NCBI RefSeq assembly: GCF_000482245.1
Contig: NZ_AWNH01000049.1
Coordinates: 1 to 64,000, forward strand
Origin: Leptolyngbya sp. Heron Island J
Lineage (GTDB): Bacteria > Cyanobacteriota > Cyanobacteriia > Phormidesmidales > Phormidesmidaceae
Direction: 5' to 3'
DNA: 64,000 nt
The notes under the pieces are model-generated. The model worked only from the letters and a program-made list of their open reading frames with translations, was not told where the DNA came from and did no database searches. The position numbers were made by a program, and so were the translations under genes. Below, piece by piece: positions 1 through 64,000 of the stretch (the stretch's first letter is position 1; each line of letters starts with the position of its first letter).

Positions 1-137
1 CCCTCTGGATTGTCACATTTGGAATAATGAGCGATGATACACGTCAACATCGTCGCAAAGGGTAGCCTCTTATCGATATCGTCGTCCAAACCGTAGACCA
101 TCTAGGCATCGTCGCGGGTATTGTCGATGAGCTGGGT

Positions 138-1721
138 GTGGTTGAGACCATCAATGAGTGTCTTGGCCAAGATCCGCATGAGCAGATCAGCGCCGGGATA
201 GCAGTAAAAGCGATGATCTTGAATGGGTTGGGGTTTGTATCTGCCCCGTTGTATTTGTTCGAGCAGTTTTTCGAAAGCAAAGCCACCGAGCATCTGCTAG
301 GCTCCGATGTCTTGCCTCAGTATCTGAATGATGATCGCTTAGGGCGTGTGTTAGATCGTCTCTATCAAACGGGCATCACATCTGTGTTTTTGGCCATTTG
401 CCTGGAAGCCGTCAAGCGCTTTGACGTTAGCTGTGAGCGAGCCCACTTAGATGCCACGTCGATGAGTGTGTCTGGGGACTATGTACAATCGACTGATACG
501 GGTTCCCTAGCCGCAACGGTGCCGATTCAAGTCTGCCATGGCTATTCGCGTGACCATCGCCCTGACTTGAAACAGTTTGTGATGAATCTGGTGTGCTGGG
601 GAGATGGCGATATCCCAGCCTTCCTCGAACTGGCCGATGGGAATCAATCGGATAAAGCTCGCTTTGCCGGACTCCTCGGCGAGTTCCAGCAACAATGGGA
701 GTTTGAAGGGGTCCATGTTGCCGATTCGGCGCTCTACAGTGCCGATAATGTGCAGCAATTGGGAAGCTTGCGGTGGATCTCTCGGGTACCGTTAACCCTG
801 GCCCAAGCCAATGCCCTGATTGAAGACATCGACGACAGTGCTTTTCGTCCCAGTCAGCGCGACGGGTATCGCATCGCTGAGGTGTGTTGCACCTATGGCG
901 ATGTACAGCAACGGTGGATTGTGGTTGAATCGAGCCACCGTCAAGCCTCGGACTTGAAACAATGGGAGAAGCGGTGCGCCAAATCCACCCAACGCAAACA
1001 AACTGAGTTAGACCGTCTTAGCCATCAACCGTTTGCGTGTGAAGCGGATGCCCAGAAGGCAGTAGAGCGGTTTGAGAAGACCTTAAACTACCATCTCATC
1101 ACGGACTCTAACATCGTTAAACAGGCTCACTATGGCCACCCCGGACGACCGGCCAAAACCGCCCCACCGACCTCCGTGAGCTATCACGTTCAGGCCACCT
1201 TGACACTCGACCCTGAGGCCGACGCCCTGCAACGGCGCAGAGCAGGACGATTTATCCTGGCCACCAATGTCTTGGCATCACCTGAGATCCCTCTGGAGGA
1301 GGCAGACACTGACTCAATCCACCTTTCAACCGATGAGATTCTCTCCGAATATAAGGCGCAACAGGGCACCGAGCGAGGGTTTCGGTTTCTAAAAGACCCA
1401 TTATTTTTCACCTCCAGTGTCTTTCTTAAATCCCCTGAGCGCATCATGGCGTTGGGGATGATTATGGGCCTGTGTTTACTGGTCTATAATCTAGGCCAGC
1501 GACAACTTCGAAATGCTTTGAAAGTTGCCCATGAAACCCTGCCTAACCAACTTGGTAAACTGACTGAAACGCCGACGCTACGATGGGTCTTTCAATGTTT
1601 CATGGCCATTCATATGGTCAGTATTAATGGCCAACAGCAGATCGTAAATCTGACCGAAAATCACCGAAACATTCTGCGTTTCCTTGGCTCTGCTTCACAA
1701 GCCTACTACTTACTCTGTTGA
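138..1721 (+). CDS. IS1634 family transposase (DDE, DUF4277 N-terminus)
   Basis: This is the transposase of the IS. The 527-residue product has the DUF4277-type N-terminus followed by an IS4/IS1634 DDE catalytic core. Candidate acidic residues are the Asp in HLDATSMS, the Asp in VADSALYS and the Glu in GTERGFRFLKDP. The length fits a complete enzyme. The listed start is GTG, but the same frame stays open upstream to a stop at 63-65 and reads VDHLGIVAGIVDELG there, which looks like the normal conserved N-terminus. No ATG, GTG or TTG lies in that upstream stretch, so the native start may be a rare codon (ATC at 72 or ATT at 120) or may have been lost. The gene ends inside the right half of the IS, just before the terminal repeat. 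Confidence 0.9.
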   Translation: MVETINECLGQDPHEQISAGIAVKAMILNGLGFVSAPLYLFEQFFESKATEHLLGSDVLPQYLNDDRLGRVLDRLYQTGITSVFLAICLEAVKRFDVSCERAHLDATSMSVSGDYVQSTDTGSLAATVPIQVCHGYSRDHRPDLKQFVMNLVCWGDGDIPAFLELADGNQSDKARFAGLLGEFQQQWEFEGVHVADSALYSADNVQQLGSLRWISRVPLTLAQANALIEDIDDSAFRPSQRDGYRIAEVCCTYGDVQQRWIVVESSHRQASDLKQWEKRCAKSTQRKQTELDRLSHQPFACEADAQKAVERFEKTLNYHLITDSNIVKQAHYGHPGRPAKTAPPTSVSYHVQATLTLDPEADALQRRRAGRFILATNVLASPEIPLEEADTDSIHLSTDEILSEYKAQQGTERGFRFLKDPLFFTSSVFLKSPERIMALGMIMGLCLLVYNLGQRQLRNALKVAHETLPNQLGKLTETPTLRWVFQCFMAIHMVSINGQQQIVNLTENHRNILRFLGSASQAYYLLC

Positions 1722-3856
1722 GAAAACGCATTATTGTCAATGTGCCACTTAAGAGGGCGGAATGTCGGCTCTAATGTCACTGTTTGCGTTTGGCTGCGGA
1801 ATTCACCACTGCGGCGAGCCAGGGTTGCTTCCAGTTGATCAATCTCAGCCTGGAGAGCCGCGATCATGCGTCTGTCATGTATTCCCCCTGTAAACCAGCG
1901 TCGGAAAAGCACATCCGATAGTTGGGAGCGCTTGGCCGTCAGCTGGTTGAGTAAGGATTGGTCTTCGGGGTTCAGGTTCTGGCGCAACGTTTGCAAACCA
2001 TGGGTAACCGTATCGAGGATCAGACCTTTACGCCGCAGGATTGTAGTCAGCGCCAGACGAGCTGCCGCAGGATTCTCAGGCGCACCTTGGAGATGTAGTG
2101 AGACTGTTCCATTGAGGGTGCCAACCAGAGTTTCCAGATATGCGAGTTGTTGCGCTTCAGACCTGGCAGCCAGGATAATGGCGATATTTTTTTCATCAAT
2201 GCTGATGGCCCGAGTCTCAACATCCATAGCCCGGTCTGCTTCTCCTTGAACCTGATAGAGCCTTGCCAAACTATGGAGGTTCATCGCCACATCTGGATGC
2301 TCGGTCCCAAGTGCCTGCTCTCGGATTTCTAAAGCCCGCTGCAGGTGAGACTCAGTTTTACGATAGTCTCCTAAAGCACTGTATAGCTCTGCCAAACTGT
2401 GGAGGTTAGTGGCCACCTCTGGAGACTCTGAGCCCAGCATTGTTTCTTGAATGTCCAGAGCCTTTCGTAGGAGTGGTTCGGCGTCACGGTAGTTGCCCTG
2501 GGCCTGATATAGCTCTGCCAAGCTACGGAGACTGCGGGCAATATCCGGGTGCTCGTCCCCCAGCGTTTCCTTTTGAATGTCCAGGGCCCGCTGCAGGAGT
2601 GGTTCGGCGTCACGGTAATTGCCCTGGGCCTGGTATAGCCCTGCCAGGCTACGGAGACTGCGGGCAACATCCGGGTGCTCGTCCCCCAATCTTGTTTCTT
2701 GAATGTTCAAGGCCCGCTGCACAAGTGGTTCTGCTGCATAATAATTACCCAAAGCACTATAGAGATCTGCCAGGGTTTGCAAACTAACAGCGACGTCCGG
2801 GTGCATGTTCCCCAACTCTTTTTCTTGGATTTCTAATACTTGCTGCAACAGCTGTTCGGCCTCACGGTAATTGCCCTGGGCCCTATGCAGTCCTGCCAGA
2901 CTCCGCAGATCGGTCGCCACATCTGGAGATGTTGTCCCTTGTGCATTTTTCTGGATCTCTAAGGCCCGCTGATAGAGAGATTCTGCCTCGCGGTAGTTGC
3001 CCAAAGCACTATAGAGCTCTGCCAGTCTTTCGAGGCTGGTAGCGATATCCAGGTGCTCTGGTTCTAAAATAGTTTCCTTGATTGCCAGAGCACGCTCTGC
3101 CAGAGGCGTGGCAGCCAAGAAATTGCCTTGATCTTTGAGCCAGATCACCTCTTGCTCTAGCTGTTCCGCTTCTTTCCATTCCAGGTCCGTTGGGGTTGTT
3201 TTTTGCACAGTGAGCGTGTAACTGCCTGATTCGCCTGGTTGAGCAGAGGTCACAATAATTTTTTGGTCAAGATATGGGCTGAATTTGCCCTCTAAGCCTG
3301 CGAAGAAACCGCCGAAGCCCAGTATCATCCTCGCATTGTTGCCAATACCGCTATCGTTATCATCCATGACACGCAAAAAATCACCTCCTGAACAGGAAAC
3401 TCCACCCCAAGGATCTGGAATGCAAATCAATGGGAATTCTGTTTCAAGAGAGAGATAGGTGTCAAACTCACTGCTACTCAAATCAACGGTAATCTGATCC
3501 CCAGATTCCGCTCCATCATAGATAAACTCGTCGTAATATTTACCGTCCCTCAAGGTCTTGTCACCATCATCCAGATTGCCGATAACAGTAAACTCAGTCA
3601 GATCGTCAGTATCTGCTGATTCGTCTTGTAGTACGGGAGCGGAATTGGTTGTCTCCTCTGATTCGTCTTGTTGTGTAGGAGTGGAGTTGGTTGTTTCTTC
3701 TTCGGCATAAGCAGTGAGCGTCTGGCCGATGACAAGTCTGGGTAACCCAGCCAAAACCCCGACAACCCCAACTATTAGTAGCTGAAGCATCCAACAATTG
3801 CCATGGGGCAGGCTACTTCCAGCTGGTCTTGATTGCTTAAGTTCAACGTTATGCAT
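1706..3856 (-). pseudogene. TPR-CHAT protein truncated by IS insertion (CHAT domain lost)
   Basis: The 716-residue frame has an N-terminal hydrophobic segment (about 22-42), a Thr/Glu-rich linker, a beta-rich segment (about 90-220) resembling a pre-peptidase PPC domain, then about eight 42-residue TPR units with LGNYREAE and GDEHPDVA patterns (about 235-570). It continues with the helical region that normally precedes a CHAT domain (residues 570 to about 695). The family then continues with a caspase-like CHAT domain of some 300 residues. Here similarity stops at QTVTLE, and the last 20 residues are encoded by the IS end. Loss of the His/Cys dyad makes a protease role impossible unless the missing 3' part is joined again. 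A secreted TPR scaffold could still be made. The TPR units are very alike at DNA level. Confidence 0.85.
1729..1757. repeat. IS right terminal inverted repeat
   Basis: The reverse complement of this stretch aligns with bases 1-29 (22 of 29 identical, no gaps). It starts 7 bp after the transposase stop. The minus-strand reading frame of the disrupted TPR gene runs through it, giving an artificial C-terminal tail. Confidence 0.75.
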
Positions 3857-3903
3857 TTCAGCGTTTTGAGATGCATGCTTTTATTGACATGCGACCCACC
3901 CTC

Positions 3904-4473
3904 TTACTTCTCAATGTCAAGCATCATCAAAAATAAATCCTGAATGATTTCATCTCGATTTTCATGGCCATTGAAGCCAGCGATTTTCCAGCCTTCTGAA
4001 TCTTCAAGCACCAGGAACTGCCAGAAGATTGGGCGGCTTTCGGTCAAGACTTTGACGTAAACTAGCTGTGTCCTGAACGGGGTTTCAGAACTTGTTAGCG
4101 AAATGGTCCCCAGCATTTCATAGGACTGCCAATCTCCAAAGGATTCGAAAATTGCGACAAATGCAGGCATTGCTGGGGAGTTCCGGATCTCGTCAGCAAG
4201 CTCGGGAATCATGGCGTCTAACCATTTCTCAAAGGCCTGTTCGACTTCACCAGATGAGAGTGCGGCGTCAAATCCTGCTTGAACTAGGCTTGAAGCAGTA
4301 GCATAGTCAGCATCTGAAAACCCTGGTGAGGCCTTCAGCGCTGCTAGTTCAGTAGTCGGAATAGTCGGTGGTGTTAGGGCTGTTGCTTGGGCAGGATAAC
4401 TCCAACCAACCACAGTACCCATCAAAAGCGTAAAACTGGTTAGACAGGTCGTAATAGAGTGCAAAGGTTTCAT
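3904..4473 (-). CDS. Secreted protein of unknown function
   Basis: The 189-residue product has a clear signal peptide (MKPLHS start, hydrophobic core, AQA cleavage near residue 31). A helical middle (about 40-110) leads to a C-terminal half that reads like an alternating beta sheet ending in WKIAGFNGHENRDE. This resembles NTF2-like or DUF4864-type small folds, but I cannot assign a family. It lies 47 bp downstream of the start of the truncated TPR gene on the same strand and is probably transcribed separately or ahead of it. A weak AGGAGG-like site precedes the ATG. Confidence 0.65.
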   Translation of the reverse strand: MKPLHSITTCLTSFTLLMGTVVGWSYPAQATALTPPTIPTTELAALKASPGFSDADYATASSLVQAGFDAALSSGEVEQAFEKWLDAMIPELADEIRNSPAMPAFVAIFESFGDWQSYEMLGTISLTSSETPFRTQLVYVKVLTESRPIFWQFLVLEDSEGWKIAGFNGHENRDEIIQDLFLMMLDIEK

Positions 4474-4760
4474 GAATACCTCCTTGTCCTACTGCCCGAT
4501 GCTCGGATTCATATAGGAAGCAAAAGATGCACCCGCTGCGATCGCTACCCTCAAGCAGACGGCACGCAGCTCAAATTCTCTACCCTCATTATCGCTCTAT
4601 ATCAAGCTGAAGAGATAAAACCATTACGAAGCGAAACTTCCAGTTTCCACCCCTGAGCTCTTGCTAAAGTCCTCAAAATCAACATTCTGTCATCAAGAGC
4701 TGCCCTACTGTATAGAGCGCCGAATCACCGCAAATTATGTTTTTTGTCGGAATCAACACA

Positions 4761-4960
4761 CTATTGTTGCAGTCCCAATTCCTGGATTATTTGCGCCAGT
4801 ATCTCTGGGTGCTTGGACGTGGTCAAATGCCCACCAGGCAGGCAATACTCGCATATCAACCGTATTCGTCCAAGCGTTCCCTGGCCTTCACAATCTGGTT
4901 TGGCTCAAACGGATCGCCTTCACTGCCCACGGGGTGAAACATTTCTAGCAAACCTAAAGC
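4761..4960 (-). pseudogene. Relic of an alpha/beta-hydrolase C-terminus
   Basis: The minus strand translates to LLEMFHPVGSEGDPFEPNQ then KARERLDEYG and a stop. The next frame continues with CLPGGHLTTSKHPEILAQ and a natural-looking end LGLQQ-stop. The two halves fit one protein whose frame is broken near 4850-4860, where GCCT is duplicated. The PGGH-containing ending looks like the catalytic-His end of a cyanobacterial alpha/beta-hydrolase, but that family call is inferred. The N-terminal part is absent; the next gene starts at 5003. The rest of the 4474-5002 gap shows only a HIP1 site near 4540. Confidence 0.5.
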
Positions 4961-5002
4961 TCACACGTTTAATGCAATCTGTGTAGCGCCATTATGCAGC
5001 AA

Positions 5003-5437
5003 TCAACTATAATCGCGCAGCATTTTTTTAATTTCGAGCGTGTGCATTTCTTCTTGTCCAATTTTGGTGCGGGTATATTCTTCTAAATAAATGCTGGCGT
5101 CTTGAACCACATCTAGCAGTTTTTTATACATATCTAAAGCCTTTTGTTCATGGTTGAGACTCTCTGATAAGAGGTCTCTAACTGAATGACGATTATTTTC
5201 TTCAATGGTCGAAATTTTCTGGTTAGGATGACCTTCTAACCCAGTGATGATCTCCCCAGCTTCTTGAGCATGGAGTAATGACTCATTGGCCTGAGCCTTA
5301 AAAAAATCTACAATCGGAATTCGATTAGGCCCAGTCGCCATTAATGAGCAGTGGGTGTAGCGCACCACACCAGCCAGCTCAAATTCCATAATTTGGTTGA
5401 GTAGCTCAATGGTTTGTTGAGTATCGAGATCTTTCAT
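5003..5437 (-). CDS. Bacterioferritin-like di-iron protein
   Basis: The 144-residue four-helix protein has ferritin-like metal ligands: Glu in FELAGVVRY, a Glu/His pair in ESLLHAQEAG, Glu in NHEQKALDMY and Glu/His in GQEEMHTLEI. The length is a little short of classical Bfr (about 155-160). A haem-ligand Met could not be assigned. The likely role is iron storage or peroxide-dependent iron oxidation in the cytoplasm. It is divergent from the cpcL gene across a 459-bp spacer that holds a Fur-like site, which fits an iron-responsive locus. Other ferritin-like sub-families are possible. Confidence 0.75.
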   Translation of the reverse strand: MKDLDTQQTIELLNQIMEFELAGVVRYTHCSLMATGPNRIPIVDFFKAQANESLLHAQEAGEIITGLEGHPNQKISTIEENNRHSVRDLLSESLNHEQKALDMYKKLLDVVQDASIYLEEYTRTKIGQEEMHTLEIKKMLRDYS

Positions 5438-5606
5438 ACAGGTATAGCAAGCATCAACGAATTCTGATTATAAGCGCGGAATCGGCGTTGGTAAATCGGG
5501 GGATGAATTAGGCTTGAACCCCCACCTCTCCAAACTTGAGATCTTTTGCAGGGCTTGAGTAGGGGAGCGTCGAAGTGGATGTCACTTAGCAGGTCAGAAT
5601 TATGAA

Positions 5607-5632
5607 ATTATTGAGAATTACTGTCATTATTG
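5607..5632. promoter_or_regulatory. Candidate Fur box between the ferritin-like gene and cpcL
   Basis: The stretch contains TTGAGAATTACTGTCATTA, resembling the 19-bp Fur consensus in its TTGAGAAT and TCATTA halves. It lies in the divergent spacer 5438-5896, 265 bp before the linker start and 170 bp before the ferritin-like start. Nothing else in that spacer is recognisable apart from a purine-rich AGGAG just before 5897. Confidence 0.4.
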
Positions 5633-5896
5633 CTTTAATATTGTTATGACCCTAATCTAAAGCTGAACAGGTAGCCGTTAATCGCTGGTTAATCAGAACT
5701 TGGGGATGTCTCCAGGTTGTTTCATGTTTCTTCTAAATTCCTGTGCTGGCTGTTCTCTCAATCTACAGGTGTACCCTGGTGTAGCTTTATCCATTGATCC
5801 AAATTGAGATAGCAAGGATAGCAAAGCGTCAGAAATTTTATATCTGCTGCCAGCCGTTAAATGGCTTTTTCATAACACAATTACTTAGGAGATAAA

Positions 5897-6625
5897 ATGA
5901 TGCCTATTCCAGTATTGGACTATAATCCAACGTCTCAAAATATCAGAGTTTCAGCTCTAGATATTGGCAATGAAGAGAGCCCCAAGATTTATTCCACTAA
6001 CAATTTATTGCAATCCCAAGAGATGGATGCGCTGATTTACGCAGCCTATCGACAAATATTTAATGAACAGCAGACAATTACCTATCATCGTCAGCGATTT
6101 TTGGAATCACAACTGAGAAGTAACCAGATTACAGTGTTGGAGTTTATTCGAGGACTGACCACAGCGGACAGTTTTCGTCGCTATGTTTATGACTGCAATA
6201 ACAACTATCGGTTTGTTCAACTGTGTATTCAGCGTATTTTGGGTCGAGATATTTACAATCAGGCCGAAGCTCGATCCTGGTCGATTGTATTAGCAACTCA
6301 AGGTTTAACTGGGTTTATTGATGCTCTATTAGGCAGTGAGGAATATTTAGAGGCGTTTGGTGATGACATTGTGCCCTATCAACGGCGACGCATCTTACCT
6401 CAACGTGAGACTGGCGAATGGCCCTTTGCGCGTATGGCTCGTTATGGTTCTGACCATTTAGAGCAGTTAATTGAGCTAGGACATGACTATGTGTCAAAAC
6501 CACGGGGACTCTACTGGTGGGAGTTTCCAAAAGCGCCTACGTCACCCTTAGCGTATGTAACAGCTAGTCTGGTGGCCTTTTCAGTACTCTACTTGATTGT
6601 GGTTGTTCCCATTGTTTCGCCGTAA
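5897..6625 (+). CDS. cpcL: CpcL-type rod-membrane phycobilisome linker
   Basis: The 242-residue product begins with the CpcG signature LDYNPTSQN and carries one PBS linker domain (about 20-180; motifs YHRQRFLESQLR, RFVQLCIQRILGRDIY). It ends with a hydrophobic helix (about 216-238, ASLVAFSVLYLIVVVPIV). That C-terminal membrane anchor separates CpcL (CpcG2) from core-linking CpcG1. CpcL rods attach phycocyanin to the thylakoid and favour photosystem I. Good AGGAG lies just before the ATG. The downstream IsiA-PsaL fusion and flavodoxin suggest a PSI antenna used under iron limitation. Confidence 0.9.
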   Translation: MMPIPVLDYNPTSQNIRVSALDIGNEESPKIYSTNNLLQSQEMDALIYAAYRQIFNEQQTITYHRQRFLESQLRSNQITVLEFIRGLTTADSFRRYVYDCNNNYRFVQLCIQRILGRDIYNQAEARSWSIVLATQGLTGFIDALLGSEEYLEAFGDDIVPYQRRRILPQRETGEWPFARMARYGSDHLEQLIELGHDYVSKPRGLYWWEFPKAPTSPLAYVTASLVAFSVLYLIVVVPIVSP

Positions 6626-6652
6626 AAGGTAGTACGTCACAAAAGTTAAAAA

Positions 6653-6671
6653 AGGAAGTGTTCTCAATAAG
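6653..6671. promoter_or_regulatory. Candidate Fur box downstream of cpcL
   Basis: The core GTTCTCAATAA is repeated exactly in front of the flavodoxin gene (8613-8623). ATTCTCAA is the right half of many Fur boxes. It sits 300 bp before isiX and may drive an isiX transcript. Confidence 0.4.
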
Positions 6672-6694
6672 CTGAGGATCAATTAGAGTTTACT

Positions 6695-6736
6695 TGAGTC
6701 TTATTGACATTTAAAGTCAATAAGACTCACTTTTTG
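6695..6736 (+). terminator. Strong hairpin between cpcL and isiX
   Basis: A perfect 14-bp stem (TGAGTCTTATTGAC pairing with GTCAATAAGACTCA) has a 7-nt loop and is followed by CTTTTTG. It could end the cpcL transcript or attenuate read-through into isiX. Confidence 0.65.
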
Positions 6737-6754
6737 ACTACAGGACTCATCACT

Positions 6755-6938
6755 ATGACCACGTCTGTTGCAACTGACCGGGTGCCCTATTGGGTCAGCA
6801 CATTATCGGTAGACGGTTGCTCATCACGGGAATGGCTAGCGAAGGCTCATTTCTGCCTAGGGCCAGGTGATCCAGGATGTGGGCGGTCGTGTGGCTGCAC
6901 CAACTGAACAAGTGGCTATTAGCCAGTTAAAGGGCTAG
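6755..6938 (+). other. Short, apparently degenerate reading frame before isiX
   Basis: One frame starts MTTSVATDRVPYW at 6755. Protein-like reading then seems to pass to other frames (IGRRLLITGMASEGSFLP, then GQVIQDVGGRVAAPTEQVA and SQLKG-stop at 6938). This looks like a small gene with two frame changes, but I do not recognise the family. It could equally be untranslated leader of isiX. Confidence 0.25.
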
Positions 6939-6972
6939 GCATTTTTCCAATAAGCGAAATTAAAGGTAAATC

Positions 6973-8436
6973 ATGACTGCAACTGCAATGAGTAGTCGGC
7001 CAGTTTCCCAGCGGGTGGGCTGGTGGGCTGGTAACGCTCGATTCGTCGATTTTTCTGGCAAACTTCTGGGAGCCCATGTGGCTCATGCTGGGCTCATCAC
7101 CCTTTGGGCGGGAGCAATGACCTTATTTGAACTGTCTCGTTACAGTCCAGATGTGCCCATGTACGATCAGGGGCTGATCCTACTGCCACACCTGGCTACA
7201 TATGGTTTGGGCATCGGTGAGGGCGGCATCATTGTCGATACCTATCCCTTTCTCGCCATTGGTATGTTCCACTTAGTGGCCTCAGCTGTGTTAGGCGCAG
7301 GGGGAATCTATCACTCATTTTTGGGACCAGATCAGTTAAAACAAGACGGGTCCTTTGCGGGGTTTTTTGGTTATGACTGGAAAGATGACCGCAAGATGAC
7401 CACGATTATTGGGATTCACCTGGTGCTACTGGGGCTGGGTGCCTGGTTACTGGTAGCTCAAGCCATGTTTGGCGGAGGATTATATGACCCTGACTTAGGG
7501 GCTATGCGGGTGGTAGACAATCCCACCCTGGGTGCTGGGGAGATTTTTGGCTATTTGATCGGTTCCCATGGCGAAGCTGGCATGGCAGCAGTGGATAATC
7601 TGGAGGACATTGTCGGGGGCCATGTCTGGGTTGGCTTGATGTGCGTCCTGGGCGGGATCTGGCATATTGCCACCCGTCCCTTTGGCTGGGCTAAGCAAGT
7701 ACTGGTCTACAGCGGCGAAGCCTATTTGTCTTACAGCTTGGGTGCGTTGGCCTACATGGGCATTTTTGCGGGTTACTTTGTCACGGTTAACGATACAGCC
7801 TATCCAGAAGTGTTCTATGGTCCCCTGGGCTTTCTAGGTAATGCCGATGTGGTTCCTGTGCGTACCTGGTTAGCCGCGTTTCACTTTGCCTTTGGGGGAT
7901 TGTTGCTGGCAGGACATCTCTGGCACGCTGTGCGCGCCAGGGCTGAAGCTCAGGGCTATAACTTTGGCAAGGGTGACTTTGTGCTGAGCTACAATCCCGA
8001 GATGGGTAACATGAACACCCCCCTCAACAGTTCTGATTTGAGCTTGCTGTGGATCAATAATCTGCCCATTTATCGTCCGGGACTGTCCCCCTTTTCTCGG
8101 GGGCTAGAGGTGGGTATGGCCCATGGATATTTTCTGTTTGGTCCCTTTGCACTTTTGGGGCCTCTACGCAATACAGACTCAGCTGACTTAGCTGGATTAT
8201 TATCGGCCTGTGGCTTGATAGTAATCCTCACTTTGGGGCTTTCCCTATATGGTAGAGCTGCCTTTGTGCCAAATCAGCCCGTAGCTGGCGAACTCCCTGA
8301 AAATTTGAAATCAGCCGAGGGTTGGAGTCAATTTGCCACCAGTTTTTTTGTGGGTGGTTCTGGTGGCGCATTGTTTGCCTATCTGCTGGTGAGTAATGGT
8401 GATTTGCTACTGACCATTCAGAGTTCGGTGGGCTAA
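6973..8436 (+). CDS. isiX: IsiA-PsaL fusion, chlorophyll-binding antenna (IsiX/CBPV type)
   Basis: The 487-residue product has two parts. Residues 1 to about 340 are a six-helix CP43-like chlorophyll protein ([71 protein letters not shown]), with His ligands and without the large CP43 lumenal loop. Residues from about 350 to the end match PsaL ([34 protein letters not shown], then two hydrophobic helices). PsaL forms the trimer contact of photosystem I, so the fusion probably docks an IsiA-type antenna on PSI. Such fusions are known in some cyanobacteria. An AAGGTAAATC leader precedes the ATG. It lies between cpcL and flavodoxin and carries its own terminator. Confidence 0.93.
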
Positions 8437-8482
8437 TGTGCCTGTCATTTAGGTATGGCGTTTAGCACCTGAGAACGTGATG

Positions 8483-8509
8483 TCAGCAAGCCTCCGGAGG
8501 GGGCTTGCT
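8483..8509 (+). terminator. Terminator-like hairpin after isiX
   Basis: Stem AGCAAGCC with GGCTTGCT around a CCGGAGG-type centre, 47 bp after the isiX stop. Only a weak T-rich tail (CAAGTTTTGT) follows. Confidence 0.6.
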
Positions 8510-8606
8510 TCAAGTTTTGTCTGAGCTGATGCGCCGCTGGGTCTAGCAGGGGTAAATGCGTTAGCTCCTGGGGGAGAGTGTAGCAAATTGCCAACTCTGT
8601 TTAAAA

Positions 8607-8680
8607 AGAATAGTTCTCAATAACTTAATTCCATGTATACTCATCTAGAGGCAAGTCTAGTTGAATTTGATTATCAATTA
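8607..8680. promoter_or_regulatory. Candidate Fur sites upstream of flavodoxin
   Basis: Two sites lie in the leader of the flavodoxin gene. AGAATAGTTCTCAATAAC (8607-8624) repeats the GTTCTCAATAA core seen at 6659. AATTTGATTATCAATTA (8664-8680) resembles the classical TGATTATCA-centred Fur box. Iron repression of isiB by Fur is well established in cyanobacteria. The precise sites here are inferred. Confidence 0.5.
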
Positions 8681-8757
8681 GATGGGAATTCGTCAGGAGG
8701 CTATGACTCCGTCGCGTTATGGTCTCCACTTTCTTCAACTTGACTAAGGGAGTCGTT

Positions 8758-9267
8758 ATGGCCAAAGTAGGTTTATTTTATGGGTCCACTACTGGGAAGA
8801 CCGCTGATGCTGCTGAGCAAGTTCAAGCAGCACTGGGGGGTGACTCTGTAGTAGATCTAGTTGAAATTGAAGATGCAGATGCTCTAGCGGGTTATGAATA
8901 TTTGATCATTGCCTGTCCCACCTGGAATATTGGTGAACTGCAGGATGATTGGGCAGCCGTGTTTGATGATTTAGATGATGTGGATTTTAGTGGCAAAACC
9001 GTAGCCTACCTGGGTACTGGAGACCAAGTTGGCTATGCTGACAATTTTATGGATGCCATGGGACAGCTAGAGGAGAAAATCTCTAGTCTAGGTGGTAAGA
9101 CCGTTGGGTACTGGTCTGCAGATGGCTATGAGCACGAAGCGTCGCTGGCAATTCGCGATGGTAACAAGTTTTGTGGTCTGGCAATTGATGAAGACAATGA
9201 GTCTGAGAAGACCGAGAACCGCATTAAAACCTGGGCCACTCAGATTAAGCAAGAAATGTCGCTTTAA
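8758..9267 (+). CDS. isiB: Flavodoxin
   Basis: The 169-residue long-chain flavodoxin starts MAKVGLFYGSTTGKT, with the FMN phosphate loop GSTTGKT, the isoalloxazine loops CPTWNIGELQDDW (Trp) and GTGDQVGYADNF, and the C-terminal insert of long-chain types. It replaces ferredoxin as electron carrier from photosystem I when iron is scarce. An in-frame start at 8719 would add 13 residues, but the ATG at 8758 has GGGAG six bases upstream and gives the normal N-terminus. It stands alone between two terminators behind Fur-like sites. Confidence 0.95.
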   Translation: MAKVGLFYGSTTGKTADAAEQVQAALGGDSVVDLVEIEDADALAGYEYLIIACPTWNIGELQDDWAAVFDDLDDVDFSGKTVAYLGTGDQVGYADNFMDAMGQLEEKISSLGGKTVGYWSADGYEHEASLAIRDGNKFCGLAIDEDNESEKTENRIKTWATQIKQEMSL

Positions 9268-9268
9268 G

Positions 9269-9303
9269 CTACCTGGTTTTTCCTCTCTTTAGGTAGCTTT
9301 TTC
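9269..9303 (+). terminator. Rho-independent terminator of flavodoxin
   Basis: AGCTACCT pairs with AGGTAGCT across a pyrimidine-rich loop and is followed by TTTTTCTCTT, right after the stop codon. Confidence 0.85.
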
Positions 9304-9310
9304 TCTTCAT

Positions 9311-9570
9311 GGTCGATGGGTTAGGGTATGTCAAATCCAGGACGCCCATGGTTAGCCAGAAAGCCATCGACCTTTTCTAATTCTTGTTAGGGATGATTGC
9401 ATCAGCTCCTCCTTACCTTCCTATTATGAGACTACTATGGCCGGATTTACGACTGTTGTTGTCCTGGCATTTTCCATTGGATTAAACAGCTTTGTATAGT
9501 GCTCTCTCAACTATGGGTTCCTCTAGATCCATGCCAACTCATCTCTACTAAGTAGAGATGAGTCTTTTTT
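9311..9570 (+). ncRNA. Possible small RNA ending in a perfect palindromic terminator
   Basis: No convincing gene lies between 9304 and 9537, yet a 13-bp perfect stem (ACTCATCTCTACT with AGTAGAGATGAGT, one-base loop, 9537-9563) followed by CTTTTTT marks a transcript end at about 9570. Upstream, GGTCGATGG (9311-9319) pairs with CCATCGACC (9364-9372) followed by TTTTC, a second possible structure. The transcript start is unknown. A 20-codon frame at 9437-9499 (MAGFTTVVV..., hydrophobic) could instead be what is terminated. Confidence 0.35.
9437..9499 (+). CDS. Possible 20-residue hydrophobic peptide
   Basis: The frame reads MAGFTTVVVLAFSIGLN and three more residues, enough for one membrane helix, as in small photosystem or cytochrome subunits. 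It does not match PetL, PetN, PsaM or PsaI as I know them. No clear ribosome site precedes it. It ends 37 bp before the palindromic terminator. Confidence 0.22.
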   Translation: MAGFTTVVVLAFSIGLNSFV

Positions 9571-9732
9571 GGATTTTAGATACGTGTGAGGGCAAAATAG
9601 GTCTCAAAACGGGCAATATACTCCAATCGGTAGTTACAATACTAGTCTCGTCATAGAATCACAATCCCTAATTTAAGTAAGGCCGTGATTCATATCAGTG
9701 CTGTCAATAGGGATAGTCAACCTAGGGGGCAA

Positions 9733-9822
9733 GATTTTATCAGATCTAAAAATGTTGTCTGCAGAGGCGTTCTATGGAACGCCTGTAGGGCAAAAGATAG
9801 AACCTAATTGAATCCTCATTCC
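9733..9822 (+). repeat. 90-bp palindrome-centred repeat, copy A
   Basis: The stretch matches the reverse complement of 29143-29231 at roughly 90% of positions (shared pieces: ATGTTGTCTGCAGAGG, ATGGAACGCCTGTA, CAAAAGATAG, AATCCTCATTCC). Its centre is a hairpin GGCGTTC-TAT-GGAACGCC. Similar GGAACGCC hairpins are common intergenic repeats in filamentous cyanobacteria. It lies 95 bp before the TPR gene. Confidence 0.8.
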
Positions 9823-9857
9823 CTCGTAGATCAAGTATTGCAGCTATTAGTTTAAGC

Positions 9858-9877
9858 TTGAGAATCAATCTCAATAG
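9858..9877. promoter_or_regulatory. Candidate Fur box before the TPR gene
   Basis: TTGAGAATCAATCTCAATAG has TTGAGA and TCTCAA arms around a 5-bp centre. It is the best Fur-like site in the window, 40 bp before the ATG at 9917. Confidence 0.55.
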
Positions 9878-9916
9878 TTGCTATGCTTAATGCTGTAGCT
9901 AGCGGACAATTGATCG

Positions 9917-10612
9917 ATGTTTCTACGTAAATCTATTCCACTTTTGCTGCTATCTTTACTATTGAGTCCGCTACCGGCGATGGCGCAGTCTGCTGAAGAG
10001 CTTGCACAGCAAGGTTTAGAGGCATATCGTGCTGGGGAATATGAGGCGGCAGCCATGGCCTGGCAGCAGATGCTTGAAATTGATCCTCAAAATGCTGATG
10101 CCTATAACAATTTGGGGGCGACCCTGTATCAGCTTGGTAGGCCAGAAGAAGCGGCTGATGCCTACCGACAAGCCTTAGAAATCGATGGGGAGAGTGCAGA
10201 TACGTACAATAACCTGGGTACGGTACTTGCCCTTCAAGAAGACTATGAAGAGGCGATTGCAGCCTATGAACGAGCTATCGAGTTGAATCCAGAATTACCT
10301 GAGGCCTATGTAAACTTAGGTAATCTTTTGCCAGCAGAGCAGGCCGTCGGCGTCTATGCCAAAGCTATAGAAATAAATCCTAACTATGTTCAGGCATACA
10401 ATAACCTGGGCACTGTGCTTTTTGATCTAGAACGATATGAAGAAGCCGTTGTTGCCTATAGCCGAGCATTGGAACTTGCACCTGATTTTCAAGCAGCTCG
10501 CGATAACTTAGCGTTAGCGGAAGCTGCGCTTGAGAATAGCGAAGATGTATCTACAGAATCACCTGAGGAATCACCTGAAGAGGCAGCTGAAGAGGCTAAT
10601 CCTGCGGAATAG
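9917..10612 (+). CDS. Secreted TPR protein
   Basis: The 231-residue product has a signal peptide (MFLRKSIPLL, cleavage after AMAQ near 24) and about five TPR units of 34 residues (about 25-205; patterns AYNNLGATLYQLGRPEEA and AYNNLGTVLFDLERYEEA). The Glu/Pro-rich tail is low in complexity. It is probably a periplasmic or thylakoid-lumen scaffold. TPR proteins of this type assist photosystem assembly, but nothing here fixes a partner. A Fur-like palindrome 40 bp upstream suggests it belongs to the iron-stress locus. Confidence 0.85.
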   Translation: MFLRKSIPLLLLSLLLSPLPAMAQSAEELAQQGLEAYRAGEYEAAAMAWQQMLEIDPQNADAYNNLGATLYQLGRPEEAADAYRQALEIDGESADTYNNLGTVLALQEDYEEAIAAYERAIELNPELPEAYVNLGNLLPAEQAVGVYAKAIEINPNYVQAYNNLGTVLFDLERYEEAVVAYSRALELAPDFQAARDNLALAEAALENSEDVSTESPEESPEEAAEEANPAE

Positions 10613-10864
10613 CTCACCCAGGGCTGTAAACTAGCGAAAATAGTAGTGCTAACCAGGTAAAGATTCAGGTAGTCCCAAACGTGTCAGGATATTCAGTCGA
10701 TAAGGGGATGCAATCAGCTAGTTCTATCAGCGCAGATAGGCGTGTTTCAATCTGAATTCTCTGGGTCTGCTGCTGTAGCCCTCTGCCCTCCCTGTCATAT
10801 TATCGGCTAAAAAATTGAGAGAATTGATTTGTGAAAGCGAAGAGCAAACTGTCAGTATCTTGAG

Positions 10865-11767
10865 CTAATGCTGTTTATCAGCGGTAGTGAACCAATCGGC
10901 CTGATCCGGCAATGGGATGAACTCAGTTTCTTCAGGCACCTGACCAAACTGCCAATCTTGCCAGTCCTGTTTTGCTTGCTCAATTCGGTCTTGTCGGCTA
11001 GAAACAAAATTCCACCATTTATATCGTGTTCCTAGGGGTTCTCCACCGATGACCATACAGCGACCAGCAGTCCCTGAGGTGATTTCAATAGCTTGCTCAG
11101 GTGCTAACATCACCATACGATGCTGGTCTACGGGTTGTCCATCGACGGTCAGTCCCTCAGTAACAGTGTAAACAGCGCGTTCACTGTAGCCAGTGGTTAA
11201 GGTGAAGCTACCCCCGATCGGAAACTGTAGATCCAAATAAAGGATGGGTGAAAATGTTTTGACAGGAGAGATGCGATCGCAAGCTTCCCCTGCAATGAGC
11301 TTGATCGTCACACCCTCGGTTTCCCAGGTGGGAATATCGGTGGCTGGATGGTGATGAAACCAGGGGGTAGTTTCTTCTGATGCTTCTGGTAAGGCTACCC
11401 AGGTTTGGATGCCGTGGAGAGTGGATTGTGAGTTGCGATCGCACTCTGGCGATCGCTCCGAGTGCGAAATGCCCTTACCGGCAGTCATCCAATTGACTGC
11501 ACCAGGATGAATCTCCTGAATTGTCCCTAAACTATCACGGTGGAGTAATGTCCCAGCAAACAGGTATGTCACCGTGGCCAGATTAATGTGAGGGTGAGGG
11601 CGCACGTCTACCCCCTTACCCGGTGGAAAAATTGCAGGTCCCAGATGATCAAAAAAGATAAAGGGGCCTACCATCGTACGCTCGTCACTGGGCAATAACC
11701 GTCGAGCACTAAACCCACCAAGGTCTTGCACATGGGGCTGAATGATCCTTTGGATGGACTTGGTCAT
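10865..11767 (-). CDS. Pirin family cupin protein
   Basis: The 300-residue product has the pirin N-domain (GPFIFFDHLGP, DVRPHPHINLATVTYLFAG, HRDSLGTIQEIHPGAVNWMT, GKGISHSER). The two His of PHPHINLATVTYL and the later His and Glu are the metal ligands of quercetinase-like pirins. The C-terminal cupin follows (about 175-285). A longer frame begins at 11815, but the ATG at 11767 gives the usual start MTKSIQR. The activity may be quercetin dioxygenase-like or regulatory, which the family leaves open. It is separated from its neighbours by 250 bp downstream and 142 bp upstream. Confidence 0.88.
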   Translation of the reverse strand: MTKSIQRIIQPHVQDLGGFSARRLLPSDERTMVGPFIFFDHLGPAIFPPGKGVDVRPHPHINLATVTYLFAGTLLHRDSLGTIQEIHPGAVNWMTAGKGISHSERSPECDRNSQSTLHGIQTWVALPEASEETTPWFHHHPATDIPTWETEGVTIKLIAGEACDRISPVKTFSPILYLDLQFPIGGSFTLTTGYSERAVYTVTEGLTVDGQPVDQHRMVMLAPEQAIEITSGTAGRCMVIGGEPLGTRYKWWNFVSSRQDRIEQAKQDWQDWQFGQVPEETEFIPLPDQADWFTTADKQH

Positions 11768-11909
11768 AGGAGATTCTTCATAACATTGGGGTGGATAGTC
11801 AATTTGAACGATCAAGCTAGTCAGACTTTTGGCTTGAGAGATCGTTCTTACTATTAAATCTCTGAGCTAAAATGACTCAGCTGTATCTCATTACCGCAAG
11901 AAACAGGGA

Positions 11910-12491
11910 CTAGTTAGCAAACAACCAGCCCTTAAACCATTGAGTCAAGCGAGGCATGATGACATAGGACAAAAGCGCGACTGTAATTGCCACATTAACA
12001 GCTATTTTGAGCAACCAGGGCAAGAAACTAAGCAACGGGGCAATCAAAGGGCTGACTCCTAACGATACAATCATGACGCCAACCCAAATTAAGATTGCCT
12101 GTTTATAGCGTTTGGGCGCTTGAGAGTTTTGCTGTTTGGGGAGCTGAAACCAGGACTCTAAACCGGACAAAACCTGAATGTTTTCTTGTTCTTGAATCAG
12201 AGGCTTCACCCGTTCGATCCAAGTATTACGAATATCTGATCCGAGCCAGGCGGTGAGGTGGTCACATGTCGCAAACTGCAGCACAATAACGTAGTCCAAT
12301 GATGAGCCAGGCTGAGGTCGGAGGATGCTGACTCCTAAGTGTCCGGCAAACTCACGGGCAACGGCTGAAATACCCTTGATCCATTCTTCGTAACCGTCTT
12401 GTCGTCCTGCCTTAACTTGATGGGTAATAACAGCCGTAACATGCTGGTCAGGTGAGCTGACACATTCAGCATTACTCAAAGATGTATTCAT
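11910..12491 (-). CDS. ABM-domain protein with C-terminal membrane segments
   Basis: The 193-residue product has an antibiotic-biosynthesis-monooxygenase-type ferredoxin-like domain (about 17-115; TAVITHQVKAGRQDGYEEW, DYVIVLQFATCDHL). Two hydrophobic helices follow (about 130-152 and 158-180). The N-terminal domain is dimeric in the family and can act on quinones or haem. The membrane-tethered version is common in bacteria with no defined role. Confidence 0.75.
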   Translation of the reverse strand: MNTSLSNAECVSSPDQHVTAVITHQVKAGRQDGYEEWIKGISAVAREFAGHLGVSILRPQPGSSLDYVIVLQFATCDHLTAWLGSDIRNTWIERVKPLIQEQENIQVLSGLESWFQLPKQQNSQAPKRYKQAILIWVGVMIVSLGVSPLIAPLLSFLPWLLKIAVNVAITVALLSYVIMPRLTQWFKGWLFAN

Positions 12492-12732
12492 AGTTCAGAT
12501 ACTTTCCTGATCAAGCTCAATATTAGGCAATAATACGACTTCTATTGTGGATTTACTCTTGCAAAAACACAATATTCTTTTATAGAAACATACTGTCTTT
12601 TTTGGGGAGACAATACAGCGCTGTTTATAACGGGGCTGGGTCTCCGGAGCTCACCAATGGCCCCATCATATACAGCCCATCATAAAATCACTGGTGTGAC
12701 CAATACGTTTCCCGTTGCGTCCCAGCGAGCCA

Positions 12733-12817
12733 TCAGCTCATGTGGAAAGTGCCAACCACAATGCTTGCGATCCCATAGATGACTTTCACCGCCTGCTGCC
12801 GATAGTTGCCTGGATCT
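12733..12817 (-). pseudogene. Possible C-terminal relic of a membrane protein
   Basis: Directly after the LysR stop the minus strand reads DPGNYRQQAVKVIYGIASIV then VGTFHMS-stop, which looks like the final helix of a membrane protein. It has no start. Another frame nearby reads HFPHELMARWDATGNVLVTP. Both could be decayed genes or chance. The rest of 12492-12732 has no recognisable content. Confidence 0.2.
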
Positions 12818-13732
12818 TTACTTTTCTGCAGTCTCCCAATCATTAACAACTGTCAAAAAGGAGTCTAAAACAGGTGATTTTTGATCATCTTTCCAGGCCA
12901 TGGCCAGTTGTAAGATCGGCGTTTCTTCCTGTAGCTTTCGGTATACCACACCAGGTCGACTAATCTTTTGCATTGAAGTGGCGACAAAGGCAATCCCAAT
13001 ACCGGCTGCTACTAGACCCACCATAGTCGGTTGGGGCGTTACTTCTTGCACCACCTTGGGTGTAAAACCAGCCTGGGTACACAGGGACAGAATCTGGCCG
13101 TAGAGATGAGGTCCTACCGTACGGGGAAAGAGAATAAAAGACTCGTAGGCCAGATCGTTGATCGAGAGAGTGGACCGAGCCGCTAGCGGGTGGTTTTCCG
13201 GCAGGGCGACTATCAGGGGCTCTTGTAAGACAGTTTGTAGTTTTACTGGGGCATCAATGGGGGGATGTAAAAAACCTACCTGGATCTCATCAGCCAAGAG
13301 GGCGGCTTCCTGCTGGGGGGTGCAGTTTTCCTGGAGGGTGAGTTCTACATTGGGATTGCGATCGCGAAATGTTCGCACAATCTCCGGTAACACGGTATAG
13401 AGAGCCGGGCCGGTATAACCAATCACCAGTTTGCCAAATTTACCCTGGGCGGCGCGGCGTACGGTTGCGATCGCGGTATCCGTCTGGGCCAGCACCTGGA
13501 GTACATCGGCAAGAAAAATACGGCCTGGCTCCGTTAGCTGCACCACCCGTTTGGTCCGGTAGAGTAGCTGCACCCCCAGTAGCGTTTCCAGCCGACGGAT
13601 TTGGTCACTTAGCACCGGTTGGGTAATGCCTAAGCGCTCAGCCGCTCGCCCAAAGTGCAGCGTTTGAGCCACCGCGACAAAATATCGCAGGTGGCGTAGC
13701 TCAATAGAAGCCGTTGCCAGGTCAATCATCAT
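12818..13732 (-). CDS. LysR-type transcriptional regulator
   Basis: The 304-residue product has a winged helix (about 10-70; ELRHLRYFVAVAQTLHFGRA, QPVLSDQIRRLE) and a periplasmic-binding-protein-like effector domain (about 95-295). The sequence is of the BenM/CatM/CbbR-like class. It is divergent from the secreted propeller at 13921. A perfect 18-bp palindrome lies ten bases before its start codon, a likely autoregulatory and divergent operator. The co-inducer is unknown. Confidence 0.92.
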   Translation of the reverse strand: MMIDLATASIELRHLRYFVAVAQTLHFGRAAERLGITQPVLSDQIRRLETLLGVQLLYRTKRVVQLTEPGRIFLADVLQVLAQTDTAIATVRRAAQGKFGKLVIGYTGPALYTVLPEIVRTFRDRNPNVELTLQENCTPQQEAALLADEIQVGFLHPPIDAPVKLQTVLQEPLIVALPENHPLAARSTLSINDLAYESFILFPRTVGPHLYGQILSLCTQAGFTPKVVQEVTPQPTMVGLVAAGIGIAFVATSMQKISRPGVVYRKLQEETPILQLAMAWKDDQKSPVLDSFLTVVNDWETAEK

Positions 13733-13741
13733 TAATAGCTT

Positions 13742-13759
13742 CTGACTATTAATAGTCAG
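13742..13759. promoter_or_regulatory. Perfect 18-bp palindrome at the lysR start
   Basis: CTGACTATTAATAGTCAG is self-complementary over all 18 bases and lies between the divergent LysR and propeller genes. LysR sites are typically interrupted dyads with a T-N11-A core, and this one contains T and A at that spacing. Confidence 0.6.
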
Positions 13760-13920
13760 CTAAAAATCTATTGGACAAATTATAGCCAGGCTTTTTATGG
13801 TGGAGCTACGGCAAACATCCTGACGTATTCGGGCGTTTGTGCATCCTAGTAGCCTAATAGCCCTGGCAATATGGAGTGTCCTCACCCATAGGCTTGGTTT
13901 TACAGTCTTCAAATCACACT

Positions 13921-15264
13921 ATGACCTTTAAATCTCTCATCCGATCTGCAATCATCGGTTTGCTGATGCTGCCCGCAACCGCTAGTTTGGCCCAGGACCG
14001 GGCTGCCCCCATGAACTTTCAAGGGCGTTATCTGGTGTCAATTTCAGATGCCGACATGGTAGCTTCAGCCTATGTGGATGGCCAGTTAGGCTCACGTGAA
14101 GGAGAGGATGCCCTAAGTGTGATTCCGCTCAATGGTCATATTCGAGATTTAGACGCTTATGAGACCAACGCCGGCAATTCGGTGGCGGGACCGCCAGTAG
14201 CCGTAGCCGTCACGCCAGATGGCCGCTATGCCCTTGTGATTGAAACCTTTACCCCCCGACCTGATGGAGCCGCGACAGGACAAACTTTTGCCGATCTGCG
14301 CCACAGCAATCGGCTACAGGTGTTTGATTTGGCAGACCCTACCCAGCCCCAGCGTATACAGGATGTAGCCATTGGTGAGCGTCCCGATTCAGTTAGCATC
14401 AATCGGGATGGCTCTCTGATTACTGTTTCCTTTCACCCCAGGGGCATTGGTCAGGAAACGCCGCTAACGCTGATTCCGTTTAACAATGGACAGCTGGGAG
14501 ACCCTGTTTTTCCAGAGGTGCCTGGCTGGAGAGCTGGAGACCGCATGATTCACGCGGAATGGCACCCCACGGAAAATGTGCTGGCACTGGTGAACGAATC
14601 TAAAGCCGAAGTCTCTTTTGTACGGGTGAACACCCAAGGTGACAACGTTGATCTTCAGCCCTGGGGCAATGTTGTTCAAGCCGAAAAAGCGCCTTATATG
14701 GCTCGATTTACCTCTGATGGTCGCCATTTAATTGTTAATGGACTGTATTGGGGCGCAGATGTGGAGGGTCTTTGGAGTGAGGCTCCTAGAGGCAGTGTTG
14801 TCAGTATTCGTCTGGAGGCTGGCACACAAGCAGACGGGGCACCCCGCCACGCTCTTGTGTCACGGGCAATTACCGGCGTTAGTCCAGAAGGGATAGCCAT
14901 TAGTCCCAACGATCGCTATGTGGTAACAACCAATCTAGAACGGAGCTATCTCCCTTATGATGACGAGCGGATTACCTGGTTCTCATCGCTGACGCTGATT
15001 ACCCTCGATCCAGAAACAGGGCAGCTGAATCGAGTGGCCGACTATCCTTACGATGGCATCCTACCGGAAGCAGCCGCATTTGATGCCTCTGGTGAATTTT
15101 TAGCCGTCGCCAACTATGACCACTTTGACGATCGTATTACCGGTGGCTCCATTGATTTTTGGCGAATTGCGGTAGACCCGCTCAATCCTCAGCCCATGTT
15201 GGTGCAGACTCGCTATTCTGTGCCCGTCACCCGCGGTGCCCATTCGCTGGTGCTCGTTCGATAA
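13921..15264 (+). CDS. Secreted beta-propeller protein (YncE/lactonase-like)
   Basis: The product of 447 residues has a signal peptide ending ASLAQ near residue 25. WD/YVTN-type repeats follow, with blades such as AVAVTPDGRYALVIE, SVSINRDGSLITVSF, GIAISPNDRYVVTTN and AAAFDASGEFLAVANYD. These fit a seven-bladed propeller of the 6-phosphogluconolactonase/YncE type, though the substrate is unknown. A start at 13876 would add 15 residues ahead of the signal peptide, so 13921 is preferred. Divergence from a LysR gene suggests control by it. Confidence 0.8.
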   Translation: MTFKSLIRSAIIGLLMLPATASLAQDRAAPMNFQGRYLVSISDADMVASAYVDGQLGSREGEDALSVIPLNGHIRDLDAYETNAGNSVAGPPVAVAVTPDGRYALVIETFTPRPDGAATGQTFADLRHSNRLQVFDLADPTQPQRIQDVAIGERPDSVSINRDGSLITVSFHPRGIGQETPLTLIPFNNGQLGDPVFPEVPGWRAGDRMIHAEWHPTENVLALVNESKAEVSFVRVNTQGDNVDLQPWGNVVQAEKAPYMARFTSDGRHLIVNGLYWGADVEGLWSEAPRGSVVSIRLEAGTQADGAPRHALVSRAITGVSPEGIAISPNDRYVVTTNLERSYLPYDDERITWFSSLTLITLDPETGQLNRVADYPYDGILPEAAAFDASGEFLAVANYDHFDDRITGGSIDFWRIAVDPLNPQPMLVQTRYSVPVTRGAHSLVLVR

Positions 15265-15322
15265 ACTAGGGAACACGGACAGAGATAGGCACAAGCTTGT
15301 AGCACAGTTGAGTGATATATAG

Positions 15323-15823
15323 CATGGCTTCATTGGTGACTGGGTTGTTATTCAGCCTGTAAGTGACACCAATCAGACCTTGATTGAAGCGGTGCTGCCC
15401 CGCAAAAGCCAATTTTCTCGTCAAGCAGCGGGCACACGAACAGCAGCACAAGTTGTTGCTGCCAATATTGATACGCTCTTTTTGGTCAGCGGTTTGGACC
15501 AGGATTTTAACCTGCGTCGAATTGAACGCTATTTAGTCATGGCCTGGGAGAGTGGAGCTAATCCAGTGATTGTGCTCAACAAAGCTGATATCTGTGAGGA
15601 TCTAGACCAAAAGATGCTGGCGGTTGAAGACATTGCACTGGGTGTGCCCATTATTCCCCTGAGCGCACTACAACAAAATAATCTGGAGGCATTAACTGCC
15701 TATCTACAGCCAGGCCATACGATTGCTTTGTTGGGTTCTTCGGGGGTGGGAAAATCCACACTGACCAAGCCAGGATCGACAAGCCCAGCACAATTCCAAG
15801 GCTCGTTGGAAATCGATAACTAA
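15323..15823 (+). pseudogene. rsgA: Fragment of ribosome-assembly GTPase RsgA
   Basis: The open frame starts after a stop at 15320-15322 inside the OB-fold ([12 protein letters not shown], then [17 protein letters not shown]). It continues with the circularly permuted G domain: G4 motif VIVLNKADI, then G1 P-loop [12 protein letters not shown]. Right after the P-loop the family sequence is lost and the frame ends in an unrelated tail. The N-terminal part of the OB domain, G2/G3 and the zinc-binding C-terminus are missing. The usual protein has about 300-370 residues. It cannot be a working RsgA, and a complete copy is expected elsewhere in the genome. Confidence 0.85.
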
Positions 15824-15932
15824 AACATTCCGCCAGCAGTCAAAGTTAAATCGGCAGGATTAATCTAAACCTTGGCCACGTCTAAAACAATTGTTAGGCC
15901 GTGGCCAAGTTGATTCAACAGGAGGGGATGAT

Positions 15933-16136
15933 TCATTCGCTTGGTTGCGTGCGTTCCCTGGCAATACGAACGGCTTCATCCAGCAGCTTTTCAGCCAGTC
16001 GTATACAGATGGTGCCATAGCCAGATTTAAACATTTTGAAGAGTTCGTCTACCGCCTGGTCTACCATTTCAGGTGGTAATCCCTCACCTTCTATGATTGA
16101 TTGAAGGCTAGGGTCGTCTGGCTCACGTTCGCTCAT
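15933..16136 (-). CDS. Small acidic protein of unknown function
   Basis: The 67-residue product begins MSEREPDDPSLQSIIEGEGL and is predicted to be two or three helices (VDQAVDELFKMFKSGYG, RLAEKLLDEAVRIARERT). The composition and codon pattern look like a real gene. I do not recognise the family. It is isolated between the rsgA fragment and a LysR gene. The flanks 15824-15932 and 16137-16285 show only HIP1-type sites. Confidence 0.5.
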   Translation of the reverse strand: MSEREPDDPSLQSIIEGEGLPPEMVDQAVDELFKMFKSGYGTICIRLAEKLLDEAVRIARERTQPSE

Positions 16137-16285
16137 ACTTTTAGATACTCAAATTTTCGCATTTCTACAGCTCTAAGCGGCTGCGGACTTCGCTATACGG
16201 TTAATATACCTAAAATATGCACAGGGTACGGAGCTGCGATCGCAGCACCCCCGTCATACCAAACAACGGACAGAGGCATTGCCCA

Positions 16286-17152
16286 TTAACCAATGGCCGT
16301 TTTTAGAAAGTGACTAAGGACGGGGCCAGGGGGTGTTGACGGCCAGGCCAGCAAGGTTTCGATCTCAAACGTCGGCTGCAGTTCTCGATACACGACTCCC
16401 CTACGCTGCAGATTTTTGATAGAGGCTGGCACTAGGGCAATGCCCATACCCGCCACTACCAGTCCCAGCACTGTCTGCAAAAAGCGTGCTTCTTGAATGA
16501 CTTTTGGGATAAACCCATGGCCTTCACACAGCTTGAGAACTTGATAGTAAAAACTCTGCCCCAGCTTGGGAGGCGGCAAAATAAAGGTCTCATCAAGCAG
16601 CGCCTCAAGGCTCAAAACCGACTGACCAACCAGCCGATGACTGTCTGGCAAGGCAACCACTAAAGGCTCTTTGCAAAGGACATGATAATGAAACATTTCC
16701 CGCTGTTGTGAGTGTAAAAAACCACAGTCAATCTGACCATTAGCTAGCTGTTCAAGCTGGAGCTGAGAGTCTAGCTCACAGAGCTGGAGTTTCACCAATG
16801 GGAACTGGCGGCTAAAAGCTTTGAGGATGGCTGGCAACACAGTTTGCATGGCGGCACTATTAAACCCAATCACCAGCTGACCAACTTCGCCTCGGTTGGC
16901 CTGCTGGGCGATGCGGCTGGCTCGCTCGACCTGGGTGAGCACCCCATGGGCCTCTGGCAAAAAAGCTTGTCCGGCAGGGGTGAGTTGTAAGGGTCGTTGT
17001 TGGCGATTAAACAGTTTTACACCTAACTCTTTTTCCAATGCCCGAATCTGTTGACTAAGGGGAGGCTGAGCCATATTGAGCTGGACAGCAGCACGACTAA
17101 AGTTGAGAGTTTCGGCGACGGCGAGAAAATATCTAAGATGCCGAAGTTCCAT
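16286..17152 (-). CDS. LysR-type regulator divergent from trpBA
   Basis: The 288-residue product has a winged helix (MELRHLRYFLAVAETLNFSR, QPPLSQQIRALEKELG) and the effector-binding domain. It is clearly related to the LysR at 12818 (same GRAA/SRAA and FIPKVIQE-type motifs). The position, divergent from trpB with 113 bp between starts, copies the TrpI-trpBA arrangement of pseudomonads, where indoleglycerol phosphate is the inducer. Whether this one senses that compound is inference from position only. A 13-bp perfect dyad lies at its start. Confidence 0.9.
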   Translation of the reverse strand: MELRHLRYFLAVAETLNFSRAAVQLNMAQPPLSQQIRALEKELGVKLFNRQQRPLQLTPAGQAFLPEAHGVLTQVERASRIAQQANRGEVGQLVIGFNSAAMQTVLPAILKAFSRQFPLVKLQLCELDSQLQLEQLANGQIDCGFLHSQQREMFHYHVLCKEPLVVALPDSHRLVGQSVLSLEALLDETFILPPPKLGQSFYYQVLKLCEGHGFIPKVIQEARFLQTVLGLVVAGMGIALVPASIKNLQRRGVVYRELQPTFEIETLLAWPSTPPGPVLSHFLKTAIG

Positions 17153-17159
17153 AGGAGAG

Positions 17160-17192
17160 AGCGATACTATATTTTTCAGATATAGTATCGCT
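17160..17192. promoter_or_regulatory. Perfect 13-bp dyad between lysR and trpB
   Basis: AGCGATACTATAT and ATATAGTATCGCT are exact inverted copies with 7 bp between them. The dyad starts seven bases before the LysR ATG and ends 73 bp before the trpB ATG, a typical place for a LysR operator. Confidence 0.65.
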
Positions 17193-17265
17193 ACTTAATC
17201 AATATTGGACATATACAATGTCGGCGCTTACGGTGGCAATAGAGATTCGCTAAGACAATCCAACC

Positions 17266-18513
17266 ATGATCAAAGCTGCTGCTCCACTGATCAGCCAACA
17301 GGGCTATTACGGTGAATTTGGAGGTCGATTTATTCCTGAGATTTTGTATGAGACCTTTGTAGCCTTAACGGTGGCTTACCAGGAGGCACGCTGCAATCCG
17401 GCGTTTTGGCAACAATATGTGGCTACCTTAGCTAATTACTCCTGTCGACCCACACCGCTCACCTATGCTGAGGGCCTGACTCGACATTTTGGCGGGGCCA
17501 GAATCTACATTAAACGTGAGGATCTAAATCATACGGGCTCTCACAAACTCAATAATGTGTTGGGGCAAACCTTGTTAGCCCAACGCATGGGTAAACGTCG
17601 TATCATCGCCGAAACTGGCGCGGGACAACATGGGGTAGCCACAGCCACCATGGCCGCTAAGTTGGGGTTAGAGTGCCGGATTTATATGGGGGCAGAAGAT
17701 GTTGAGCGCCAGTATCCTAATGTGTTTTGGATGCGTCAGCTGGGGGCGGAGGTGATTCCTGTTACCAGTGGTACTCAAACCCTCAAGGATGCGATGAATG
17801 AGGCCTTGCGAGACTGGTCTGCCAATATGACCACAACTCACTATCTAATTGGTACAGCCTGTGGTCCCCATCCGTTTCCAGAAATGGTGGCCTGGTTTCA
17901 ATCAATTATTGGTCAGGAGGCGCGATCGCAAATCCTCACCCAAACCCAGCAGCTACCCAGGGCTGTCTATGCCTGTGTCGGCGGTGGTTCCAATGCAGTC
18001 GGTCTCTTCAGCGGTTTTCTAGACGATACAGCGGTTGAACTAGTGGGGGTAGAAGCTGGGGGACAAGGTATCCATACTACGCACCATGCAGCCCGTCTGG
18101 CCAGCAATGCTGCCTCAACGGGGATTGCCCAAGGCTATAAAACCCAGTTTTTACAAACCTCAGACGGACAAATGCAAGATACCCATTCTGTTGCAGCGGG
18201 ACTTGACTATGTGGGGATTTCGCCAATTCTGGCCCATCTCACCCAAATTGGACGTATGCGGGTAGCCTTCGCCCTTGATACTGAGGTGCTGGCGGCTTTA
18301 CGACTAACCCTACAAACAGAGGGCCTAATTCCTGCCCTAGAATCGGCCCATGGCTTTGTTCAAGCCTTTAAAGAAGCTCCTAATTACACCGCTCAAGATT
18401 GCATCATTATCAACCAATCAGGCCGAGGAGATAAGGATATTTTTACCATTGCCGAGGCGTTGCAGGAGCCTGAGTGGCAGAGATTTTTACAACAACGCGC
18501 AGTTCAATCATGA
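17266..18513 (+). CDS. trpB: Tryptophan synthase beta subunit (second-type copy)
   Basis: The 415-residue PLP enzyme condenses indole and serine to tryptophan. The PLP lysine is Lys94 in HTGSHKLNN. Other family motifs are GEFGGRFIPE, ETGAGQHGVATA (catalytic Glu), CVGGGSNAVGLF (phosphate) and NQSGRGDKD. It lacks nothing essential. It is followed by trpA after 41 bp. Separate trpB genes outside the main pathway are frequent in cyanobacteria, including in specialised indole metabolism, and the LysR control here suggests such a conditional copy. Confidence 0.95.
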   Translation: MIKAAAPLISQQGYYGEFGGRFIPEILYETFVALTVAYQEARCNPAFWQQYVATLANYSCRPTPLTYAEGLTRHFGGARIYIKREDLNHTGSHKLNNVLGQTLLAQRMGKRRIIAETGAGQHGVATATMAAKLGLECRIYMGAEDVERQYPNVFWMRQLGAEVIPVTSGTQTLKDAMNEALRDWSANMTTTHYLIGTACGPHPFPEMVAWFQSIIGQEARSQILTQTQQLPRAVYACVGGGSNAVGLFSGFLDDTAVELVGVEAGGQGIHTTHHAARLASNAASTGIAQGYKTQFLQTSDGQMQDTHSVAAGLDYVGISPILAHLTQIGRMRVAFALDTEVLAALRLTLQTEGLIPALESAHGFVQAFKEAPNYTAQDCIIINQSGRGDKDIFTIAEALQEPEWQRFLQQRAVQS

Positions 18514-18554
18514 ACAGTCTGTGTCCATAACGTCTAAACCTCATATCTATTACC

Positions 18555-19328
18555 ATGCATCTTGATCAATTTATTCATCAACAACGGCAACAGAAAGACA
18601 TCCTACTGATGTCTCACACTGTCTTAGGCTACCCTGCTTGGGAAGATAACCGCAAAGCCATTGCAGCCATGGTCCAGGCGGGGGTTGAACTGATTGAGCT
18701 ACAGTTTCCTTTTTCTGAACCGATTGCTGACGGACCCATTTTGTTGGCTGCTAACCATGGGGCCATCCAAACAGGCACATCTATTCAGGACTGTTTTCAC
18801 TTTGCAGCAGAGATCACTCAACGCTATCCCCAAACCCGGTTTGTGATCATGACCTATGTCAATATTCTGTTTAAGTACGGCATCCGTAATTTTGTTACAA
18901 CTGCTGCCCAAAGTGGAATTGCCGGTTGCATCATTCCCGATTTACCCCCCGAGCAGGCAGCAGCCTACATTACGATCTGCCGAGAGCAATCATTGGCAAC
19001 GATCTTTTTGGTCACTCCTGAAAATAGTCTGCAGCGCATCCAGCAAATTATCGACTACACTAGCGGCCTGATCTACTGCGTAGCTCGACCGGGCGTGACC
19101 GGCCAGCAGACGCTATTCTCTACACAATTGCATCAATATTTATATAGGGTTCATGCCATGACCTCACTGCCCATAGCAGTTGGCTTTGGCATTCAATCTG
19201 CCGATGATGTCCAGGATTTAATTGGTTCTGCCGATATCGCCACCGTCGGCACCTATGCCGTCCAGTACTATTGTGAGCATGGAGCCGATGCTCTCCAACG
19301 GTTGATGCAAGGTCTCAGAACAGGGTAA
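18555..19328 (+). CDS. trpA: Tryptophan synthase alpha subunit, divergent
   Basis: The 257-residue TIM barrel keeps the catalytic pair Glu48 (LIELQFPFSEP) and Asp59 (PIADGP), so indoleglycerol phosphate cleavage is plausible. Several signature positions differ from the usual family: ELGIPFSDP has become ELQFPFSEP, the LLSRAGVTG loop reads YCVARPGVTG, and the phosphate-binding SGSA near the end reads VGTYAVQ. This marks a side branch of TrpA. It forms an operon with trpB. Confidence 0.88.
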   Translation: MHLDQFIHQQRQQKDILLMSHTVLGYPAWEDNRKAIAAMVQAGVELIELQFPFSEPIADGPILLAANHGAIQTGTSIQDCFHFAAEITQRYPQTRFVIMTYVNILFKYGIRNFVTTAAQSGIAGCIIPDLPPEQAAAYITICREQSLATIFLVTPENSLQRIQQIIDYTSGLIYCVARPGVTGQQTLFSTQLHQYLYRVHAMTSLPIAVGFGIQSADDVQDLIGSADIATVGTYAVQYYCEHGADALQRLMQGLRTG

Positions 19329-19329
19329 A

Positions 19330-19449
19330 TTAATCCACGCTGCGAGTAGCCAGGGAACTGTTTTCTTGAGACTCAGCTTCCCAGTCGTTAAACTGATAAT
19401 CCATAAAGATCAGCCCCGAGAAAACTGTCAGAAATAGCCCTAACATCAT
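19330..19449 (-). CDS. 39-residue putative membrane peptide
   Basis: The frame starts MMLGLFLTVFSGLIFMDYQF, one hydrophobic helix, followed by a polar, acidic tail (NDWEAESQENS, ending SVD). GAAGG lies five bases before the ATG. It ends one base after the trpA stop on the opposite strand. The family is unknown. The remainder of 19450-19700 is AT-rich with no gene. Confidence 0.4.
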   Translation of the reverse strand: MMLGLFLTVFSGLIFMDYQFNDWEAESQENSSLATRSVD

Positions 19450-19700
19450 CGCCTTCTACAGTATTCTTACGTAAAGAACACTACTCCTGTCTAACAACAT
19501 CAAGCAGATAGATTTGATTCCCTAATTCCTAGCTCGCAAACGGTCTATACCGTTAATTACCCGCTAATAGTACATTTTAATTATTGCCAATCATAATTTT
19601 CATGGCTAGGCCGACTCAAGCCAATGACAAGTAAATTAATATAGATTTTTACTTCTAGACAAACGGTATCTGCTCCGGTCCGCAGATCACTAAATATTTT

Positions 19701-19743
19701 GCGAGAGATTTAGTCTAAATTATGCAAGAGGTTTAGTCTAAAA
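19701..19743 (+). promoter_or_regulatory. Two repeated palindromes before the PsiE-like gene
   Basis: GAGATTTAGTCTAAAT and GAGGTTTAGTCTAAAA are direct repeats about 22 bp (two helical turns) apart. Each holds the 11-bp palindrome TTTAGTCTAAA. The second ends five bases before the start codon at 19748. It does not resemble the cyanobacterial Pho box. Confidence 0.5.
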
Positions 19744-19747
19744 ATCT

Positions 19748-20200
19748 ATGCTGAAACGATTTAAGCGTTATATTCGCTGGCGTTCAACCGATGAAGGATT
19801 TACAACAGGCATCAGCCAATTTGAAAGCTTAGTCTCAAAGTTACTGTCAATTGCAATGTTGATTGTGATTATGGTCATCATGGTCGATCTTGCTTTATTT
19901 TTAGCCTCAGCCTTATTTAATCCCAGCCCAAAAGGATTTTTTGTGGCTACACTAACGGATATTTTTGGTCTGTTCCTAAGTGTTTTGATTGCGCTTGAAA
20001 TTCTTGAAAATATTACGGCTTATTTGCAAAAACATGTAGTGCAAGTAGAACTGGTAATTGTCACTTCATTGATTGCAGTCGCCCGAAAAATTATTATTCT
20101 GGATTTAGAAAAAGTATCAGGGATAAGTTTAATTGGCCTTGCGATCGCAATTCTATCGCTATCCCTCAGCTACTGGATCATCCACAACATTCACCGATAG
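19748..20200 (+). CDS. PsiE-family membrane protein
   Basis: The 150-residue product has four hydrophobic helices (about 30-55, 65-85, 95-115, 125-147) with the PsiE-type charged loop AVARKIIILDLEKVS. PsiE proteins are phosphate-starvation-inducible in E. coli but their function is unknown. An isolated gene preceded by repeated palindromes. Confidence 0.75.
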   Translation: MLKRFKRYIRWRSTDEGFTTGISQFESLVSKLLSIAMLIVIMVIMVDLALFLASALFNPSPKGFFVATLTDIFGLFLSVLIALEILENITAYLQKHVVQVELVIVTSLIAVARKIIILDLEKVSGISLIGLAIAILSLSLSYWIIHNIHR

Positions 20201-20205
20201 CCTAA

Positions 20206-20244
20206 CAATGCGCTCAAGCAATGTGCTCAAGCAATGCACTCAAG
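20206..20244 (+). repeat. Three 13-bp tandem repeats
   Basis: CAATGCGCTCAAG, CAATGTGCTCAAG and CAATGCACTCAAG follow one another directly, starting six bases after the PsiE-type stop codon. Confidence 0.85.
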
Positions 20245-20416
20245 GAATTTAAGTGACTTTTTAGGCGATACCACTGTTCTGTAGTGAGTCCTATCAACAG
20301 TGAAACCAGGGTTTCTCACACCAGAACTTACAGGCATTGAAATACCGACTTTTGGGCAAACTACTCTGGCTCTATTCGACAGAAAAATTCCAGGTTCCGC
20401 CACCAATTAACCTTAT

Positions 20417-22347
20417 ATGCTTAACGTTCACATCGTTTTAATTTTTGCAGTTTTGGTGACCTCACTCATTGCTAGCTATGGTCTAGGGCGGCTGATATGG
20501 ACTCGTCTGGCTGGGGCAGAAGCAGGAAAACGGTTTACAGATGTTGGCTGGGCTGGAGGGTTGTTGTCGGGTAGCCTTTTGACCCTCCTGGTTTATCGCA
20601 TCACCAGCAATAGCTGCCGCACCTGAGCGGGCGGCAGCTATTGCTGGTGATGAAGTGTTGAATGGGGTACTTCCGTTTGCGTTGATAGGAACCTTTTTGG
20701 GAACACAGCTGACCATGGGGTTAAATATCATGCTGCGATCGCAATATCGAGCCAACGTCCAACAGCTGAGCCGGCCATCAAGTTCTACGGAACGCCTTTC
20801 TTTAGGCAACTGGCCCCCCAGTTTAGTCTGGAGTTTGTTAGCAATGCCTCTGTGGACAGTCTGGTTTTGGCGATTTATTCGTACTCCAAAATATTTGTGG
20901 GCCTATGGGCTGCATCGTCGCATCGGCAGCTCCCTGTTGGTCACCAATCTTGCCAATACGCACTTTTGGCTTGGTATCGTCTATGGCGGAGCCGCCATAG
21001 GTCTGGTCTATGCACTGCTCTGGCAGAGCGTCTGGCAGCGACCCGTTTGGGCAGACCAGTCATCCTCACATCAGTCGTCGGCAAACCAGGAAAAGAGATT
21101 ATTGTTAGCTGCGACCGTTGGTGGGGCGCTGTGGTTTTTCCTGTTTACCAGCTTTGGGTTTTTGATTCCTTTAATTGATCACCCTAGCAACCTTGAGCTC
21201 ATAGAAAAGTGGCCGTTGTGGGCCTGGAGCTATCTTGTCTTACATTTAACCGTTCTTAGCATCAGTACCGGACCTATTTTAGGTTTGCTGCTGCTCCTGA
21301 AACCGTGGACCAAGCTACAAAAAACCATACTAGGAGCGATTTGGGGAGCGTTGGCGCTCACCGCAGCAACCGGAATAGCCGATGACAATGTCTTAGGTGC
21401 TTACCAAATCACGCCCCTGCCTTTAGGATTACGCTTTACCGTTTCTATTCTATTAATTAGCTTTTGTTTAGGACTATACAGCTGGTATTGCTACCGCCGT
21501 CAGGTGAATGGGCTGTGGTTAGCCAGTCTCGGTCTAGGACTGGTCACACTTTTGAGTTTGGGACTGAGTGCTCAACTAACGCTGTCGCCTGCTTTATCAC
21601 AGGGAGCAAACCTGTGGTTGACCAAGACGATCCCCATGGCACAGCCAAATCCGTCGTGGCAAAAGTGGACGCTGCTGCAAAATGTGTGGCGGGTTGTTAC
21701 TCCCCTTCGGTATACGTTTTTGTGGGGAGCATTTTTGGGAAGTTTAATTGCTCTGGGAAGCTCATGGCTACCGCTACGACAATTGCCAGTATCCACTCAG
21801 AACAATCAAGCTCACACCACATCTTCTAGCTGGGGAGGGCTGTTTAAAGCGTTGTTACAAGTGTGGCCTAACCATTCAAGGGTGTGGTGGTGGATGGCGA
21901 TCTGGAGTGGGGGCTGGTTAGCCATTTTGTCTTTTTTAGTCCCCTGGAGCAATCCATTGGTGCTGTGGCCTCAGCCTGCTTTTTTGTTCGTTAAAATCCT
22001 TTCTCGATCTGGAAGAGAACAGATTTTAGATTTTGGTAGCTTTAGCCCCTATACGATTTTAGAGGTAGTCGCGATCTCAACCTTTTTAGGAGGACTAGTG
22101 GGACTTGTCTGGCAAACCACCCGGCAGCGGCAGCTGTTTGAGACACATTTACAAACCTGGGAGGCGTCACAGCGCTTTAGTGCTGGGGTATTTGCCACGG
22201 CATTCTGTGGCGGAAGGACTGACTCAGTTTATCCAAACGGGACTGTGACGGCTGCAACCCCAAGGCATTGAGCAGGTGAGACTGATCGGTAAACAACAAG
22301 ATAGCCAGACCCCCGCCTGGCAAGTCCGGTTTTCTCTAAATCCATGA
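20417..22347 (+). pseudogene. Decayed multi-pass membrane protein gene
   Basis: The gene is spread over at least three frames. Piece 1 (20417 to about 20590) reads LIFAVLVTSLIASYGLGRL then GLLSGSLLTLLV. Piece 2 is one base out of phase, continues IASPAIAAAPERAAAIAGDE at 20595 and runs to about 22195 with some ten helices. Piece 3 (about 22200-22347) continues in another frame with LGYLPRHSVAEGLTQFIQTG, meets an internal stop, then reads RLQPQGIEQVRLIGKQQDSQ to a final stop. Two frameshifts plus a nonsense codon mean it is inactive unless sequencing errors are present. The family is not recognised; the C-terminal part looks soluble. A 22-bp inverted repeat sits at the first frameshift. Confidence 0.7.
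20599..20652 (+). repeat. 22-bp perfect inverted repeat with 10-nt loop
   Basis: Bases 20599-20620 are the exact reverse complement of 20631-20652 (arms contain CCAGCAATAGCTGCC and GGCAGCTATTGCTGG). It lies within the coding frame of the decayed gene, where it encodes the mirrored ASPAIAAA and AAAIAGDE, just after the first frame change. No T-run follows, so it is not a normal terminator. Confidence 0.85.
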
Positions 22348-22743
22348 TCAATGGCAGCCTGTTTGTTTTGATGGTGTTTTGGGTCTTGGTAGAGGAATCA
22401 GATTGTTCAATGGTTCTGCAAAGTACTAACGTTTTCCCAAGACTGGCAGCCCACCTAACAACTGATTAGCCATCGCCCCAAACACAGCTCAGTCATCCAC
22501 ACCTGGGCCTTTATTTCTGTGCAGTCCCCGAACCTATTTATGCCTGGCACTCATAAATTCCTCAAACTTTTGTTCGATCATTAAGATACTGACGAAAATG
22601 GGGGAATCTGCGTTCAAAAAGCTACCCGCGCAGGTGATTAAGTAAACCGATATCTGACTCATGTCTGGAAGAGTTACTGGGCCTTAGAGACAAGACAGGT
22701 TGCATGCGCGAAAGCTGATCGTCTGATTCCTGGGAGGTGCCCC
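22348..22743 (+). other. Gene relics without an intact frame
   Basis: Broken frames read like protein: SHRPKHSSVIHTWAFISVQS with PNLFMPGTHKFLKLLF (about 22465-22580), and GGICVQKATRAGD then VNRYLTHVWKSYWALETRQ (about 22600-22690). Each is interrupted by stops. They appear to be remains of one or two genes that followed the decayed membrane protein. Confidence 0.35.
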
Positions 22744-23085
22744 ATGGCTTGGAAATGGTACGAAATCACATCCTATAAGGCTTCAATAGGAGGAGACACC
22801 GATGATTACTACGCATCCGTTCAGCTCTTTGGCGAGCAATTTTACGCACTATTAACGTTCCATAAAGAGGGGCCTCTCCCTGAGGCGTCGGCCCCCACTA
22901 CCTATGGACAACGCTTCTATGGACATATGGATTACCAGCAAATGCAGGGAGTCGTCGATCTATTACGCAATGAGAAACCTGTCCGTTTTGGCTGGAATGA
23001 TAAAAATCCCAATCTCTTTCACCTGATGACTAGAGAAGAGCCTGTGGGTGAAGGCGATGGGTTGCTTGCTGTAGATATTGCCTAA
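22744..23085 (+). CDS. Small protein of unknown function
   Basis: The 113-residue soluble product begins MAWKWYEITSYKASIGGDTD and is rich in aromatic and acidic residues. It reads like a compact alpha/beta fold (DYYASVQLFGEQFYALLTF, HMDYQQMQGVVDLLRNEKP). GGGAGG lies five bases before the ATG, a strong ribosome site. No family is recognised. It stands alone downstream of gene relics. Confidence 0.65.
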   Translation: MAWKWYEITSYKASIGGDTDDYYASVQLFGEQFYALLTFHKEGPLPEASAPTTYGQRFYGHMDYQQMQGVVDLLRNEKPVRFGWNDKNPNLFHLMTREEPVGEGDGLLAVDIA

Positions 23086-23334
23086 CATTTAGGCAGCATA
23101 TGCATTGACAGAACACTGTATCGAAGCTCGGGGACAGCTTGACTAGTTGGTTAGCGTCGACCTGATCTATGCTTTGGTCGCAGACCTGACTCAGTATCAG
23201 ATGTTCTAGCCCATAGCTATGGCAATTATCAATTGACGATATAAATAAAACAATATGTAGGCTGCTTGTTTTTCCTGTTCTTTTACTGAGCTGGGCTGAT
23301 GCAAGGGACTGTTATGTTACCGCCGAAATCAACC

Positions 23335-24042
23335 TCAAGTTCTAACCTTAGGACAGACTGGAGCTTCACTAGCCACCGCACACGCCTGTAAACAGGGTTG
23401 CTGATAGGCTGCTTCCGTTTCTAACGGCGGCGGCATTTGACCAAAGACCATATCACAGCTGAGATCCTCAAAGTTTGGCGTCATCGTTAAAGGAATGCCA
23501 AACTTTTCAGTAAAAAACTGCTGGGTAGGCAGTTTGCACATGTTGACACACATGCCAACACAGCCACTTTGTTCCAAATAGCGACACTTTTCAATATGAA
23601 CAGCGCTCTTCTGCTGACGGACTTGTCCAGACTCAGTTGTTACTTCGGCAGATTCTACACGGCAAGGCCCCACCAGCCATTCAAACAGTTGGGTAGCAAA
23701 CCAGGCATTGAGTTCACACACCAGTTGGGTCGGTGAGAAAAACGTACGAATTCCCCACAGGACAGGCGCTGGTACGAGTGATTGTAAAACGATAGCAACA
23801 AGCTGCTGCTGCTGCTGCGAGTTACGACCTTGCATAATCTTTTGCGAAAGCTCGACAAAACCGTCATAGCCAGACTGATGGTTACGTTCGCCGACGGCAT
23901 TGGACATTTTCCGCGCAAACAGACGAATAAAAAGCTGATCAAAAAAAGAATCGTGGTAGGTCGTTTTTTCCACTGTTGAGTTTTGTCTTAGGTTAGCCAC
24001 TTGTCTAGTAATAGCAAACAACCACCGCCGCTGTCCTAGCAA
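23335..24042 (-). CDS. D27-like carotenoid isomerase (DUF4033)
   Basis: The 235-residue product carries the C-terminal DUF4033 block typical of plant DWARF27 and its cyanobacterial relatives: CRYLEQSGCVGMCVNMCKLP, then TEKFGIPLTMTPNFEDLSC and DMVFGQMPPP. D27 is an iron-dependent all-trans/9-cis beta-carotene isomerase at the start of strigolactone synthesis. Cyanobacterial paralogues presumably act on carotenoids in the thylakoid or cytoplasm. Conserved Cys residues in CVGMCVNMC may bind metal. There is no transit peptide. It is monocistronic. Confidence 0.85.
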   Translation of the reverse strand: MLGQRRWLFAITRQVANLRQNSTVEKTTYHDSFFDQLFIRLFARKMSNAVGERNHQSGYDGFVELSQKIMQGRNSQQQQQLVAIVLQSLVPAPVLWGIRTFFSPTQLVCELNAWFATQLFEWLVGPCRVESAEVTTESGQVRQQKSAVHIEKCRYLEQSGCVGMCVNMCKLPTQQFFTEKFGIPLTMTPNFEDLSCDMVFGQMPPPLETEAAYQQPCLQACAVASEAPVCPKVRT

Positions 24043-24116
24043 GAGATGGTTGTTTTAGTGAGCTATAACGTTTACTCTATGGCATGCCTTGGGAATTAGC
24101 GCTGTCAGCCACAATG

Positions 24117-24299
24117 CTAGCTCTTATCACGCACTCCACGATTGTGGCGTAGCAGATCATGGAAAGTAGCATCCTCAGATAGTTCTGCAGGTGTTGATAC
24201 CTGATGGTTAGGGCCAAACCCTGCCCGTGCCTGGGCAGCGGAAGTAACAGCAGTTGTTGCCACTAGAACGGTCAAAACAGACAAAAGATAGCGTTTCAT
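24117..24299 (-). CDS. Small secreted peptide
   Basis: The 60-residue product has a signal peptide (MKRYLLSVLTVLVATTAV, cleavage after AQA near 24) and a 36-residue mature part with charged residues. AAGGA lies about eight bases before the ATG. No cysteines and no known family. The downstream gap to the D27-like gene is 74 bp. Confidence 0.55.
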   Translation of the reverse strand: MKRYLLSVLTVLVATTAVTSAAQARAGFGPNHQVSTPAELSEDATFHDLLRHNRGVRDKS

Positions 24300-24568
24300 A
24301 AGTCAAGATCCTTATAAGTTGAGAGATGCGTTACTCATGATTAATGGGATTGAGTCATCCGCTTAATTAGCAACGACATCATTTGATTTATGGGCTTGAC
24401 TACAGGATGCTCACTGAATCTGAATTATTCCTGATACGGATCTGAATAGGATTTAAGCGTTGCATTAGCTAACTGAGTATGCTGAGTGCTAAGGATCACT
24501 TGCTTGGCCCTGCCCACCCCCCTCAGACATTGCCAATGCCCCTACAATTTGAACTAGCTAGGGAAAAT

Positions 24569-25156
24569 CTATGGACTTTCGCCCCCATCTGCCACTGCGG
24601 CTGCGTTGGTAGATAAGTACTTGATGGTCAGATATGTCAAAACCATCCCTAACAACAGCAAGGCAACAACTGGGCGAAATTTATCGGCTTGCCATAGGGT
24701 GATTAAGCCAAGGGCTATTGTATTGGCGATTAGAACAGGACTGCGTTCTTTAATTTCCAAGGGTTGTATGGGGTCTACACTGCCGGGATAGAGCTGAATT
24801 TTGGCAGCGGTATTGAAAAATATCTGGCTCATGAGTACTAAAGCTGTGCCCACCCCCAGCTTGATCCAGGCGAGGAAAAAGCCAACAAGCTCAAGTACGA
24901 TCGCAATCACCGTCACCTGATAAAACTGGCTAACCCGCTGATCATCCAGACCCACCTGGCGGATATGACTGAGATCCACCAGCGCCATGCGCCCCTGATC
25001 AACACAGAGGAACGTCAGCGCTAGGGCAATGCCTAAGTGATCAAGGGGCCAAAAGTTCCAACCAAGTATGCCAATAACTGCGATCGCAAATAGCCCCCCA
25101 ATCCCCCGGTCTACAGCAGCTCGCATTGGCCGTGGTGACGGAGTAAATGATCGCAC
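24569..25156 (-). CDS. Integral membrane protein of unknown function
   Basis: The 195-residue product has five or six hydrophobic helices and a cytosolic-looking loop [20 protein letters not shown]. The frame overlaps the 3' end of aroC by 46 bp at the longest start, or 16 bp at the ATG giving MRAAVDRG (25126). Translational coupling to aroC is likely. The family is unknown. The 24300-24568 gap shows nothing recognisable. Confidence 0.7.
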
Positions 25157-26199
25157 AGTACCAGCGCCATCATGGCTTCTACCATCGGCACCGCCCGAGG
25201 TAGCACACAGGGGTCATGACGACCGCGACCGGACAGTATGGTTTCATTCCCCTGCTGATCGACTGTTTTTTGCTCCTTGAGAATTGTGGCCGTTGGCTTA
25301 AAGGCGACGCGAATGATAATGTTTTCGCCGTTAGAAATCCCCCCCTGGGTGCCACCAGAACGATTAGTCCGGGTGCGAATCGTGCCATCCCCATCGGTGT
25401 AAAACTCATCATTGTGCTGACTGCCGGTCAGGAATGTGCCCGCAAACCCGGAACCCAGCTCAAACCCTTTACTGGCAGGTAAAGACATCATGCCTTTAGC
25501 CAGGTCGGCTTCTAGCTTATCAAAGACAGGTGAGCCCAACCCTTTGGGGACTTTACGAGCCACACACTCAACCACCCCACCAATGGAATCACCCTGCTTG
25601 CGCACCTGATCGATGCGGGCAATCATTTCATTGGCAAAGTCTGGATTGGGACAGCGGACAATATTGCTTTCCACCTGCTCCAGGGTGACGCTGCCCGGAT
25701 CAATAGGCGCTTCCATATCCTGAATGCGTTTGACGTAGGCAACAATGTCAACACCAGCCACCTGCCGCAGAATTTTTTTTGCGATCGCGCCAGCCGCGAC
25801 CCGCCCAATGGTTTCCCGCGCCGAGGACCGACCACCGCCTTGATAATTGCGGATACCATACTTGGCGTCGTAAGTCGCATCCGCATGGGAAGGTCGATAC
25901 TTGGTTGCCATTTCCCCATAGTCCTGGGGGCGTTGATCCTTATTGCGTACCAAAACCGTAATCGGTGTACCCAACGTCTGTCCCTGAAACACCCCAGAAA
26001 CAATCTCACAGGTATCCGTTTCCTTACGCGGTGTTGTAATCTTGCTCTGCCCCGGTCGTCGTCGGTCTAGATCCACCTGAATCTCCTCAGCCGAAATCTC
26101 TAACTGAGGCGGACAACCATCAATAACAACGCCAACACCGCCGCCGTGGGATTCGCCAAACGTGGTGATGCGAAACAGGTGACCGAAGGTATTGCCCAT
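25111..26199 (-). CDS. aroC: Chorismate synthase
   Basis: The 362-residue FMN-dependent enzyme converts EPSP to chorismate, the last shikimate step. Signatures are [32 protein letters not shown], the [11 protein letters not shown] loop (signature 2) and [13 protein letters not shown]. Length and start ([15 protein letters not shown]) are standard. It supplies aromatic amino-acid synthesis, though no other shikimate gene is in the window apart from trpBA. Confidence 0.97.
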
Positions 26200-26287
26200 A
26201 ATCTTTTAACAGGATGGTTGAAAACCTTTCAATCGTACCGTAGGACGAGGCGGAAGATTTCATCACCCAGGGTCGATGCTCAACAAC

Positions 26288-27208
26288 CTACCGCAACCGC
26301 CAATAGTCCACCACGGTCATATCGTGATCCATCTTCATGACAGTGCGAGGATTAATAGCATCTCCCTTGTAATAAACGCCATAGTGCAGGTGAGGTCCAG
26401 AAGACCGACCAGTATTGCCTAAATAGCCCACTACATCACCGCGCTTGACCCGAGCACCGGATGCCACCGCCACCTCAGACATATGGGCATATAGGGTTTC
26501 ATAGCCATAGCCATGTTTGAGGGTCACGGTATTGCCATAGCCGCCGTAGTAATCAGCCCGGCCCACAACACCATCGGCAGTAGCTATAATCGGCGTACCG
26601 TAGGGACCAACAAAATCAGTGCCCTCGTGGTTTTCATAGGAAGAGCCACCAAAGGGATTACGCCGCAAGCCAAATTCAGAGGAGATATCAATGGGGCCAC
26701 CAATGGGCATGCCATCGGGGTAAGCCGCACTCTTCGCTTCTTCAGCCGCCAGGGTTTCTTCTAGAGCTGGTTTAACACTGTCGTCTAACAGATCGCTGAG
26801 CTCAGGTAACTTTTCACTAGCTTCTTCATAAAGCTCCAGACCGCTGGCTATTATAGCCACCCCGCCCCGAGGCGTATCTTCTTCGGCAGAGCCATTGGGG
26901 ACACCTAGATCAGACAACCCGGCCCGTTCTCTTAAGTTTTCAATTTCAGAATCCAGGGTATCTAGATCCGTCAGGACTTTATGGGCCTGATCGGTCAGCT
27001 GTTGATTTTCATCCGCTAGCTGAACATTACTTTGAAATAGGGAAAAAATAATGGCTCCGAGCCAACCTAAGGGCACACCCAGCAGAACAAACGCAGCGAT
27101 AATTCCAGCCAGTGGGGTGAACGTAATGGTGACAGGGGTCTGTCCGGAACGGGTAACTAAAACTGTGTAGCTTTTCAGCAATTGCCGACGCATAAGCACT
27201 GAATTCAA
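26288..27208 (-). CDS. M23 (LytM) peptidoglycan endopeptidase
   Basis: The 306-residue product has an N-terminal membrane anchor (about 34-58), a coiled coil (about 65-105, SNVQLADENQQLTDQAHKV) and a C-terminal peptidase_M23 domain (about 185-290). Zinc ligands are seen in NHEGTDFVGPYG (His and Asp) and HLHYGVYY (final His), with GNTVTLKHGYGYETLYAHMS between. It cleaves cell-wall cross-bridges or activates amidases. All ligands are present, so it is likely active. It follows aroC upstream by 88 bp on the same strand. Confidence 0.92.
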   Translation of the reverse strand: MNSVLMRRQLLKSYTVLVTRSGQTPVTITFTPLAGIIAAFVLLGVPLGWLGAIIFSLFQSNVQLADENQQLTDQAHKVLTDLDTLDSEIENLRERAGLSDLGVPNGSAEEDTPRGGVAIIASGLELYEEASEKLPELSDLLDDSVKPALEETLAAEEAKSAAYPDGMPIGGPIDISSEFGLRRNPFGGSSYENHEGTDFVGPYGTPIIATADGVVGRADYYGGYGNTVTLKHGYGYETLYAHMSEVAVASGARVKRGDVVGYLGNTGRSSGPHLHYGVYYKGDAINPRTVMKMDHDMTVVDYWRLR

Positions 27209-27495
27209 GCGTTTCAGCTGAGAAATCTCGACCAGATAGCCGATATCTCAAAACGCTAGACAAATCTATACATTTAGACCAGACCGATTATACGGGGATC
27301 GCTTCAATAAAATGAAAAATTATTTGAAGAACCGTATGAAGTGCCACAAAATCATAAGCAAAACTTAATATCTAAGTGAATTCACCTCGCTATTTTTGTC
27401 CGGACTAACGACTGTTTTGCCGTGATTTAGGCTCAGCTCGGTTCAATTCGTTTTAGGGCCGTACATAAGTAAAGACTATCAGACACCTTAAAAAA

Positions 27496-27525
27496 TTGCC
27501 CTGAAACCCATTGCCCTGAAACCCC
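27496..27525 (+). repeat. Two 15-bp tandem repeats in a gene-free gap
   Basis: TTGCCCTGAAACCCA is followed directly by TTGCCCTGAAACCCC. The whole gap 27209-27668 otherwise shows no gene. Confidence 0.7.
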
Positions 27526-27668
27526 CTGGGGCAGGGGCTAGTCTGTCCAGGTCCAACTTCTGCGTTAGGTTAATAGCCTTGAACTCTAGTTGTTTCTACC
27601 ATGGGGTATGGATAGTTTGCCGTTGGCATTAGAAATAACGGTGCTTTTTGCTTTTTAAGAGGATAGCC

Positions 27669-28469
27669 ATGTCGGAAGCGGGATTAGGCAGCATTACTTG
27701 GTTGGATGTCAATAGTTGGCAATTTGATTTAGCGGGGCGTTCCATTCTGGTGGACCCCTGGTTAGTGGGTGATCTTGTATTTGGCAATGCCAGTTGGCTG
27801 ATTCGAGGGGTGAGGCCACAGCCTGTGCCCATCCCTGAACAGGTGGATCTGTTGCTACTCTCCCAGGGGCTAGCCGACCATGCCCATCCGCAGACCCTGG
27901 ATGCTTTGGATAAATCAATTCCAGTGGTGGCTTCAGCGGCAGCGGCTAAGGTAGCTACTGAGAAAGGTTTTACTGATGTGACGGCGCTTAATCCGGGTGC
28001 AAGCTATCGTCTGGGGGATGATGTGCTGATCGAGGCGATCCCAGGGGCTCCCATTGGTCCGCTGGCCAAGGAAAATGCATATATTTTGACGTTGCTTAAA
28101 ACCAGACTGCGGCTTTACTATGAGCCCCACGGCTACCCAGATAGTGAATTAGCGCAACGGCCACCAGTAGATGTGGCGATTACGCCCCTGGTGAGTCTAA
28201 TGCTGCCCGTATTGGGGCCGGTGATTCGGGGTGGAGAGGGAGCGCTGGAACTGGCTCAAAAGGCAAAACCCCAGTGGTTACTGCCAACGGCCGATGGGGG
28301 GGATGTCACCTATGAGGGGCTGATAGCTAAGTTTTTACAGGCTAGCGGCGGGGCGGAAGCGGTGCGATCGCAACTTGCGGACGCCAACCTGACCACCGAA
28401 GTTAAAACCCTACGCCCCATGGAAACCCTGCCCCTGGATCTGATTCCCCAGGCAACTGCCTCTGTCTAG
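27669..28469 (+). CDS. MBL-fold protein with degraded metal motif
   Basis: The 266-residue product resembles UlaG/ElaC-like metallo-beta-lactamase folds (ITWLDVNSWQFDLAGRSILV, DPWLVGDLVF, ENAYILTLLKTRLRLYYEPH). The usual HxHxDH box is LSQGLADHAHP, keeping only the Asp-His part, as also seen in plant and cyanobacterial relatives. It may bind one metal or none. AGAGG precedes the ATG at 27669, which is preferred over a TTG frame start at 27648. It forms an operon with dut, 13 bp apart. Confidence 0.75.
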   Translation: MSEAGLGSITWLDVNSWQFDLAGRSILVDPWLVGDLVFGNASWLIRGVRPQPVPIPEQVDLLLLSQGLADHAHPQTLDALDKSIPVVASAAAAKVATEKGFTDVTALNPGASYRLGDDVLIEAIPGAPIGPLAKENAYILTLLKTRLRLYYEPHGYPDSELAQRPPVDVAITPLVSLMLPVLGPVIRGGEGALELAQKAKPQWLLPTADGGDVTYEGLIAKFLQASGGAEAVRSQLADANLTTEVKTLRPMETLPLDLIPQATASV

Positions 28470-28482
28470 CCGCCATCCCTCC

Positions 28483-28932
28483 ATGCCCATCCCCATTATC
28501 AAATTCAAAAAGCTCTCCCCCCAAGCCATCATCCCCAGTTATGCCCATCCCGGCGATGCTGGCGCTGATTTGGTCGCCATGGATGCTCATACCCTTGAAC
28601 CACTGCAACGTCTGGCCATTCCCACTGGTTTGGCCGTCGAACTGCCCCAGGGATATGAACTACAAGTGCGCCCCAAAAGCAGTTTGGCCCTCAAACATGG
28701 CATTACGGTGCTGAATACACCAGGGACCGTCGACGCAGGCTATCGGGGAGAAATTAAAGTAATCTTAATCAACCTTGGCCAATCAACCTTTGAAATCAAC
28801 CCAGGACAACGGATTGCCCAAATTGTTATTGCCCCAGTGATTCAGGCAGAATTTATGCTCGTAGATAGCCTGGGAGCTTCTCAACGGGGAGAGGGAGGCT
28901 TTGGTTCAACAGGGAAAACCTATGCCCAGTAG
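28483..28932 (+). CDS. dut: dUTP diphosphatase
   Basis: The 149-residue trimeric dUTPase hydrolyses dUTP to dUMP. All five motifs are visible: AHPGDAGADL, RPKSSLALKHG, NTPGTVDAGYRGE (catalytic Asp and the uracil-stacking Tyr), RIAQIVIAP and RGEGGFGSTG. Full length. It follows the MBL-fold gene by 13 bp and probably shares its mRNA. Confidence 0.97.
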   Translation: MPIPIIKFKKLSPQAIIPSYAHPGDAGADLVAMDAHTLEPLQRLAIPTGLAVELPQGYELQVRPKSSLALKHGITVLNTPGTVDAGYRGEIKVILINLGQSTFEINPGQRIAQIVIAPVIQAEFMLVDSLGASQRGEGGFGSTGKTYAQ

Positions 28933-29142
28933 GGACTTGACTGGCAAAGATATTTCTGACAACCCTTGCCTGATAGGAATGTTGTAATTAAGCCATAGAG
29001 CACCCACCGCAGGCGGTTACATCCCTGAAGATAGAGCAGCTGTGATACTCTTTGGTTGACTAAGAGGCCATAGTCACTATGGGCATGGTCAGTTAATTTA
29101 GCTCTCTAAAAATTTAATTAAACCCATAGTCAACGCAACTCA

Positions 29143-29231
29143 GGAATGAGGATTTAATTAGGTCCTATCTTTTGCCGTACAGGCGTTCCATGGAACACCT
29201 CTGCAGACAACATTTTAGATCTTATAAAACC
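29143..29231 (-). repeat. 90-bp palindrome-centred repeat, copy B (inverted)
   Basis: Reverse complement of the element at 9733-9822 with about 90% identity, including the central GTTCCATGGAACGCC hairpin. It lies 100 bp upstream of the first exoprotein gene. The remainder of 28933-29330 holds no gene. Confidence 0.8.
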
Positions 29232-29330
29232 CTGATCCCTAACTTTAACCGTCACTCTATACTGTCGACTACAACCATCATTAAAATACCGTCAAGAGTT
29301 TTCAACTGTTGATACTGCTGAAATGCGCCC

Positions 29331-31994
29331 ATGAAATCTGTTCTGTCTCCGCAACCGTTACGGCAAAGACAATGTCTTGGGCTTGCAGGCGCAGTTATAA
29401 AATTGAGACTACAGCCGTTCGCTACAGTTCTACTCAGCGTGGGAGTAATGGCACTCGGTTTTCAGGGGAGCGCTCAGACTCAAATTATCTCCGATGGCAC
29501 CCTCTCCACCCGTGTTACCTCAGCCGACAACCAAAACTTTGTCATTGAAAATGGCGATCGCACTGGCAATAATCTTTTCCATAGCTTTTCAGAGTTTTCT
29601 ATTCCCACCAACGGCTCTGCTGTTTTCAATAATGCCACCACCCTTGAAAATATCTTTGGTCGTATTACTGGCAATAACGTTTCTAATATAGACGGCTTAA
29701 TCCAGGCCAATGGTATAGCGAATGTCTTTTTGCTCAATCCCCATGGCATTGTCTTTGGTGAAAATGCATCGCTGAATATCGGAGGCTCCTTTGTAGCCAG
29801 CACGGCTGAGACTATTCTCTTTAGCGACACTGTTGAATTCCATGTCACCGATGCGGCTACCGCACCGCTACTAGCGGTATCGACTCCAGTGGGGCTAGGC
29901 TTAGGTGATAATCCTGGCCCAATTGCAGTGTTAGGCCCTGGTCACGGCCTAACAACTGACTTTATTGCATTTTCACCAGTGATTCGTCGAGATAATCGCC
30001 CAATGGGTCTACAAGTCAACGCTGGCGAGACTTTAGCCCTAATCGGTGGAGATATTTTGCTTGAGGGCGGTAATTTGACAGCTAACCAAGGTCGCATCGA
30101 ACTTGGTAGTGTGGCTCAATCAGGTATGGTTTCACTGATTCCTGCAACCAATGGATTTACATTAGGCTATGCAACCATAGACAGCTTTGGCGATCTCACA
30201 TTTACCCAAGCAGCGTCAGTTGATGTAAGCGGAGAGGGCAGTGGGAACCTTCATTTTCAAGCAGGTAACCTAGCTATTCTTGAGGCTTCAGCCATTATCA
30301 GTTATGTGTTGGGCGCAGAGCAGGGTGGGGACGTTCGAGTCCGAGCCTCTGAATCGGTGGAAATTCGTGGCAGTCAGACTGGGGTATTCCCCAGTGGTTT
30401 TTTCAATCAAGGGGAATTGGGAAGTACAGGCAACGTTGGTAACCTATTGATTGAAACAGGAAGATTAGAAATCGCTGAAATTGCCGTTATCTCCAACCGT
30501 ATTGCAGGGGGCGGCAACGGTGGAAGCTTGACCATTATTGCCAATGAAGTGGACCTAAAAAACGATACGCCCTTTTCAGGAAGATTCGTCACCAGCTTGT
30601 CTACCCAGGTTTTACCCAATGGCACTGGGCAAGGAGGAGACCTAGTTATTAATGCTGGGACGTTTCGTAATTTTGGAGAAAGAATCTTTATTGAGAGTAG
30701 CACACTTGGACAGGGAGATGCGGGAAACATCTCCATTCAAGTAGATATGCTTGAGATGATAGGAGAAGTTTCAGCCATAACTGCAGCTTCAACAGCTGAA
30801 GGAAAAGCCGGAGCCATTAATCTACAGGTCGATACACTGCGACTTGTTAATGGAGGTCAGTTTAACAGTGTTGCATTTGGTCAGGGAGATGGGGGAAACA
30901 TCACTATTCAAGCCAACAACGTAGAACTAGCCGGATTTGCTTCTGGCATATTTGCTGTAACCGCACCTGATGCACAGGGAAATGGCGGGACCATTGATTT
31001 ACAGATTGAGAATCGATTACAAATTGAGGCTGGAGCACAGATCTCGACCACGTCATTTGGCACTGGAGAGGCTGGAGATATTCTGCTCCAGGCAAATGAG
31101 ATTGAAGTGCGTGGAGCTACTGACTTTGTTGGGCCACCTGCTCTTACTAGTAGTCAGATTAGCGCCATCAGCAATTCAGCGTTTCCTGCTGGCAACATTG
31201 ACATTACAGTCGAAGAACTGCGGGTAGAGGATGAGGGACTGATCAGCGTCAGCAGTCTGGGACTAGGGGATGCCAGCAACCTTACGATTGTGGCAGACCA
31301 GATTCTCCTGAGAGATGGTGGCATGTTACAAGCAGAGGTAGCCGCTGGTAATCAGGGGAATATTTTCCTAAACGCCGATAGTCTCCTGTTCATGGATGGA
31401 GGAGCGCTGATTTCAACAAATGCTACGAATCAGGCCACGGGTGGCAATATTACCATTGAGTCTCCCGTAATTCTAGGACTAAACAACAGTGATATTGTCG
31501 CGAATGCGGTGCAAGGAGACGGAGGCAACATTGAGATTACCACACAGGCTCTCCTAGGACTAAAATTTCGAGATTTTTTGACTCCTAAGAGTGACATCAC
31601 GGCCAGTTCTCAGTTTGGGTTGGATGGCATTGTCCAAATCGATACTTCGACTCTTGAGCCGAATCAGGGACTAGCTGAATTGCCCAGCGATGTGGCCGAC
31701 CCAAGCAATCAAATCTTTACCGGCTGTTTGGTCGCAGCAGACAGTTCACTAACGGTCAGCGGACGCAGCAGTTTGCCAGATTCGCCAAACATTCCCAATA
31801 GTTCAGCAGTTTGGGAAGATTGGCGTCCGTTAGAGACTGAGGAAGGAACAGCAACGCTCTCAAAACCTGTTGAAAATGCTCCTCTTACAGAGGCAACAAA
31901 CGTGGTGATAGCGGCGAATGGACATGTGGAGTTTGTTTCTCCATCAGAGACATTAATGAATCCAAATCAGCTGAGCTGTGGAGGCAGGAGTTAA
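29331..31994 (+). CDS. TPS exoprotein A (filamentous haemagglutinin N-terminal domain)
   Basis: The 887-residue secreted protein has a long signal sequence (to about 48), a TPS domain (about 50-170; DGTLSTRV, NFVIENGDRTGNNLFHSFSE, NIDGLIQANG, LLNPHGIVFGENASLNIGGS) and a long beta-helix of G/N/D-rich repeats (about 230-760; GDGGNITIQANNV-like). The C-terminal module is shared with the two neighbours (SDITASSQFGLDGIVQID, FTGCLVAADSSL, VWEDWRPLETE). The usual export is by a TpsB outer-membrane porin; none is in the window. The mature part has two cysteines (Cys799 and Cys883). It is probably cell-surface or released. It is followed at once by exoprotein B. Confidence 0.9.
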   Translation: MKSVLSPQPLRQRQCLGLAGAVIKLRLQPFATVLLSVGVMALGFQGSAQTQIISDGTLSTRVTSADNQNFVIENGDRTGNNLFHSFSEFSIPTNGSAVFNNATTLENIFGRITGNNVSNIDGLIQANGIANVFLLNPHGIVFGENASLNIGGSFVASTAETILFSDTVEFHVTDAATAPLLAVSTPVGLGLGDNPGPIAVLGPGHGLTTDFIAFSPVIRRDNRPMGLQVNAGETLALIGGDILLEGGNLTANQGRIELGSVAQSGMVSLIPATNGFTLGYATIDSFGDLTFTQAASVDVSGEGSGNLHFQAGNLAILEASAIISYVLGAEQGGDVRVRASESVEIRGSQTGVFPSGFFNQGELGSTGNVGNLLIETGRLEIAEIAVISNRIAGGGNGGSLTIIANEVDLKNDTPFSGRFVTSLSTQVLPNGTGQGGDLVINAGTFRNFGERIFIESSTLGQGDAGNISIQVDMLEMIGEVSAITAASTAEGKAGAINLQVDTLRLVNGGQFNSVAFGQGDGGNITIQANNVELAGFASGIFAVTAPDAQGNGGTIDLQIENRLQIEAGAQISTTSFGTGEAGDILLQANEIEVRGATDFVGPPALTSSQISAISNSAFPAGNIDITVEELRVEDEGLISVSSLGLGDASNLTIVADQILLRDGGMLQAEVAAGNQGNIFLNADSLLFMDGGALISTNATNQATGGNITIESPVILGLNNSDIVANAVQGDGGNIEITTQALLGLKFRDFLTPKSDITASSQFGLDGIVQIDTSTLEPNQGLAELPSDVADPSNQIFTGCLVAADSSLTVSGRSSLPDSPNIPNSSAVWEDWRPLETEEGTATLSKPVENAPLTEATNVVIAANGHVEFVSPSETLMNPNQLSCGGRS

Positions 31995-31998
31995 CGCT

Positions 31999-34900
31999 AT
32001 GCACAATAAGCACTCCTATTTGGTTAGCATGGCAGGTTTAATGGTTAGTTTGGGTGCGATCGCGCCAGCGCTGACTTGTCAGTTCATACCCCCAGCCCAC
32101 GCCCAAATCATTCCCGATGGTACCCTGTCTACGACTGTCACATCATCCGACAACCAAAACTTTGTCATTGAAAATGGCGATCGCACCGGCAATAATCTTT
32201 TCCACAGCTTTGATACGTTCTCTATTCCTACCAACGGCTCTGCTGTTTTTAATAACCCCACCGATATTGAAAACATCTTCAGCCGAGTCACTGGACTCAG
32301 CCTCTCTAATATCGACGGTTTACTACAGACCATTGGTACAACTAATCTCTTTTTGCTAAATCCTAATGGCATTATTTTAGGACCGAATGCGCAACTAGAT
32401 ATTGCCGGGTCGTTTACAGCCAGTACAGCAAATAGCCTGGTCTTTGCCGATGGTGCTGAATTTAGCGCTATAGCGCCTGAACCATCGCTGCTGAGCATTA
32501 GCGTGCCGCTGGGACTGCAGTTAAACACTCAGCCCCAGGGGGATATCGAAAGTCGGGGGCAGCTGGAAGCCGGTCAGGATCTGACGCTACTAGGCCAGAA
32601 CCTCTATCTGGAAGGTGAGATTATTGCCGGTAATGATCTCACTCTACAGGCCCAAGACACTGTCACCATGAAGGATACGCTTGTATACTCAGGCAATGAT
32701 CTGACTGTGCAGGGAGGACAGGGCATCGATATTTTGGCCCTGAACCGTCTAGAGCCGGTACCATTTGCCAGTGGCGGTAACTTGACGCTGATCAGTGACG
32801 GAAACATTTCCGCCGACACCCATTTTGAAAGTGGAGGCAATTTCCAGTTTCTGATGCTAGCAGGCACACCTGCCACTGTTGTTAGCTTCTATGACCCAAT
32901 CATTTTGGCGGATGGGAATGTAGTCTTAGGGGACTACACTGGTGTGGCCCTCAAGTTAGAGGCTAAGGGCAGTATCGATGCTGGCGATATTGTGATTACT
33001 GGCCCAGATACCACACTGAGTGCCGATGGCTCGGGCTCCGATGTTAATTTATTAGCTAGCAGCCGGGCCGCCATTTTGCGAGCAGGGGTAAATGCTGACC
33101 CTGGACAGCCCCCCGGCAGTATTACGGTCAGCAGCATCAACACTTCGGATGTGACCGGGGGCGATGGTGGCCCCATTATTCTTGAGGCGGCAGGGGATAT
33201 TACCGCAAACGGCTTTTTCCTGGGGCCGCTGGACATACCTATCACGCTGGGCTCATTCTCGTTCGCAGACGGAGAGGATAGTGGCACTGGCGGAGCCATT
33301 ACGATTTCCTCGGGTTCAGGCAATATTTCCCTACAGGGGAACCGACAATCGACTTTCCCGTTCAACGGTTTCGCAAATGGTCCTATCACCGTGGGTTCTT
33401 TCTCCCTATCGGCGCGGAATGATAGTGGCAGGGGTGGACCCATCAGGATTACGGCTGATGCTGGCAAAATCGACATTGTGGGCGACCTAAATACTCAATC
33501 GTATGCGTTCCAGAATGATGACAGTTCTTTACCGGCTGGGGACAGTAGTACCGGAGGAGATATTACCCTTGTATCTAATATTGGCGACATCACGATTGAT
33601 GGCCTTCTGACCACTTTATCGGGATCGTTTGGATCATTTCCAGGTTCTTCCCCTGCGGGCAATAGTAGAGATGCGGGTAATATTTTCCTCTCCTCAGGGT
33701 CAGGCGATATCCGACTGGTCAATAACCAGGGTGGGCGCATCCTGGATACGACTTCAAAATCACAAGCACTTGGCTCTATTGCTGGCGACAGTGGTGATGG
33801 CGGCAATATAACTGTTTCATCCACCACAGGCGACATCGTGACTGACGGGGCTTTTGTGGTTGCAGGCTCTTCTTCCGAGGCGTTTGCACCCACGGCTGCT
33901 AGCTCCAGTGGTAACAGTGGTAATGGCGGTAATATTATTTTTTCATCTACCTCCGGCAACATCACCATTAACAGTGTTTTGCAATCAAGCGCCGGCTCAG
34001 GTGGAAATTCGTCAGTGTCCCACACCTCTGGCAGCAGTGGAGATGGGGGCAATATTTCGATCACGTCAGATTCAGGAACTATCACTCTGAATCCCCCAGA
34101 CACAGAATTTTTTCGCCTGTTTCCTGAATCTGCCTTTATCTCTTCGATAGCAAGGTCTTCGGGCGGATTAAATACTGAGGTTCAGATATCTGAATCTGTG
34201 ACTATTTCCTCTGGCAATAGTGGTAACGGCGGCGATATTGCTGTTGCCTCGAACTCCGGCGATATCACCATTAACACCAACTTGCGGTCGGAATCGTCCT
34301 CAGTAGTAACGTCAAGACTTGAATCCTCTGACGATAGTGGTAACGGCAGCAATATTACTCTTACCGCTGGCGACAGTGGTAACGGCGGCGATATTACGGT
34401 TTCCTCGAATTCTGGCGAGATCATCGTCAATGCTGGCCTGAGTTCGAAATCGTCCTCGAGCTCACAGCCAGCCACTGATTCATTCAGCGGCGGTATTGCT
34501 TTTTTCTCTGGCGACAGTGGTAATGGCGGCGATATTGTTGTTTCCTCGAATGTTAACGATATTACCATCAACGCTAGCTTGAGTTCGGCTTCGTCCACAA
34601 GCGCAACGGCAAACTCTAATTCCTTAGGAGATACGGGCAATGCAGCAGGTGGGGGAGGCATTACGATCTCCACCCGCTCAGGCAATATCCAAGTCAATGA
34701 GGATTTGCTAACATTATCAAATGCAACGTCCGGCACGGCTGGACGGGGAGGGGGAATTGCCTTATCCAGCCGTGGGGGAGCGGTGGTCGGCAATGACAAC
34801 AGTCTAATTGTTGTCTCCATTGGAGAACAACCTGAAGCCACGGGGGCAGGTGGGGCCGTCACCCTAGAAGCCCATCAGGCTATCTCTGGCCTGAATATTC

Positions 34901-36258
34901 TCACCTTTGCGAATACTGGTCCCTCTGGCAATGTGGATATTAATGGATTGGGAGAGCAATTAACGGTGAGTGATGTCGCCCTCATCGTTGCGCTGCAGGA
35001 CTCATTTGTTTCACCCATTGGTGACTTGCAAGAGATTACTCTGGATAATGAGACCAACTTCACCTCCGGCCAAACGGTAATCGCAAGTCTTGGCGACCTA
35101 ACCCTCAATAATGTTTCTATTGCAGCCAGTGCCAACAGCACTCAACCGTCAGGTAACGTCACGCTCATCAGCCCCGATCAGGTGACGATCCTCAACAGCC
35201 AAATCAACAGCAATGCCAGTAATACAGGACTAGCTGGTAACATTGAGATCAACGCTGAAAGTCTCACCCTGGTAGATACCAGCCTATCCACATCTACAAC
35301 GGGGCCGGGCCGGGCCGGGGATATCAGACTAAATCTATCGGATATCCTAATCCTTGATGGCAGTACCCTGACGTCCAGCACTGAACTGGACTCAACAGGC
35401 CAGGGGGGCAACATTGAGGTGAACGCTACGGTTCCAAACCTTGAGGCCACGCTGCGCAATGGTGCCCAACTGGCGGTCAACTCTGCAGGTCAGGGCGAAG
35501 GGGGGAATATCAGCGTCACCGCCCAACGGCTCACCCTCGACGATGCCAGCCAAATTAATGCCACCACCCTCAGCAGCGATGGTGGCAATGTAACCCTGAT
35601 GCTTGGAGATTTGCTACTGTTGCGCAATGGCAGCGAGATTTCCACAACCGCCGGAATCGCTGAGGCTGGTGGCGATGGCGGTGACATCTCAATTACGTTA
35701 GCAGATGGCTTGATTGTGGCCCTGCCAAACGAAAACAGTGACATTACGGCCAATGCCTTTGAGGGGGACGGCGGCAATATTCAGATTACGGCTGACGGCA
35801 TTGTCGGACTGCAGTTCCGGCCTGAGCTAACACCGTTGAGTGACATTACCGCCAGTTCTCAGTTTGGGGTGGATGGTATTGTCCAAATCCAAACCCCAGA
35901 CCTGGACGCCAGCCAGGGCACTGTCGAGTTACCCAGCGACCTGACGGATCCAAGCCGCCAAATCTCTACAGGATGTTTGGTGGCAGTCGACAACTCACTT
36001 GTAATCACTGGACGGAGCGGCTTGCCAGAAAATCCAAATATCCTAGATAACCCTGCAATCTGGGAAGATTGGCGTCCGTTAGAAACTGAAAGTGAGATGA
36101 GGTCAGCTATACCGACTGTATTGATGCCGACTCTCCCCACTGCCCTTAGAGAGGCAACAGAAATGGTTAGGAACACCAATGGCCAGGTCCAGTTTGTCGC
36201 GACCCGACCAGATACGAACATAGGTCCGACCAATACCCACTGTCTCTCATTGGGTTAA
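31999..36258 (+). CDS. TPS exoprotein B, repeat-rich
   Basis: The 1419-residue product has a signal peptide (ALTCQFIPPAHA end), a TPS domain (NPNGIILGPNAQLDIAGS) and a beta-helix. The middle (about 420-890) is built of variable-length units ending in SGNSGNGGDI...SSNSGDITIN, nearly identical at DNA level (GACAGTGGTAATGGCGGC). It ends with the same C-terminal module as exoproteins A and C. ATG at 31999 is chosen over an upstream frame start at 31978, which would overlap gene A. Its two mature cysteines are Cys1326 and Cys1415. The frame overlaps the converging kinase gene by 12 bp. Confidence 0.9.
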   Translation: MHNKHSYLVSMAGLMVSLGAIAPALTCQFIPPAHAQIIPDGTLSTTVTSSDNQNFVIENGDRTGNNLFHSFDTFSIPTNGSAVFNNPTDIENIFSRVTGLSLSNIDGLLQTIGTTNLFLLNPNGIILGPNAQLDIAGSFTASTANSLVFADGAEFSAIAPEPSLLSISVPLGLQLNTQPQGDIESRGQLEAGQDLTLLGQNLYLEGEIIAGNDLTLQAQDTVTMKDTLVYSGNDLTVQGGQGIDILALNRLEPVPFASGGNLTLISDGNISADTHFESGGNFQFLMLAGTPATVVSFYDPIILADGNVVLGDYTGVALKLEAKGSIDAGDIVITGPDTTLSADGSGSDVNLLASSRAAILRAGVNADPGQPPGSITVSSINTSDVTGGDGGPIILEAAGDITANGFFLGPLDIPITLGSFSFADGEDSGTGGAITISSGSGNISLQGNRQSTFPFNGFANGPITVGSFSLSARNDSGRGGPIRITADAGKIDIVGDLNTQSYAFQNDDSSLPAGDSSTGGDITLVSNIGDITIDGLLTTLSGSFGSFPGSSPAGNSRDAGNIFLSSGSGDIRLVNNQGGRILDTTSKSQALGSIAGDSGDGGNITVSSTTGDIVTDGAFVVAGSSSEAFAPTAASSSGNSGNGGNIIFSSTSGNITINSVLQSSAGSGGNSSVSHTSGSSGDGGNISITSDSGTITLNPPDTEFFRLFPESAFISSIARSSGGLNTEVQISESVTISSGNSGNGGDIAVASNSGDITINTNLRSESSSVVTSRLESSDDSGNGSNITLTAGDSGNGGDITVSSNSGEIIVNAGLSSKSSSSSQPATDSFSGGIAFFSGDSGNGGDIVVSSNVNDITINASLSSASSTSATANSNSLGDTGNAAGGGGITISTRSGNIQVNEDLLTLSNATSGTAGRGGGIALSSRGGAVVGNDNSLIVVSIGEQPEATGAGGAVTLEAHQAISGLNILTFANTGPSGNVDINGLGEQLTVSDVALIVALQDSFVSPIGDLQEITLDNETNFTSGQTVIASLGDLTLNNVSIAASANSTQPSGNVTLISPDQVTILNSQINSNASNTGLAGNIEINAESLTLVDTSLSTSTTGPGRAGDIRLNLSDILILDGSTLTSSTELDSTGQGGNIEVNATVPNLEATLRNGAQLAVNSAGQGEGGNISVTAQRLTLDDASQINATTLSSDGGNVTLMLGDLLLLRNGSEISTTAGIAEAGGDGGDISITLADGLIVALPNENSDITANAFEGDGGNIQITADGIVGLQFRPELTPLSDITASSQFGVDGIVQIQTPDLDASQGTVELPSDLTDPSRQISTGCLVAVDNSLVITGRSGLPENPNILDNPAIWEDWRPLETESEMRSAIPTVLMPTLPTALREATEMVRNTNGQVQFVATRPDTNIGPTNTHCLSLG

Positions 36259-39200
36259 CAATTTTTGGATTGATAGAACTAACTGTTTGAGTTTAACCGG
36301 TTTACTGAGATACAGGTTAGCCCCAGCCTCTAAACAACGCTTTCGATCTTCTGTCATGGCAAGTGCTGTCAGTGCAATGATAGGGATTTCAGCCAGAGCA
36401 GGTAATTGACGGATGTGTTGGATGGCCGTTAAACCATTCATGTCAGGCATATGGATGTCCATGAGAATAATATTGGGTAGTTCAGCCTGCGCTAACGTAA
36501 TGGTAGCTTGACCACTTTTTGCCACTTGCAGACGATAGCCTTTAGCACGCAGATAACTGGAGAAGGTGAGGATATTAGCCTCATTGTCTTCTGCCAATAG
36601 GATGAGGGGAACTGCGGTGGATTGTCCGCTTTCAGGAGTTGCTGGACTGGACTCTGGCACAATTTGAGAGCTGGGATCACTAAGCTCAGAGATGATATAG
36701 GGCAGCTCAATAGCAAAACAGCTACCTACACCAACTTCACTAGTGACAGCGACTTGTCCTCCATGGAGTTCAACAATCCGTTTTACCAGAGCTAGACCCA
36801 GTCCAGTGCCTTCATATTGTCGATTGAGGTTACTTTCAATCTGGACAAAGGGTTGAAACAGTTTTTTCAGATTGTCTGGAGTAATGCCAATACCTGTATC
36901 GGTCACGGTAAAGCGTAGATATTTTTGGTTGCGGTTCTCGTCTGATGGTAATGGCTCCACTTCGAGGGTGATGTGTCCCCCTGCTAGGGTAAATTTCACA
37001 GCGTTGTTCAACAGATTAATCAAAACCTGACGAATCCGCCGTTCATCAACCACTATATCCGGTAAGTTTGAGGGGACTTTCTGGTGAAGCTGGATACTTT
37101 TTTTCAGGGACTGTTCTTCGATAAAGGCCAAACTAGACTTACAGAGGTATGTCACCGCAACCGGAGCATATTCTAGCTCGATTAGCCCTGACTCAACCTT
37201 GGCTAAGTTGAGAATGTCGTTGATCAGTTCCAGCAGATGCGATCCACTCCGTTCAATAGTCTGTAACGCTTGCAGTTGTTGCCCATTAATCTGACCGACA
37301 ACCTTCTCTTGTAGCACCTCCGTCATCCCCAGAATCGCATTCAGTGGTGTACGTAGCTCGTGGCTCATATTGGCCAAGAAAGTACTCTTGGCCTCGTTGG
37401 CAGCTTCAGCTTGTTCTTTGGCAACTTTCAGCTCATAAGCCCCGGCTTCGGCCTGTTCTTTGGCAATTTTCAACTCATAGGTTCGTTTTGTCACTTGAGC
37501 TGCGAGTTGGCGATTATAACTTTCGATTGCTTGAACTCGCCAGCGATAAATTCCTGTGATTAATCCTAATCCTGACACCACTAACAGACTGCGAAACCAA
37601 ATGGTCTGCCACCAGGGTGGTGTAATCGTAATTTGTAGGGCTCTACCGTTTTCATTCCAATAGCCATCGCTGTTACTGGCTTTGACCCGGAAGGTATAGG
37701 TACCCGGATTGAGGTTAGTGTAGGTAGCAAAGCGACGACGACTGTCGACCCAGGTCCAATCTTGATCAAAGCCCTCCATCTTATAGGCATATTGATTGTG
37801 TTCAGGAAACCAGTAGCTCAACGCCGCAAAGGCAATGCTAAAGACTGACTGATTATGGCTCAGGGTAATTTGATTGGTAACACTGATGTCCTGGGTTAAT
37901 GGGGACCCCTGCTGACCAAGAGAGATCGACTGGTTGAATAGTTGAAAGTCGGTGAACACGACCGGCGGTGCAAAACTATCCTCGATTAATTGATTTGGGT
38001 AAAACGTATTAAAACCAGCAGTGCCGCCAAAAAACATCTCTCCCGCTGGGCTTTTGTGATGAGCACTGGCAGCAAATTCTTGACCTTGTAAGCCGTCATG
38101 GATACCATAATTTCTAAACGTGAGCCCCCTGGGGTCAAATTTGGAGAGCCCTCGATTCGTGCTCACCCACAGATAGCCTTGGTCATCCTCCAGGATGCCG
38201 CGAATATTCCCACTGGGTAAACCGTCTTTCTCTCGATAATTGGTAAATGTGCCCGTGGTTGGCTCTAATCGACTTAACCCGGCGGATGTCCCAATCCATA
38301 ATGTGCCGGTGGCATCTTCGTGAATCGAATATATAGTATTGCTTGCCAGGCTGTTCTGAAGGTCGTTTGGATTGTGCTGATACCGAGTGAACTGTTCGGT
38401 CTGGGGGTCAAATCGAGTCAAGCCTTTGTGCCAGCTGCCGAGCCATAGAATACCGGACGGGCTAATGTGAATAACTCGAACATTATTATCACTCAGACTG
38501 TTGGCATCATCGGGGTCGTGGCGGTAAGCGCGAAACGTTTCTGTAATCGGATCAAAATGATTGAGACCACCCGCTCGGGTTCCCACCCAAATGCTGCCGT
38601 CGCCGTCAACCTGAATGGATAGGACACTATCATCTGGATCGCTTAAGCTGTTGACATCCTCTGGATCGTGCCGGTAGGTAGTAAACCACCCCGTGGTTCG
38701 GTCCAAACGATTCAATCCTGTGTGGCCAGCCCCACCCACCCAGAGATTACCTGCCGCATCTTCATCAATGGCGAGAAATTCTGTACCAGCCCCCAGGCTG
38801 TGAGGGTTAGTCGGTTCATGCAAGTAATGGGTAAATTGTCCTGACTGGCGGTCCACTTTTTCCAGACCGCTCTCAGTACCCAACCACAGTAAGCCGTCGC
38901 TGGTTTCATGAATAGCCTGAATAGAAGGGTGGTTCAGTAACTTCGGATTAATGGGATTGTGCTTATAGTGGGTGAACTTGGCAGGAGATGGATTAAATAT
39001 ATTCACCCCGCAACACCAACTCCCGACCCAGATGATGCCGGAACGATCTTGATACGTCGTGATCTTGTCGCTAGCACTGATGGTGGATGCATCCAGCGGA
39101 TTGTTTACCAAATGGGTCCATTGCTCCTGATTGGGCTCACGCCTGGCAAAACCGTGTCTACCATTTACCCACATCGTTCCTGTCTGATCGACTAGGATGC

Positions 39201-40047
39201 CTCTGAGTTCAGGATCGAGGACAGTAGGAGCCGCATAAGGCTGGCGGGTGAAGCGTTCTGTTTCTGGATCTAGGGTATACAGTCCCGATTTGGCAGTGAA
39301 CCAGAGCAAACCCGAGGCATCTTCATAAAAGTTCTGGTTATTGCCCCAGTCGGCGTTCAAGCTTTGCTCCGTTTTAGGATCGACTGGGTAACGGGTAAAC
39401 TGCCCCGTGGCTGGATCAAGGCGGTTAAGTCCCGAATGAAACGTGCTTACCCAAAACTGACCCTCCCTATCTTCATAAATGCCGACGACTTTGTCGCCAC
39501 TGAGGCTGGTAGGGTCATTGGGGTCATGCTGGTAGCGGGTGACGTGACCTGTATCTGGATTAAAGCGGTTGAGCCCACCACCCCAGGTGCCAACCCACAT
39601 AGTCCCAGCCCGATCTTGGTAGACACTAACAATATCATCGCTACTTAAACTGTTGGCATTGTCAGGGGCATGACGATGATGAGTAAATGTTTGGCGAGTG
39701 TGATCAAAGCGATTAAGACCGCCTCCGAGAGTGCCGACCCAGAGAAAGCCCTGCTGATCGATGGTGAGCGTACTTACAAGGTTGTGACTCAAACTGTTAG
39801 GGTCGTCCACGTCATTTTTATAGATCACCGTGGTACCGCCGTCGTAGCGGGTCAACCCATCCCAGTGGCCAAACCACATAAAGCCCTGGTTATCTTGCAC
39901 AATTGCCCGCACTCGATTGCCCGCCAGGCCGTCTTCTTGGGTTAAGTGATTAAACTTGACGTCATCAGGTCTGTGAGCAAAGGAAGGAGATACCGCATTC
40001 AAAACAAACCCAAGGGTGGTGATTAAAACGGCAATCCTTTTTAACAT
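36247..40047 (-). CDS. Propeller-sensor hybrid histidine kinase (Reg_prop, Y_Y_Y)
   Basis: The 1266-residue protein has a signal peptide (to about 24), about 14 Reg_prop blades in two seven-bladed propellers (residues 30 to about 690; LWVGTLGGGLNRFD, TMWVGTWGGGLNRFNPDTG), a Y_Y_Y domain (about 725-795), one membrane helix (about 805-825), a coiled linker, HisKA with His896 (NMSHELRTPLN), HATPase (NLLNNAVKFT, GTGLGLALVKRI) and a receiver with Asp1197 (LMDIHMPDMNG). The architecture matches the hybrid two-component systems that bind extracellular glycans in Bacteroidetes, but lacks the AraC output. All catalytic motifs are present. It sits inside the exoprotein island on the opposite strand. 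Confidence 0.93.
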   Translation of the reverse strand: MLKRIAVLITTLGFVLNAVSPSFAHRPDDVKFNHLTQEDGLAGNRVRAIVQDNQGFMWFGHWDGLTRYDGGTTVIYKNDVDDPNSLSHNLVSTLTIDQQGFLWVGTLGGGLNRFDHTRQTFTHHRHAPDNANSLSSDDIVSVYQDRAGTMWVGTWGGGLNRFNPDTGHVTRYQHDPNDPTSLSGDKVVGIYEDREGQFWVSTFHSGLNRLDPATGQFTRYPVDPKTEQSLNADWGNNQNFYEDASGLLWFTAKSGLYTLDPETERFTRQPYAAPTVLDPELRGILVDQTGTMWVNGRHGFARREPNQEQWTHLVNNPLDASTISASDKITTYQDRSGIIWVGSWCCGVNIFNPSPAKFTHYKHNPINPKLLNHPSIQAIHETSDGLLWLGTESGLEKVDRQSGQFTHYLHEPTNPHSLGAGTEFLAIDEDAAGNLWVGGAGHTGLNRLDRTTGWFTTYRHDPEDVNSLSDPDDSVLSIQVDGDGSIWVGTRAGGLNHFDPITETFRAYRHDPDDANSLSDNNVRVIHISPSGILWLGSWHKGLTRFDPQTEQFTRYQHNPNDLQNSLASNTIYSIHEDATGTLWIGTSAGLSRLEPTTGTFTNYREKDGLPSGNIRGILEDDQGYLWVSTNRGLSKFDPRGLTFRNYGIHDGLQGQEFAASAHHKSPAGEMFFGGTAGFNTFYPNQLIEDSFAPPVVFTDFQLFNQSISLGQQGSPLTQDISVTNQITLSHNQSVFSIAFAALSYWFPEHNQYAYKMEGFDQDWTWVDSRRRFATYTNLNPGTYTFRVKASNSDGYWNENGRALQITITPPWWQTIWFRSLLVVSGLGLITGIYRWRVQAIESYNRQLAAQVTKRTYELKIAKEQAEAGAYELKVAKEQAEAANEAKSTFLANMSHELRTPLNAILGMTEVLQEKVVGQINGQQLQALQTIERSGSHLLELINDILNLAKVESGLIELEYAPVAVTYLCKSSLAFIEEQSLKKSIQLHQKVPSNLPDIVVDERRIRQVLINLLNNAVKFTLAGGHITLEVEPLPSDENRNQKYLRFTVTDTGIGITPDNLKKLFQPFVQIESNLNRQYEGTGLGLALVKRIVELHGGQVAVTSEVGVGSCFAIELPYIISELSDPSSQIVPESSPATPESGQSTAVPLILLAEDNEANILTFSSYLRAKGYRLQVAKSGQATITLAQAELPNIILMDIHMPDMNGLTAIQHIRQLPALAEIPIIALTALAMTEDRKRCLEAGANLYLSKPVKLKQLVLSIQKLLTQ

Positions 40048-40248
40048 AACGGGTGTGGAACAGCATCGGGATAGTGCTTGCCGACACTAACTTTTTCTAG
40101 GCCTTTCTCTAATAAACTTTTCTAATCATAACTTTACTGCTTTAATTTCAAAACCTCGAATTCCTGAAAAAATTAAATCTTTAAAGAGAAAATACAAGGT
40201 TCTTGCGTAGCGGCAGGTACCCGTCCTAAGAAAATAAAGATATCTTCT

Positions 40249-42942
40249 ATGTATAGGACAAAAACAACACACGCTGATGATATCTGGATGCTCATGAAGA
40301 CTGTATCTTGCCAAACGCTGCTTCAGCAGATGCAACATCTTGTCATCGTTTTAGCAAGAATGCGTCCCCAGTTACAGCAGCCATCTAGAAGCCTTTATCT
40401 ACCTATTTTTACTCTCTGTGCGATCGCGCCAGCCTTGACTTGTCAGTTCGCACCCCCAACCCACGCCCAAGTCATTGCCGATGGTACCTTCTCCACCAAT
40501 GTTGCTTCATCTGACAACCAAAATTTTGTGATTGACGCTGGCGATCGCGCTGGCAATAATCTCTTCCATAGTTTTGACACATTTTCTATTCCCACCAACG
40601 GTTCAGCCATTTTCAACAATGCCATCGATATTAAACATATCGTCAGCCGGGTTACAGGTATCAACACATCTGATATCGATGGGCTAATTCAGGCCAATGG
40701 TACAGCTAACCTCTTTTTACTCAATCCCAATGGCATCCTCTTTGGCGAGAATGCTTCGCTGGATATCGGTGGTTCTTTTTTGGCCACCACGGCTGAGAGT
40801 ATTCTCTTTAGCGATAATGTTGAATTTAGTACCACCGATGTGACTTCGGCCTCTTTACTCACGATATCGACTCCCATGAGGTTGCAATTTGCCGCTAATC
40901 CCAGCCCAATTACGGTAGAAGGTACCGGACATAACCTGACATTGGACTTAAATACATCTTCACCGATTCGTGACAATCGCCCAGTGGGATTACAGGTTCC
41001 TTCTGGACAAACCTTAGCCTTCATTGGAGGGGACATCTTGATTGAGGGTGGTCATCTCACAGCGAATCAAGGTCGTATTGAATTAGGAAGTGTGGCCCAA
41101 TCGGGCTCAGTTTCTCTCATGCCCACATCCGATGGATTTACTCTAGACTATGCGGCCATAGATAACTTTGGCGATCTCAGATTCACCCAAGCTGCTTCAG
41201 TCGAAGTGAGTGGCGAGGGTAGTGGTAATTTGCACTTCCAAGGCAGAAATATTTCTGTCTTAGAGACTTCAGCCATTATCAGCAACGTCCTGGGTGCAGA
41301 CTCAGGTGGGGAGATTCGTGTTCGAGCTTCTGAATCAGTTGACATTATTGGCATTCAGACCGAAGACTTTCCCAGTGCTTTTTTTAATCAAGGGGAAGCG
41401 GTCAGTACTGGTAATGTTGGTAATTTATCGATTCAAACAGGACGGTTGCAGGTAGTCGATGGTTTTGTTTCCAATGCTATTTCTGGTGCTGGGAATGGCG
41501 GAAACTTAACGATAAAGGCCAATGACATCACGTTAATTGGTAACAATGTTTTCCAAGGAAACTATAACACGGGACTATTGGCGCAGGTTTTCTCAAGCGG
41601 GACAGGACAGGGAGGAGCATTGAGCATTGATGCTGATAATCTCTACATGCAAAGCTCATTGATCTCTAATGCTACCCTCGCAGAGGGTAATGCCGGGAAC
41701 ACTGTCTTACAAGTCGATACGTTGCGACTGACAGAGAGTTCACAAATTTTTTCTGGGACAATAGGCCAGGGGAATGGTGGGAACATTTCCATTGACGCAA
41801 ACGAGATCACAATAACGAGTACAGAGAAAGACGCTCCGTTTTTGGCTGGCATATACACTACTTCATTAGAAGACGGTAATGCTGGAAACATTGATATACA
41901 AGTCAATAATCGTCTACAGCTTACGGGGGCAGCACGAATCTCCTCCTTGACTAGAACGGCTGGAACGGCTGGAAATATCATGCTCCAAGCGGGTGAGATT
42001 GAGGTGAATGGAGCTGGAGCTACCGGAGGGGGTGGCATTTCTGACGATGGACAGTTGACCAGTCGGATTACTGCCTTCAGTGAAACAGACTTTGCAGCTG
42101 GCAAAATCGACATTACGGTCGAGACATTGCGAGTCACTAATCAAGGGCTGATTAGTGTCAGCAACCTTGAGGGGGGAGATGCCAGCGACCTGTCCATTAG
42201 GGCAGACCAGATTCTACTAACCGATGGCGGAACATTGCAAGCAGAAGTGGCTGCTGGTAATCAGGGCAACATTCTCCTCATGGCTGACAGCCTCCTGTTC
42301 CTGAAGAGGGGGGGACTCATTTCCACTAATGCCACCAATAGAGCTACTGGCGGCAACATTGTCATTGAGGCCCCAGTGATCTTAGGGTTAAACAACAGCG
42401 ACATTGTTGCCAATGCTGTACAAGGAGATGGCGGCAATATTGCAATTACCACCCAGGCCTTATTGGGTCTCCAATTTCGCAATTTTCGCACATCTGAGAG
42501 TGACATTACCGCCAGTTCTCAGTTTGGGTTAGATGGCATTGTCCAAATCGATACCCCCGATCTTGAACCCAATCAGGGGCTGGTTGAGCTACCTAGCGAG
42601 CTGACTGATTCAAGTAACCAAATTTCTACAGGCTGTTTGGTTGCAGCGGATAACTCATTAACGCTCAGCGGACGTGGTGGTTTGCCAGACGCGCCAGACA
42701 CCCTCAACAGCTTGGCAGTCTGGGAAGATTGGCGTCCCTTGGAAACGGAAGCAAGGACAGCAACTGCACCCAGAGATATTGCTCGTACTTCTTTTAGAGA
42801 GGCAACAGCAATGGTGATCGATGTGAACGGTCGGGTTCAGTTTGTGGCCTCAACAACTGAGAGGTTGAAGCCACCTATGGCAGCGAATCCTTTGATTCGC
42901 TGTGGTTCTAGAGACAATGTATGGGGACAGGAGAATGAATAG
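40249..42942 (+). CDS. TPS exoprotein C
   Basis: The 897-residue paralogue of exoprotein A is similar along nearly its whole length (LGLNNSDIVANAVQGDGGNI, LLMADSLLFLKRGGLISTNA). It has a signal region (to about 75 from this start; an ATG at residue 15 or 17 would shorten it), a TPS domain (NIDGLIQANG-like DIDGLIQANG, LLNPNGILFGENASLDIGGS), a beta-helix and the common C-terminal module. Mature cysteines are Cys796 and Cys885. Its stop codon overlaps the CHAT gene start (GAATGAATAG), so both are translated from one mRNA. A 201-bp spacer separates it from the divergent kinase. Confidence 0.9.
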   Translation: MYRTKTTHADDIWMLMKTVSCQTLLQQMQHLVIVLARMRPQLQQPSRSLYLPIFTLCAIAPALTCQFAPPTHAQVIADGTFSTNVASSDNQNFVIDAGDRAGNNLFHSFDTFSIPTNGSAIFNNAIDIKHIVSRVTGINTSDIDGLIQANGTANLFLLNPNGILFGENASLDIGGSFLATTAESILFSDNVEFSTTDVTSASLLTISTPMRLQFAANPSPITVEGTGHNLTLDLNTSSPIRDNRPVGLQVPSGQTLAFIGGDILIEGGHLTANQGRIELGSVAQSGSVSLMPTSDGFTLDYAAIDNFGDLRFTQAASVEVSGEGSGNLHFQGRNISVLETSAIISNVLGADSGGEIRVRASESVDIIGIQTEDFPSAFFNQGEAVSTGNVGNLSIQTGRLQVVDGFVSNAISGAGNGGNLTIKANDITLIGNNVFQGNYNTGLLAQVFSSGTGQGGALSIDADNLYMQSSLISNATLAEGNAGNTVLQVDTLRLTESSQIFSGTIGQGNGGNISIDANEITITSTEKDAPFLAGIYTTSLEDGNAGNIDIQVNNRLQLTGAARISSLTRTAGTAGNIMLQAGEIEVNGAGATGGGGISDDGQLTSRITAFSETDFAAGKIDITVETLRVTNQGLISVSNLEGGDASDLSIRADQILLTDGGTLQAEVAAGNQGNILLMADSLLFLKRGGLISTNATNRATGGNIVIEAPVILGLNNSDIVANAVQGDGGNIAITTQALLGLQFRNFRTSESDITASSQFGLDGIVQIDTPDLEPNQGLVELPSELTDSSNQISTGCLVAADNSLTLSGRGGLPDAPDTLNSLAVWEDWRPLETEARTATAPRDIARTSFREATAMVIDVNGRVQFVASTTERLKPPMAANPLIRCGSRDNVWGQENE

Positions 42943-45559
42943 ATTGAGACAATCAAACACCTGGTCAATCTATCGAACCCTCTGTTGGTTCGGCTTGGGT
43001 CTCTGGTTGGCCATAGCCCCAACCATGCTCCCCATGAGCGCGGCCACCCTGCATGCAAATTCTCAAAACCCAGCCCAGCTCAGCTCATCTACGACTGATA
43101 AAATCAGCCTGATTGAACAAGGGAGACATTATTACCAATCAGGCCGGTTTGCTGAAGCCCTTGGCCTCTGGCAACAAGCAGCGCAAACTTACCAGGCCCA
43201 AGGAAACCTAACAAACCAGGCCTTGAGTCTGAGCTACCTGGCCTCAGCCTATAAGGAGCTGGGGCAATGGCAGGCGGCAGAAACGGCTATTGCCCAAAGC
43301 TTAGAGCTGCTACAACAGGCTAATACCGACGCTCAAATCACCACAAACGCGGCCATCATTCTGGCCCAAGCCTGGAACACCCAGGGCAGTCTGCAACTGA
43401 CCATGGGTAATCCGGAAGCAGCACTGACTAGTTGGCAACAGGCTGAGGCCATTTACGCTGACAATGATGATGCCCAGGGTCAGTTGGGCAGTCAACTTAA
43501 TCAAGCCCAGGCCTTACAAAGCTTAGGGCTATATCGACAGGCCCGCACTCGACTGGAAGAGATGAATCAGCAGCTCCAGTCTCAACCCAGCTCACAGCTC
43601 AAAGCAAAAGCGTTGCAAAACCTGGGTGTAACGTTACAACGAGTAGGCGCATTTTCGGACTCGCTCAATACGTTGCAACAAAGCCTGGCGATGACCCAGC
43701 AGTTAGGGGCAGATACGAGTGCAGTGTTATTGGGGCTAGGGCATACCTGGCAGGGATTAGCGGAAAACGATAAGGCATTGGATACCTATGGGCAGGCAGC
43801 GGCTGTGGCCACAACTGCGATCGCAAAAACCCAAGCCCAACTCAGCCAGCTCAGTCTGCTCCTGGAAACTAACCAAATCACTGCTGCCCAGACACTTGTG
43901 CCCCAGATTCGAGCCCAGCTGCCGGATTTACCCGCTAGCCGCTCAGCCATTTATGCCCGCGTTAACCTGGCCCAAAGTTTGCTCAAGCTAGCCGAGCAAG
44001 CCCCATCTGGCGGCTCTGAGATGGTCCAGGTGCTGTCCACCGCCATCCAGCAGGCCCAGGAACTCAACGATGTCCGGGCAGAATCCTATGCCCTGGGCCA
44101 ATTAGGCCAGATTTATGAACAAGCGGGTCAATGGGCCGATGCCCAATTACTAACCGAAAAAGCCCTGGCCATAATCCGAGGACTTCATGCCTCAGAAATT
44201 GCCTATCAGTGGCAGTGGCAGCTGGGACGGATTTTGTGTCAGGGGGATATTGCCTGCACTAAGACAGACAAGCGTAGGAGTGCGATCGCAGCTTATACAG
44301 AAGCCATTAGTCAGCTAGAACTTTTGCGCACTGATTTAGTCGCTAACGCCCAGATCCAATTCTCCTTTCGCGAGCAAGTAGAGCCTGTCTATCGCGAGTT
44401 TGTCACATTGTTACTAACGCCATCGTCCGGCCAAACCGAGATCAGCCAGAATCATCTCAAAAAGGCCCGCGACATCATTGAAGCCCTGCAGCTAGCCGAG
44501 TTAGACAACTACTTCCAATCCGCCTGTCTCGATGTAGAATCCCAGCCCATTGACCAAATCGATCGGGCCGCCGCTGTCCTATACCCCATCGTCCTACCCG
44601 ACCGACTTGCCGTTATACTCGCCTTACAAGACCAGCCCTTGCATTACTATGAAACCGTTCTACCCCAGGCTGAAGTCGAAAGCAGTCTCAGCCAGATGCG
44701 GCAGTCCCTGAGCCTGGCCTTTCCCAATCAGCTGCGGCTACAAGTTTCACAGCAGCTTTATGACTGGCTGATCAGACCAGCCGAAGCTTACTTTACCGAC
44801 CACGAGATCCAAACCCTTGTCTTGGTTCCAGATGGGCTGCTACGTAGCTTACCCATCGCAGCTCTCCACGATGGTCACCACTATCTGATTGAGCAATATA
44901 GCATTGCCATTAATTCTGGTTTACAGCTACTGGAAACCCCAACCTTAGACCCCGAGGGATTTAAACTCTTGCTGGGGGGGCTAACGGAAGCACGTCAAGG
45001 CTTTTCTGCTTTACCTGCCGCTGCCCTTGAAATAGAAAAGATTAGCGCTCAAGTGGCATCTCAGCTATTTCTTAACCAAGAATTTACTCAAAAAAATTTA
45101 CAAACACAGCTGCAACAGTCTAATTCCTCTGTAGTACACCTAATCACCCATGGCCAGTTTAGTTCTAATCAGAATGACACCTTTCTTCTGGCCTGGGATC
45201 AGAAGATTAAAACCCCAGACTTGAGTAAGGCCCTGCAAACCAGACAGCTCAGTGCCACCAATCCCATCGAACTATTGGTGCTCAGCGCCTGCCAGACGGC
45301 GACGGGAGACAATCGCGCCGGGTTAGGGCTGGCGGGCTTGGCCCTCCGCTCCGGTGCTCGCAGTACCCTGGCTAGCCTGTGGTCTGTGGATGATCGATCA
45401 ACGGCTGAGCTGATGGTTAAGTTCTATAACGCACTCAAGCAGCCAGGCACCCCCAAAGCCGCCGCACTACAACAGGCTCAACTGGCTGTATTACAGCAAG
45501 AAGACTACGATCACCCATTTTTTTGGGCGGCCTTTGTCATGGTAGGAAATTGGCTTTAA
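42935..45559 (+). CDS. Secreted TPR-CHAT protein with intact His/Cys dyad
   Basis: The 874-residue protein has a signal or anchor helix (about 15-37), TPR-like helices (about 60-500) and a C-terminal CHAT domain (about 590-874). CHAT domains are caspase-like (clan CD): candidate His739 (HLITHGQF) and Cys786 (LSACQTATGD), both present, followed by GLAGLALRSGARSTLASLW. It may cut or regulate a partner on the periplasmic side. AGGAG directly before ATG 42935 and an 8-bp overlap with exoprotein C support this start and tight coupling. The truncated TPR gene at 1706 is a relative that lost this domain. Confidence 0.9.
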   Translation: MNRLRQSNTWSIYRTLCWFGLGLWLAIAPTMLPMSAATLHANSQNPAQLSSSTTDKISLIEQGRHYYQSGRFAEALGLWQQAAQTYQAQGNLTNQALSLSYLASAYKELGQWQAAETAIAQSLELLQQANTDAQITTNAAIILAQAWNTQGSLQLTMGNPEAALTSWQQAEAIYADNDDAQGQLGSQLNQAQALQSLGLYRQARTRLEEMNQQLQSQPSSQLKAKALQNLGVTLQRVGAFSDSLNTLQQSLAMTQQLGADTSAVLLGLGHTWQGLAENDKALDTYGQAAAVATTAIAKTQAQLSQLSLLLETNQITAAQTLVPQIRAQLPDLPASRSAIYARVNLAQSLLKLAEQAPSGGSEMVQVLSTAIQQAQELNDVRAESYALGQLGQIYEQAGQWADAQLLTEKALAIIRGLHASEIAYQWQWQLGRILCQGDIACTKTDKRRSAIAAYTEAISQLELLRTDLVANAQIQFSFREQVEPVYREFVTLLLTPSSGQTEISQNHLKKARDIIEALQLAELDNYFQSACLDVESQPIDQIDRAAAVLYPIVLPDRLAVILALQDQPLHYYETVLPQAEVESSLSQMRQSLSLAFPNQLRLQVSQQLYDWLIRPAEAYFTDHEIQTLVLVPDGLLRSLPIAALHDGHHYLIEQYSIAINSGLQLLETPTLDPEGFKLLLGGLTEARQGFSALPAAALEIEKISAQVASQLFLNQEFTQKNLQTQLQQSNSSVVHLITHGQFSSNQNDTFLLAWDQKIKTPDLSKALQTRQLSATNPIELLVLSACQTATGDNRAGLGLAGLALRSGARSTLASLWSVDDRSTAELMVKFYNALKQPGTPKAAALQQAQLAVLQQEDYDHPFFWAAFVMVGNWL

Positions 45560-45663
45560 TGGCTAAAAACAGCAATAGTGACTGTAAAGGAATTTAATTC
45601 CTCAGCAATATACTAAACAGGTGTCAAAAAGCGTAGTTAGTTGTCAAAATCGATGCATTCATC

Positions 45664-46422
45664 ATGCTATCTATCCCTCTAAAGCTAGGAACCGTTGTTA
45701 CTGCCATTGGGTTCCTTAGCCTGCTGGGTGGCACAGTTGAGGCTTTCTCCTATCAGACTGCCCCCTCACAGCTGTTAGCCCTGGACCCCCAAAGTTTTGA
45801 ATTTATCCCCCCAGAGGATGATGGTCAGCCTCGTACCAATCGAGCCAGCGGCAGACGCGATCAGCTCTGTAATAACTCAGCATCTGGCTTAGCCCTGACG
45901 TTACTGATTCCACCTAGCAATCAGGGAATAACCACGGCAGCTCATCCCATATTTCTGGCCTATTTACCTCAGACCTCAGCGCAACAAGCTTTCCTCACCC
46001 TAGAGGGTGAGAATAATGATTACCTTTATCACACCCTGGTTGATCTACCTGAAACAGCTGGGATTGTTAGTTTTGCGATTCCTGAGACCGCACCAGTTCT
46101 AGAACCTGATCAACATTACAAGTTTTCCCTAGGGATGATCTACGGTCAAACCCTTGACCCCAATGACCCGGTCATCGAGGGCTGGATTCAACGGATTACC
46201 CCCGATACTGTTGCTGAATCTCAGCCATCCCAGGAGGCATCGTTTGAGCTGGGGGCCTGGTACGCCAGAAATGGCATTTGGTTTGATGCCTTAGCATTAT
46301 TGGCTGATTTGCGTGCCACAGAACCGGATAATTTAGATGCGATCGCAGCCTGGGAAGAACTACTCCAGTCCGTCGGGCTTGACAGGGTGGGAACTGCACC
46401 ACTGCTAAATCCTGTCGACTAA
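45664..46422 (+). CDS. DUF928 protein
   Basis: The 252-residue secreted protein has a signal peptide (to about 26) and a DUF928 domain (about 60-245; LALTLLIPPSNQGITTAAHP, then LPETAGIVSFAIP and LEPDQHYKFSLGMI). The C-terminus is helical (WYARNGIWFDALALLADLRA). DUF928 is largely cyanobacterial and is often found near CHAT and exoprotein genes; its function is unknown. It is spaced 104 bp after the CHAT gene and 98 bp before the CHASE2 kinase. Confidence 0.88.
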   Translation: MLSIPLKLGTVVTAIGFLSLLGGTVEAFSYQTAPSQLLALDPQSFEFIPPEDDGQPRTNRASGRRDQLCNNSASGLALTLLIPPSNQGITTAAHPIFLAYLPQTSAQQAFLTLEGENNDYLYHTLVDLPETAGIVSFAIPETAPVLEPDQHYKFSLGMIYGQTLDPNDPVIEGWIQRITPDTVAESQPSQEASFELGAWYARNGIWFDALALLADLRATEPDNLDAIAAWEELLQSVGLDRVGTAPLLNPVD

Positions 46423-46520
46423 TGTGTATTCCAGGGTGATACGATCCATCCGCACTACCGCAGACGTGGGCCTATCTCTACCGCCAGGAGCAACGTTCAA
46501 ACTTACGGCATACTCAATTT

Positions 46521-49088
46521 ATGTGGTCTAAGCAGGGACAGAGAATTTGGAAATGGCGGCTTTCTATCTTATCTGCCTGCAGCATTACCGGTCTGATTTT
46601 GGGTCTAAAATTCCTGGGAGCCTTTCAGTTACTAGAATGGGCGGCCCTTGATAGCTGGTTCCGATTACGCCCCGTGGAGGAAAGCGATTCGCGCATTGTA
46701 ATTATTGGCATTAATGAGCAAGACATTACCGGAGACACTCAATGGCCCCTCACCGATGCCCAGCTAGCCGAACTAATCGATCAGGTAGCCGCTCAGAGCC
46801 CTAGAGCCATTGGTCTAGACCTTTACCGAGATGTTCCCCTAGATCCCGGTCATCAAGACCTGGTACGGGTGATGGCATCAACACCACAGCTGATCGGTGT
46901 GGAGAAAGTTTTAGGCATTCCTGTAGCACCGCCACCTAGTCTGGAGCAAAAAGAGCAGGTCGGCATTGCTGATTTTGTATTAGATGCGGATGGCAAGGTC
47001 CGTCGAGGACTCCTTTCAACTCGTACACCGGATAATCAAATCAAAGTGAGTTTGGGGGCAAGGCTGGCACTCACCTATTTAGCCGCCGAAGGGATCTCAC
47101 TTAAAGGGCTCAATGAACCTTCCGAAAGCTACCAGCTAGGTAAAGCCGTCTTTCAACGCTTTGAAACCAATGATGGCGGCTATGTAGGAGCAGATGCCGC
47201 TGGCTATCAACTCTTAATCAACTTTAGAGCGGGCAGCTGTACCGATACTACCCCAAACTGCCCTTTTGAAATGATCTCTATGGGGGAGTTTTTATCCGGC
47301 CAGGTGCCTCCCGATTTATTACAAGATCGGATTGTTTTGATCGGTGTAACAGCCCCCAGTCTGCAAAACCACTTTTACAATCCCTATAGCTATGGTGAAG
47401 CGATCTCCATCTCCGGGGTTGAAGTCCATGCCCACCTGACCAGTCAGATTATCAGCGCCACATTAGATGGACGAGCTTTAATTCAAACATGGCCTGACCC
47501 CCTTGAATGCCTGTGGATTTTTCTGTGGTCCAGCGGTGGCACCCTGTTGGGTATCCTGTGCCTTAATCGACGACGCATTACTGTCGGTCTTGTGTGGTTG
47601 GTAGGAACTCTTATACTCCTTCTCAGTAGCCTGGTCATCGGAGCCTATGTAGCTTTTTTAGCCGGATGGTGGATTCCTGTTGTCCCGCCCCTCTTAGCCC
47701 TAACAGGAACTGCTGTTATCAGCACCACCCACTTATTCTGGAAGAATCTAAAGGACTCTTACCACAAACTAGAACAAGCTCACCAACAGTTAGCCGACTA
47801 TTCTCAAACCCTAGAATACAAAGTCAAAGAACGCACCGTTGATCTTCTGGCTGCGAAAGAAGCGGCTGATCGAGCGAATCGTGCTAAAAATGACTTTTTA
47901 GCAAACATGAGTCATGAGCTGCGCACCCCGCTCAACACTATTCTGGGGATGACCCAAGCCCTGGAAGAACAAATTTTAGGTGAGCTCAACCCCAAACAGA
48001 CAAAAGCATTACGGGCAACTGAACGCAGTGCTCACCATCTGCTAGAGCTGATCAACGACATTCTAGACTTAGCTCGGGTTGAGTCAGGAATGTTAGAGCT
48101 AGATTATGCGCCAACAGCTGTTGTCCCTCTGTGTCATTTTTGTCTAACCGTCGTCAAACAACAGGCACACCAAAAGGGCATACAGCTCGACTCTAAGCTA
48201 TCCCATACGCTGCCAGCCTTTGTTATGGATGAACGGCGAATGCGTGAAGTACTGATCAATCTCTTGAGCAATGCAGTTAAGTTTACACCGGCTGGAGGAC
48301 GCGTCACCCTAGAAGTTGTTTATCAACAGCAATCCTCTCTTTTAGATCAGACAGATATATCAGAGACTCCCCCCCGCGATACCTTGAGATTTATTGTCAG
48401 CGATACTGGCATTGGTATTAAGCCAGGCTATATCGATCGATTATTTAAACCATTTGTCCAAATTGATAGTGCCCTCAACCGCCAATACACAGGTACGGGC
48501 CTGGGGCTGGCTTTGGTTAAACGGCTTACCGATCTCCATGGCGGTACCGTCACCGTCACGAGTAAAGTGGATGTCGGCAGCACCTTTACCGTCGAAATTC
48601 CCTGTAAAGCAGTGAGCCCACCTGCATCTAGTGGGAGGAGCCGACAAGATTCTGCCCAGGGCAACCTTAATTCTCTGGCTAGTGAGCCACGGGAAACTAT
48701 CCTATTGGTTGAAGATGATCCCGATAATATTACTGTTCTCAAAAGTTATCTCACCGCCAAAGGCTATTCTGTCTGTGTTGCTAACAATGGTCGTCAGGCA
48801 ATCTCGGCCATATTAACCACTGAGCCTGATTTGGTCTTGATGGATATACAAATGCCGGGAATGGATGGCCTAGAAGCCATGCAACGCATTCGACGTGAGC
48901 CGACATTGACCAATATCCCCATCATTGCGGTTACAGCATTAGCCATGAAAGGGGATCGAGAGCGATGTTTGGCGGCAGGTGCAAATGACTACCTGAGCAA
49001 ACCGGTGAACTTAGGCCAACTAGTCATCACTATTCAGCGACTTTTAGCGGAGCGGGAGCCTTCAATACAAAGTCACCATTTTTTCTAG
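46521..49088 (+). CDS. CHASE2 hybrid histidine kinase
   Basis: The 855-residue protein has one N-terminal helix (about 12-32), an extracellular CHASE2 domain (about 40-320; DSWFRLRPVEESDSRIVIIG, DGKVRRGLLST, QDRIVLIGVTAPSLQNHFYN), three membrane helices (about 330-410), HisKA with His465 (NMSHELRTPLN), HATPase (NLLSNAVKFT, GTGLGLALVKRL) and a receiver with Asp775 (LMDIQMPGMDG). Its kinase and receiver are close to those of the propeller kinase, suggesting a shared origin or common output. It is the last gene of the plus-strand exoprotein-CHAT-DUF928 series. Confidence 0.93.
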   Translation: MWSKQGQRIWKWRLSILSACSITGLILGLKFLGAFQLLEWAALDSWFRLRPVEESDSRIVIIGINEQDITGDTQWPLTDAQLAELIDQVAAQSPRAIGLDLYRDVPLDPGHQDLVRVMASTPQLIGVEKVLGIPVAPPPSLEQKEQVGIADFVLDADGKVRRGLLSTRTPDNQIKVSLGARLALTYLAAEGISLKGLNEPSESYQLGKAVFQRFETNDGGYVGADAAGYQLLINFRAGSCTDTTPNCPFEMISMGEFLSGQVPPDLLQDRIVLIGVTAPSLQNHFYNPYSYGEAISISGVEVHAHLTSQIISATLDGRALIQTWPDPLECLWIFLWSSGGTLLGILCLNRRRITVGLVWLVGTLILLLSSLVIGAYVAFLAGWWIPVVPPLLALTGTAVISTTHLFWKNLKDSYHKLEQAHQQLADYSQTLEYKVKERTVDLLAAKEAADRANRAKNDFLANMSHELRTPLNTILGMTQALEEQILGELNPKQTKALRATERSAHHLLELINDILDLARVESGMLELDYAPTAVVPLCHFCLTVVKQQAHQKGIQLDSKLSHTLPAFVMDERRMREVLINLLSNAVKFTPAGGRVTLEVVYQQQSSLLDQTDISETPPRDTLRFIVSDTGIGIKPGYIDRLFKPFVQIDSALNRQYTGTGLGLALVKRLTDLHGGTVTVTSKVDVGSTFTVEIPCKAVSPPASSGRSRQDSAQGNLNSLASEPRETILLVEDDPDNITVLKSYLTAKGYSVCVANNGRQAISAILTTEPDLVLMDIQMPGMDGLEAMQRIRREPTLTNIPIIAVTALAMKGDRERCLAAGANDYLSKPVNLGQLVITIQRLLAEREPSIQSHHFF

Positions 49089-49169
49089 TGGGCGTTACTC
49101 AAATTCCAGGGGATAGCTGTTAGGGACCTAACGCCTAACTTTCAAGTAATGGCAAAGCTTGTGACTGAT

Positions 49170-49688
49170 TCAAAAGTCATCTAAAACATCTGGGTCAATA
49201 TCCTCATCCTCAAGCATGTCAGACAGCGAGGTGGGATTTGTATCCACCGGCTTGGGAGGGATAATTTTCTCAAACATCATGCTTTGAGAAAGGGAAGAGT
49301 GACCGTTGCCCCCATGGCCATTGGTGCCGGTAGCGCCATGACCGTTGGTCGCACTGCTACCGCCCAGGGATTCACTCAGTTTAGGACCATAGGGTTCGCC
49401 TGCCAAAAAATGTCGTCGGATTTGAAAAATTCTAAACTCTAGTTCATCAATGGCATTACGAGCCAGCACCTGAGCTTCTTCTTTAGAGACAGTATCCTCA
49501 TAGGCCCATGGCAGATAGTAGGCTTTCAAAGCTCGAATCACCGACTCGCGCATATTCACCAGTTTGTTGTCACGCAGATAATCGATTATCCGCCCTTCAA
49601 TCGTGTCAGGATCGGAGCTAATGCTAAATGAAACCCGTTTTCTAGTACTAGGAGTATCTTTTTTAGACGAATCTTTCTTCTTAACCAC
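49170..49688 (-). CDS. ParR-like ribbon-helix-helix adaptor
   Basis: The 172-residue protein has a Lys/Ser-rich start, then RKRVSFSISSD, a beta strand followed by two helices (DTIEGRIIDYLRDNKLVNMR, ESVIRALKAYYLPWAYE), as in ribbon-helix-helix ParR/CopG proteins. A second helical part follows (VSKEEAQVLARNAIDELEFR), then a Gly/Asn/His linker and an acidic tail ending DPDVLDDF. ParR uses its C-terminus to bind ParM filaments. GTG at 49688 preceded by GGGAGGAG is the likely start. It overlaps the actin gene stop by 8 bp (translational coupling). Possible CorR equivalent. Confidence 0.72.
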   Translation of the reverse strand: MVKKKDSSKKDTPSTRKRVSFSISSDPDTIEGRIIDYLRDNKLVNMRESVIRALKAYYLPWAYEDTVSKEEAQVLARNAIDELEFRIFQIRRHFLAGEPYGPKLSESLGGSSATNGHGATGTNGHGGNGHSSLSQSMMFEKIIPPKPVDTNPTSLSDMLEDEDIDPDVLDDF

Positions 49689-50796
49689 GACTCCTCCCAG
49701 CAGCAAGTTTTTGGAATTTTAGGGCCAGCCACTTGGCACCACCATAGCAGTCACAAAAGCGCAGCTGATCAATGTCCGATTCTAGCTCTAGATTGGCCGC
49801 TACTTCGTCTTGTAAGTCTTCTAACCAATTGACCGTACAAAATGTTGACCGCTCTTCAAAGTACTCTTCCAAATAATCTCGCAGCTGGGTCGCGGTCCCT
49901 CCGCTGATCAGTACCTCATAGTTAGGTACACTAACCGAAGCCAGCCACTCATTCAGGCGATATTTCACCAGCTCCCAATAGTAAACGGTGGCCTTTTCGC
50001 GACGCTCAGCCAGGGGATAGCCTTTGCGGGGACGGTTAGGAAATACAACCCGCGCTGAGTTGTTGATCAAGGCGTCATAGAGAAACGGATCATCTGAATT
50101 GCAGGGTAAGTCTTGAGCCACAGCCTTCAGCAACTGCTGATAGCCCAGGTGCTCGGTACTGCTGGGTTCACCCTGGGGCGGTCGCCCGCCGTTAAATAGC
50201 AAAAAGCTCAGGTCTCGATGGCCAAACATGAGCACAACAAATGTCCTAGTTGAACGTTCTTTTTGTTGCGATCGCTGCACTTTACGCCACTGCACCAGCC
50301 CTGCCGCCTCGGGCAGCACCTTCACATGGCCAAAGTCTAGAAAAACATCCCGACCGCGATAGGTAAACATCTTGTGTCCCAAGATCTCACCCGTCAGCGC
50401 CCTATAGTCAGTCAGATACTCATTAAACGGCAGCGCAATCCCCACATCCAGTGTCAGCCTCTCTAGATCATGCTGATGGGCAAATTCACCCATCACCCCC
50501 AAGGCTCGAATGTGTGCCAAAGCACTTTTGGGTAGGCTGCTCGTAGCTTTGTTAGGACGCCCCTGGGCATCAATCCCCAGAGCATAGGCTGGCGTCTCCG
50601 GGTCCAGCTGCAAATAGCTGACTGACTCCAAGCCAGAACCGATTTGTTCACCCTGAGCTTCAATAATAGTTAGCTCCGAGGGCGGCATATCCGCCACCAG
50701 CGGTGGACACTGATAGGAATAGAACCGCTCACCATCATTGAGAACAGCCTTGGTGCCGGAGCTACCTAAGTCGATAAAACACTGATATTTGGCCAT
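49681..50796 (-). CDS. ParM-like actin-family ATPase
   Basis: The 371-residue protein has the actin/Hsp70 phosphate-1 loop FIDLGSSGTKAVL at the N-terminus and an adenosine motif VLISGGTATQLRDYLEEYF near residue 300. The phosphate-2 region FVVLMFGHRDLSFLLFNGG lacks the usual Asp of DxGxxT, which is unusual. The gene order actin then small RHH protein is that of type II partition loci (parM-parR). A chromosomal context without any plasmid or phage gene suggests the cytoskeletal CorM/CorR system described in multicellular cyanobacteria (from memory) rather than plasmid segregation. A recent plasmid integration is the alternative. Confidence 0.78.
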   Translation of the reverse strand: MAKYQCFIDLGSSGTKAVLNDGERFYSYQCPPLVADMPPSELTIIEAQGEQIGSGLESVSYLQLDPETPAYALGIDAQGRPNKATSSLPKSALAHIRALGVMGEFAHQHDLERLTLDVGIALPFNEYLTDYRALTGEILGHKMFTYRGRDVFLDFGHVKVLPEAAGLVQWRKVQRSQQKERSTRTFVVLMFGHRDLSFLLFNGGRPPQGEPSSTEHLGYQQLLKAVAQDLPCNSDDPFLYDALINNSARVVFPNRPRKGYPLAERREKATVYYWELVKYRLNEWLASVSVPNYEVLISGGTATQLRDYLEEYFEERSTFCTVNWLEDLQDEVAANLELESDIDQLRFCDCYGGAKWLALKFQKLAAGRSRG

Positions 50797-50820
50797 GGGG
50801 ATATGGGCAGACAGCTGCCA

Positions 50821-51020
50821 ATTAGTACATTAGTACGATTTTCTGGTGAATCTATTCTAGTCCAACAGGCGTTGACAATATATCGCAGAGAATACGTTTT
50901 ATTGCTAGATTGCCCTAACCCACAAACGTATCGGTATGCATTCAGCTAAACCGCATGACGACATTAATCAGGAATCTAGACTAACTCTCTAGACTCACCG
51001 CTACATATAGCGCTCAGTCT
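50821..51020. promoter_or_regulatory. Leader of the parM-like gene with short repeats
   Basis: In the 380-bp gap upstream of the actin-like gene, TTAGTACA/TTAGTACG stand in tandem (50822-50837) and TCTAGACT occurs twice 13 bp apart (50975 and 50988), with a partial AGTCTA at 51016. In type II systems the centromere-like repeats lie here. The repeats are too few and short for a firm parC call. Confidence 0.25.
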
Positions 51021-51176
51021 AATGTTGAAATACTAAAAGGCATTATGGTACCTGTTAAAGGTATTTTTGGGAAGTGATTTTCTGCTCTATCGTCCTTAGA
51101 ACGCAAATCGCCACTATTGAATACACCTGGTGAGGGTTAGGTGTAACTGGCATACAAGACGTTACCCACTTTTTCT

Positions 51177-52268
51177 CTAATCCAGATTTGCGATCCAGGC
51201 TTCTTGTTGGCCTTGGGGATTAAAGCCGGTCCCGACGATAGTTGACCCATCGGCGGAAATACTTCTGGCTTCGGCCAAGGTCCAGCCGGTGAGATTTAAT
51301 CCATAGTCGTTGGTCAGTACGGCTTTTAGAGAACGGATACCTCGCTGGGATGTCCAAATAAAGGCTTCTTGGCTTTGATCTCCAAAAAGTGCGAAGGAAG
51401 TAAAAGGTTGACCCGCATTACTAGTACTGGCTCCCACGACAACAGAAGCATCGTCTGACAGATCGTACGCAATGCTAATTCCAGTGCCATTTTGCAAGTC
51501 ACCCAAGCCAATACCCTGTTGATCGCTCCAGAGAAAGGCTTCGCCATTGGCATCAGTATTCGGGCTACCTGCCATACCAACAATAAATCGACCATTGGCC
51601 GAAATTGCCGCCGCCGCTCCAAAAACGCCAGAGGTCCTACCGCCAATCCCGAGTCTGGTCACTCCAGTGGACTGAGTCCAACGAAAGGGGGCCAATGCAC
51701 CGGTGGCATCATCGGTGGAGTAGCCGACAACAACCTGGCCACTGTCTGATATACCAACAGCTCCATTCCAGCGAGAACTACTTGTACCCAGTGCGACCAA
51801 GCCCTCGGCGGCTGTCCAGCGAAAGGCAGCGTCATTGCCCGCTCGATTGCTAACAAACCCAACAACAACGGTGCCATCAGCAGAAATACCCTCAGCAATC
51901 CCCGTAGGGCCAGCAGCTACTGCTGTCGCCCCTCCGGCCGCAGTCCATCGTAGAATTCCTCTGTTAACACCACCGTTGCCCACAACAACCTGGCCATTGT
52001 CGGAGATAGCAGTGGCGGCAAACCTATCTACTGGAATTTGGGTCATCCCCCTAGCCGCTGTCCACAAAAAAGACGCTGTGGCGTCTTTTTGACTGATGCC
52101 CACAACAACGGTGCCATCAGCTGATATGTCTACGGCCCTGCTGCGCTCATTCAATCCAGGTAAAAAGCCTAACCCCTGGAATGAAGCAGCATCTGCGGTT
52201 GGGTGGCCAAGGGTGAGTGTGGAGAAACTCAAAGTGGCGAACGCCATGAGAAATTGTCTTGTGTGCAT
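51177..52268 (-). CDS. Secreted HAF-repeat protein
   Basis: The 363-residue product has a signal peptide (to about 28) and about seven HAF-type units (ISADGTVVVG...AFRWTAAEGLVALG), which usually build a propeller. HAF proteins are exported and often extracellular; the function is unknown. The repeats are visible in DNA as GTTGTTGTGGG-type copies. A gene-free 380-bp gap separates it from the actin-like gene downstream. Confidence 0.85.
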   Translation of the reverse strand: MHTRQFLMAFATLSFSTLTLGHPTADAASFQGLGFLPGLNERSRAVDISADGTVVVGISQKDATASFLWTAARGMTQIPVDRFAATAISDNGQVVVGNGGVNRGILRWTAAGGATAVAAGPTGIAEGISADGTVVVGFVSNRAGNDAAFRWTAAEGLVALGTSSSRWNGAVGISDSGQVVVGYSTDDATGALAPFRWTQSTGVTRLGIGGRTSGVFGAAAAISANGRFIVGMAGSPNTDANGEAFLWSDQQGIGLGDLQNGTGISIAYDLSDDASVVVGASTSNAGQPFTSFALFGDQSQEAFIWTSQRGIRSLKAVLTNDYGLNLTGWTLAEARSISADGSTIVGTGFNPQGQQEAWIANLD

Positions 52269-52390
52269 TTTAGTGACTTCTTTTAACGGACTCTTGGTAG
52301 AGAGGGGACCTGACAGCCGCCAATCTTGATGTTTGAGAGCAGATGTTAGGATGATGGCCTGTTTGTGTTTTGATTAAATTCACACTATAG

Positions 52391-52756
52391 ATGACCGACT
52401 GTATCAATGTTTCAGGCATTCGTGCCTATGGCTATATTGGGGCATTACCTGAAGAGAACATATTGGGTCAGTGGTTTGAAGTAGATCTGACACTGTGGAT
52501 GGATTTATCGGTGGCAGGTCAGTCGGACAGTCTGGCGGATACTCATAATTATGCCGATATTATTCAGCAAACCCAGGGCATCATCCAGACGAAAAAATTT
52601 AAGCTGATTGAACGGCTAGCAGATGCGATCGCAACTCAGGCCTTGGATAACGAGCCCCGACTGGACAAAGTTCAGGTGACAGTCACCAAACTGACTGCTC
52701 CGGTCCCAAACTTTGATGGCCGAGTGGCAGTAACAATAGTAAGAGGCCGTTCCTGA
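52391..52756 (+). CDS. folB: Dihydroneopterin aldolase
   Basis: The 121-residue FolB catalyses retro-aldol cleavage of dihydroneopterin in folate synthesis. It has the N-terminal INVSGIRAYGYIGALPEE with Glu, a substrate pocket DTHNYADI, LIERLADAIA and the catalytic Lys in TVTKLTAPVPNFDGRVAV. Complete length. The next gene follows by 51 bp on the same strand. Confidence 0.95.
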   Translation: MTDCINVSGIRAYGYIGALPEENILGQWFEVDLTLWMDLSVAGQSDSLADTHNYADIIQQTQGIIQTKKFKLIERLADAIATQALDNEPRLDKVQVTVTKLTAPVPNFDGRVAVTIVRGRS

Positions 52757-52807
52757 CTCTAACCAATCCGTTACTATGCTGAAGGCAGTATTAGTGAGAG
52801 TCCCCCC

Positions 52808-54400
52808 TTGCCAAAGCTAAGGCTAAGTATCCCACCACAATTGCCGCTAATTTTGCTACTGGCAGCAATGCTGCGGCTGTGGCGTCTAGCGGCCAAACCC
52901 CTATGGGTGGATGAACTGTACACCGCATTTAACAGTCTTGGCAAAAGCCTAGATGAGATTCCTGTCGGTCGCTTATTACCTGTGGGGGACTACTGGGCGC
53001 TACTGGGGAATCCAGGCTCTATCTGGCAGGCGGCTCAGACCGTCACTACATCCAGTAATCACCCGCCGCTATTTTTTATCATGATGAACGGCTGGCTGCA
53101 TCAGGTGGGCACCTCGGTTTGGAGCCTGCGGGCATTGGCGGTGCTGTGGGGAGTGGTCGCCGTCGCCGGTATGTTTTACCTGGGGCAGCGTCTTAGCAAC
53201 CCACGGGTCGGGGCATTGGCGGCGCTGCTGATGGCAGTGTCTCCCTATGGTATTTATCTATCCCAGGAATCAAGACACTATAGCTTGGCAATTGCGATCG
53301 CACTCTTGGCCCTGATTAACTGGAGTGCCCTTCTTCAAGGCGAGCGTGCCCTCTGGCGCTGGCTGAGCTGGATCGGCTTAAACGCCCTGGGTGTCTATAT
53401 CCATTACTTTTACGGCTTTAGCATCATCGCCCAATGGTTGGTCACCATCAGTCGCATCATCTGGCGACGCGACCGTCGTAATCAGGCATTCCCCTGGCTG
53501 CTAGCCATGGGGTGTACGGCTCTACTTTACCTACCGTGGCTGCCTACGGCCTGGACCCATTTTTACAGTGAAGGTGGCACTAACTGGCTGAGCCAATCCG
53601 CCCCGCTGTGGCAGTCATTGCTATTGCCCTGGCTCCAATCCTTAGTGGCTGGTGTGTTTATGTTAATTTTGCTGCCTGTGGAGCAGGTGCCCCTGGCAGT
53701 CACCATTGTATCGGCCCTGATCATGCTGAGCGTATTTGGCATTGTGCTCAATCAGCTGATCCGGGGCTGGCAGCAAGAGACCCAGCTAGATTTGACGGCC
53801 CCCATAGTTAGCTATGGGCTGATTGTCTTCGGCATCATGATGGCGATTACCTATGGTCTGGCTAAGGATCTCACCCTGGCCCCGCGCTACTTTTTTATGC
53901 TGTATCCAGCCATAACCTTGGTGATGGCCCAGGCATTAGCCCGTCGCAAACGCTGGGTGATAATAACTGCGATCGCTGCCGGTATCCTCAGTCAGCTATT
54001 AATCAGCTACGACATTGCCCTCCTCAAACCATACCTGCCTGGTCAGATTGGCCGTCGACTGGGGGCAGCCTCCCAACCAACAATTGTGCTGATAGCGCCT
54101 CAACGCGATGGCTATCGCGCCCGTGCCCTCAGCTATGTCTTGGCCATGCCGCCGGATAACCCCAATACCCAGGTAGCCTTTACAGACCCCGCTGGTGTCA
54201 AATCATGGCAGCCAGTGCTCAGCGGTGATATCCCCACCCAAGATCTAACACTTTGGCTAGTGGAACCTCAGCGCAAAGTCCCCTTTCCCCCAGTCGTGCA
54301 GCTATCACAACAGGTTTGTTTTCCGACCGGGGAACGGATTAATACCGAAGGCACCCGTCAACAGCAATATCAATGCAGTGCCATGGGGCCAGACAGTTAG
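52808..54400 (+). CDS. GT39/GT83-like membrane glycosyltransferase
   Basis: The 530-residue protein has about eleven membrane helices. The first loop holds the catalytic acidic pair WVDELYTAFNS and SSNHPPLFFIM is in the second loop, as in PMT/ArnT-type glycosyltransferases using polyprenyl-phosphate sugars. SQESRHYSL matches the family loop. The C-terminal soluble part (about 430-530) is poorly conserved. The start is TTG at 52808; no better ATG gives the N-terminal helix. The product may glycosylate an exported protein or lipid. Confidence 0.85.
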   Translation: MPKLRLSIPPQLPLILLLAAMLRLWRLAAKPLWVDELYTAFNSLGKSLDEIPVGRLLPVGDYWALLGNPGSIWQAAQTVTTSSNHPPLFFIMMNGWLHQVGTSVWSLRALAVLWGVVAVAGMFYLGQRLSNPRVGALAALLMAVSPYGIYLSQESRHYSLAIAIALLALINWSALLQGERALWRWLSWIGLNALGVYIHYFYGFSIIAQWLVTISRIIWRRDRRNQAFPWLLAMGCTALLYLPWLPTAWTHFYSEGGTNWLSQSAPLWQSLLLPWLQSLVAGVFMLILLPVEQVPLAVTIVSALIMLSVFGIVLNQLIRGWQQETQLDLTAPIVSYGLIVFGIMMAITYGLAKDLTLAPRYFFMLYPAITLVMAQALARRKRWVIITAIAAGILSQLLISYDIALLKPYLPGQIGRRLGAASQPTIVLIAPQRDGYRARALSYVLAMPPDNPNTQVAFTDPAGVKSWQPVLSGDIPTQDLTLWLVEPQRKVPFPPVVQLSQQVCFPTGERINTEGTRQQQYQCSAMGPDS

Positions 54401-54495
54401 CATCAGTAATCCCCCACGAGCGGTATGACAGCTTAAAGAGTTTCATAGATTACCTATGATTACCACCACCACTCGCTATACTCATTGCTTGAACG

Positions 54496-54531
54496 CGCCC
54501 AGTAAAGCGTCCAGTAAAGCGCCCAGTAAAG
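54496..54531 (+). repeat. Three 12-bp tandem repeats before a TPR gene
   Basis: CGCCCAGTAAAG, CGTCCAGTAAAG, CGCCCAGTAAAG in direct tandem, followed by CGCC. They lie 26 bp before the ATG at 54557, within the leader. Confidence 0.9.
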
Positions 54532-54556
54532 CGCCAAATTCATAGGAATAGGCACC

Positions 54557-55501
54557 ATGACGTTTCGAGCTTTATACTCTTTCCTACGTCCAAAAAGCTA
54601 CGTAAAGTTCTTTGGACTATTAACAGCAGCGGCATTAACCGTAGTTGCTACCCCTGTATGGGCAGGTGATCCATTTCGCTCCAACAGCGAGCATAATATT
54701 GGTCCCCATGCCGAAACTGCATTTGAATCCTTCTTTCGCGCAGGCGACTATGTGAGTGCGCGTGCAGCTCTGGAACTCGCCAAAGCCTCTGAAGCTGACG
54801 ACCCCTTAGTCCACAGTATGGCAGCCTCCATGGCCTATCTGGATGAAGACTGGGATGCCCTGGACGCAGAAGTTGCCTTAACCCGGTCTACAGCGGAGAC
54901 TTTACTTGAAACCGACCCGCTACGGGGACATATCTACTCAGCAGTTGGCATTTTTATGGAAGGTGCTCACATGATGCGCACCCAGGGAGTTGCCCGCAGT
55001 ACACCAGCAGCATTGGCTATGCTACAACAGGTTTTTGGCCATATTGGCGAAGCCGAAAAGATTGACAGTACTGACCCAGAACTCAATTTGGTCAAAGGGT
55101 TTATGGATTTAATGCTGGCGGTTAACTTACCCTTTTCTGATCCAGAGAAAGCCATTGAACGCCTATCACAGTACGGCAACCCTGAATATATAGCCTATCG
55201 AGGCATTGCCCTGGGCTATCGCGATTTGGGACAGATGGATGATGCCATGACGGCGGTAGAGCAAGCCTTAGAAACAGCGCCTGAAAATCCAGAACTGTTT
55301 TATCTCAAGGCACAGCTTCACCGACGACAACAAGAGACTGATGATAGTGTCGCTATGTTTGAAAAAGCATTGGAGTATGCAGCCCAGCTGCCACCCAATC
55401 TGGCTCGCAAAATCTACAAGGAAAAATGTCGCACCCTGGGAGGATCTCACGAGACCTGTGGGATCGAAGCTAGAGACTTTGTTGATGACCTAGAAAAATA
55501 A
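54557..55501 (+). CDS. Exported TPR protein (Sll0314-like)
   Basis: The 314-residue protein has a signal peptide (about 18-36, ATPVWA cleavage) and TPR-like helices (about 50-290; YRGIALGYRDLGQMDDAMTA, EQALETAPENPELFYLKAQL). Two cysteines near the end (CRTLGGSHETCG) could form a disulfide, as in periplasmic proteins. It resembles a conserved cyanobacterial exported protein family whose function is unknown. Monocistronic with its own terminator. Confidence 0.8.
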   Translation: MTFRALYSFLRPKSYVKFFGLLTAAALTVVATPVWAGDPFRSNSEHNIGPHAETAFESFFRAGDYVSARAALELAKASEADDPLVHSMAASMAYLDEDWDALDAEVALTRSTAETLLETDPLRGHIYSAVGIFMEGAHMMRTQGVARSTPAALAMLQQVFGHIGEAEKIDSTDPELNLVKGFMDLMLAVNLPFSDPEKAIERLSQYGNPEYIAYRGIALGYRDLGQMDDAMTAVEQALETAPENPELFYLKAQLHRRQQETDDSVAMFEKALEYAAQLPPNLARKIYKEKCRTLGGSHETCGIEARDFVDDLEK

Positions 55502-55534
55502 TCTACAGTGAAAAATACTCTGTAGTTAGAAAAC

Positions 55535-55580
55535 ATCCAGGCGCTGGTAGTAATTAAAGTCTAGCGCCTGGATTGTATTT
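55535..55580 (+). terminator. Terminator hairpin after the TPR gene
   Basis: ATCCAGGCGCT pairs exactly with AGCGCCTGGAT over a 17-nt loop and is followed by TGTATTTT. Confidence 0.75.
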
Positions 55581-55932
55581 TGCCGATATTGCATCTTTAA
55601 ATATTGTATTCAGCTCATAATTACCATTGATTAATCTCAAGCAGGATTTCGAAATGTAAACTGCAACCTGATGATGATTAATGCCTATGAAGAGAACTGA
55701 TTTATCCTGACGCTAAATGGGGTTTAAAAAAGTAGCAGCCCCGCTGATAAACTAGCCAGTGAAGGCTGCAACGAGGCTGAAGACGCAGTTAGGAGGTATC
55801 TTGACTACTACAATAGCGGTCAAATTTCGTCGTTGGTAGTTAACTTAATAAGTTCTTAACTGTCGCCAGATAAAAAGCCAACTGCATTTATTTAAATTTA
55901 TTTCATAAAGTAAATAATCAATGCAAAAACCG

Positions 55933-55946
55933 TGTCTATATAGACA
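55933..55946. promoter_or_regulatory. 14-bp perfect palindrome in a long leader
   Basis: TGTCTATATAGACA lies 180 bp before the SSADH gene in a gene-free stretch (55581-56128). It may be an operator. No other signal was found there besides GGGAGG before the ATG. Confidence 0.35.
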
Positions 55947-56128
55947 GAAATTGTCACAGTAGAGATATTCTTTGGGTTTGGGTTAGTTTTCGACGACCGC
56001 CAGATCGCAATTCAAATCAGGAAAGTTACTCAGTCGCCCTCAGGCATTGACTGGTTCGGCTACATCTGACCTACCCAGGGTAACGGCCCATAACAAGGCT
56101 AGCTGAAAAGACCTACGGGAGGTCAGAG

Positions 56129-57508
56129 ATGGCAATTAAAAGTGTTAACCCGGCCACTGGCAAAGTTTATAAAACCTATACCCCCCTGACATCAGAAGAG
56201 ATTGAGCAACGATTAGCAATAGGGGCAAATCAATATCAACAATATCGCTGGACATCATTTAGTGATCGCAGCAATTGGCTACAGGCTGCTGCCGATTATT
56301 TAGAAGACCATACCGAGGTGCTCGGGCGAATTATGACCCAGGAAATGGGTAAACCCGTGGGAGCTGCGATCGCAGAAGTTAAAAAGTGTGCCTGGGTCTG
56401 TCGTCATTATGCCGAACACGGGGCCGATTACCTGGCCGATGAGCGCTCAGATATCGGTTACGTACGCTATCAGCCCCTGGGGATCATTCTGGCGGTAATG
56501 CCCTGGAATTACCCCCTCTGGCAAGTGTTTCGACTGGCAGCTCCAGCCTTGATGGCAGGCAATGTCATCGTGCTAAAACATGCCTCAAACGTACCCAAGT
56601 GCGCACTATCCATAGAACAAGTTTTTCGCAAGGCAGGCTTTCCTGACGGTGCTTTCCAAACGTTGCTGATTAGTGCTGAGCAAACGGCAGCGGTGATTGC
56701 TGATGAACGAGTGCGTGGCGTCAGTCTGACCGGTAGCGGACCCGCTGGAGCCGAGGTAGCGGCTTTGGCAGGACAGCACCTTAAAAAAGTGGTGCTAGAG
56801 CTAGGGGGGAGCGATCCCTTTATTGTGTTGCCCAGTGCCGACTTAGATCAGGCTGTTGAAACAGCGGTCACTGCCCGTTTACAAAACAATGGCCAGTCTT
56901 GCATTGCCGCCAAACGCTTTATCTTAGTCGGCAACATTGCCGATGAGTTTGAAGCCCGTCTGATGGATAAATTTAATGGCCTCACCGTTGGTGATCCGAT
57001 GCAACCTGAGACCGATATTGGTCCCCTGGCTACACCGTCGATTTTGCGAGCCATTCACAAACAGGTCCACGATTGTCTCATTGCTGGGGCCAAGGTACTG
57101 GTGGGCGGCAATTTAGAAAAACTCAAAGCCTCATTACCCTCTGAGTTAGAGCTGGGGAATTTTTATCCGCCAACCATTCTTAGCCATATTCCCCCTGGTA
57201 CTCCTGCTGACCAAGAAGAATTCTTTGGTCCGGTGGCCCTGATTTTCCGGGTGCAGGATTTAGACACTGCGATTCAACTGGCCAACTCCACCCCATTTGG
57301 TTTAGGTGCGAGCGGTTGGACGCAAGACTCAGTAGAACAACAACGCCTGATCAATGAGATTGACGCCGGAGCTATTTTTATCAACAGTATGGTGAAATCC
57401 GACCCGCGTTTGCCCTTTGGTGGCATCAAACAGTCAGGTATTGGTCGTGAATTAGGCCGACATGGCATTTTAGAATTTATGAATGCCAAGACGGTTTGCG
57501 TGAGTTAG
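56129..57508 (+). CDS. Succinate-semialdehyde dehydrogenase
   Basis: The 459-residue ALDH oxidises succinic semialdehyde to succinate with NAD(P). Motifs are MPWNYPLWQVFR, the cofactor loop TGSGPAGAEVAALAG, the catalytic Glu in ELGGSDPF, the catalytic Cys in NNGQSCIAAKRF and FGGIKQSGIGRELG. The gene directly downstream encodes the 2-oxoglutarate decarboxylase that makes its substrate; in Synechococcus PCC 7002 the same pair closes the TCA cycle. GGGAGG precedes the ATG. Confidence 0.92.
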   Translation: MAIKSVNPATGKVYKTYTPLTSEEIEQRLAIGANQYQQYRWTSFSDRSNWLQAAADYLEDHTEVLGRIMTQEMGKPVGAAIAEVKKCAWVCRHYAEHGADYLADERSDIGYVRYQPLGIILAVMPWNYPLWQVFRLAAPALMAGNVIVLKHASNVPKCALSIEQVFRKAGFPDGAFQTLLISAEQTAAVIADERVRGVSLTGSGPAGAEVAALAGQHLKKVVLELGGSDPFIVLPSADLDQAVETAVTARLQNNGQSCIAAKRFILVGNIADEFEARLMDKFNGLTVGDPMQPETDIGPLATPSILRAIHKQVHDCLIAGAKVLVGGNLEKLKASLPSELELGNFYPPTILSHIPPGTPADQEEFFGPVALIFRVQDLDTAIQLANSTPFGLGASGWTQDSVEQQRLINEIDAGAIFINSMVKSDPRLPFGGIKQSGIGRELGRHGILEFMNAKTVCVS

Positions 57509-57523
57509 GGAATTTTGTTGCCC

Positions 57524-57550
57524 TGTAGGGGTGTATGAAACACCCCTACA
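57524..57550 (+). repeat. GGGGTGT hairpin between SSADH and 2-OGDC
   Basis: TGTAGGGGTGT pairs exactly with ACACCCCTACA around ATGAA and is followed by GATAGTTTTTG. It is both a terminator-like hairpin and a member of the TGTAGGGG-type intergenic repeats. It would reduce or separate expression of the second gene. Confidence 0.7.
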
Positions 57551-57592
57551 GATAGTTTTTGACGTTGTGTTGGCCATCTCCTAGGTATCTTT

Positions 57593-59230
57593 ATGAACAC
57601 TGCAGAACTTTTGATCCGCTGCCTTGAAAATGAGGGGGTGGAGTATATCTTTGGCGTGCCTGGAGAAGAAAATCTCCAGGTGCTCCAGGCGCTAAAACAC
57701 TCCTCGATTCAGTTTGTCACCACCCGTCATGAACAGGGGGCTGCCTTTATGGCAGATGTTTATGGTCGGCTCACAGGCAAGGCTGGGGTGTGTCTTTCCA
57801 CCCTGGGACCGGGGGCCACCAACCTGATTACTGGGGTAGCCGATGCTAATCTGGATCGGGCTCCGCTGGTGGCAATTACAGGTCAGGTGGGGACTGACCG
57901 CATGCACATTGAGTCCCATCAGTACCTGGACCTGGTGGCGATGTTTGCCCCAGTAACCCAATGGAATACTCAGATTGTTCGACCTAGTAATACGGCGGAA
58001 ATTGTTCGTAAGGCATTTAAGCTAGCTCAGACGGGAGATCCAGGGGCTGTACATATTGATTTACCTGAAAATATTGCCGATATGGAAGCCGAGGGCAAAC
58101 CGCTGGCGTGCGATCGCAATGGTAAAACCTTCGCCGCCTTTGACCTCATTCAGATTGCTGCCGATGCCATTTCTCGATCAGAGAGACCACTGATTTTGAT
58201 TGGCAATGGCGCTATTCGGGCGCGAGCCAGCGCCGCCATTATGAAACTGGTCGATCAGCTGCAAATTCCAGTCACCAACACGTTTATGGGCAAAGGGGTG
58301 ATTCCCTATCAGCATCCCCTGGCCCTCTGGACCGTCGGTTTACAGCAGCGAGACTTTATTTCCTGCGCTATTGATAAAAGCGATCTGGTGATCACTGTAG
58401 GCTACGACCTGGTGGAATATCCGCCCAAAAAGTGGAACCCCTACGGCCAAATTCCCATTATTCATGTGAGTACCACCCCCGCCGAAATTGACAGCAGCTA
58501 TGTGCCGATGGTGGAGGTCATTGGCGACCTCTCCGATTCTCTGGAACAGATTTTGAAACGGGTAAAACGCCAAACCCAGTCCAGCTATCCATTTCAGGCC
58601 GTACGGGATGAAATGCGGGCTGACTATGAACAGTATCGTGACGATCTGGCATTTCCGATTAAGCCCCAAAAGCTTCTCTATGACTTACGGCAGATAATGG
58701 GGCCTGATGATATTGTCTTGTCGGACGTGGGGGCTCACAAAATGTGGATTGCTCGCAACTATCACTGTGAACGGCCCAATACCTGTTTGATTTCCAATGG
58801 GTTTGCATCCATGGGCATTGCTATCCCCGGTGCGATCGCAGCCAAACTTGTTTATCCTGAGCGCAAGATTGTTGCAGTTACTGGTGACGGCGGCTTTATG
58901 ATGAACTGTCAGGAACTAGAAACAGCGCTGCGTCTAGGTACCCCCTTTGTCACCATTATCTTTAACGATGGCGGCTACGGGCTGATTGAGTGGAAACAAC
59001 GCAACTACTATGGCGAATCTGCGTTTATTAAATTCAACAATCCTGATTTTGTTGCTTTAGCCAAAAGTTTTGGCCTTCAGGGCTATCGGGTAACTGCCAC
59101 AGAAGACTTTATTCCCACCTTAAAAGATGCGTTGGAGGCTGATGTTCCCGCCGTAATTGACTGTCCCATAGACTATGGTGAAAATCTGCTATTCACTGAA
59201 AAATCACGGGAATTGGCCTGCGTAATTTAG
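57593..59230 (+). CDS. 2-Oxoglutarate decarboxylase (ThDP, acetolactate-synthase-like)
   Basis: The 545-residue ThDP enzyme is often annotated as acetolactate synthase. The N-terminus ENEGVEYIFGVPGEENLQVL, the catalytic Glu in TTRHEQGAAFMADVYGRLTG, and the ThDP-binding GDGGFMMNCQELETALRLG followed by NDGGYG are all present. It strongly resembles the Synechococcus PCC 7002 2-oxoglutarate decarboxylase, and the SSADH neighbour supports that call. Together they convert 2-oxoglutarate to succinate without an OGDH complex. There is no small regulatory subunit nearby, arguing against IlvB. Confidence 0.9.
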   Translation: MNTAELLIRCLENEGVEYIFGVPGEENLQVLQALKHSSIQFVTTRHEQGAAFMADVYGRLTGKAGVCLSTLGPGATNLITGVADANLDRAPLVAITGQVGTDRMHIESHQYLDLVAMFAPVTQWNTQIVRPSNTAEIVRKAFKLAQTGDPGAVHIDLPENIADMEAEGKPLACDRNGKTFAAFDLIQIAADAISRSERPLILIGNGAIRARASAAIMKLVDQLQIPVTNTFMGKGVIPYQHPLALWTVGLQQRDFISCAIDKSDLVITVGYDLVEYPPKKWNPYGQIPIIHVSTTPAEIDSSYVPMVEVIGDLSDSLEQILKRVKRQTQSSYPFQAVRDEMRADYEQYRDDLAFPIKPQKLLYDLRQIMGPDDIVLSDVGAHKMWIARNYHCERPNTCLISNGFASMGIAIPGAIAAKLVYPERKIVAVTGDGGFMMNCQELETALRLGTPFVTIIFNDGGYGLIEWKQRNYYGESAFIKFNNPDFVALAKSFGLQGYRVTATEDFIPTLKDALEADVPAVIDCPIDYGENLLFTEKSRELACVI

Positions 59231-59233
59231 TCG

Positions 59234-59941
59234 CTAGAGTACAGTCCCCATGCCTAAATCCATACCAATAGTGTAGTGAAAGTTACCCTCACCAACACTT
59301 TCGCGCAATTTGGCAAGAATTTTGTCTGGATTATCATAGGGACCAGCAAAGTAATAAGGTTTACCGTTTTTACCAAATTCGTGGCGAGGCAGGTTATCCA
59401 TACGAGGGCCAAGATTATGCTTGGCTCGCTCAAAGTCTTTATGGGGGGCAATCCCTAAACGTTGCGCATAATCCACAGCACCGTAGATCGCCGACTGGGC
59501 CTGTTCTAGAGATATATTCCGATAGCTATCACTCATCGTTTGAGCATAGGCCTGCTCTCGCATTAATGGATAATCGGTAGCTTTAACTTTGCGAGGCCCC
59601 ATTGCATCTTTTACACCCAGACACCAAGCATCAATTAAGAAGGTGGTAACCAAACAATGTTGTCCATCGATGCGGGTGATCATAATCTGAGACAACCCTT
59701 TACGATCTTTTTTGATATTTTGGCTACCAAAAAAGCGATCAAAGCCTTGTAGATCAATTAAGCATTCTTTCAGTTTAGGAAGCTGCTTAGGTTGGCTATC
59801 TTTTTCGGGATTGATGTTTGTATGGATAATATCGTTGACTTCCGCCGGGCGTAGACCGAGCTTACGGGCGATTTGTTTAGGCGTGACTTTGCGATCGCGC
59901 AGAGCCAAAATTTCTTTAATTTGCTCAGAGGTAGCTGCCAT
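59234..59941 (-). CDS. HTH protein of unknown function, cyanobacterial
   Basis: The 235-residue product begins MAATSEQIKEILALRDRKVT, with an HTH-like helix pair (TPKQIARKLGLRPAEVNDI). It continues with a conserved C-terminal block (QIMITRIDGQHCLVTTFLID, AWCLGVKDAMGP, KPYYFAGPYDNPDK). The domain is not known to me. ATG at 59941 is taken; a TTG frame start lies 24 bp upstream. It converges with the decarboxylase gene, only three bases apart. Confidence 0.65.
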   Translation of the reverse strand: MAATSEQIKEILALRDRKVTPKQIARKLGLRPAEVNDIIHTNINPEKDSQPKQLPKLKECLIDLQGFDRFFGSQNIKKDRKGLSQIMITRIDGQHCLVTTFLIDAWCLGVKDAMGPRKVKATDYPLMREQAYAQTMSDSYRNISLEQAQSAIYGAVDYAQRLGIAPHKDFERAKHNLGPRMDNLPRHEFGKNGKPYYFAGPYDNPDKILAKLRESVGEGNFHYTIGMDLGMGTVL

Positions 59942-60184
59942 CAATACAGGTTCCAGATGCGCCAAGGGTAATGCTCATTTTTACGCAAGTCTCTGGATAT
60001 CGTACAAATGGTTTGCAAGTTTTTACTTAACTTGCCCATGTCAGTTAGATGCGTTTTATCAGGCTGCGATCGCCAATTATAAATTTATTCCGTTGGGCAC
60101 CGCTTATTTTGATTGGGAATGACCTATAGCCTGGATAGTAGGGCTACTGTGTACATACAAGTCGAAGCCTAACTCAAGATGTCG

Positions 60185-60277
60185 AGCCCTCATCCCCCAA
60201 CCCCTTCTCCCTCAAGGAGAAGGGGAGCTAGTCTCAAAGTCCTTCTCCCTAGGGGAGAAGGATTTAGGATGAGGGCT
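60185..60277. repeat. 93-bp imperfect inverted repeat (MITE-like)
   Basis: AGCCCTCATCC at the left end is the exact reverse complement of GGATGAGGGCT at the right. Internal CCTTCTCCCT hairpins lie inside, of the kind very common between cyanobacterial genes. It occupies the middle of the otherwise gene-free 59966-60406 gap. Confidence 0.85.
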
Positions 60278-60406
60278 AATGCAAAGCATGGAGCTGATTT
60301 CCAGTAGATCTCCTAGATGTGTATACACGGTAGGAAGAATAGGGGGATGAGCTTGACAGCGTTCAGCCAGCGCGCTACAAGCTGCCCCCTGAAAGACCTG
60401 AAGGAC

Positions 60407-61258
60407 CTAGCTAACAGTCATCGAAATCACTGTTTCCACCGTTTCTTGGGGAGATGCACTGAGCAAAAAATCACCTGTGTTGATAGCATTGCGAGGTCCG
60501 CTCCAGGGTTCTAAACAGTAAAAATCTTTTCCTTTTACAGTCCAAAAAACCAGAGTGGAGTAATTCTCATCAAAAGAGATCGTCAGTGTACTGTCACCAT
60601 CTTTTACAGTTGCTGTTTGACCTTCAAGGTTGATAAAAGCAAAATCAATCTCTTCTTGATCAAGATCAAACTGACCGTTGAATGCATAGACATCTTTGCC
60701 ACCCTTGATCTTGTAATCCGTAGAGGGGATATCAAAGATCAGCTTTGTTTTGTCTGTGACTGCAAAATAGGGATGAGTGCCAGTGGAAAACGGCATGGAT
60801 GCGTCTGATAGGTTGGTGTGACGAAAGCGCTGTTCTAAGGTGTTGCCTCTGAGGGTATAGATATAATCAAGCTGAAAGTCAAAGGGATAGACAGCAAGGG
60901 TCTCATCATTGCTTTTGAGAGTCAGCGTCAAACTAGCGCCATCGTCAGTAGACTGTTGAGTAACTTCCCATGGCAACGTCCGACCAAAGCCATGCTGTTT
61001 TAGCGGATAGGTTTTGCCATCAAGGGTATAAGTGTCGTCAACCAGGTTGCCGCAGATGGGAAATAATAATGGGATACCGCCTCGAACCGAAAGGCTAGGA
61101 TCTTGAAAGCGCTGCGCATCAAAATAGAACACCTCTTTACCCTGAATTTGCCAGCTAGTGACAATACCTCCACGCTCAGGTACTACAGCCACCTGAGAAT
61201 CGCCGTCAGTCAAGATATAGGTCAAATGCTGCTGTTGTTCAGTAGTAATAGTACTCAT
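60407..61258 (-). CDS. Aldose 1-epimerase / hexose-6-phosphate epimerase-like
   Basis: The 283-residue beta-sandwich protein of the galactose mutarotase superfamily has NLVDDTYTLDGKTYPLKQHG, STGTHPYFAV (catalytic His) and FYCLEPWSGPRNAINTGD (catalytic Glu). It equilibrates alpha and beta anomers of sugars or sugar phosphates. The family has several sub-groups and the exact sugar is not fixed. It is divergent from the allantoinase gene. Confidence 0.85.
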   Translation of the reverse strand: MSTITTEQQQHLTYILTDGDSQVAVVPERGGIVTSWQIQGKEVFYFDAQRFQDPSLSVRGGIPLLFPICGNLVDDTYTLDGKTYPLKQHGFGRTLPWEVTQQSTDDGASLTLTLKSNDETLAVYPFDFQLDYIYTLRGNTLEQRFRHTNLSDASMPFSTGTHPYFAVTDKTKLIFDIPSTDYKIKGGKDVYAFNGQFDLDQEEIDFAFINLEGQTATVKDGDSTLTISFDENYSTLVFWTVKGKDFYCLEPWSGPRNAINTGDFLLSASPQETVETVISMTVS

Positions 61259-61455
61259 AAAGATTTCCTGCGGGCATTAGCTTTTCAACACTGCCATAGG
61301 ATAGTCGGTTTGCTATGCAATCTGGGACACCACTATGGAATCTTTATGGTCTTTATAGCTGGCCTCGGTACAAAATCTGTACAGACGACGCTTCTGCTTC
61401 TACCTTGCGTTAATATGCTGGCTAACTTTTATTCACTATCGAGGTTTGCTGCTGT

Positions 61456-62361
61456 ATGTCTGCTGTCTATCCCCGCGATCTGATTGGCTATGGTCAAAAT
61501 CCGCCTCATCCTCACTGGCCCAATGATGCCCGACTAGCACTGCAGTTTGTAATCAACTATGAGGAGGGGGGCGAAAACTGCATTCTCCATGGTGATCCGG
61601 CCTCAGAAGCTTTTTTGTCTGAAACGGTGGGTGCAGCCCCACTGCCGGGGGTGCGCAATATCAATATGGAGTCGATGTATGAATATGGCAGTCGAGCTGG
61701 GTTTTGGCGGCTGCATCGACTTTTTACTCAGCGCAACCTGCCGGTGACAGTCTATGCGGTGGCGATGGCTTTAGAGCGCAACCCAGATGCGGGTAAAGCC
61801 ATGGTAGAGGCTGGCTGGGAGGTGGCTAGCCATGGCTATCGCTGGATTGATTATCAGTATGTGGGTGAGGACACTGAGCGGGACCATATTCGTAAGGCCA
61901 TTGAAATTCATACGCAGGTAACCGGCAGTCGACCCCTGGGGTTTTATCAAGGTCGCCTCAGCCCAAATACACGACGGCTTGTCGTGGAAGCAGGGGGTTT
62001 TCTCTACGATGCCGATAGCTACGCTGATGATTTGCCTTACTGGAATACGGAGTATGGTCGTCCCCATCTGGTCATTCCTTACACCTTGGATAATAACGAT
62101 ATGCGGTTTGCCACCTATCAGGGGTTTAACTCGGGGGATCAGTTTTTTACTTATCTCAAGGATGCGTTTGATGTACTCTATGCCGAGGGCACGCGCGCTC
62201 CAAAAATGATGAGTGTCGGGCTACACTGTCGCCTTTCAGGACGTCCTGGACGGGTCGCTTCCCTGGGGCGGTTTCTAGACTATGTGACGAACCATGAGGA
62301 CGTATGGGTTTGTCGCCGGGTGGAGATTGCCCAACATTGGCATCAGCATCATGCTGTCTAG
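61456..62361 (+). CDS. puuE: PuuE-type allantoinase (polysaccharide deacetylase family)
   Basis: The 301-residue protein matches metal-independent allantoinase PuuE: YPRDLIGYGQNPPHPHWP, FVINYEEGGENCILHGD, SMYEYGSRAGFWRL, EVASHGYRWIDYQ and VGLHCRLSGRPGR. It hydrolyses allantoin to allantoate in ureide use. No other purine-degradation gene lies nearby. It is followed by a VOC gene after 82 bp. Confidence 0.9.
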   Translation: MSAVYPRDLIGYGQNPPHPHWPNDARLALQFVINYEEGGENCILHGDPASEAFLSETVGAAPLPGVRNINMESMYEYGSRAGFWRLHRLFTQRNLPVTVYAVAMALERNPDAGKAMVEAGWEVASHGYRWIDYQYVGEDTERDHIRKAIEIHTQVTGSRPLGFYQGRLSPNTRRLVVEAGGFLYDADSYADDLPYWNTEYGRPHLVIPYTLDNNDMRFATYQGFNSGDQFFTYLKDAFDVLYAEGTRAPKMMSVGLHCRLSGRPGRVASLGRFLDYVTNHEDVWVCRRVEIAQHWHQHHAV

Positions 62362-62443
62362 CTGACGTTTTTTAAAGCCATGTACCATCGACTGAAATCA
62401 TGATTAGTATATTTGTATTGTCTTAAATATGGAGACGACCTGT

Positions 62444-63229
62444 ATGGGTATCAGAGACAGTTACGAGAATGGCGTATTCAGTTGGGTCGATTTGATGACG
62501 ACCGATCAGGAGGCGGCTAAGCAGTTTTATGCAGAGCTATTTTCCTGGAAGTTCCAAGATATGCCAGTGGATACAGGTGGGGTTTATTCAATGGCATTTA
62601 AAGGCGATCGCACCGTAGCAGCCTTATTTGCCAGACCCGATGACATGGCGCAGGTGCCGCCGCACTGGAGTAGCTACATTACTGTTAAAGACTTAGAAAC
62701 CACCGTGCAACGTTGGCAGGACCAGGGTGGCGCAGTGGTAATGCCCATCTGCGACATTATGGATTCTGGGCGCATGGCTATGGTCAAAGATCCAACAGAT
62801 GCGATCGTGGGCCTTTGGCAGGCCAAAGAGTTTGTTGGTGCCGGTCGGGTGAATGAAGTTAACACCTTCTGCTGGACAGAATTACAAACCCGAGGTGCCG
62901 ATAAAGCCGCCGAGTTTTACAAAGCTGTCTTTGGCTGGGATATCGAAGTGGATGAGAAACCGCCAAACTATATCACTGCCAGCGTCAGCGGTCGGATGAA
63001 CTGCGGCATGTTTGATATGGATAAGGTCAATCTACCAGCGGAGATTCCGTCTACCTGGGCTGTGTATTTTAATGTGGAAGACTTGGATAAGTCGCTTGAG
63101 ATTGTTAATCGATTGGGAGGGCAAGCCCTAATCGACCCCATAGACATAGACCCTGGACGTTTTGCAACGGTGCGTGATCCGCAGGGAGCCGTGGTGACCT
63201 TGATGCAGGTATATAACCCGGACGATTGA
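62444..63229 (+). CDS. Double VOC (glyoxalase-like) protein
   Basis: The 261-residue protein has two VOC domains (about 8-120 and 130-255). Each begins with F-W-L/T-D/E-like strands and a helix (AAKQFYAELFSWKF, AAEFYKAVFGWDI) and ends with a metal-ligand Asp/Glu (AMVKDPTDAIVGLWQ, ATVRDPQGAVVTLMQ). Such tandem proteins form a glyoxalase-fold barrel; substrate unknown. ATG at 62444 has GGAG about nine bases upstream and is preferred over 62429. Confidence 0.8.
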   Translation: MGIRDSYENGVFSWVDLMTTDQEAAKQFYAELFSWKFQDMPVDTGGVYSMAFKGDRTVAALFARPDDMAQVPPHWSSYITVKDLETTVQRWQDQGGAVVMPICDIMDSGRMAMVKDPTDAIVGLWQAKEFVGAGRVNEVNTFCWTELQTRGADKAAEFYKAVFGWDIEVDEKPPNYITASVSGRMNCGMFDMDKVNLPAEIPSTWAVYFNVEDLDKSLEIVNRLGGQALIDPIDIDPGRFATVRDPQGAVVTLMQVYNPDD

Positions 63230-63237
63230 GGGCACAG

Positions 63238-64000
63238 CTAACCATTTAACACCTCAAAAAGCTCTTTAATAAAGCGCTTTCGATAAGCCTTCAAGTCAAT
63301 AGGATTTGGAGGCTGATTGATTTCTGCTGCATACTTTTTAATGATGCGGCTACTGGTGGATAAATAGTCCTTCAGATTGCCATCGTAGCGTTTCTGTCTA
63401 GCCAGATGGGCTCTCAGCGTTTTACTCAATCGAGTGCTGCTATGAAGCATTCCTAATAGATTTTCAATATTCGCAGCCATAGCTTCCCGCTCTTCAGCAG
63501 GAATTACACCTAGAAGCAACACCATACAAGCCGCAGAAAATATTTTTCCCAGGGCAGCAATATCACTAACACGTCGCGGATAAAGGTCTTGAACAGCCTC
63601 AATCTCGCTTGATGTATATTGATGAACATCACCACTGTGAGCAAAAGAACGTCTAATTTGTCGAATACTTTCACCGTCTTGCTTTTTTCTGGTAATGCTG
63701 CACCCTGCTTCGGCAACAGCCCAAGCCATGTCAAGCAGACGCAGTGCTTTCTTTAGCTTTGGCTCCCATCCTATATCTGAGTTTTCTGGAGACTCCTTAA
63801 ACTCATAGGTTGCATCACTACAAAGTAAATACAAGCCTCGCACAAAGAAAAGATAACAGGCATTAGCACCAAACAAATAAATATTTTGAGTTGGATGATT
63901 GGGGGTTAATTTCGGTATCTCTCTAACATCAACGCCAAGCAACGACATATCAAGTGTCAAAAAAATGTTGTCCTCATTTAATGTTGTTGATGACTCTACA
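63238..64000 (-). CDS. Protein of unknown function, 5' part beyond the window
   Basis: The frame is open to the right edge. The only start in it is TTG at 63960, and upstream codons (VESSTTLNEDNIFLTLDM) are still protein-like, so the true start is outside. The protein is helical (SRIIKKYAAEINQPPNPIDL, RRVSDIAALGKIFSAACMVL). No family is recognised. It converges with the VOC gene, 8 bp apart. Confidence 0.6.
   Translation of the reverse strand, partial: VESSTTLNEDNIFLTLDMSLLGVDVREIPKLTPNHPTQNIYLFGANACYLFFVRGLYLLCSDATYEFKESPENSDIGWEPKLKKALRLLDMAWAVAEAGCSITRKKQDGESIRQIRRSFAHSGDVHQYTSSEIEAVQDLYPRRVSDIAALGKIFSAACMVLLLGVIPAEEREAMAANIENLLGMLHSSTRLSKTLRAHLARQKRYDGNLKDYLSTSSRIIKKYAAEINQPPNPIDLKAYRKRFIKELFEVLNG

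Follow-up and report, generated by a model that had tools for sequence, protein, structure and literature searches.

In a ParMR module, filaments of an actin-like protein grow while an adaptor holds the filament ends and a DNA site, and CorMR is the known example of such a plasmid segregation machine remade as a cyanobacterial cytoskeleton. An actin-like gene and an adaptor gene in Leptolyngbya sp. Heron Island J raise the question of whether this pair is CorMR, a plasmid partition module, or a module of plasmid kinship that serves its host in another way. The first-pass annotation of the 64,000-nucleotide stretch analysed here (the window; from contig NZ_AWNH01000049.1) took the pair for a chromosomal ParM/ParR system with an unusual phosphate-2 motif, possibly CorM/CorR itself. 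Our analysis bears out the chromosomal ParM/ParR-type pair and the unusual motif but not the assignment to CorM/CorR: the pair is a real, conserved, chromosome-encoded ParMR that had been wrongly filed as CorMR. In the open-licence literature, we recognised no paper describing it.

Gene anatomy and chromosomal setting

Both genes lie on the minus strand, in the order parM then parR, and the dUTPase gene adjoins them in related genomes:

49681..50796, minus strand: parM-type actin-like gene (ATG start, TAA stop, 371 aa), with matches to the ParM/StbA family
49170..49688, minus strand: parR-type adaptor gene (GTG start at 49688-49686, TGA at 49170, 172 aa)
28483..28932, plus strand: dut (dUTPase), which adjoins the pair in three genus relatives and lies 20 kb off here

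Gene order, coupling and start codon are as first described, both reading frames having been found: the GTG start of parR falls 8 bp inside parM, with GGGAGGAG immediately upstream, and three genus relatives keep both the GTG start and the 8-bp overlap. The actin scores 21.8 bits against Pfam ALP_N, below the cut-off of 26.3, and the Leptolyngbya sp. Heron Island J adaptor finds no convincing family in Pfam or NCBIfam.

The source assembly holds 8,063,028 bases in 119 contigs, the pair's own contig measuring 65,050 bases, and the wider setting of the locus is best seen in its relatives. In Adonisia turfae CCMR0081 and Leptolyngbya PCC 7375, which form one subclade with Heron Island J according to the available text of PMC8225149, the pair sits beside dut with aroC nearby, on contigs of 7.69 and 8.16 Mb, respectively; on a 12.9-kb contig of MAG.088 it also adjoins dut, with aroC close (neighbour names were assigned by Pfam on the window copies). 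Within the window, Pfam identifies chorismate synthase, tryptophan synthase alpha, dUTPase and FolB, and no plasmid genes were recognised by eye in the list of open reading frames, so that the earlier remark that none lie near holds for the stretches tested. The homologous loci on the 7.69- and 8.16-Mb contigs, together with the chromosomal neighbours, place the pair on the chromosome, as had been proposed, and led us to set a plasmid location aside.

In contrast to the three genus relatives, dut and the pair are here set about 20 kb apart; the interval (29331-49088) codes for two hybrid sensor kinases (CHASE2 in one, propeller repeats in the other), a CHAT/TPR protein and three secreted proteins with TPS domains. 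Elsewhere in the window, an IsrR antisense RNA (7378-7555; Rfam RF01419, 94 bits) lies opposite an isiA-like gene that combines PSII (CP43-like) and PsaL domains and is followed by flavodoxin.

Distribution and selection

Actins of the window type occur in 13 of the 63 genomes of the family, at 48-94% identity, and the order comprises the same 63 genomes; across an even sample of the phylum (386 genomes) the only one found is that of the window's own genome, the next best match reaching 144.5 bits and 31% identity. Half of the genus genomes, four of eight, carry the pair. Two genus members that lack it (G397 and G402) have dut with no pair beside it, no dut was found in the remaining two, and two of these four pair-less genomes are only 70-75% complete. 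As it was not found in four of eight genomes, two of which have the dut locus resolved, the pair is not essential to the genus. Chromosomal-type flanks are also seen in G442 (GAPDH and an Sdh subunit) and G389 (CoaE, HemD and photolyase), which indicates that the cassette occupies more than one chromosomal site.

In all five g148 relatives (54-55% identity), a divergently oriented TrwC-type relaxase gene has its start 198-377 bp ahead of parM; the one tested matches Pfam at E 1e-84, two of the five are cut off where the contig ends, and one relative has ParA-like and integrase genes on the same 40.5-kb contig. A TrwC-like relaxase likewise stands near four of six widely fetched loci of the sister set (B, defined below), including a broken copy in this genome. 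In that copy (L075, 6893-12195, on the genome's contig C108), a B-type ParM relative with a broken reading frame is accompanied by an adaptor and by a TrwC-like relaxase; the repeat test given below covered its intact relatives. The five relaxase neighbours in the g148 relatives would suit a pair left behind by a conjugative or mobilisable element and able to assist transfer by a relaxase whenever the cell has such an element, as would the stimulation of the TraI relaxase by ParM and ParR of plasmid R1, reported in the available text of PMC4949242. Near the pair in the genus, however, no relaxase was recognised (by BLAST to the window genes and by eye), and both genes are strongly conserved, which makes this explanation improbable for the pair itself; a relaxase-linked role may possibly have been the older role of the relaxase-linked members.

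Selection on the pair was gauged by Nei-Gojobori dN/dS among the four genus members, with six pairs per gene. The ratios for parM (0.021-0.031), which are rough because dS is near saturation in five of the six pairs, compare with 0.011-0.060 for aroC and 0.010-0.039 for corM, and those for an M23 peptidase, a beta-lactamase-fold gene and dut are 0.063-0.126, 0.057-0.155 and 0.047-0.19 (four of six pairs computable), respectively. For parR the range is 0.039-0.089, with changes mostly in the linker. Hence parM is constrained as strongly as aroC and corM and is under strong purifying selection. Such constraint is not expected of a decaying remnant, and with its low dN/dS we set aside the reading of the pair as a relic or pseudogene.

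The closest parallel in setting comes from the chromosome-encoded ParMs (cParMs) of Desulfitobacterium and Clostridium, for which the available text of PMC12270681 describes polymerisation and, in one of two, that of Clostridium, a functional genomic parC. As far as that text goes, they too are ParMR cassettes on a chromosome, conserved within a genus and of unknown function; here the chromosomal cassette is present in four of eight genus genomes with dN/dS of about 0.02-0.03. The cParMs nevertheless belong to another sequence family, Dh-cParM1 being matched by profile only (E 9e-4).

Kinship with plasmid-type ParMs and relation to CorMR

Relatives were taken from the best 30 matches of each genome search, weaker matches not being used, and were sorted into set A, the window kind (13 rows); set B, its sister set (13 rows); set P, plasmid-type or unplaced relatives (31 rows); and CorM (20 of at least 49 CorM-like rows). 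Six of the P rows derive from plasmid records and 25 from other loci, at least five of these lying on contigs equal in length to plasmid records. Fragmentary or frame-broken relatives (L026, L056, L058 and L075) were excluded. In the resulting 77-row tree, A forms a clade of 13 rows (100/100) that joins B and a Chroococcidiopsis plasmid ParM (100/98), and the 20 CorM rows form a clade of their own (100/100) without A; a reduced tree of 64 rows, from which 13 long or odd rows had been dropped, returns the same grouping of A (99/95). Both stems are long, 2.0 for A and 3.4 for CorM. The phylogeny thus places the window actin with plasmid-type and relaxase-linked ParMs and lends no support to the kinship with CorM that the first-pass annotation had suspected, although AU tests do not reject a clade that unites A with CorM (p 0.115 and, with the reduced set, 0.076). 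Because these tests leave a sister relation possible, rejecting CorMR rests on other lines too.

Profile comparisons give the same order of kinship for both proteins. For the actin, A matches P at E 2e-47, B (12 rows, L077 being excluded from the B profile) at 1e-36 and CorM at 3e-13; for the adaptor, the corresponding values are 5e-16, 1e-6 and, against CorR, 5e-4, the last corresponding to an hhalign probability of 31%. A profile of 15 relatives matches CorM and five solved ParM sequences. With the A-P match and these matches to solved ParMs, the window protein has the features of a ParM-type actin, and the 8-bp overlap together with the profile match at E 5e-16 gives it a ParR-like adjacent adaptor.

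By tblastn, a relative at E <=0.001 is present in 54 of 72,556 plasmid records, all below 60% identity, the best-ranked plasmid match showing 29% identity over 93% of the query. In all six plasmid records that we viewed, a gene for a hypothetical protein follows that of ParM; four of the six also have a relaxase gene upstream of ParM on the other strand. Judged by sequence, the kin of the window actin are ParM/StbA proteins encoded on cyanobacterial plasmids and on elements that carry a relaxase. With plasmid ParM/StbA-ParR systems such as those of Chroococcidiopsis pB, L. boryana pLBX and pANACY.01, it has in common the gene order, a phosphate-2 motif without Asp but with Arg, and a related adaptor; it differs from them in being chromosomal, with no relaxase recognised and no repeats detected.

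CorMR itself is encoded elsewhere in the same genome. The system is called FcmB/FcmC of filamentous cyanobacteria in the available text of PMC12645912, and we read FcmB and CorM as one protein family. Against the NCBIfam FcmB model NF052678, with its cut-off of 300 bits, the window actin scores 29.5 bits and a locus on contig C36 of the same genome 624.9 bits, which identifies the latter as the organism's own CorM. The model finds matches above cut-off in 17 of the 63 family genomes, and six genomes hold both a window-type actin and a CorM recognised by it; the two systems therefore coexist in these six, and no replacement is seen. The resident CorM/CorR (L076, 7214-8735, on C36) lacks the first 34-37 positions of the FcmB model in its CorM, and CorR proteins of the genus show KSIRKSVSF close to the N-terminus, without the MF-x-W that opens many other CorR.

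The likeness of the pair to CorM/CorR (PMC12645912, in its available text; PDB 9rmi) is nonetheless real: a chromosomal parM-parR order, strong conservation, no upstream iterons found, and an acidic adaptor tail that ends in LDDF in 9 of 20 CorR and in a close variant in most others. The differences are the separate clade, the phosphate-2 Asp kept in 20 of 20 CorM, the separate CorM locus in this genome, and a CorR adaptor profile that barely matches the pair's adaptor. Orthology, or a close sister relation, between the pair and CorMR draws on sequence comparison with solved structures, in which CorM comes nearest (9rmi; E 3e-5 for the single sequence, 2.7e-28 with a profile), on the LDDF tail common to both and on the AU values for a joint clade. 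We consider it very improbable indeed, since the genome has its own CorM, the score is 29.5 against 300 bits, CorM forms its own clade at 100/100, and the phosphate-2 motif and the ParR profiles side with the plasmid-type ParMs. The suggested identity with CorM/CorR thus gives way to a separate CorM on C36 and a plasmid-type grouping, and we set orthology to CorMR aside, with family model, tree, motif and adaptor profile all against it.

Nucleotide pocket and adaptor

Three protein features bear on what the pair might do:

50212..50238, minus strand: phosphate-2 motif VVLMFGHRD without Asp, the Asp position being Met190
49509..49640, minus strand: putative ribbon-helix-helix (RHH) region of ParR (KRVSFSIS ... 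LPWAY), from pattern and alignment
49173..49214, minus strand: last 14 residues of ParR, LEDEDIDPDVLDDF, acidic, the presumed ParM-binding end, identical in four genus members

The window actin retains the phosphate-1 residues D9, G11 and K16 and the glutamate of PE163. Its phosphate-2 Asp is absent, as had been noted from the sequence, with Met190 in its place. The same Asp is missing from all 57 rows of A (13/13), B (13/13) and P (31/31), where Met, Val, Ile or Leu stands at the position and an invariant Arg follows four residues on, whereas CorM has Asp and Gln in 20 of 20 rows (VDIGHQT). With 57 of 57 relatives outside CorM lacking it, we dropped the notion that the absence of this Asp is peculiar to the window actin; in these alignments it is a mark of the plasmid-type ParM family, and as such it argues against identity with CorM. 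An AlphaFold model of ParM built with four near-identical rows reached a mean pLDDT of 38.

The proposal of an RHH adaptor with an acidic tail stands for the tail, an acidic C-terminus ending in LDDF, and only in part for the fold, for which Pfam and NCBIfam gave no family. The putative RHH fold rests on a sequence pattern and on the profile match to plasmid-type adaptors (E 5e-16); the basic N-terminus and the RHH-like pattern are kept, and the AlphaFold model (mean pLDDT 52) places helices at 30-40 and 44-58 with low confidence. A C-terminal LDDF is found in 13 of 13 A and 9 of 20 CorR adaptors, most of the remaining CorR having a close variant, and in none of 13 B or 30 P adaptors (of the 31 P loci, L025 had no adaptor found; the unrelated-looking adaptors of L021 and L030 are left out of the ParR profile and counted in this tally). 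No feature other than this tail links A to CorR, and the likeness may stem from convergence, from shared ancestry or from coincidence between acidic tails.

Leader and candidate DNA sites

Upstream of parM, two features are shared by four genomes:

50797..51095, minus strand: noncoding leader of some 300 bp ahead of the pair, conserved
50823..50836, minus strand: tandem GTACTAANGTACTA, candidate ParR operator, kept in all four genomes

Repeats were sought as 10-mers with at most one mismatch in the 500 bp upstream, a locus being positive with at least four copies unmatched in 30 shuffles. The result was positive for 13 of 13 B, 11 of 30 P, 0 of 20 CorM and 2 of 13 A loci, both A positives being near-identical relaxase-linked loci, and for none of the four genus members. 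Downstream of the pairs it was positive for 0 of 13 A, 0 of 13 B, 0 of 20 CorM and 1 of 31 P (L008 has no upstream DNA, hence 30 upstream P loci; L025, the sole downstream P positive, has a region that starts after parM). A second scoring over 400 bp upstream gave 13 of 13 B, 11 of 30 P, 1 of 20 CorM and 2 of 13 A. Upstream repeats bound by the adaptor, which the first-pass annotation had counted against a cell-shape role, were not found by a test of this limited reach; as it misses many P loci, absence in the genus is only suggestive of a true lack of parC-like repeats.

In the B set, loci such as L079 (upstream of 8731) carry 5-9 upstream repeat copies, often in 11-bp steps, the repeat being AAGTCGTGAT in most loci, and several of these ParMR pairs lie on megabase contigs beside a TrwC-like relaxase. 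These repeats look like a textbook parC, on what are probably integrative elements.

Compared with Adonisia in blocks of 50 columns, the window's leader shows 56-78% identity throughout its 300 bp, whereas that of corM is about as well conserved in its first 150 bp and falls to 50-56% beyond. Such conservation of the pair's leader speaks for some cis function. RNA structure prediction for the leader gave a z of -2.3 in the window, with change on both sides in only 3 of 56 predicted pairs. The tandem GTACTAANGTACTA beside parM is perhaps an operator; its 14 bp occur as a single exact copy in the genome, and as a dispersed genomic binding site it was not supported, six matches at up to one mismatch comparing with six in the reversed control. 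A palindrome-like GAGCGCTATATGTAGCG (50999-51015, minus strand) lies about 200 bp upstream of parM, and the four genus members retain it in part.

On this evidence we must weigh whether the pair still segregates or positions DNA, the 300-bp leader being a non-iteron or degenerate centromere bound by ParR, with ParM filaments that move this chromosomal site, as in cParCMR, or act in trans on a plasmid. Conservation over the whole 300 bp, the preserved tandem GTACTAANGTACTA and the basic N-terminus and RHH-like pattern of ParR speak for such a function; the chromosomal ParM of Clostridium sets a precedent with its functional genomic parC (PMC12270681, in its available text), and a short or degenerate centromere could escape a test positive in 11 of 30 P loci. 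Yet iterons are found in 0 of 4 genus members against 5-9 copies in 13 of 13 B rows, GTACTAANGTACTA occurs in exact form once in the genome with near copies equal to the reversed control, and the corM leader is about equally conserved in its first 150 bp. We therefore retain DNA positioning as a tentative alternative, possible rather than probable.

Recruitment of a plasmid actin into a cytoskeletal role for a second time and independently, like CorMR in kind and not by descent, to shape or organise the cells of these thin filaments, would account for a syndrome that resembles CorMR: a chromosomal pair with no iterons (CorM 0/20, and 1/20 in the second scoring), a long stem in the tree, dN/dS as low as that of corM, and an LDDF tail identical to that of 9 of 20 CorR. 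A pair found in just four of eight genus genomes, an adaptor with no membrane-targeting feature evident by eye, and coexistence with CorM in six genomes, with no replacement, fit it poorly, and we regard it as unlikely.

Discussion

Our work here sets apart a chromosomal ParMR lineage from the CorMR system encoded in the same genome. Its gene anatomy, kinship, chromosomal place, selection and lack of detected repeats are demonstrated by the observations above. With the CorMR reading unsupported and no upstream repeats found, neither CorMR nor plain plasmid partition fits the pair fully. We favour, with moderate confidence, the explanation that it is a ParMR module of the cyanobacterial plasmid and mobile-element ParM family, captured by the chromosome and retained for a host function distinct from that of CorMR.

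Under capture for a host function, the ParM-like protein would polymerise with ATP, and an adaptor dimer would bind the filament ends through its acidic LDDF tail; since most of the actin pocket and a conserved acidic adaptor tail are kept, filament formation and end binding are likely on sequence grounds. The putative RHH part of the adaptor would bind DNA, at least at its own promoter-proximal repeat. Lacking a multi-iteron centromere, the module would no longer segregate its own replicon in the classical way, and its cargo may have shifted, so that a chromosomal site or a non-DNA partner is positioned instead. In our ranking, this capture for a host function comes first, followed by DNA positioning through a site that escaped detection and, in third place, by cytoskeletal co-option.

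The interest of the pair, which we judge to be moderate, lies in its offering a second test case of a segregation actin that changes function. We put forward, as a rather doubtful proposition, that in multicellular cyanobacteria plasmid actins have become chromosomal host machines at least twice, in CorMR and, independently and inside a single family, in this pair. If this is true, filament turnover at an Asp-less phosphate-2 site with an invariant Arg should work differently, and the adaptor would have converged on the LDDF tail of many CorR, so that cross-talk with CorM in the same cell might occur. The family-wide loss of the phosphate-2 Asp also raises the question of how such actins bind and hydrolyse nucleotide. 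Relatives that still lie beside a relaxase, set against members of the genus in which the locus is there but not the pair, provide a before-and-after series, and a second chromosomal ParMR lineage would serve as a test case for how a segregation actin changes jobs.
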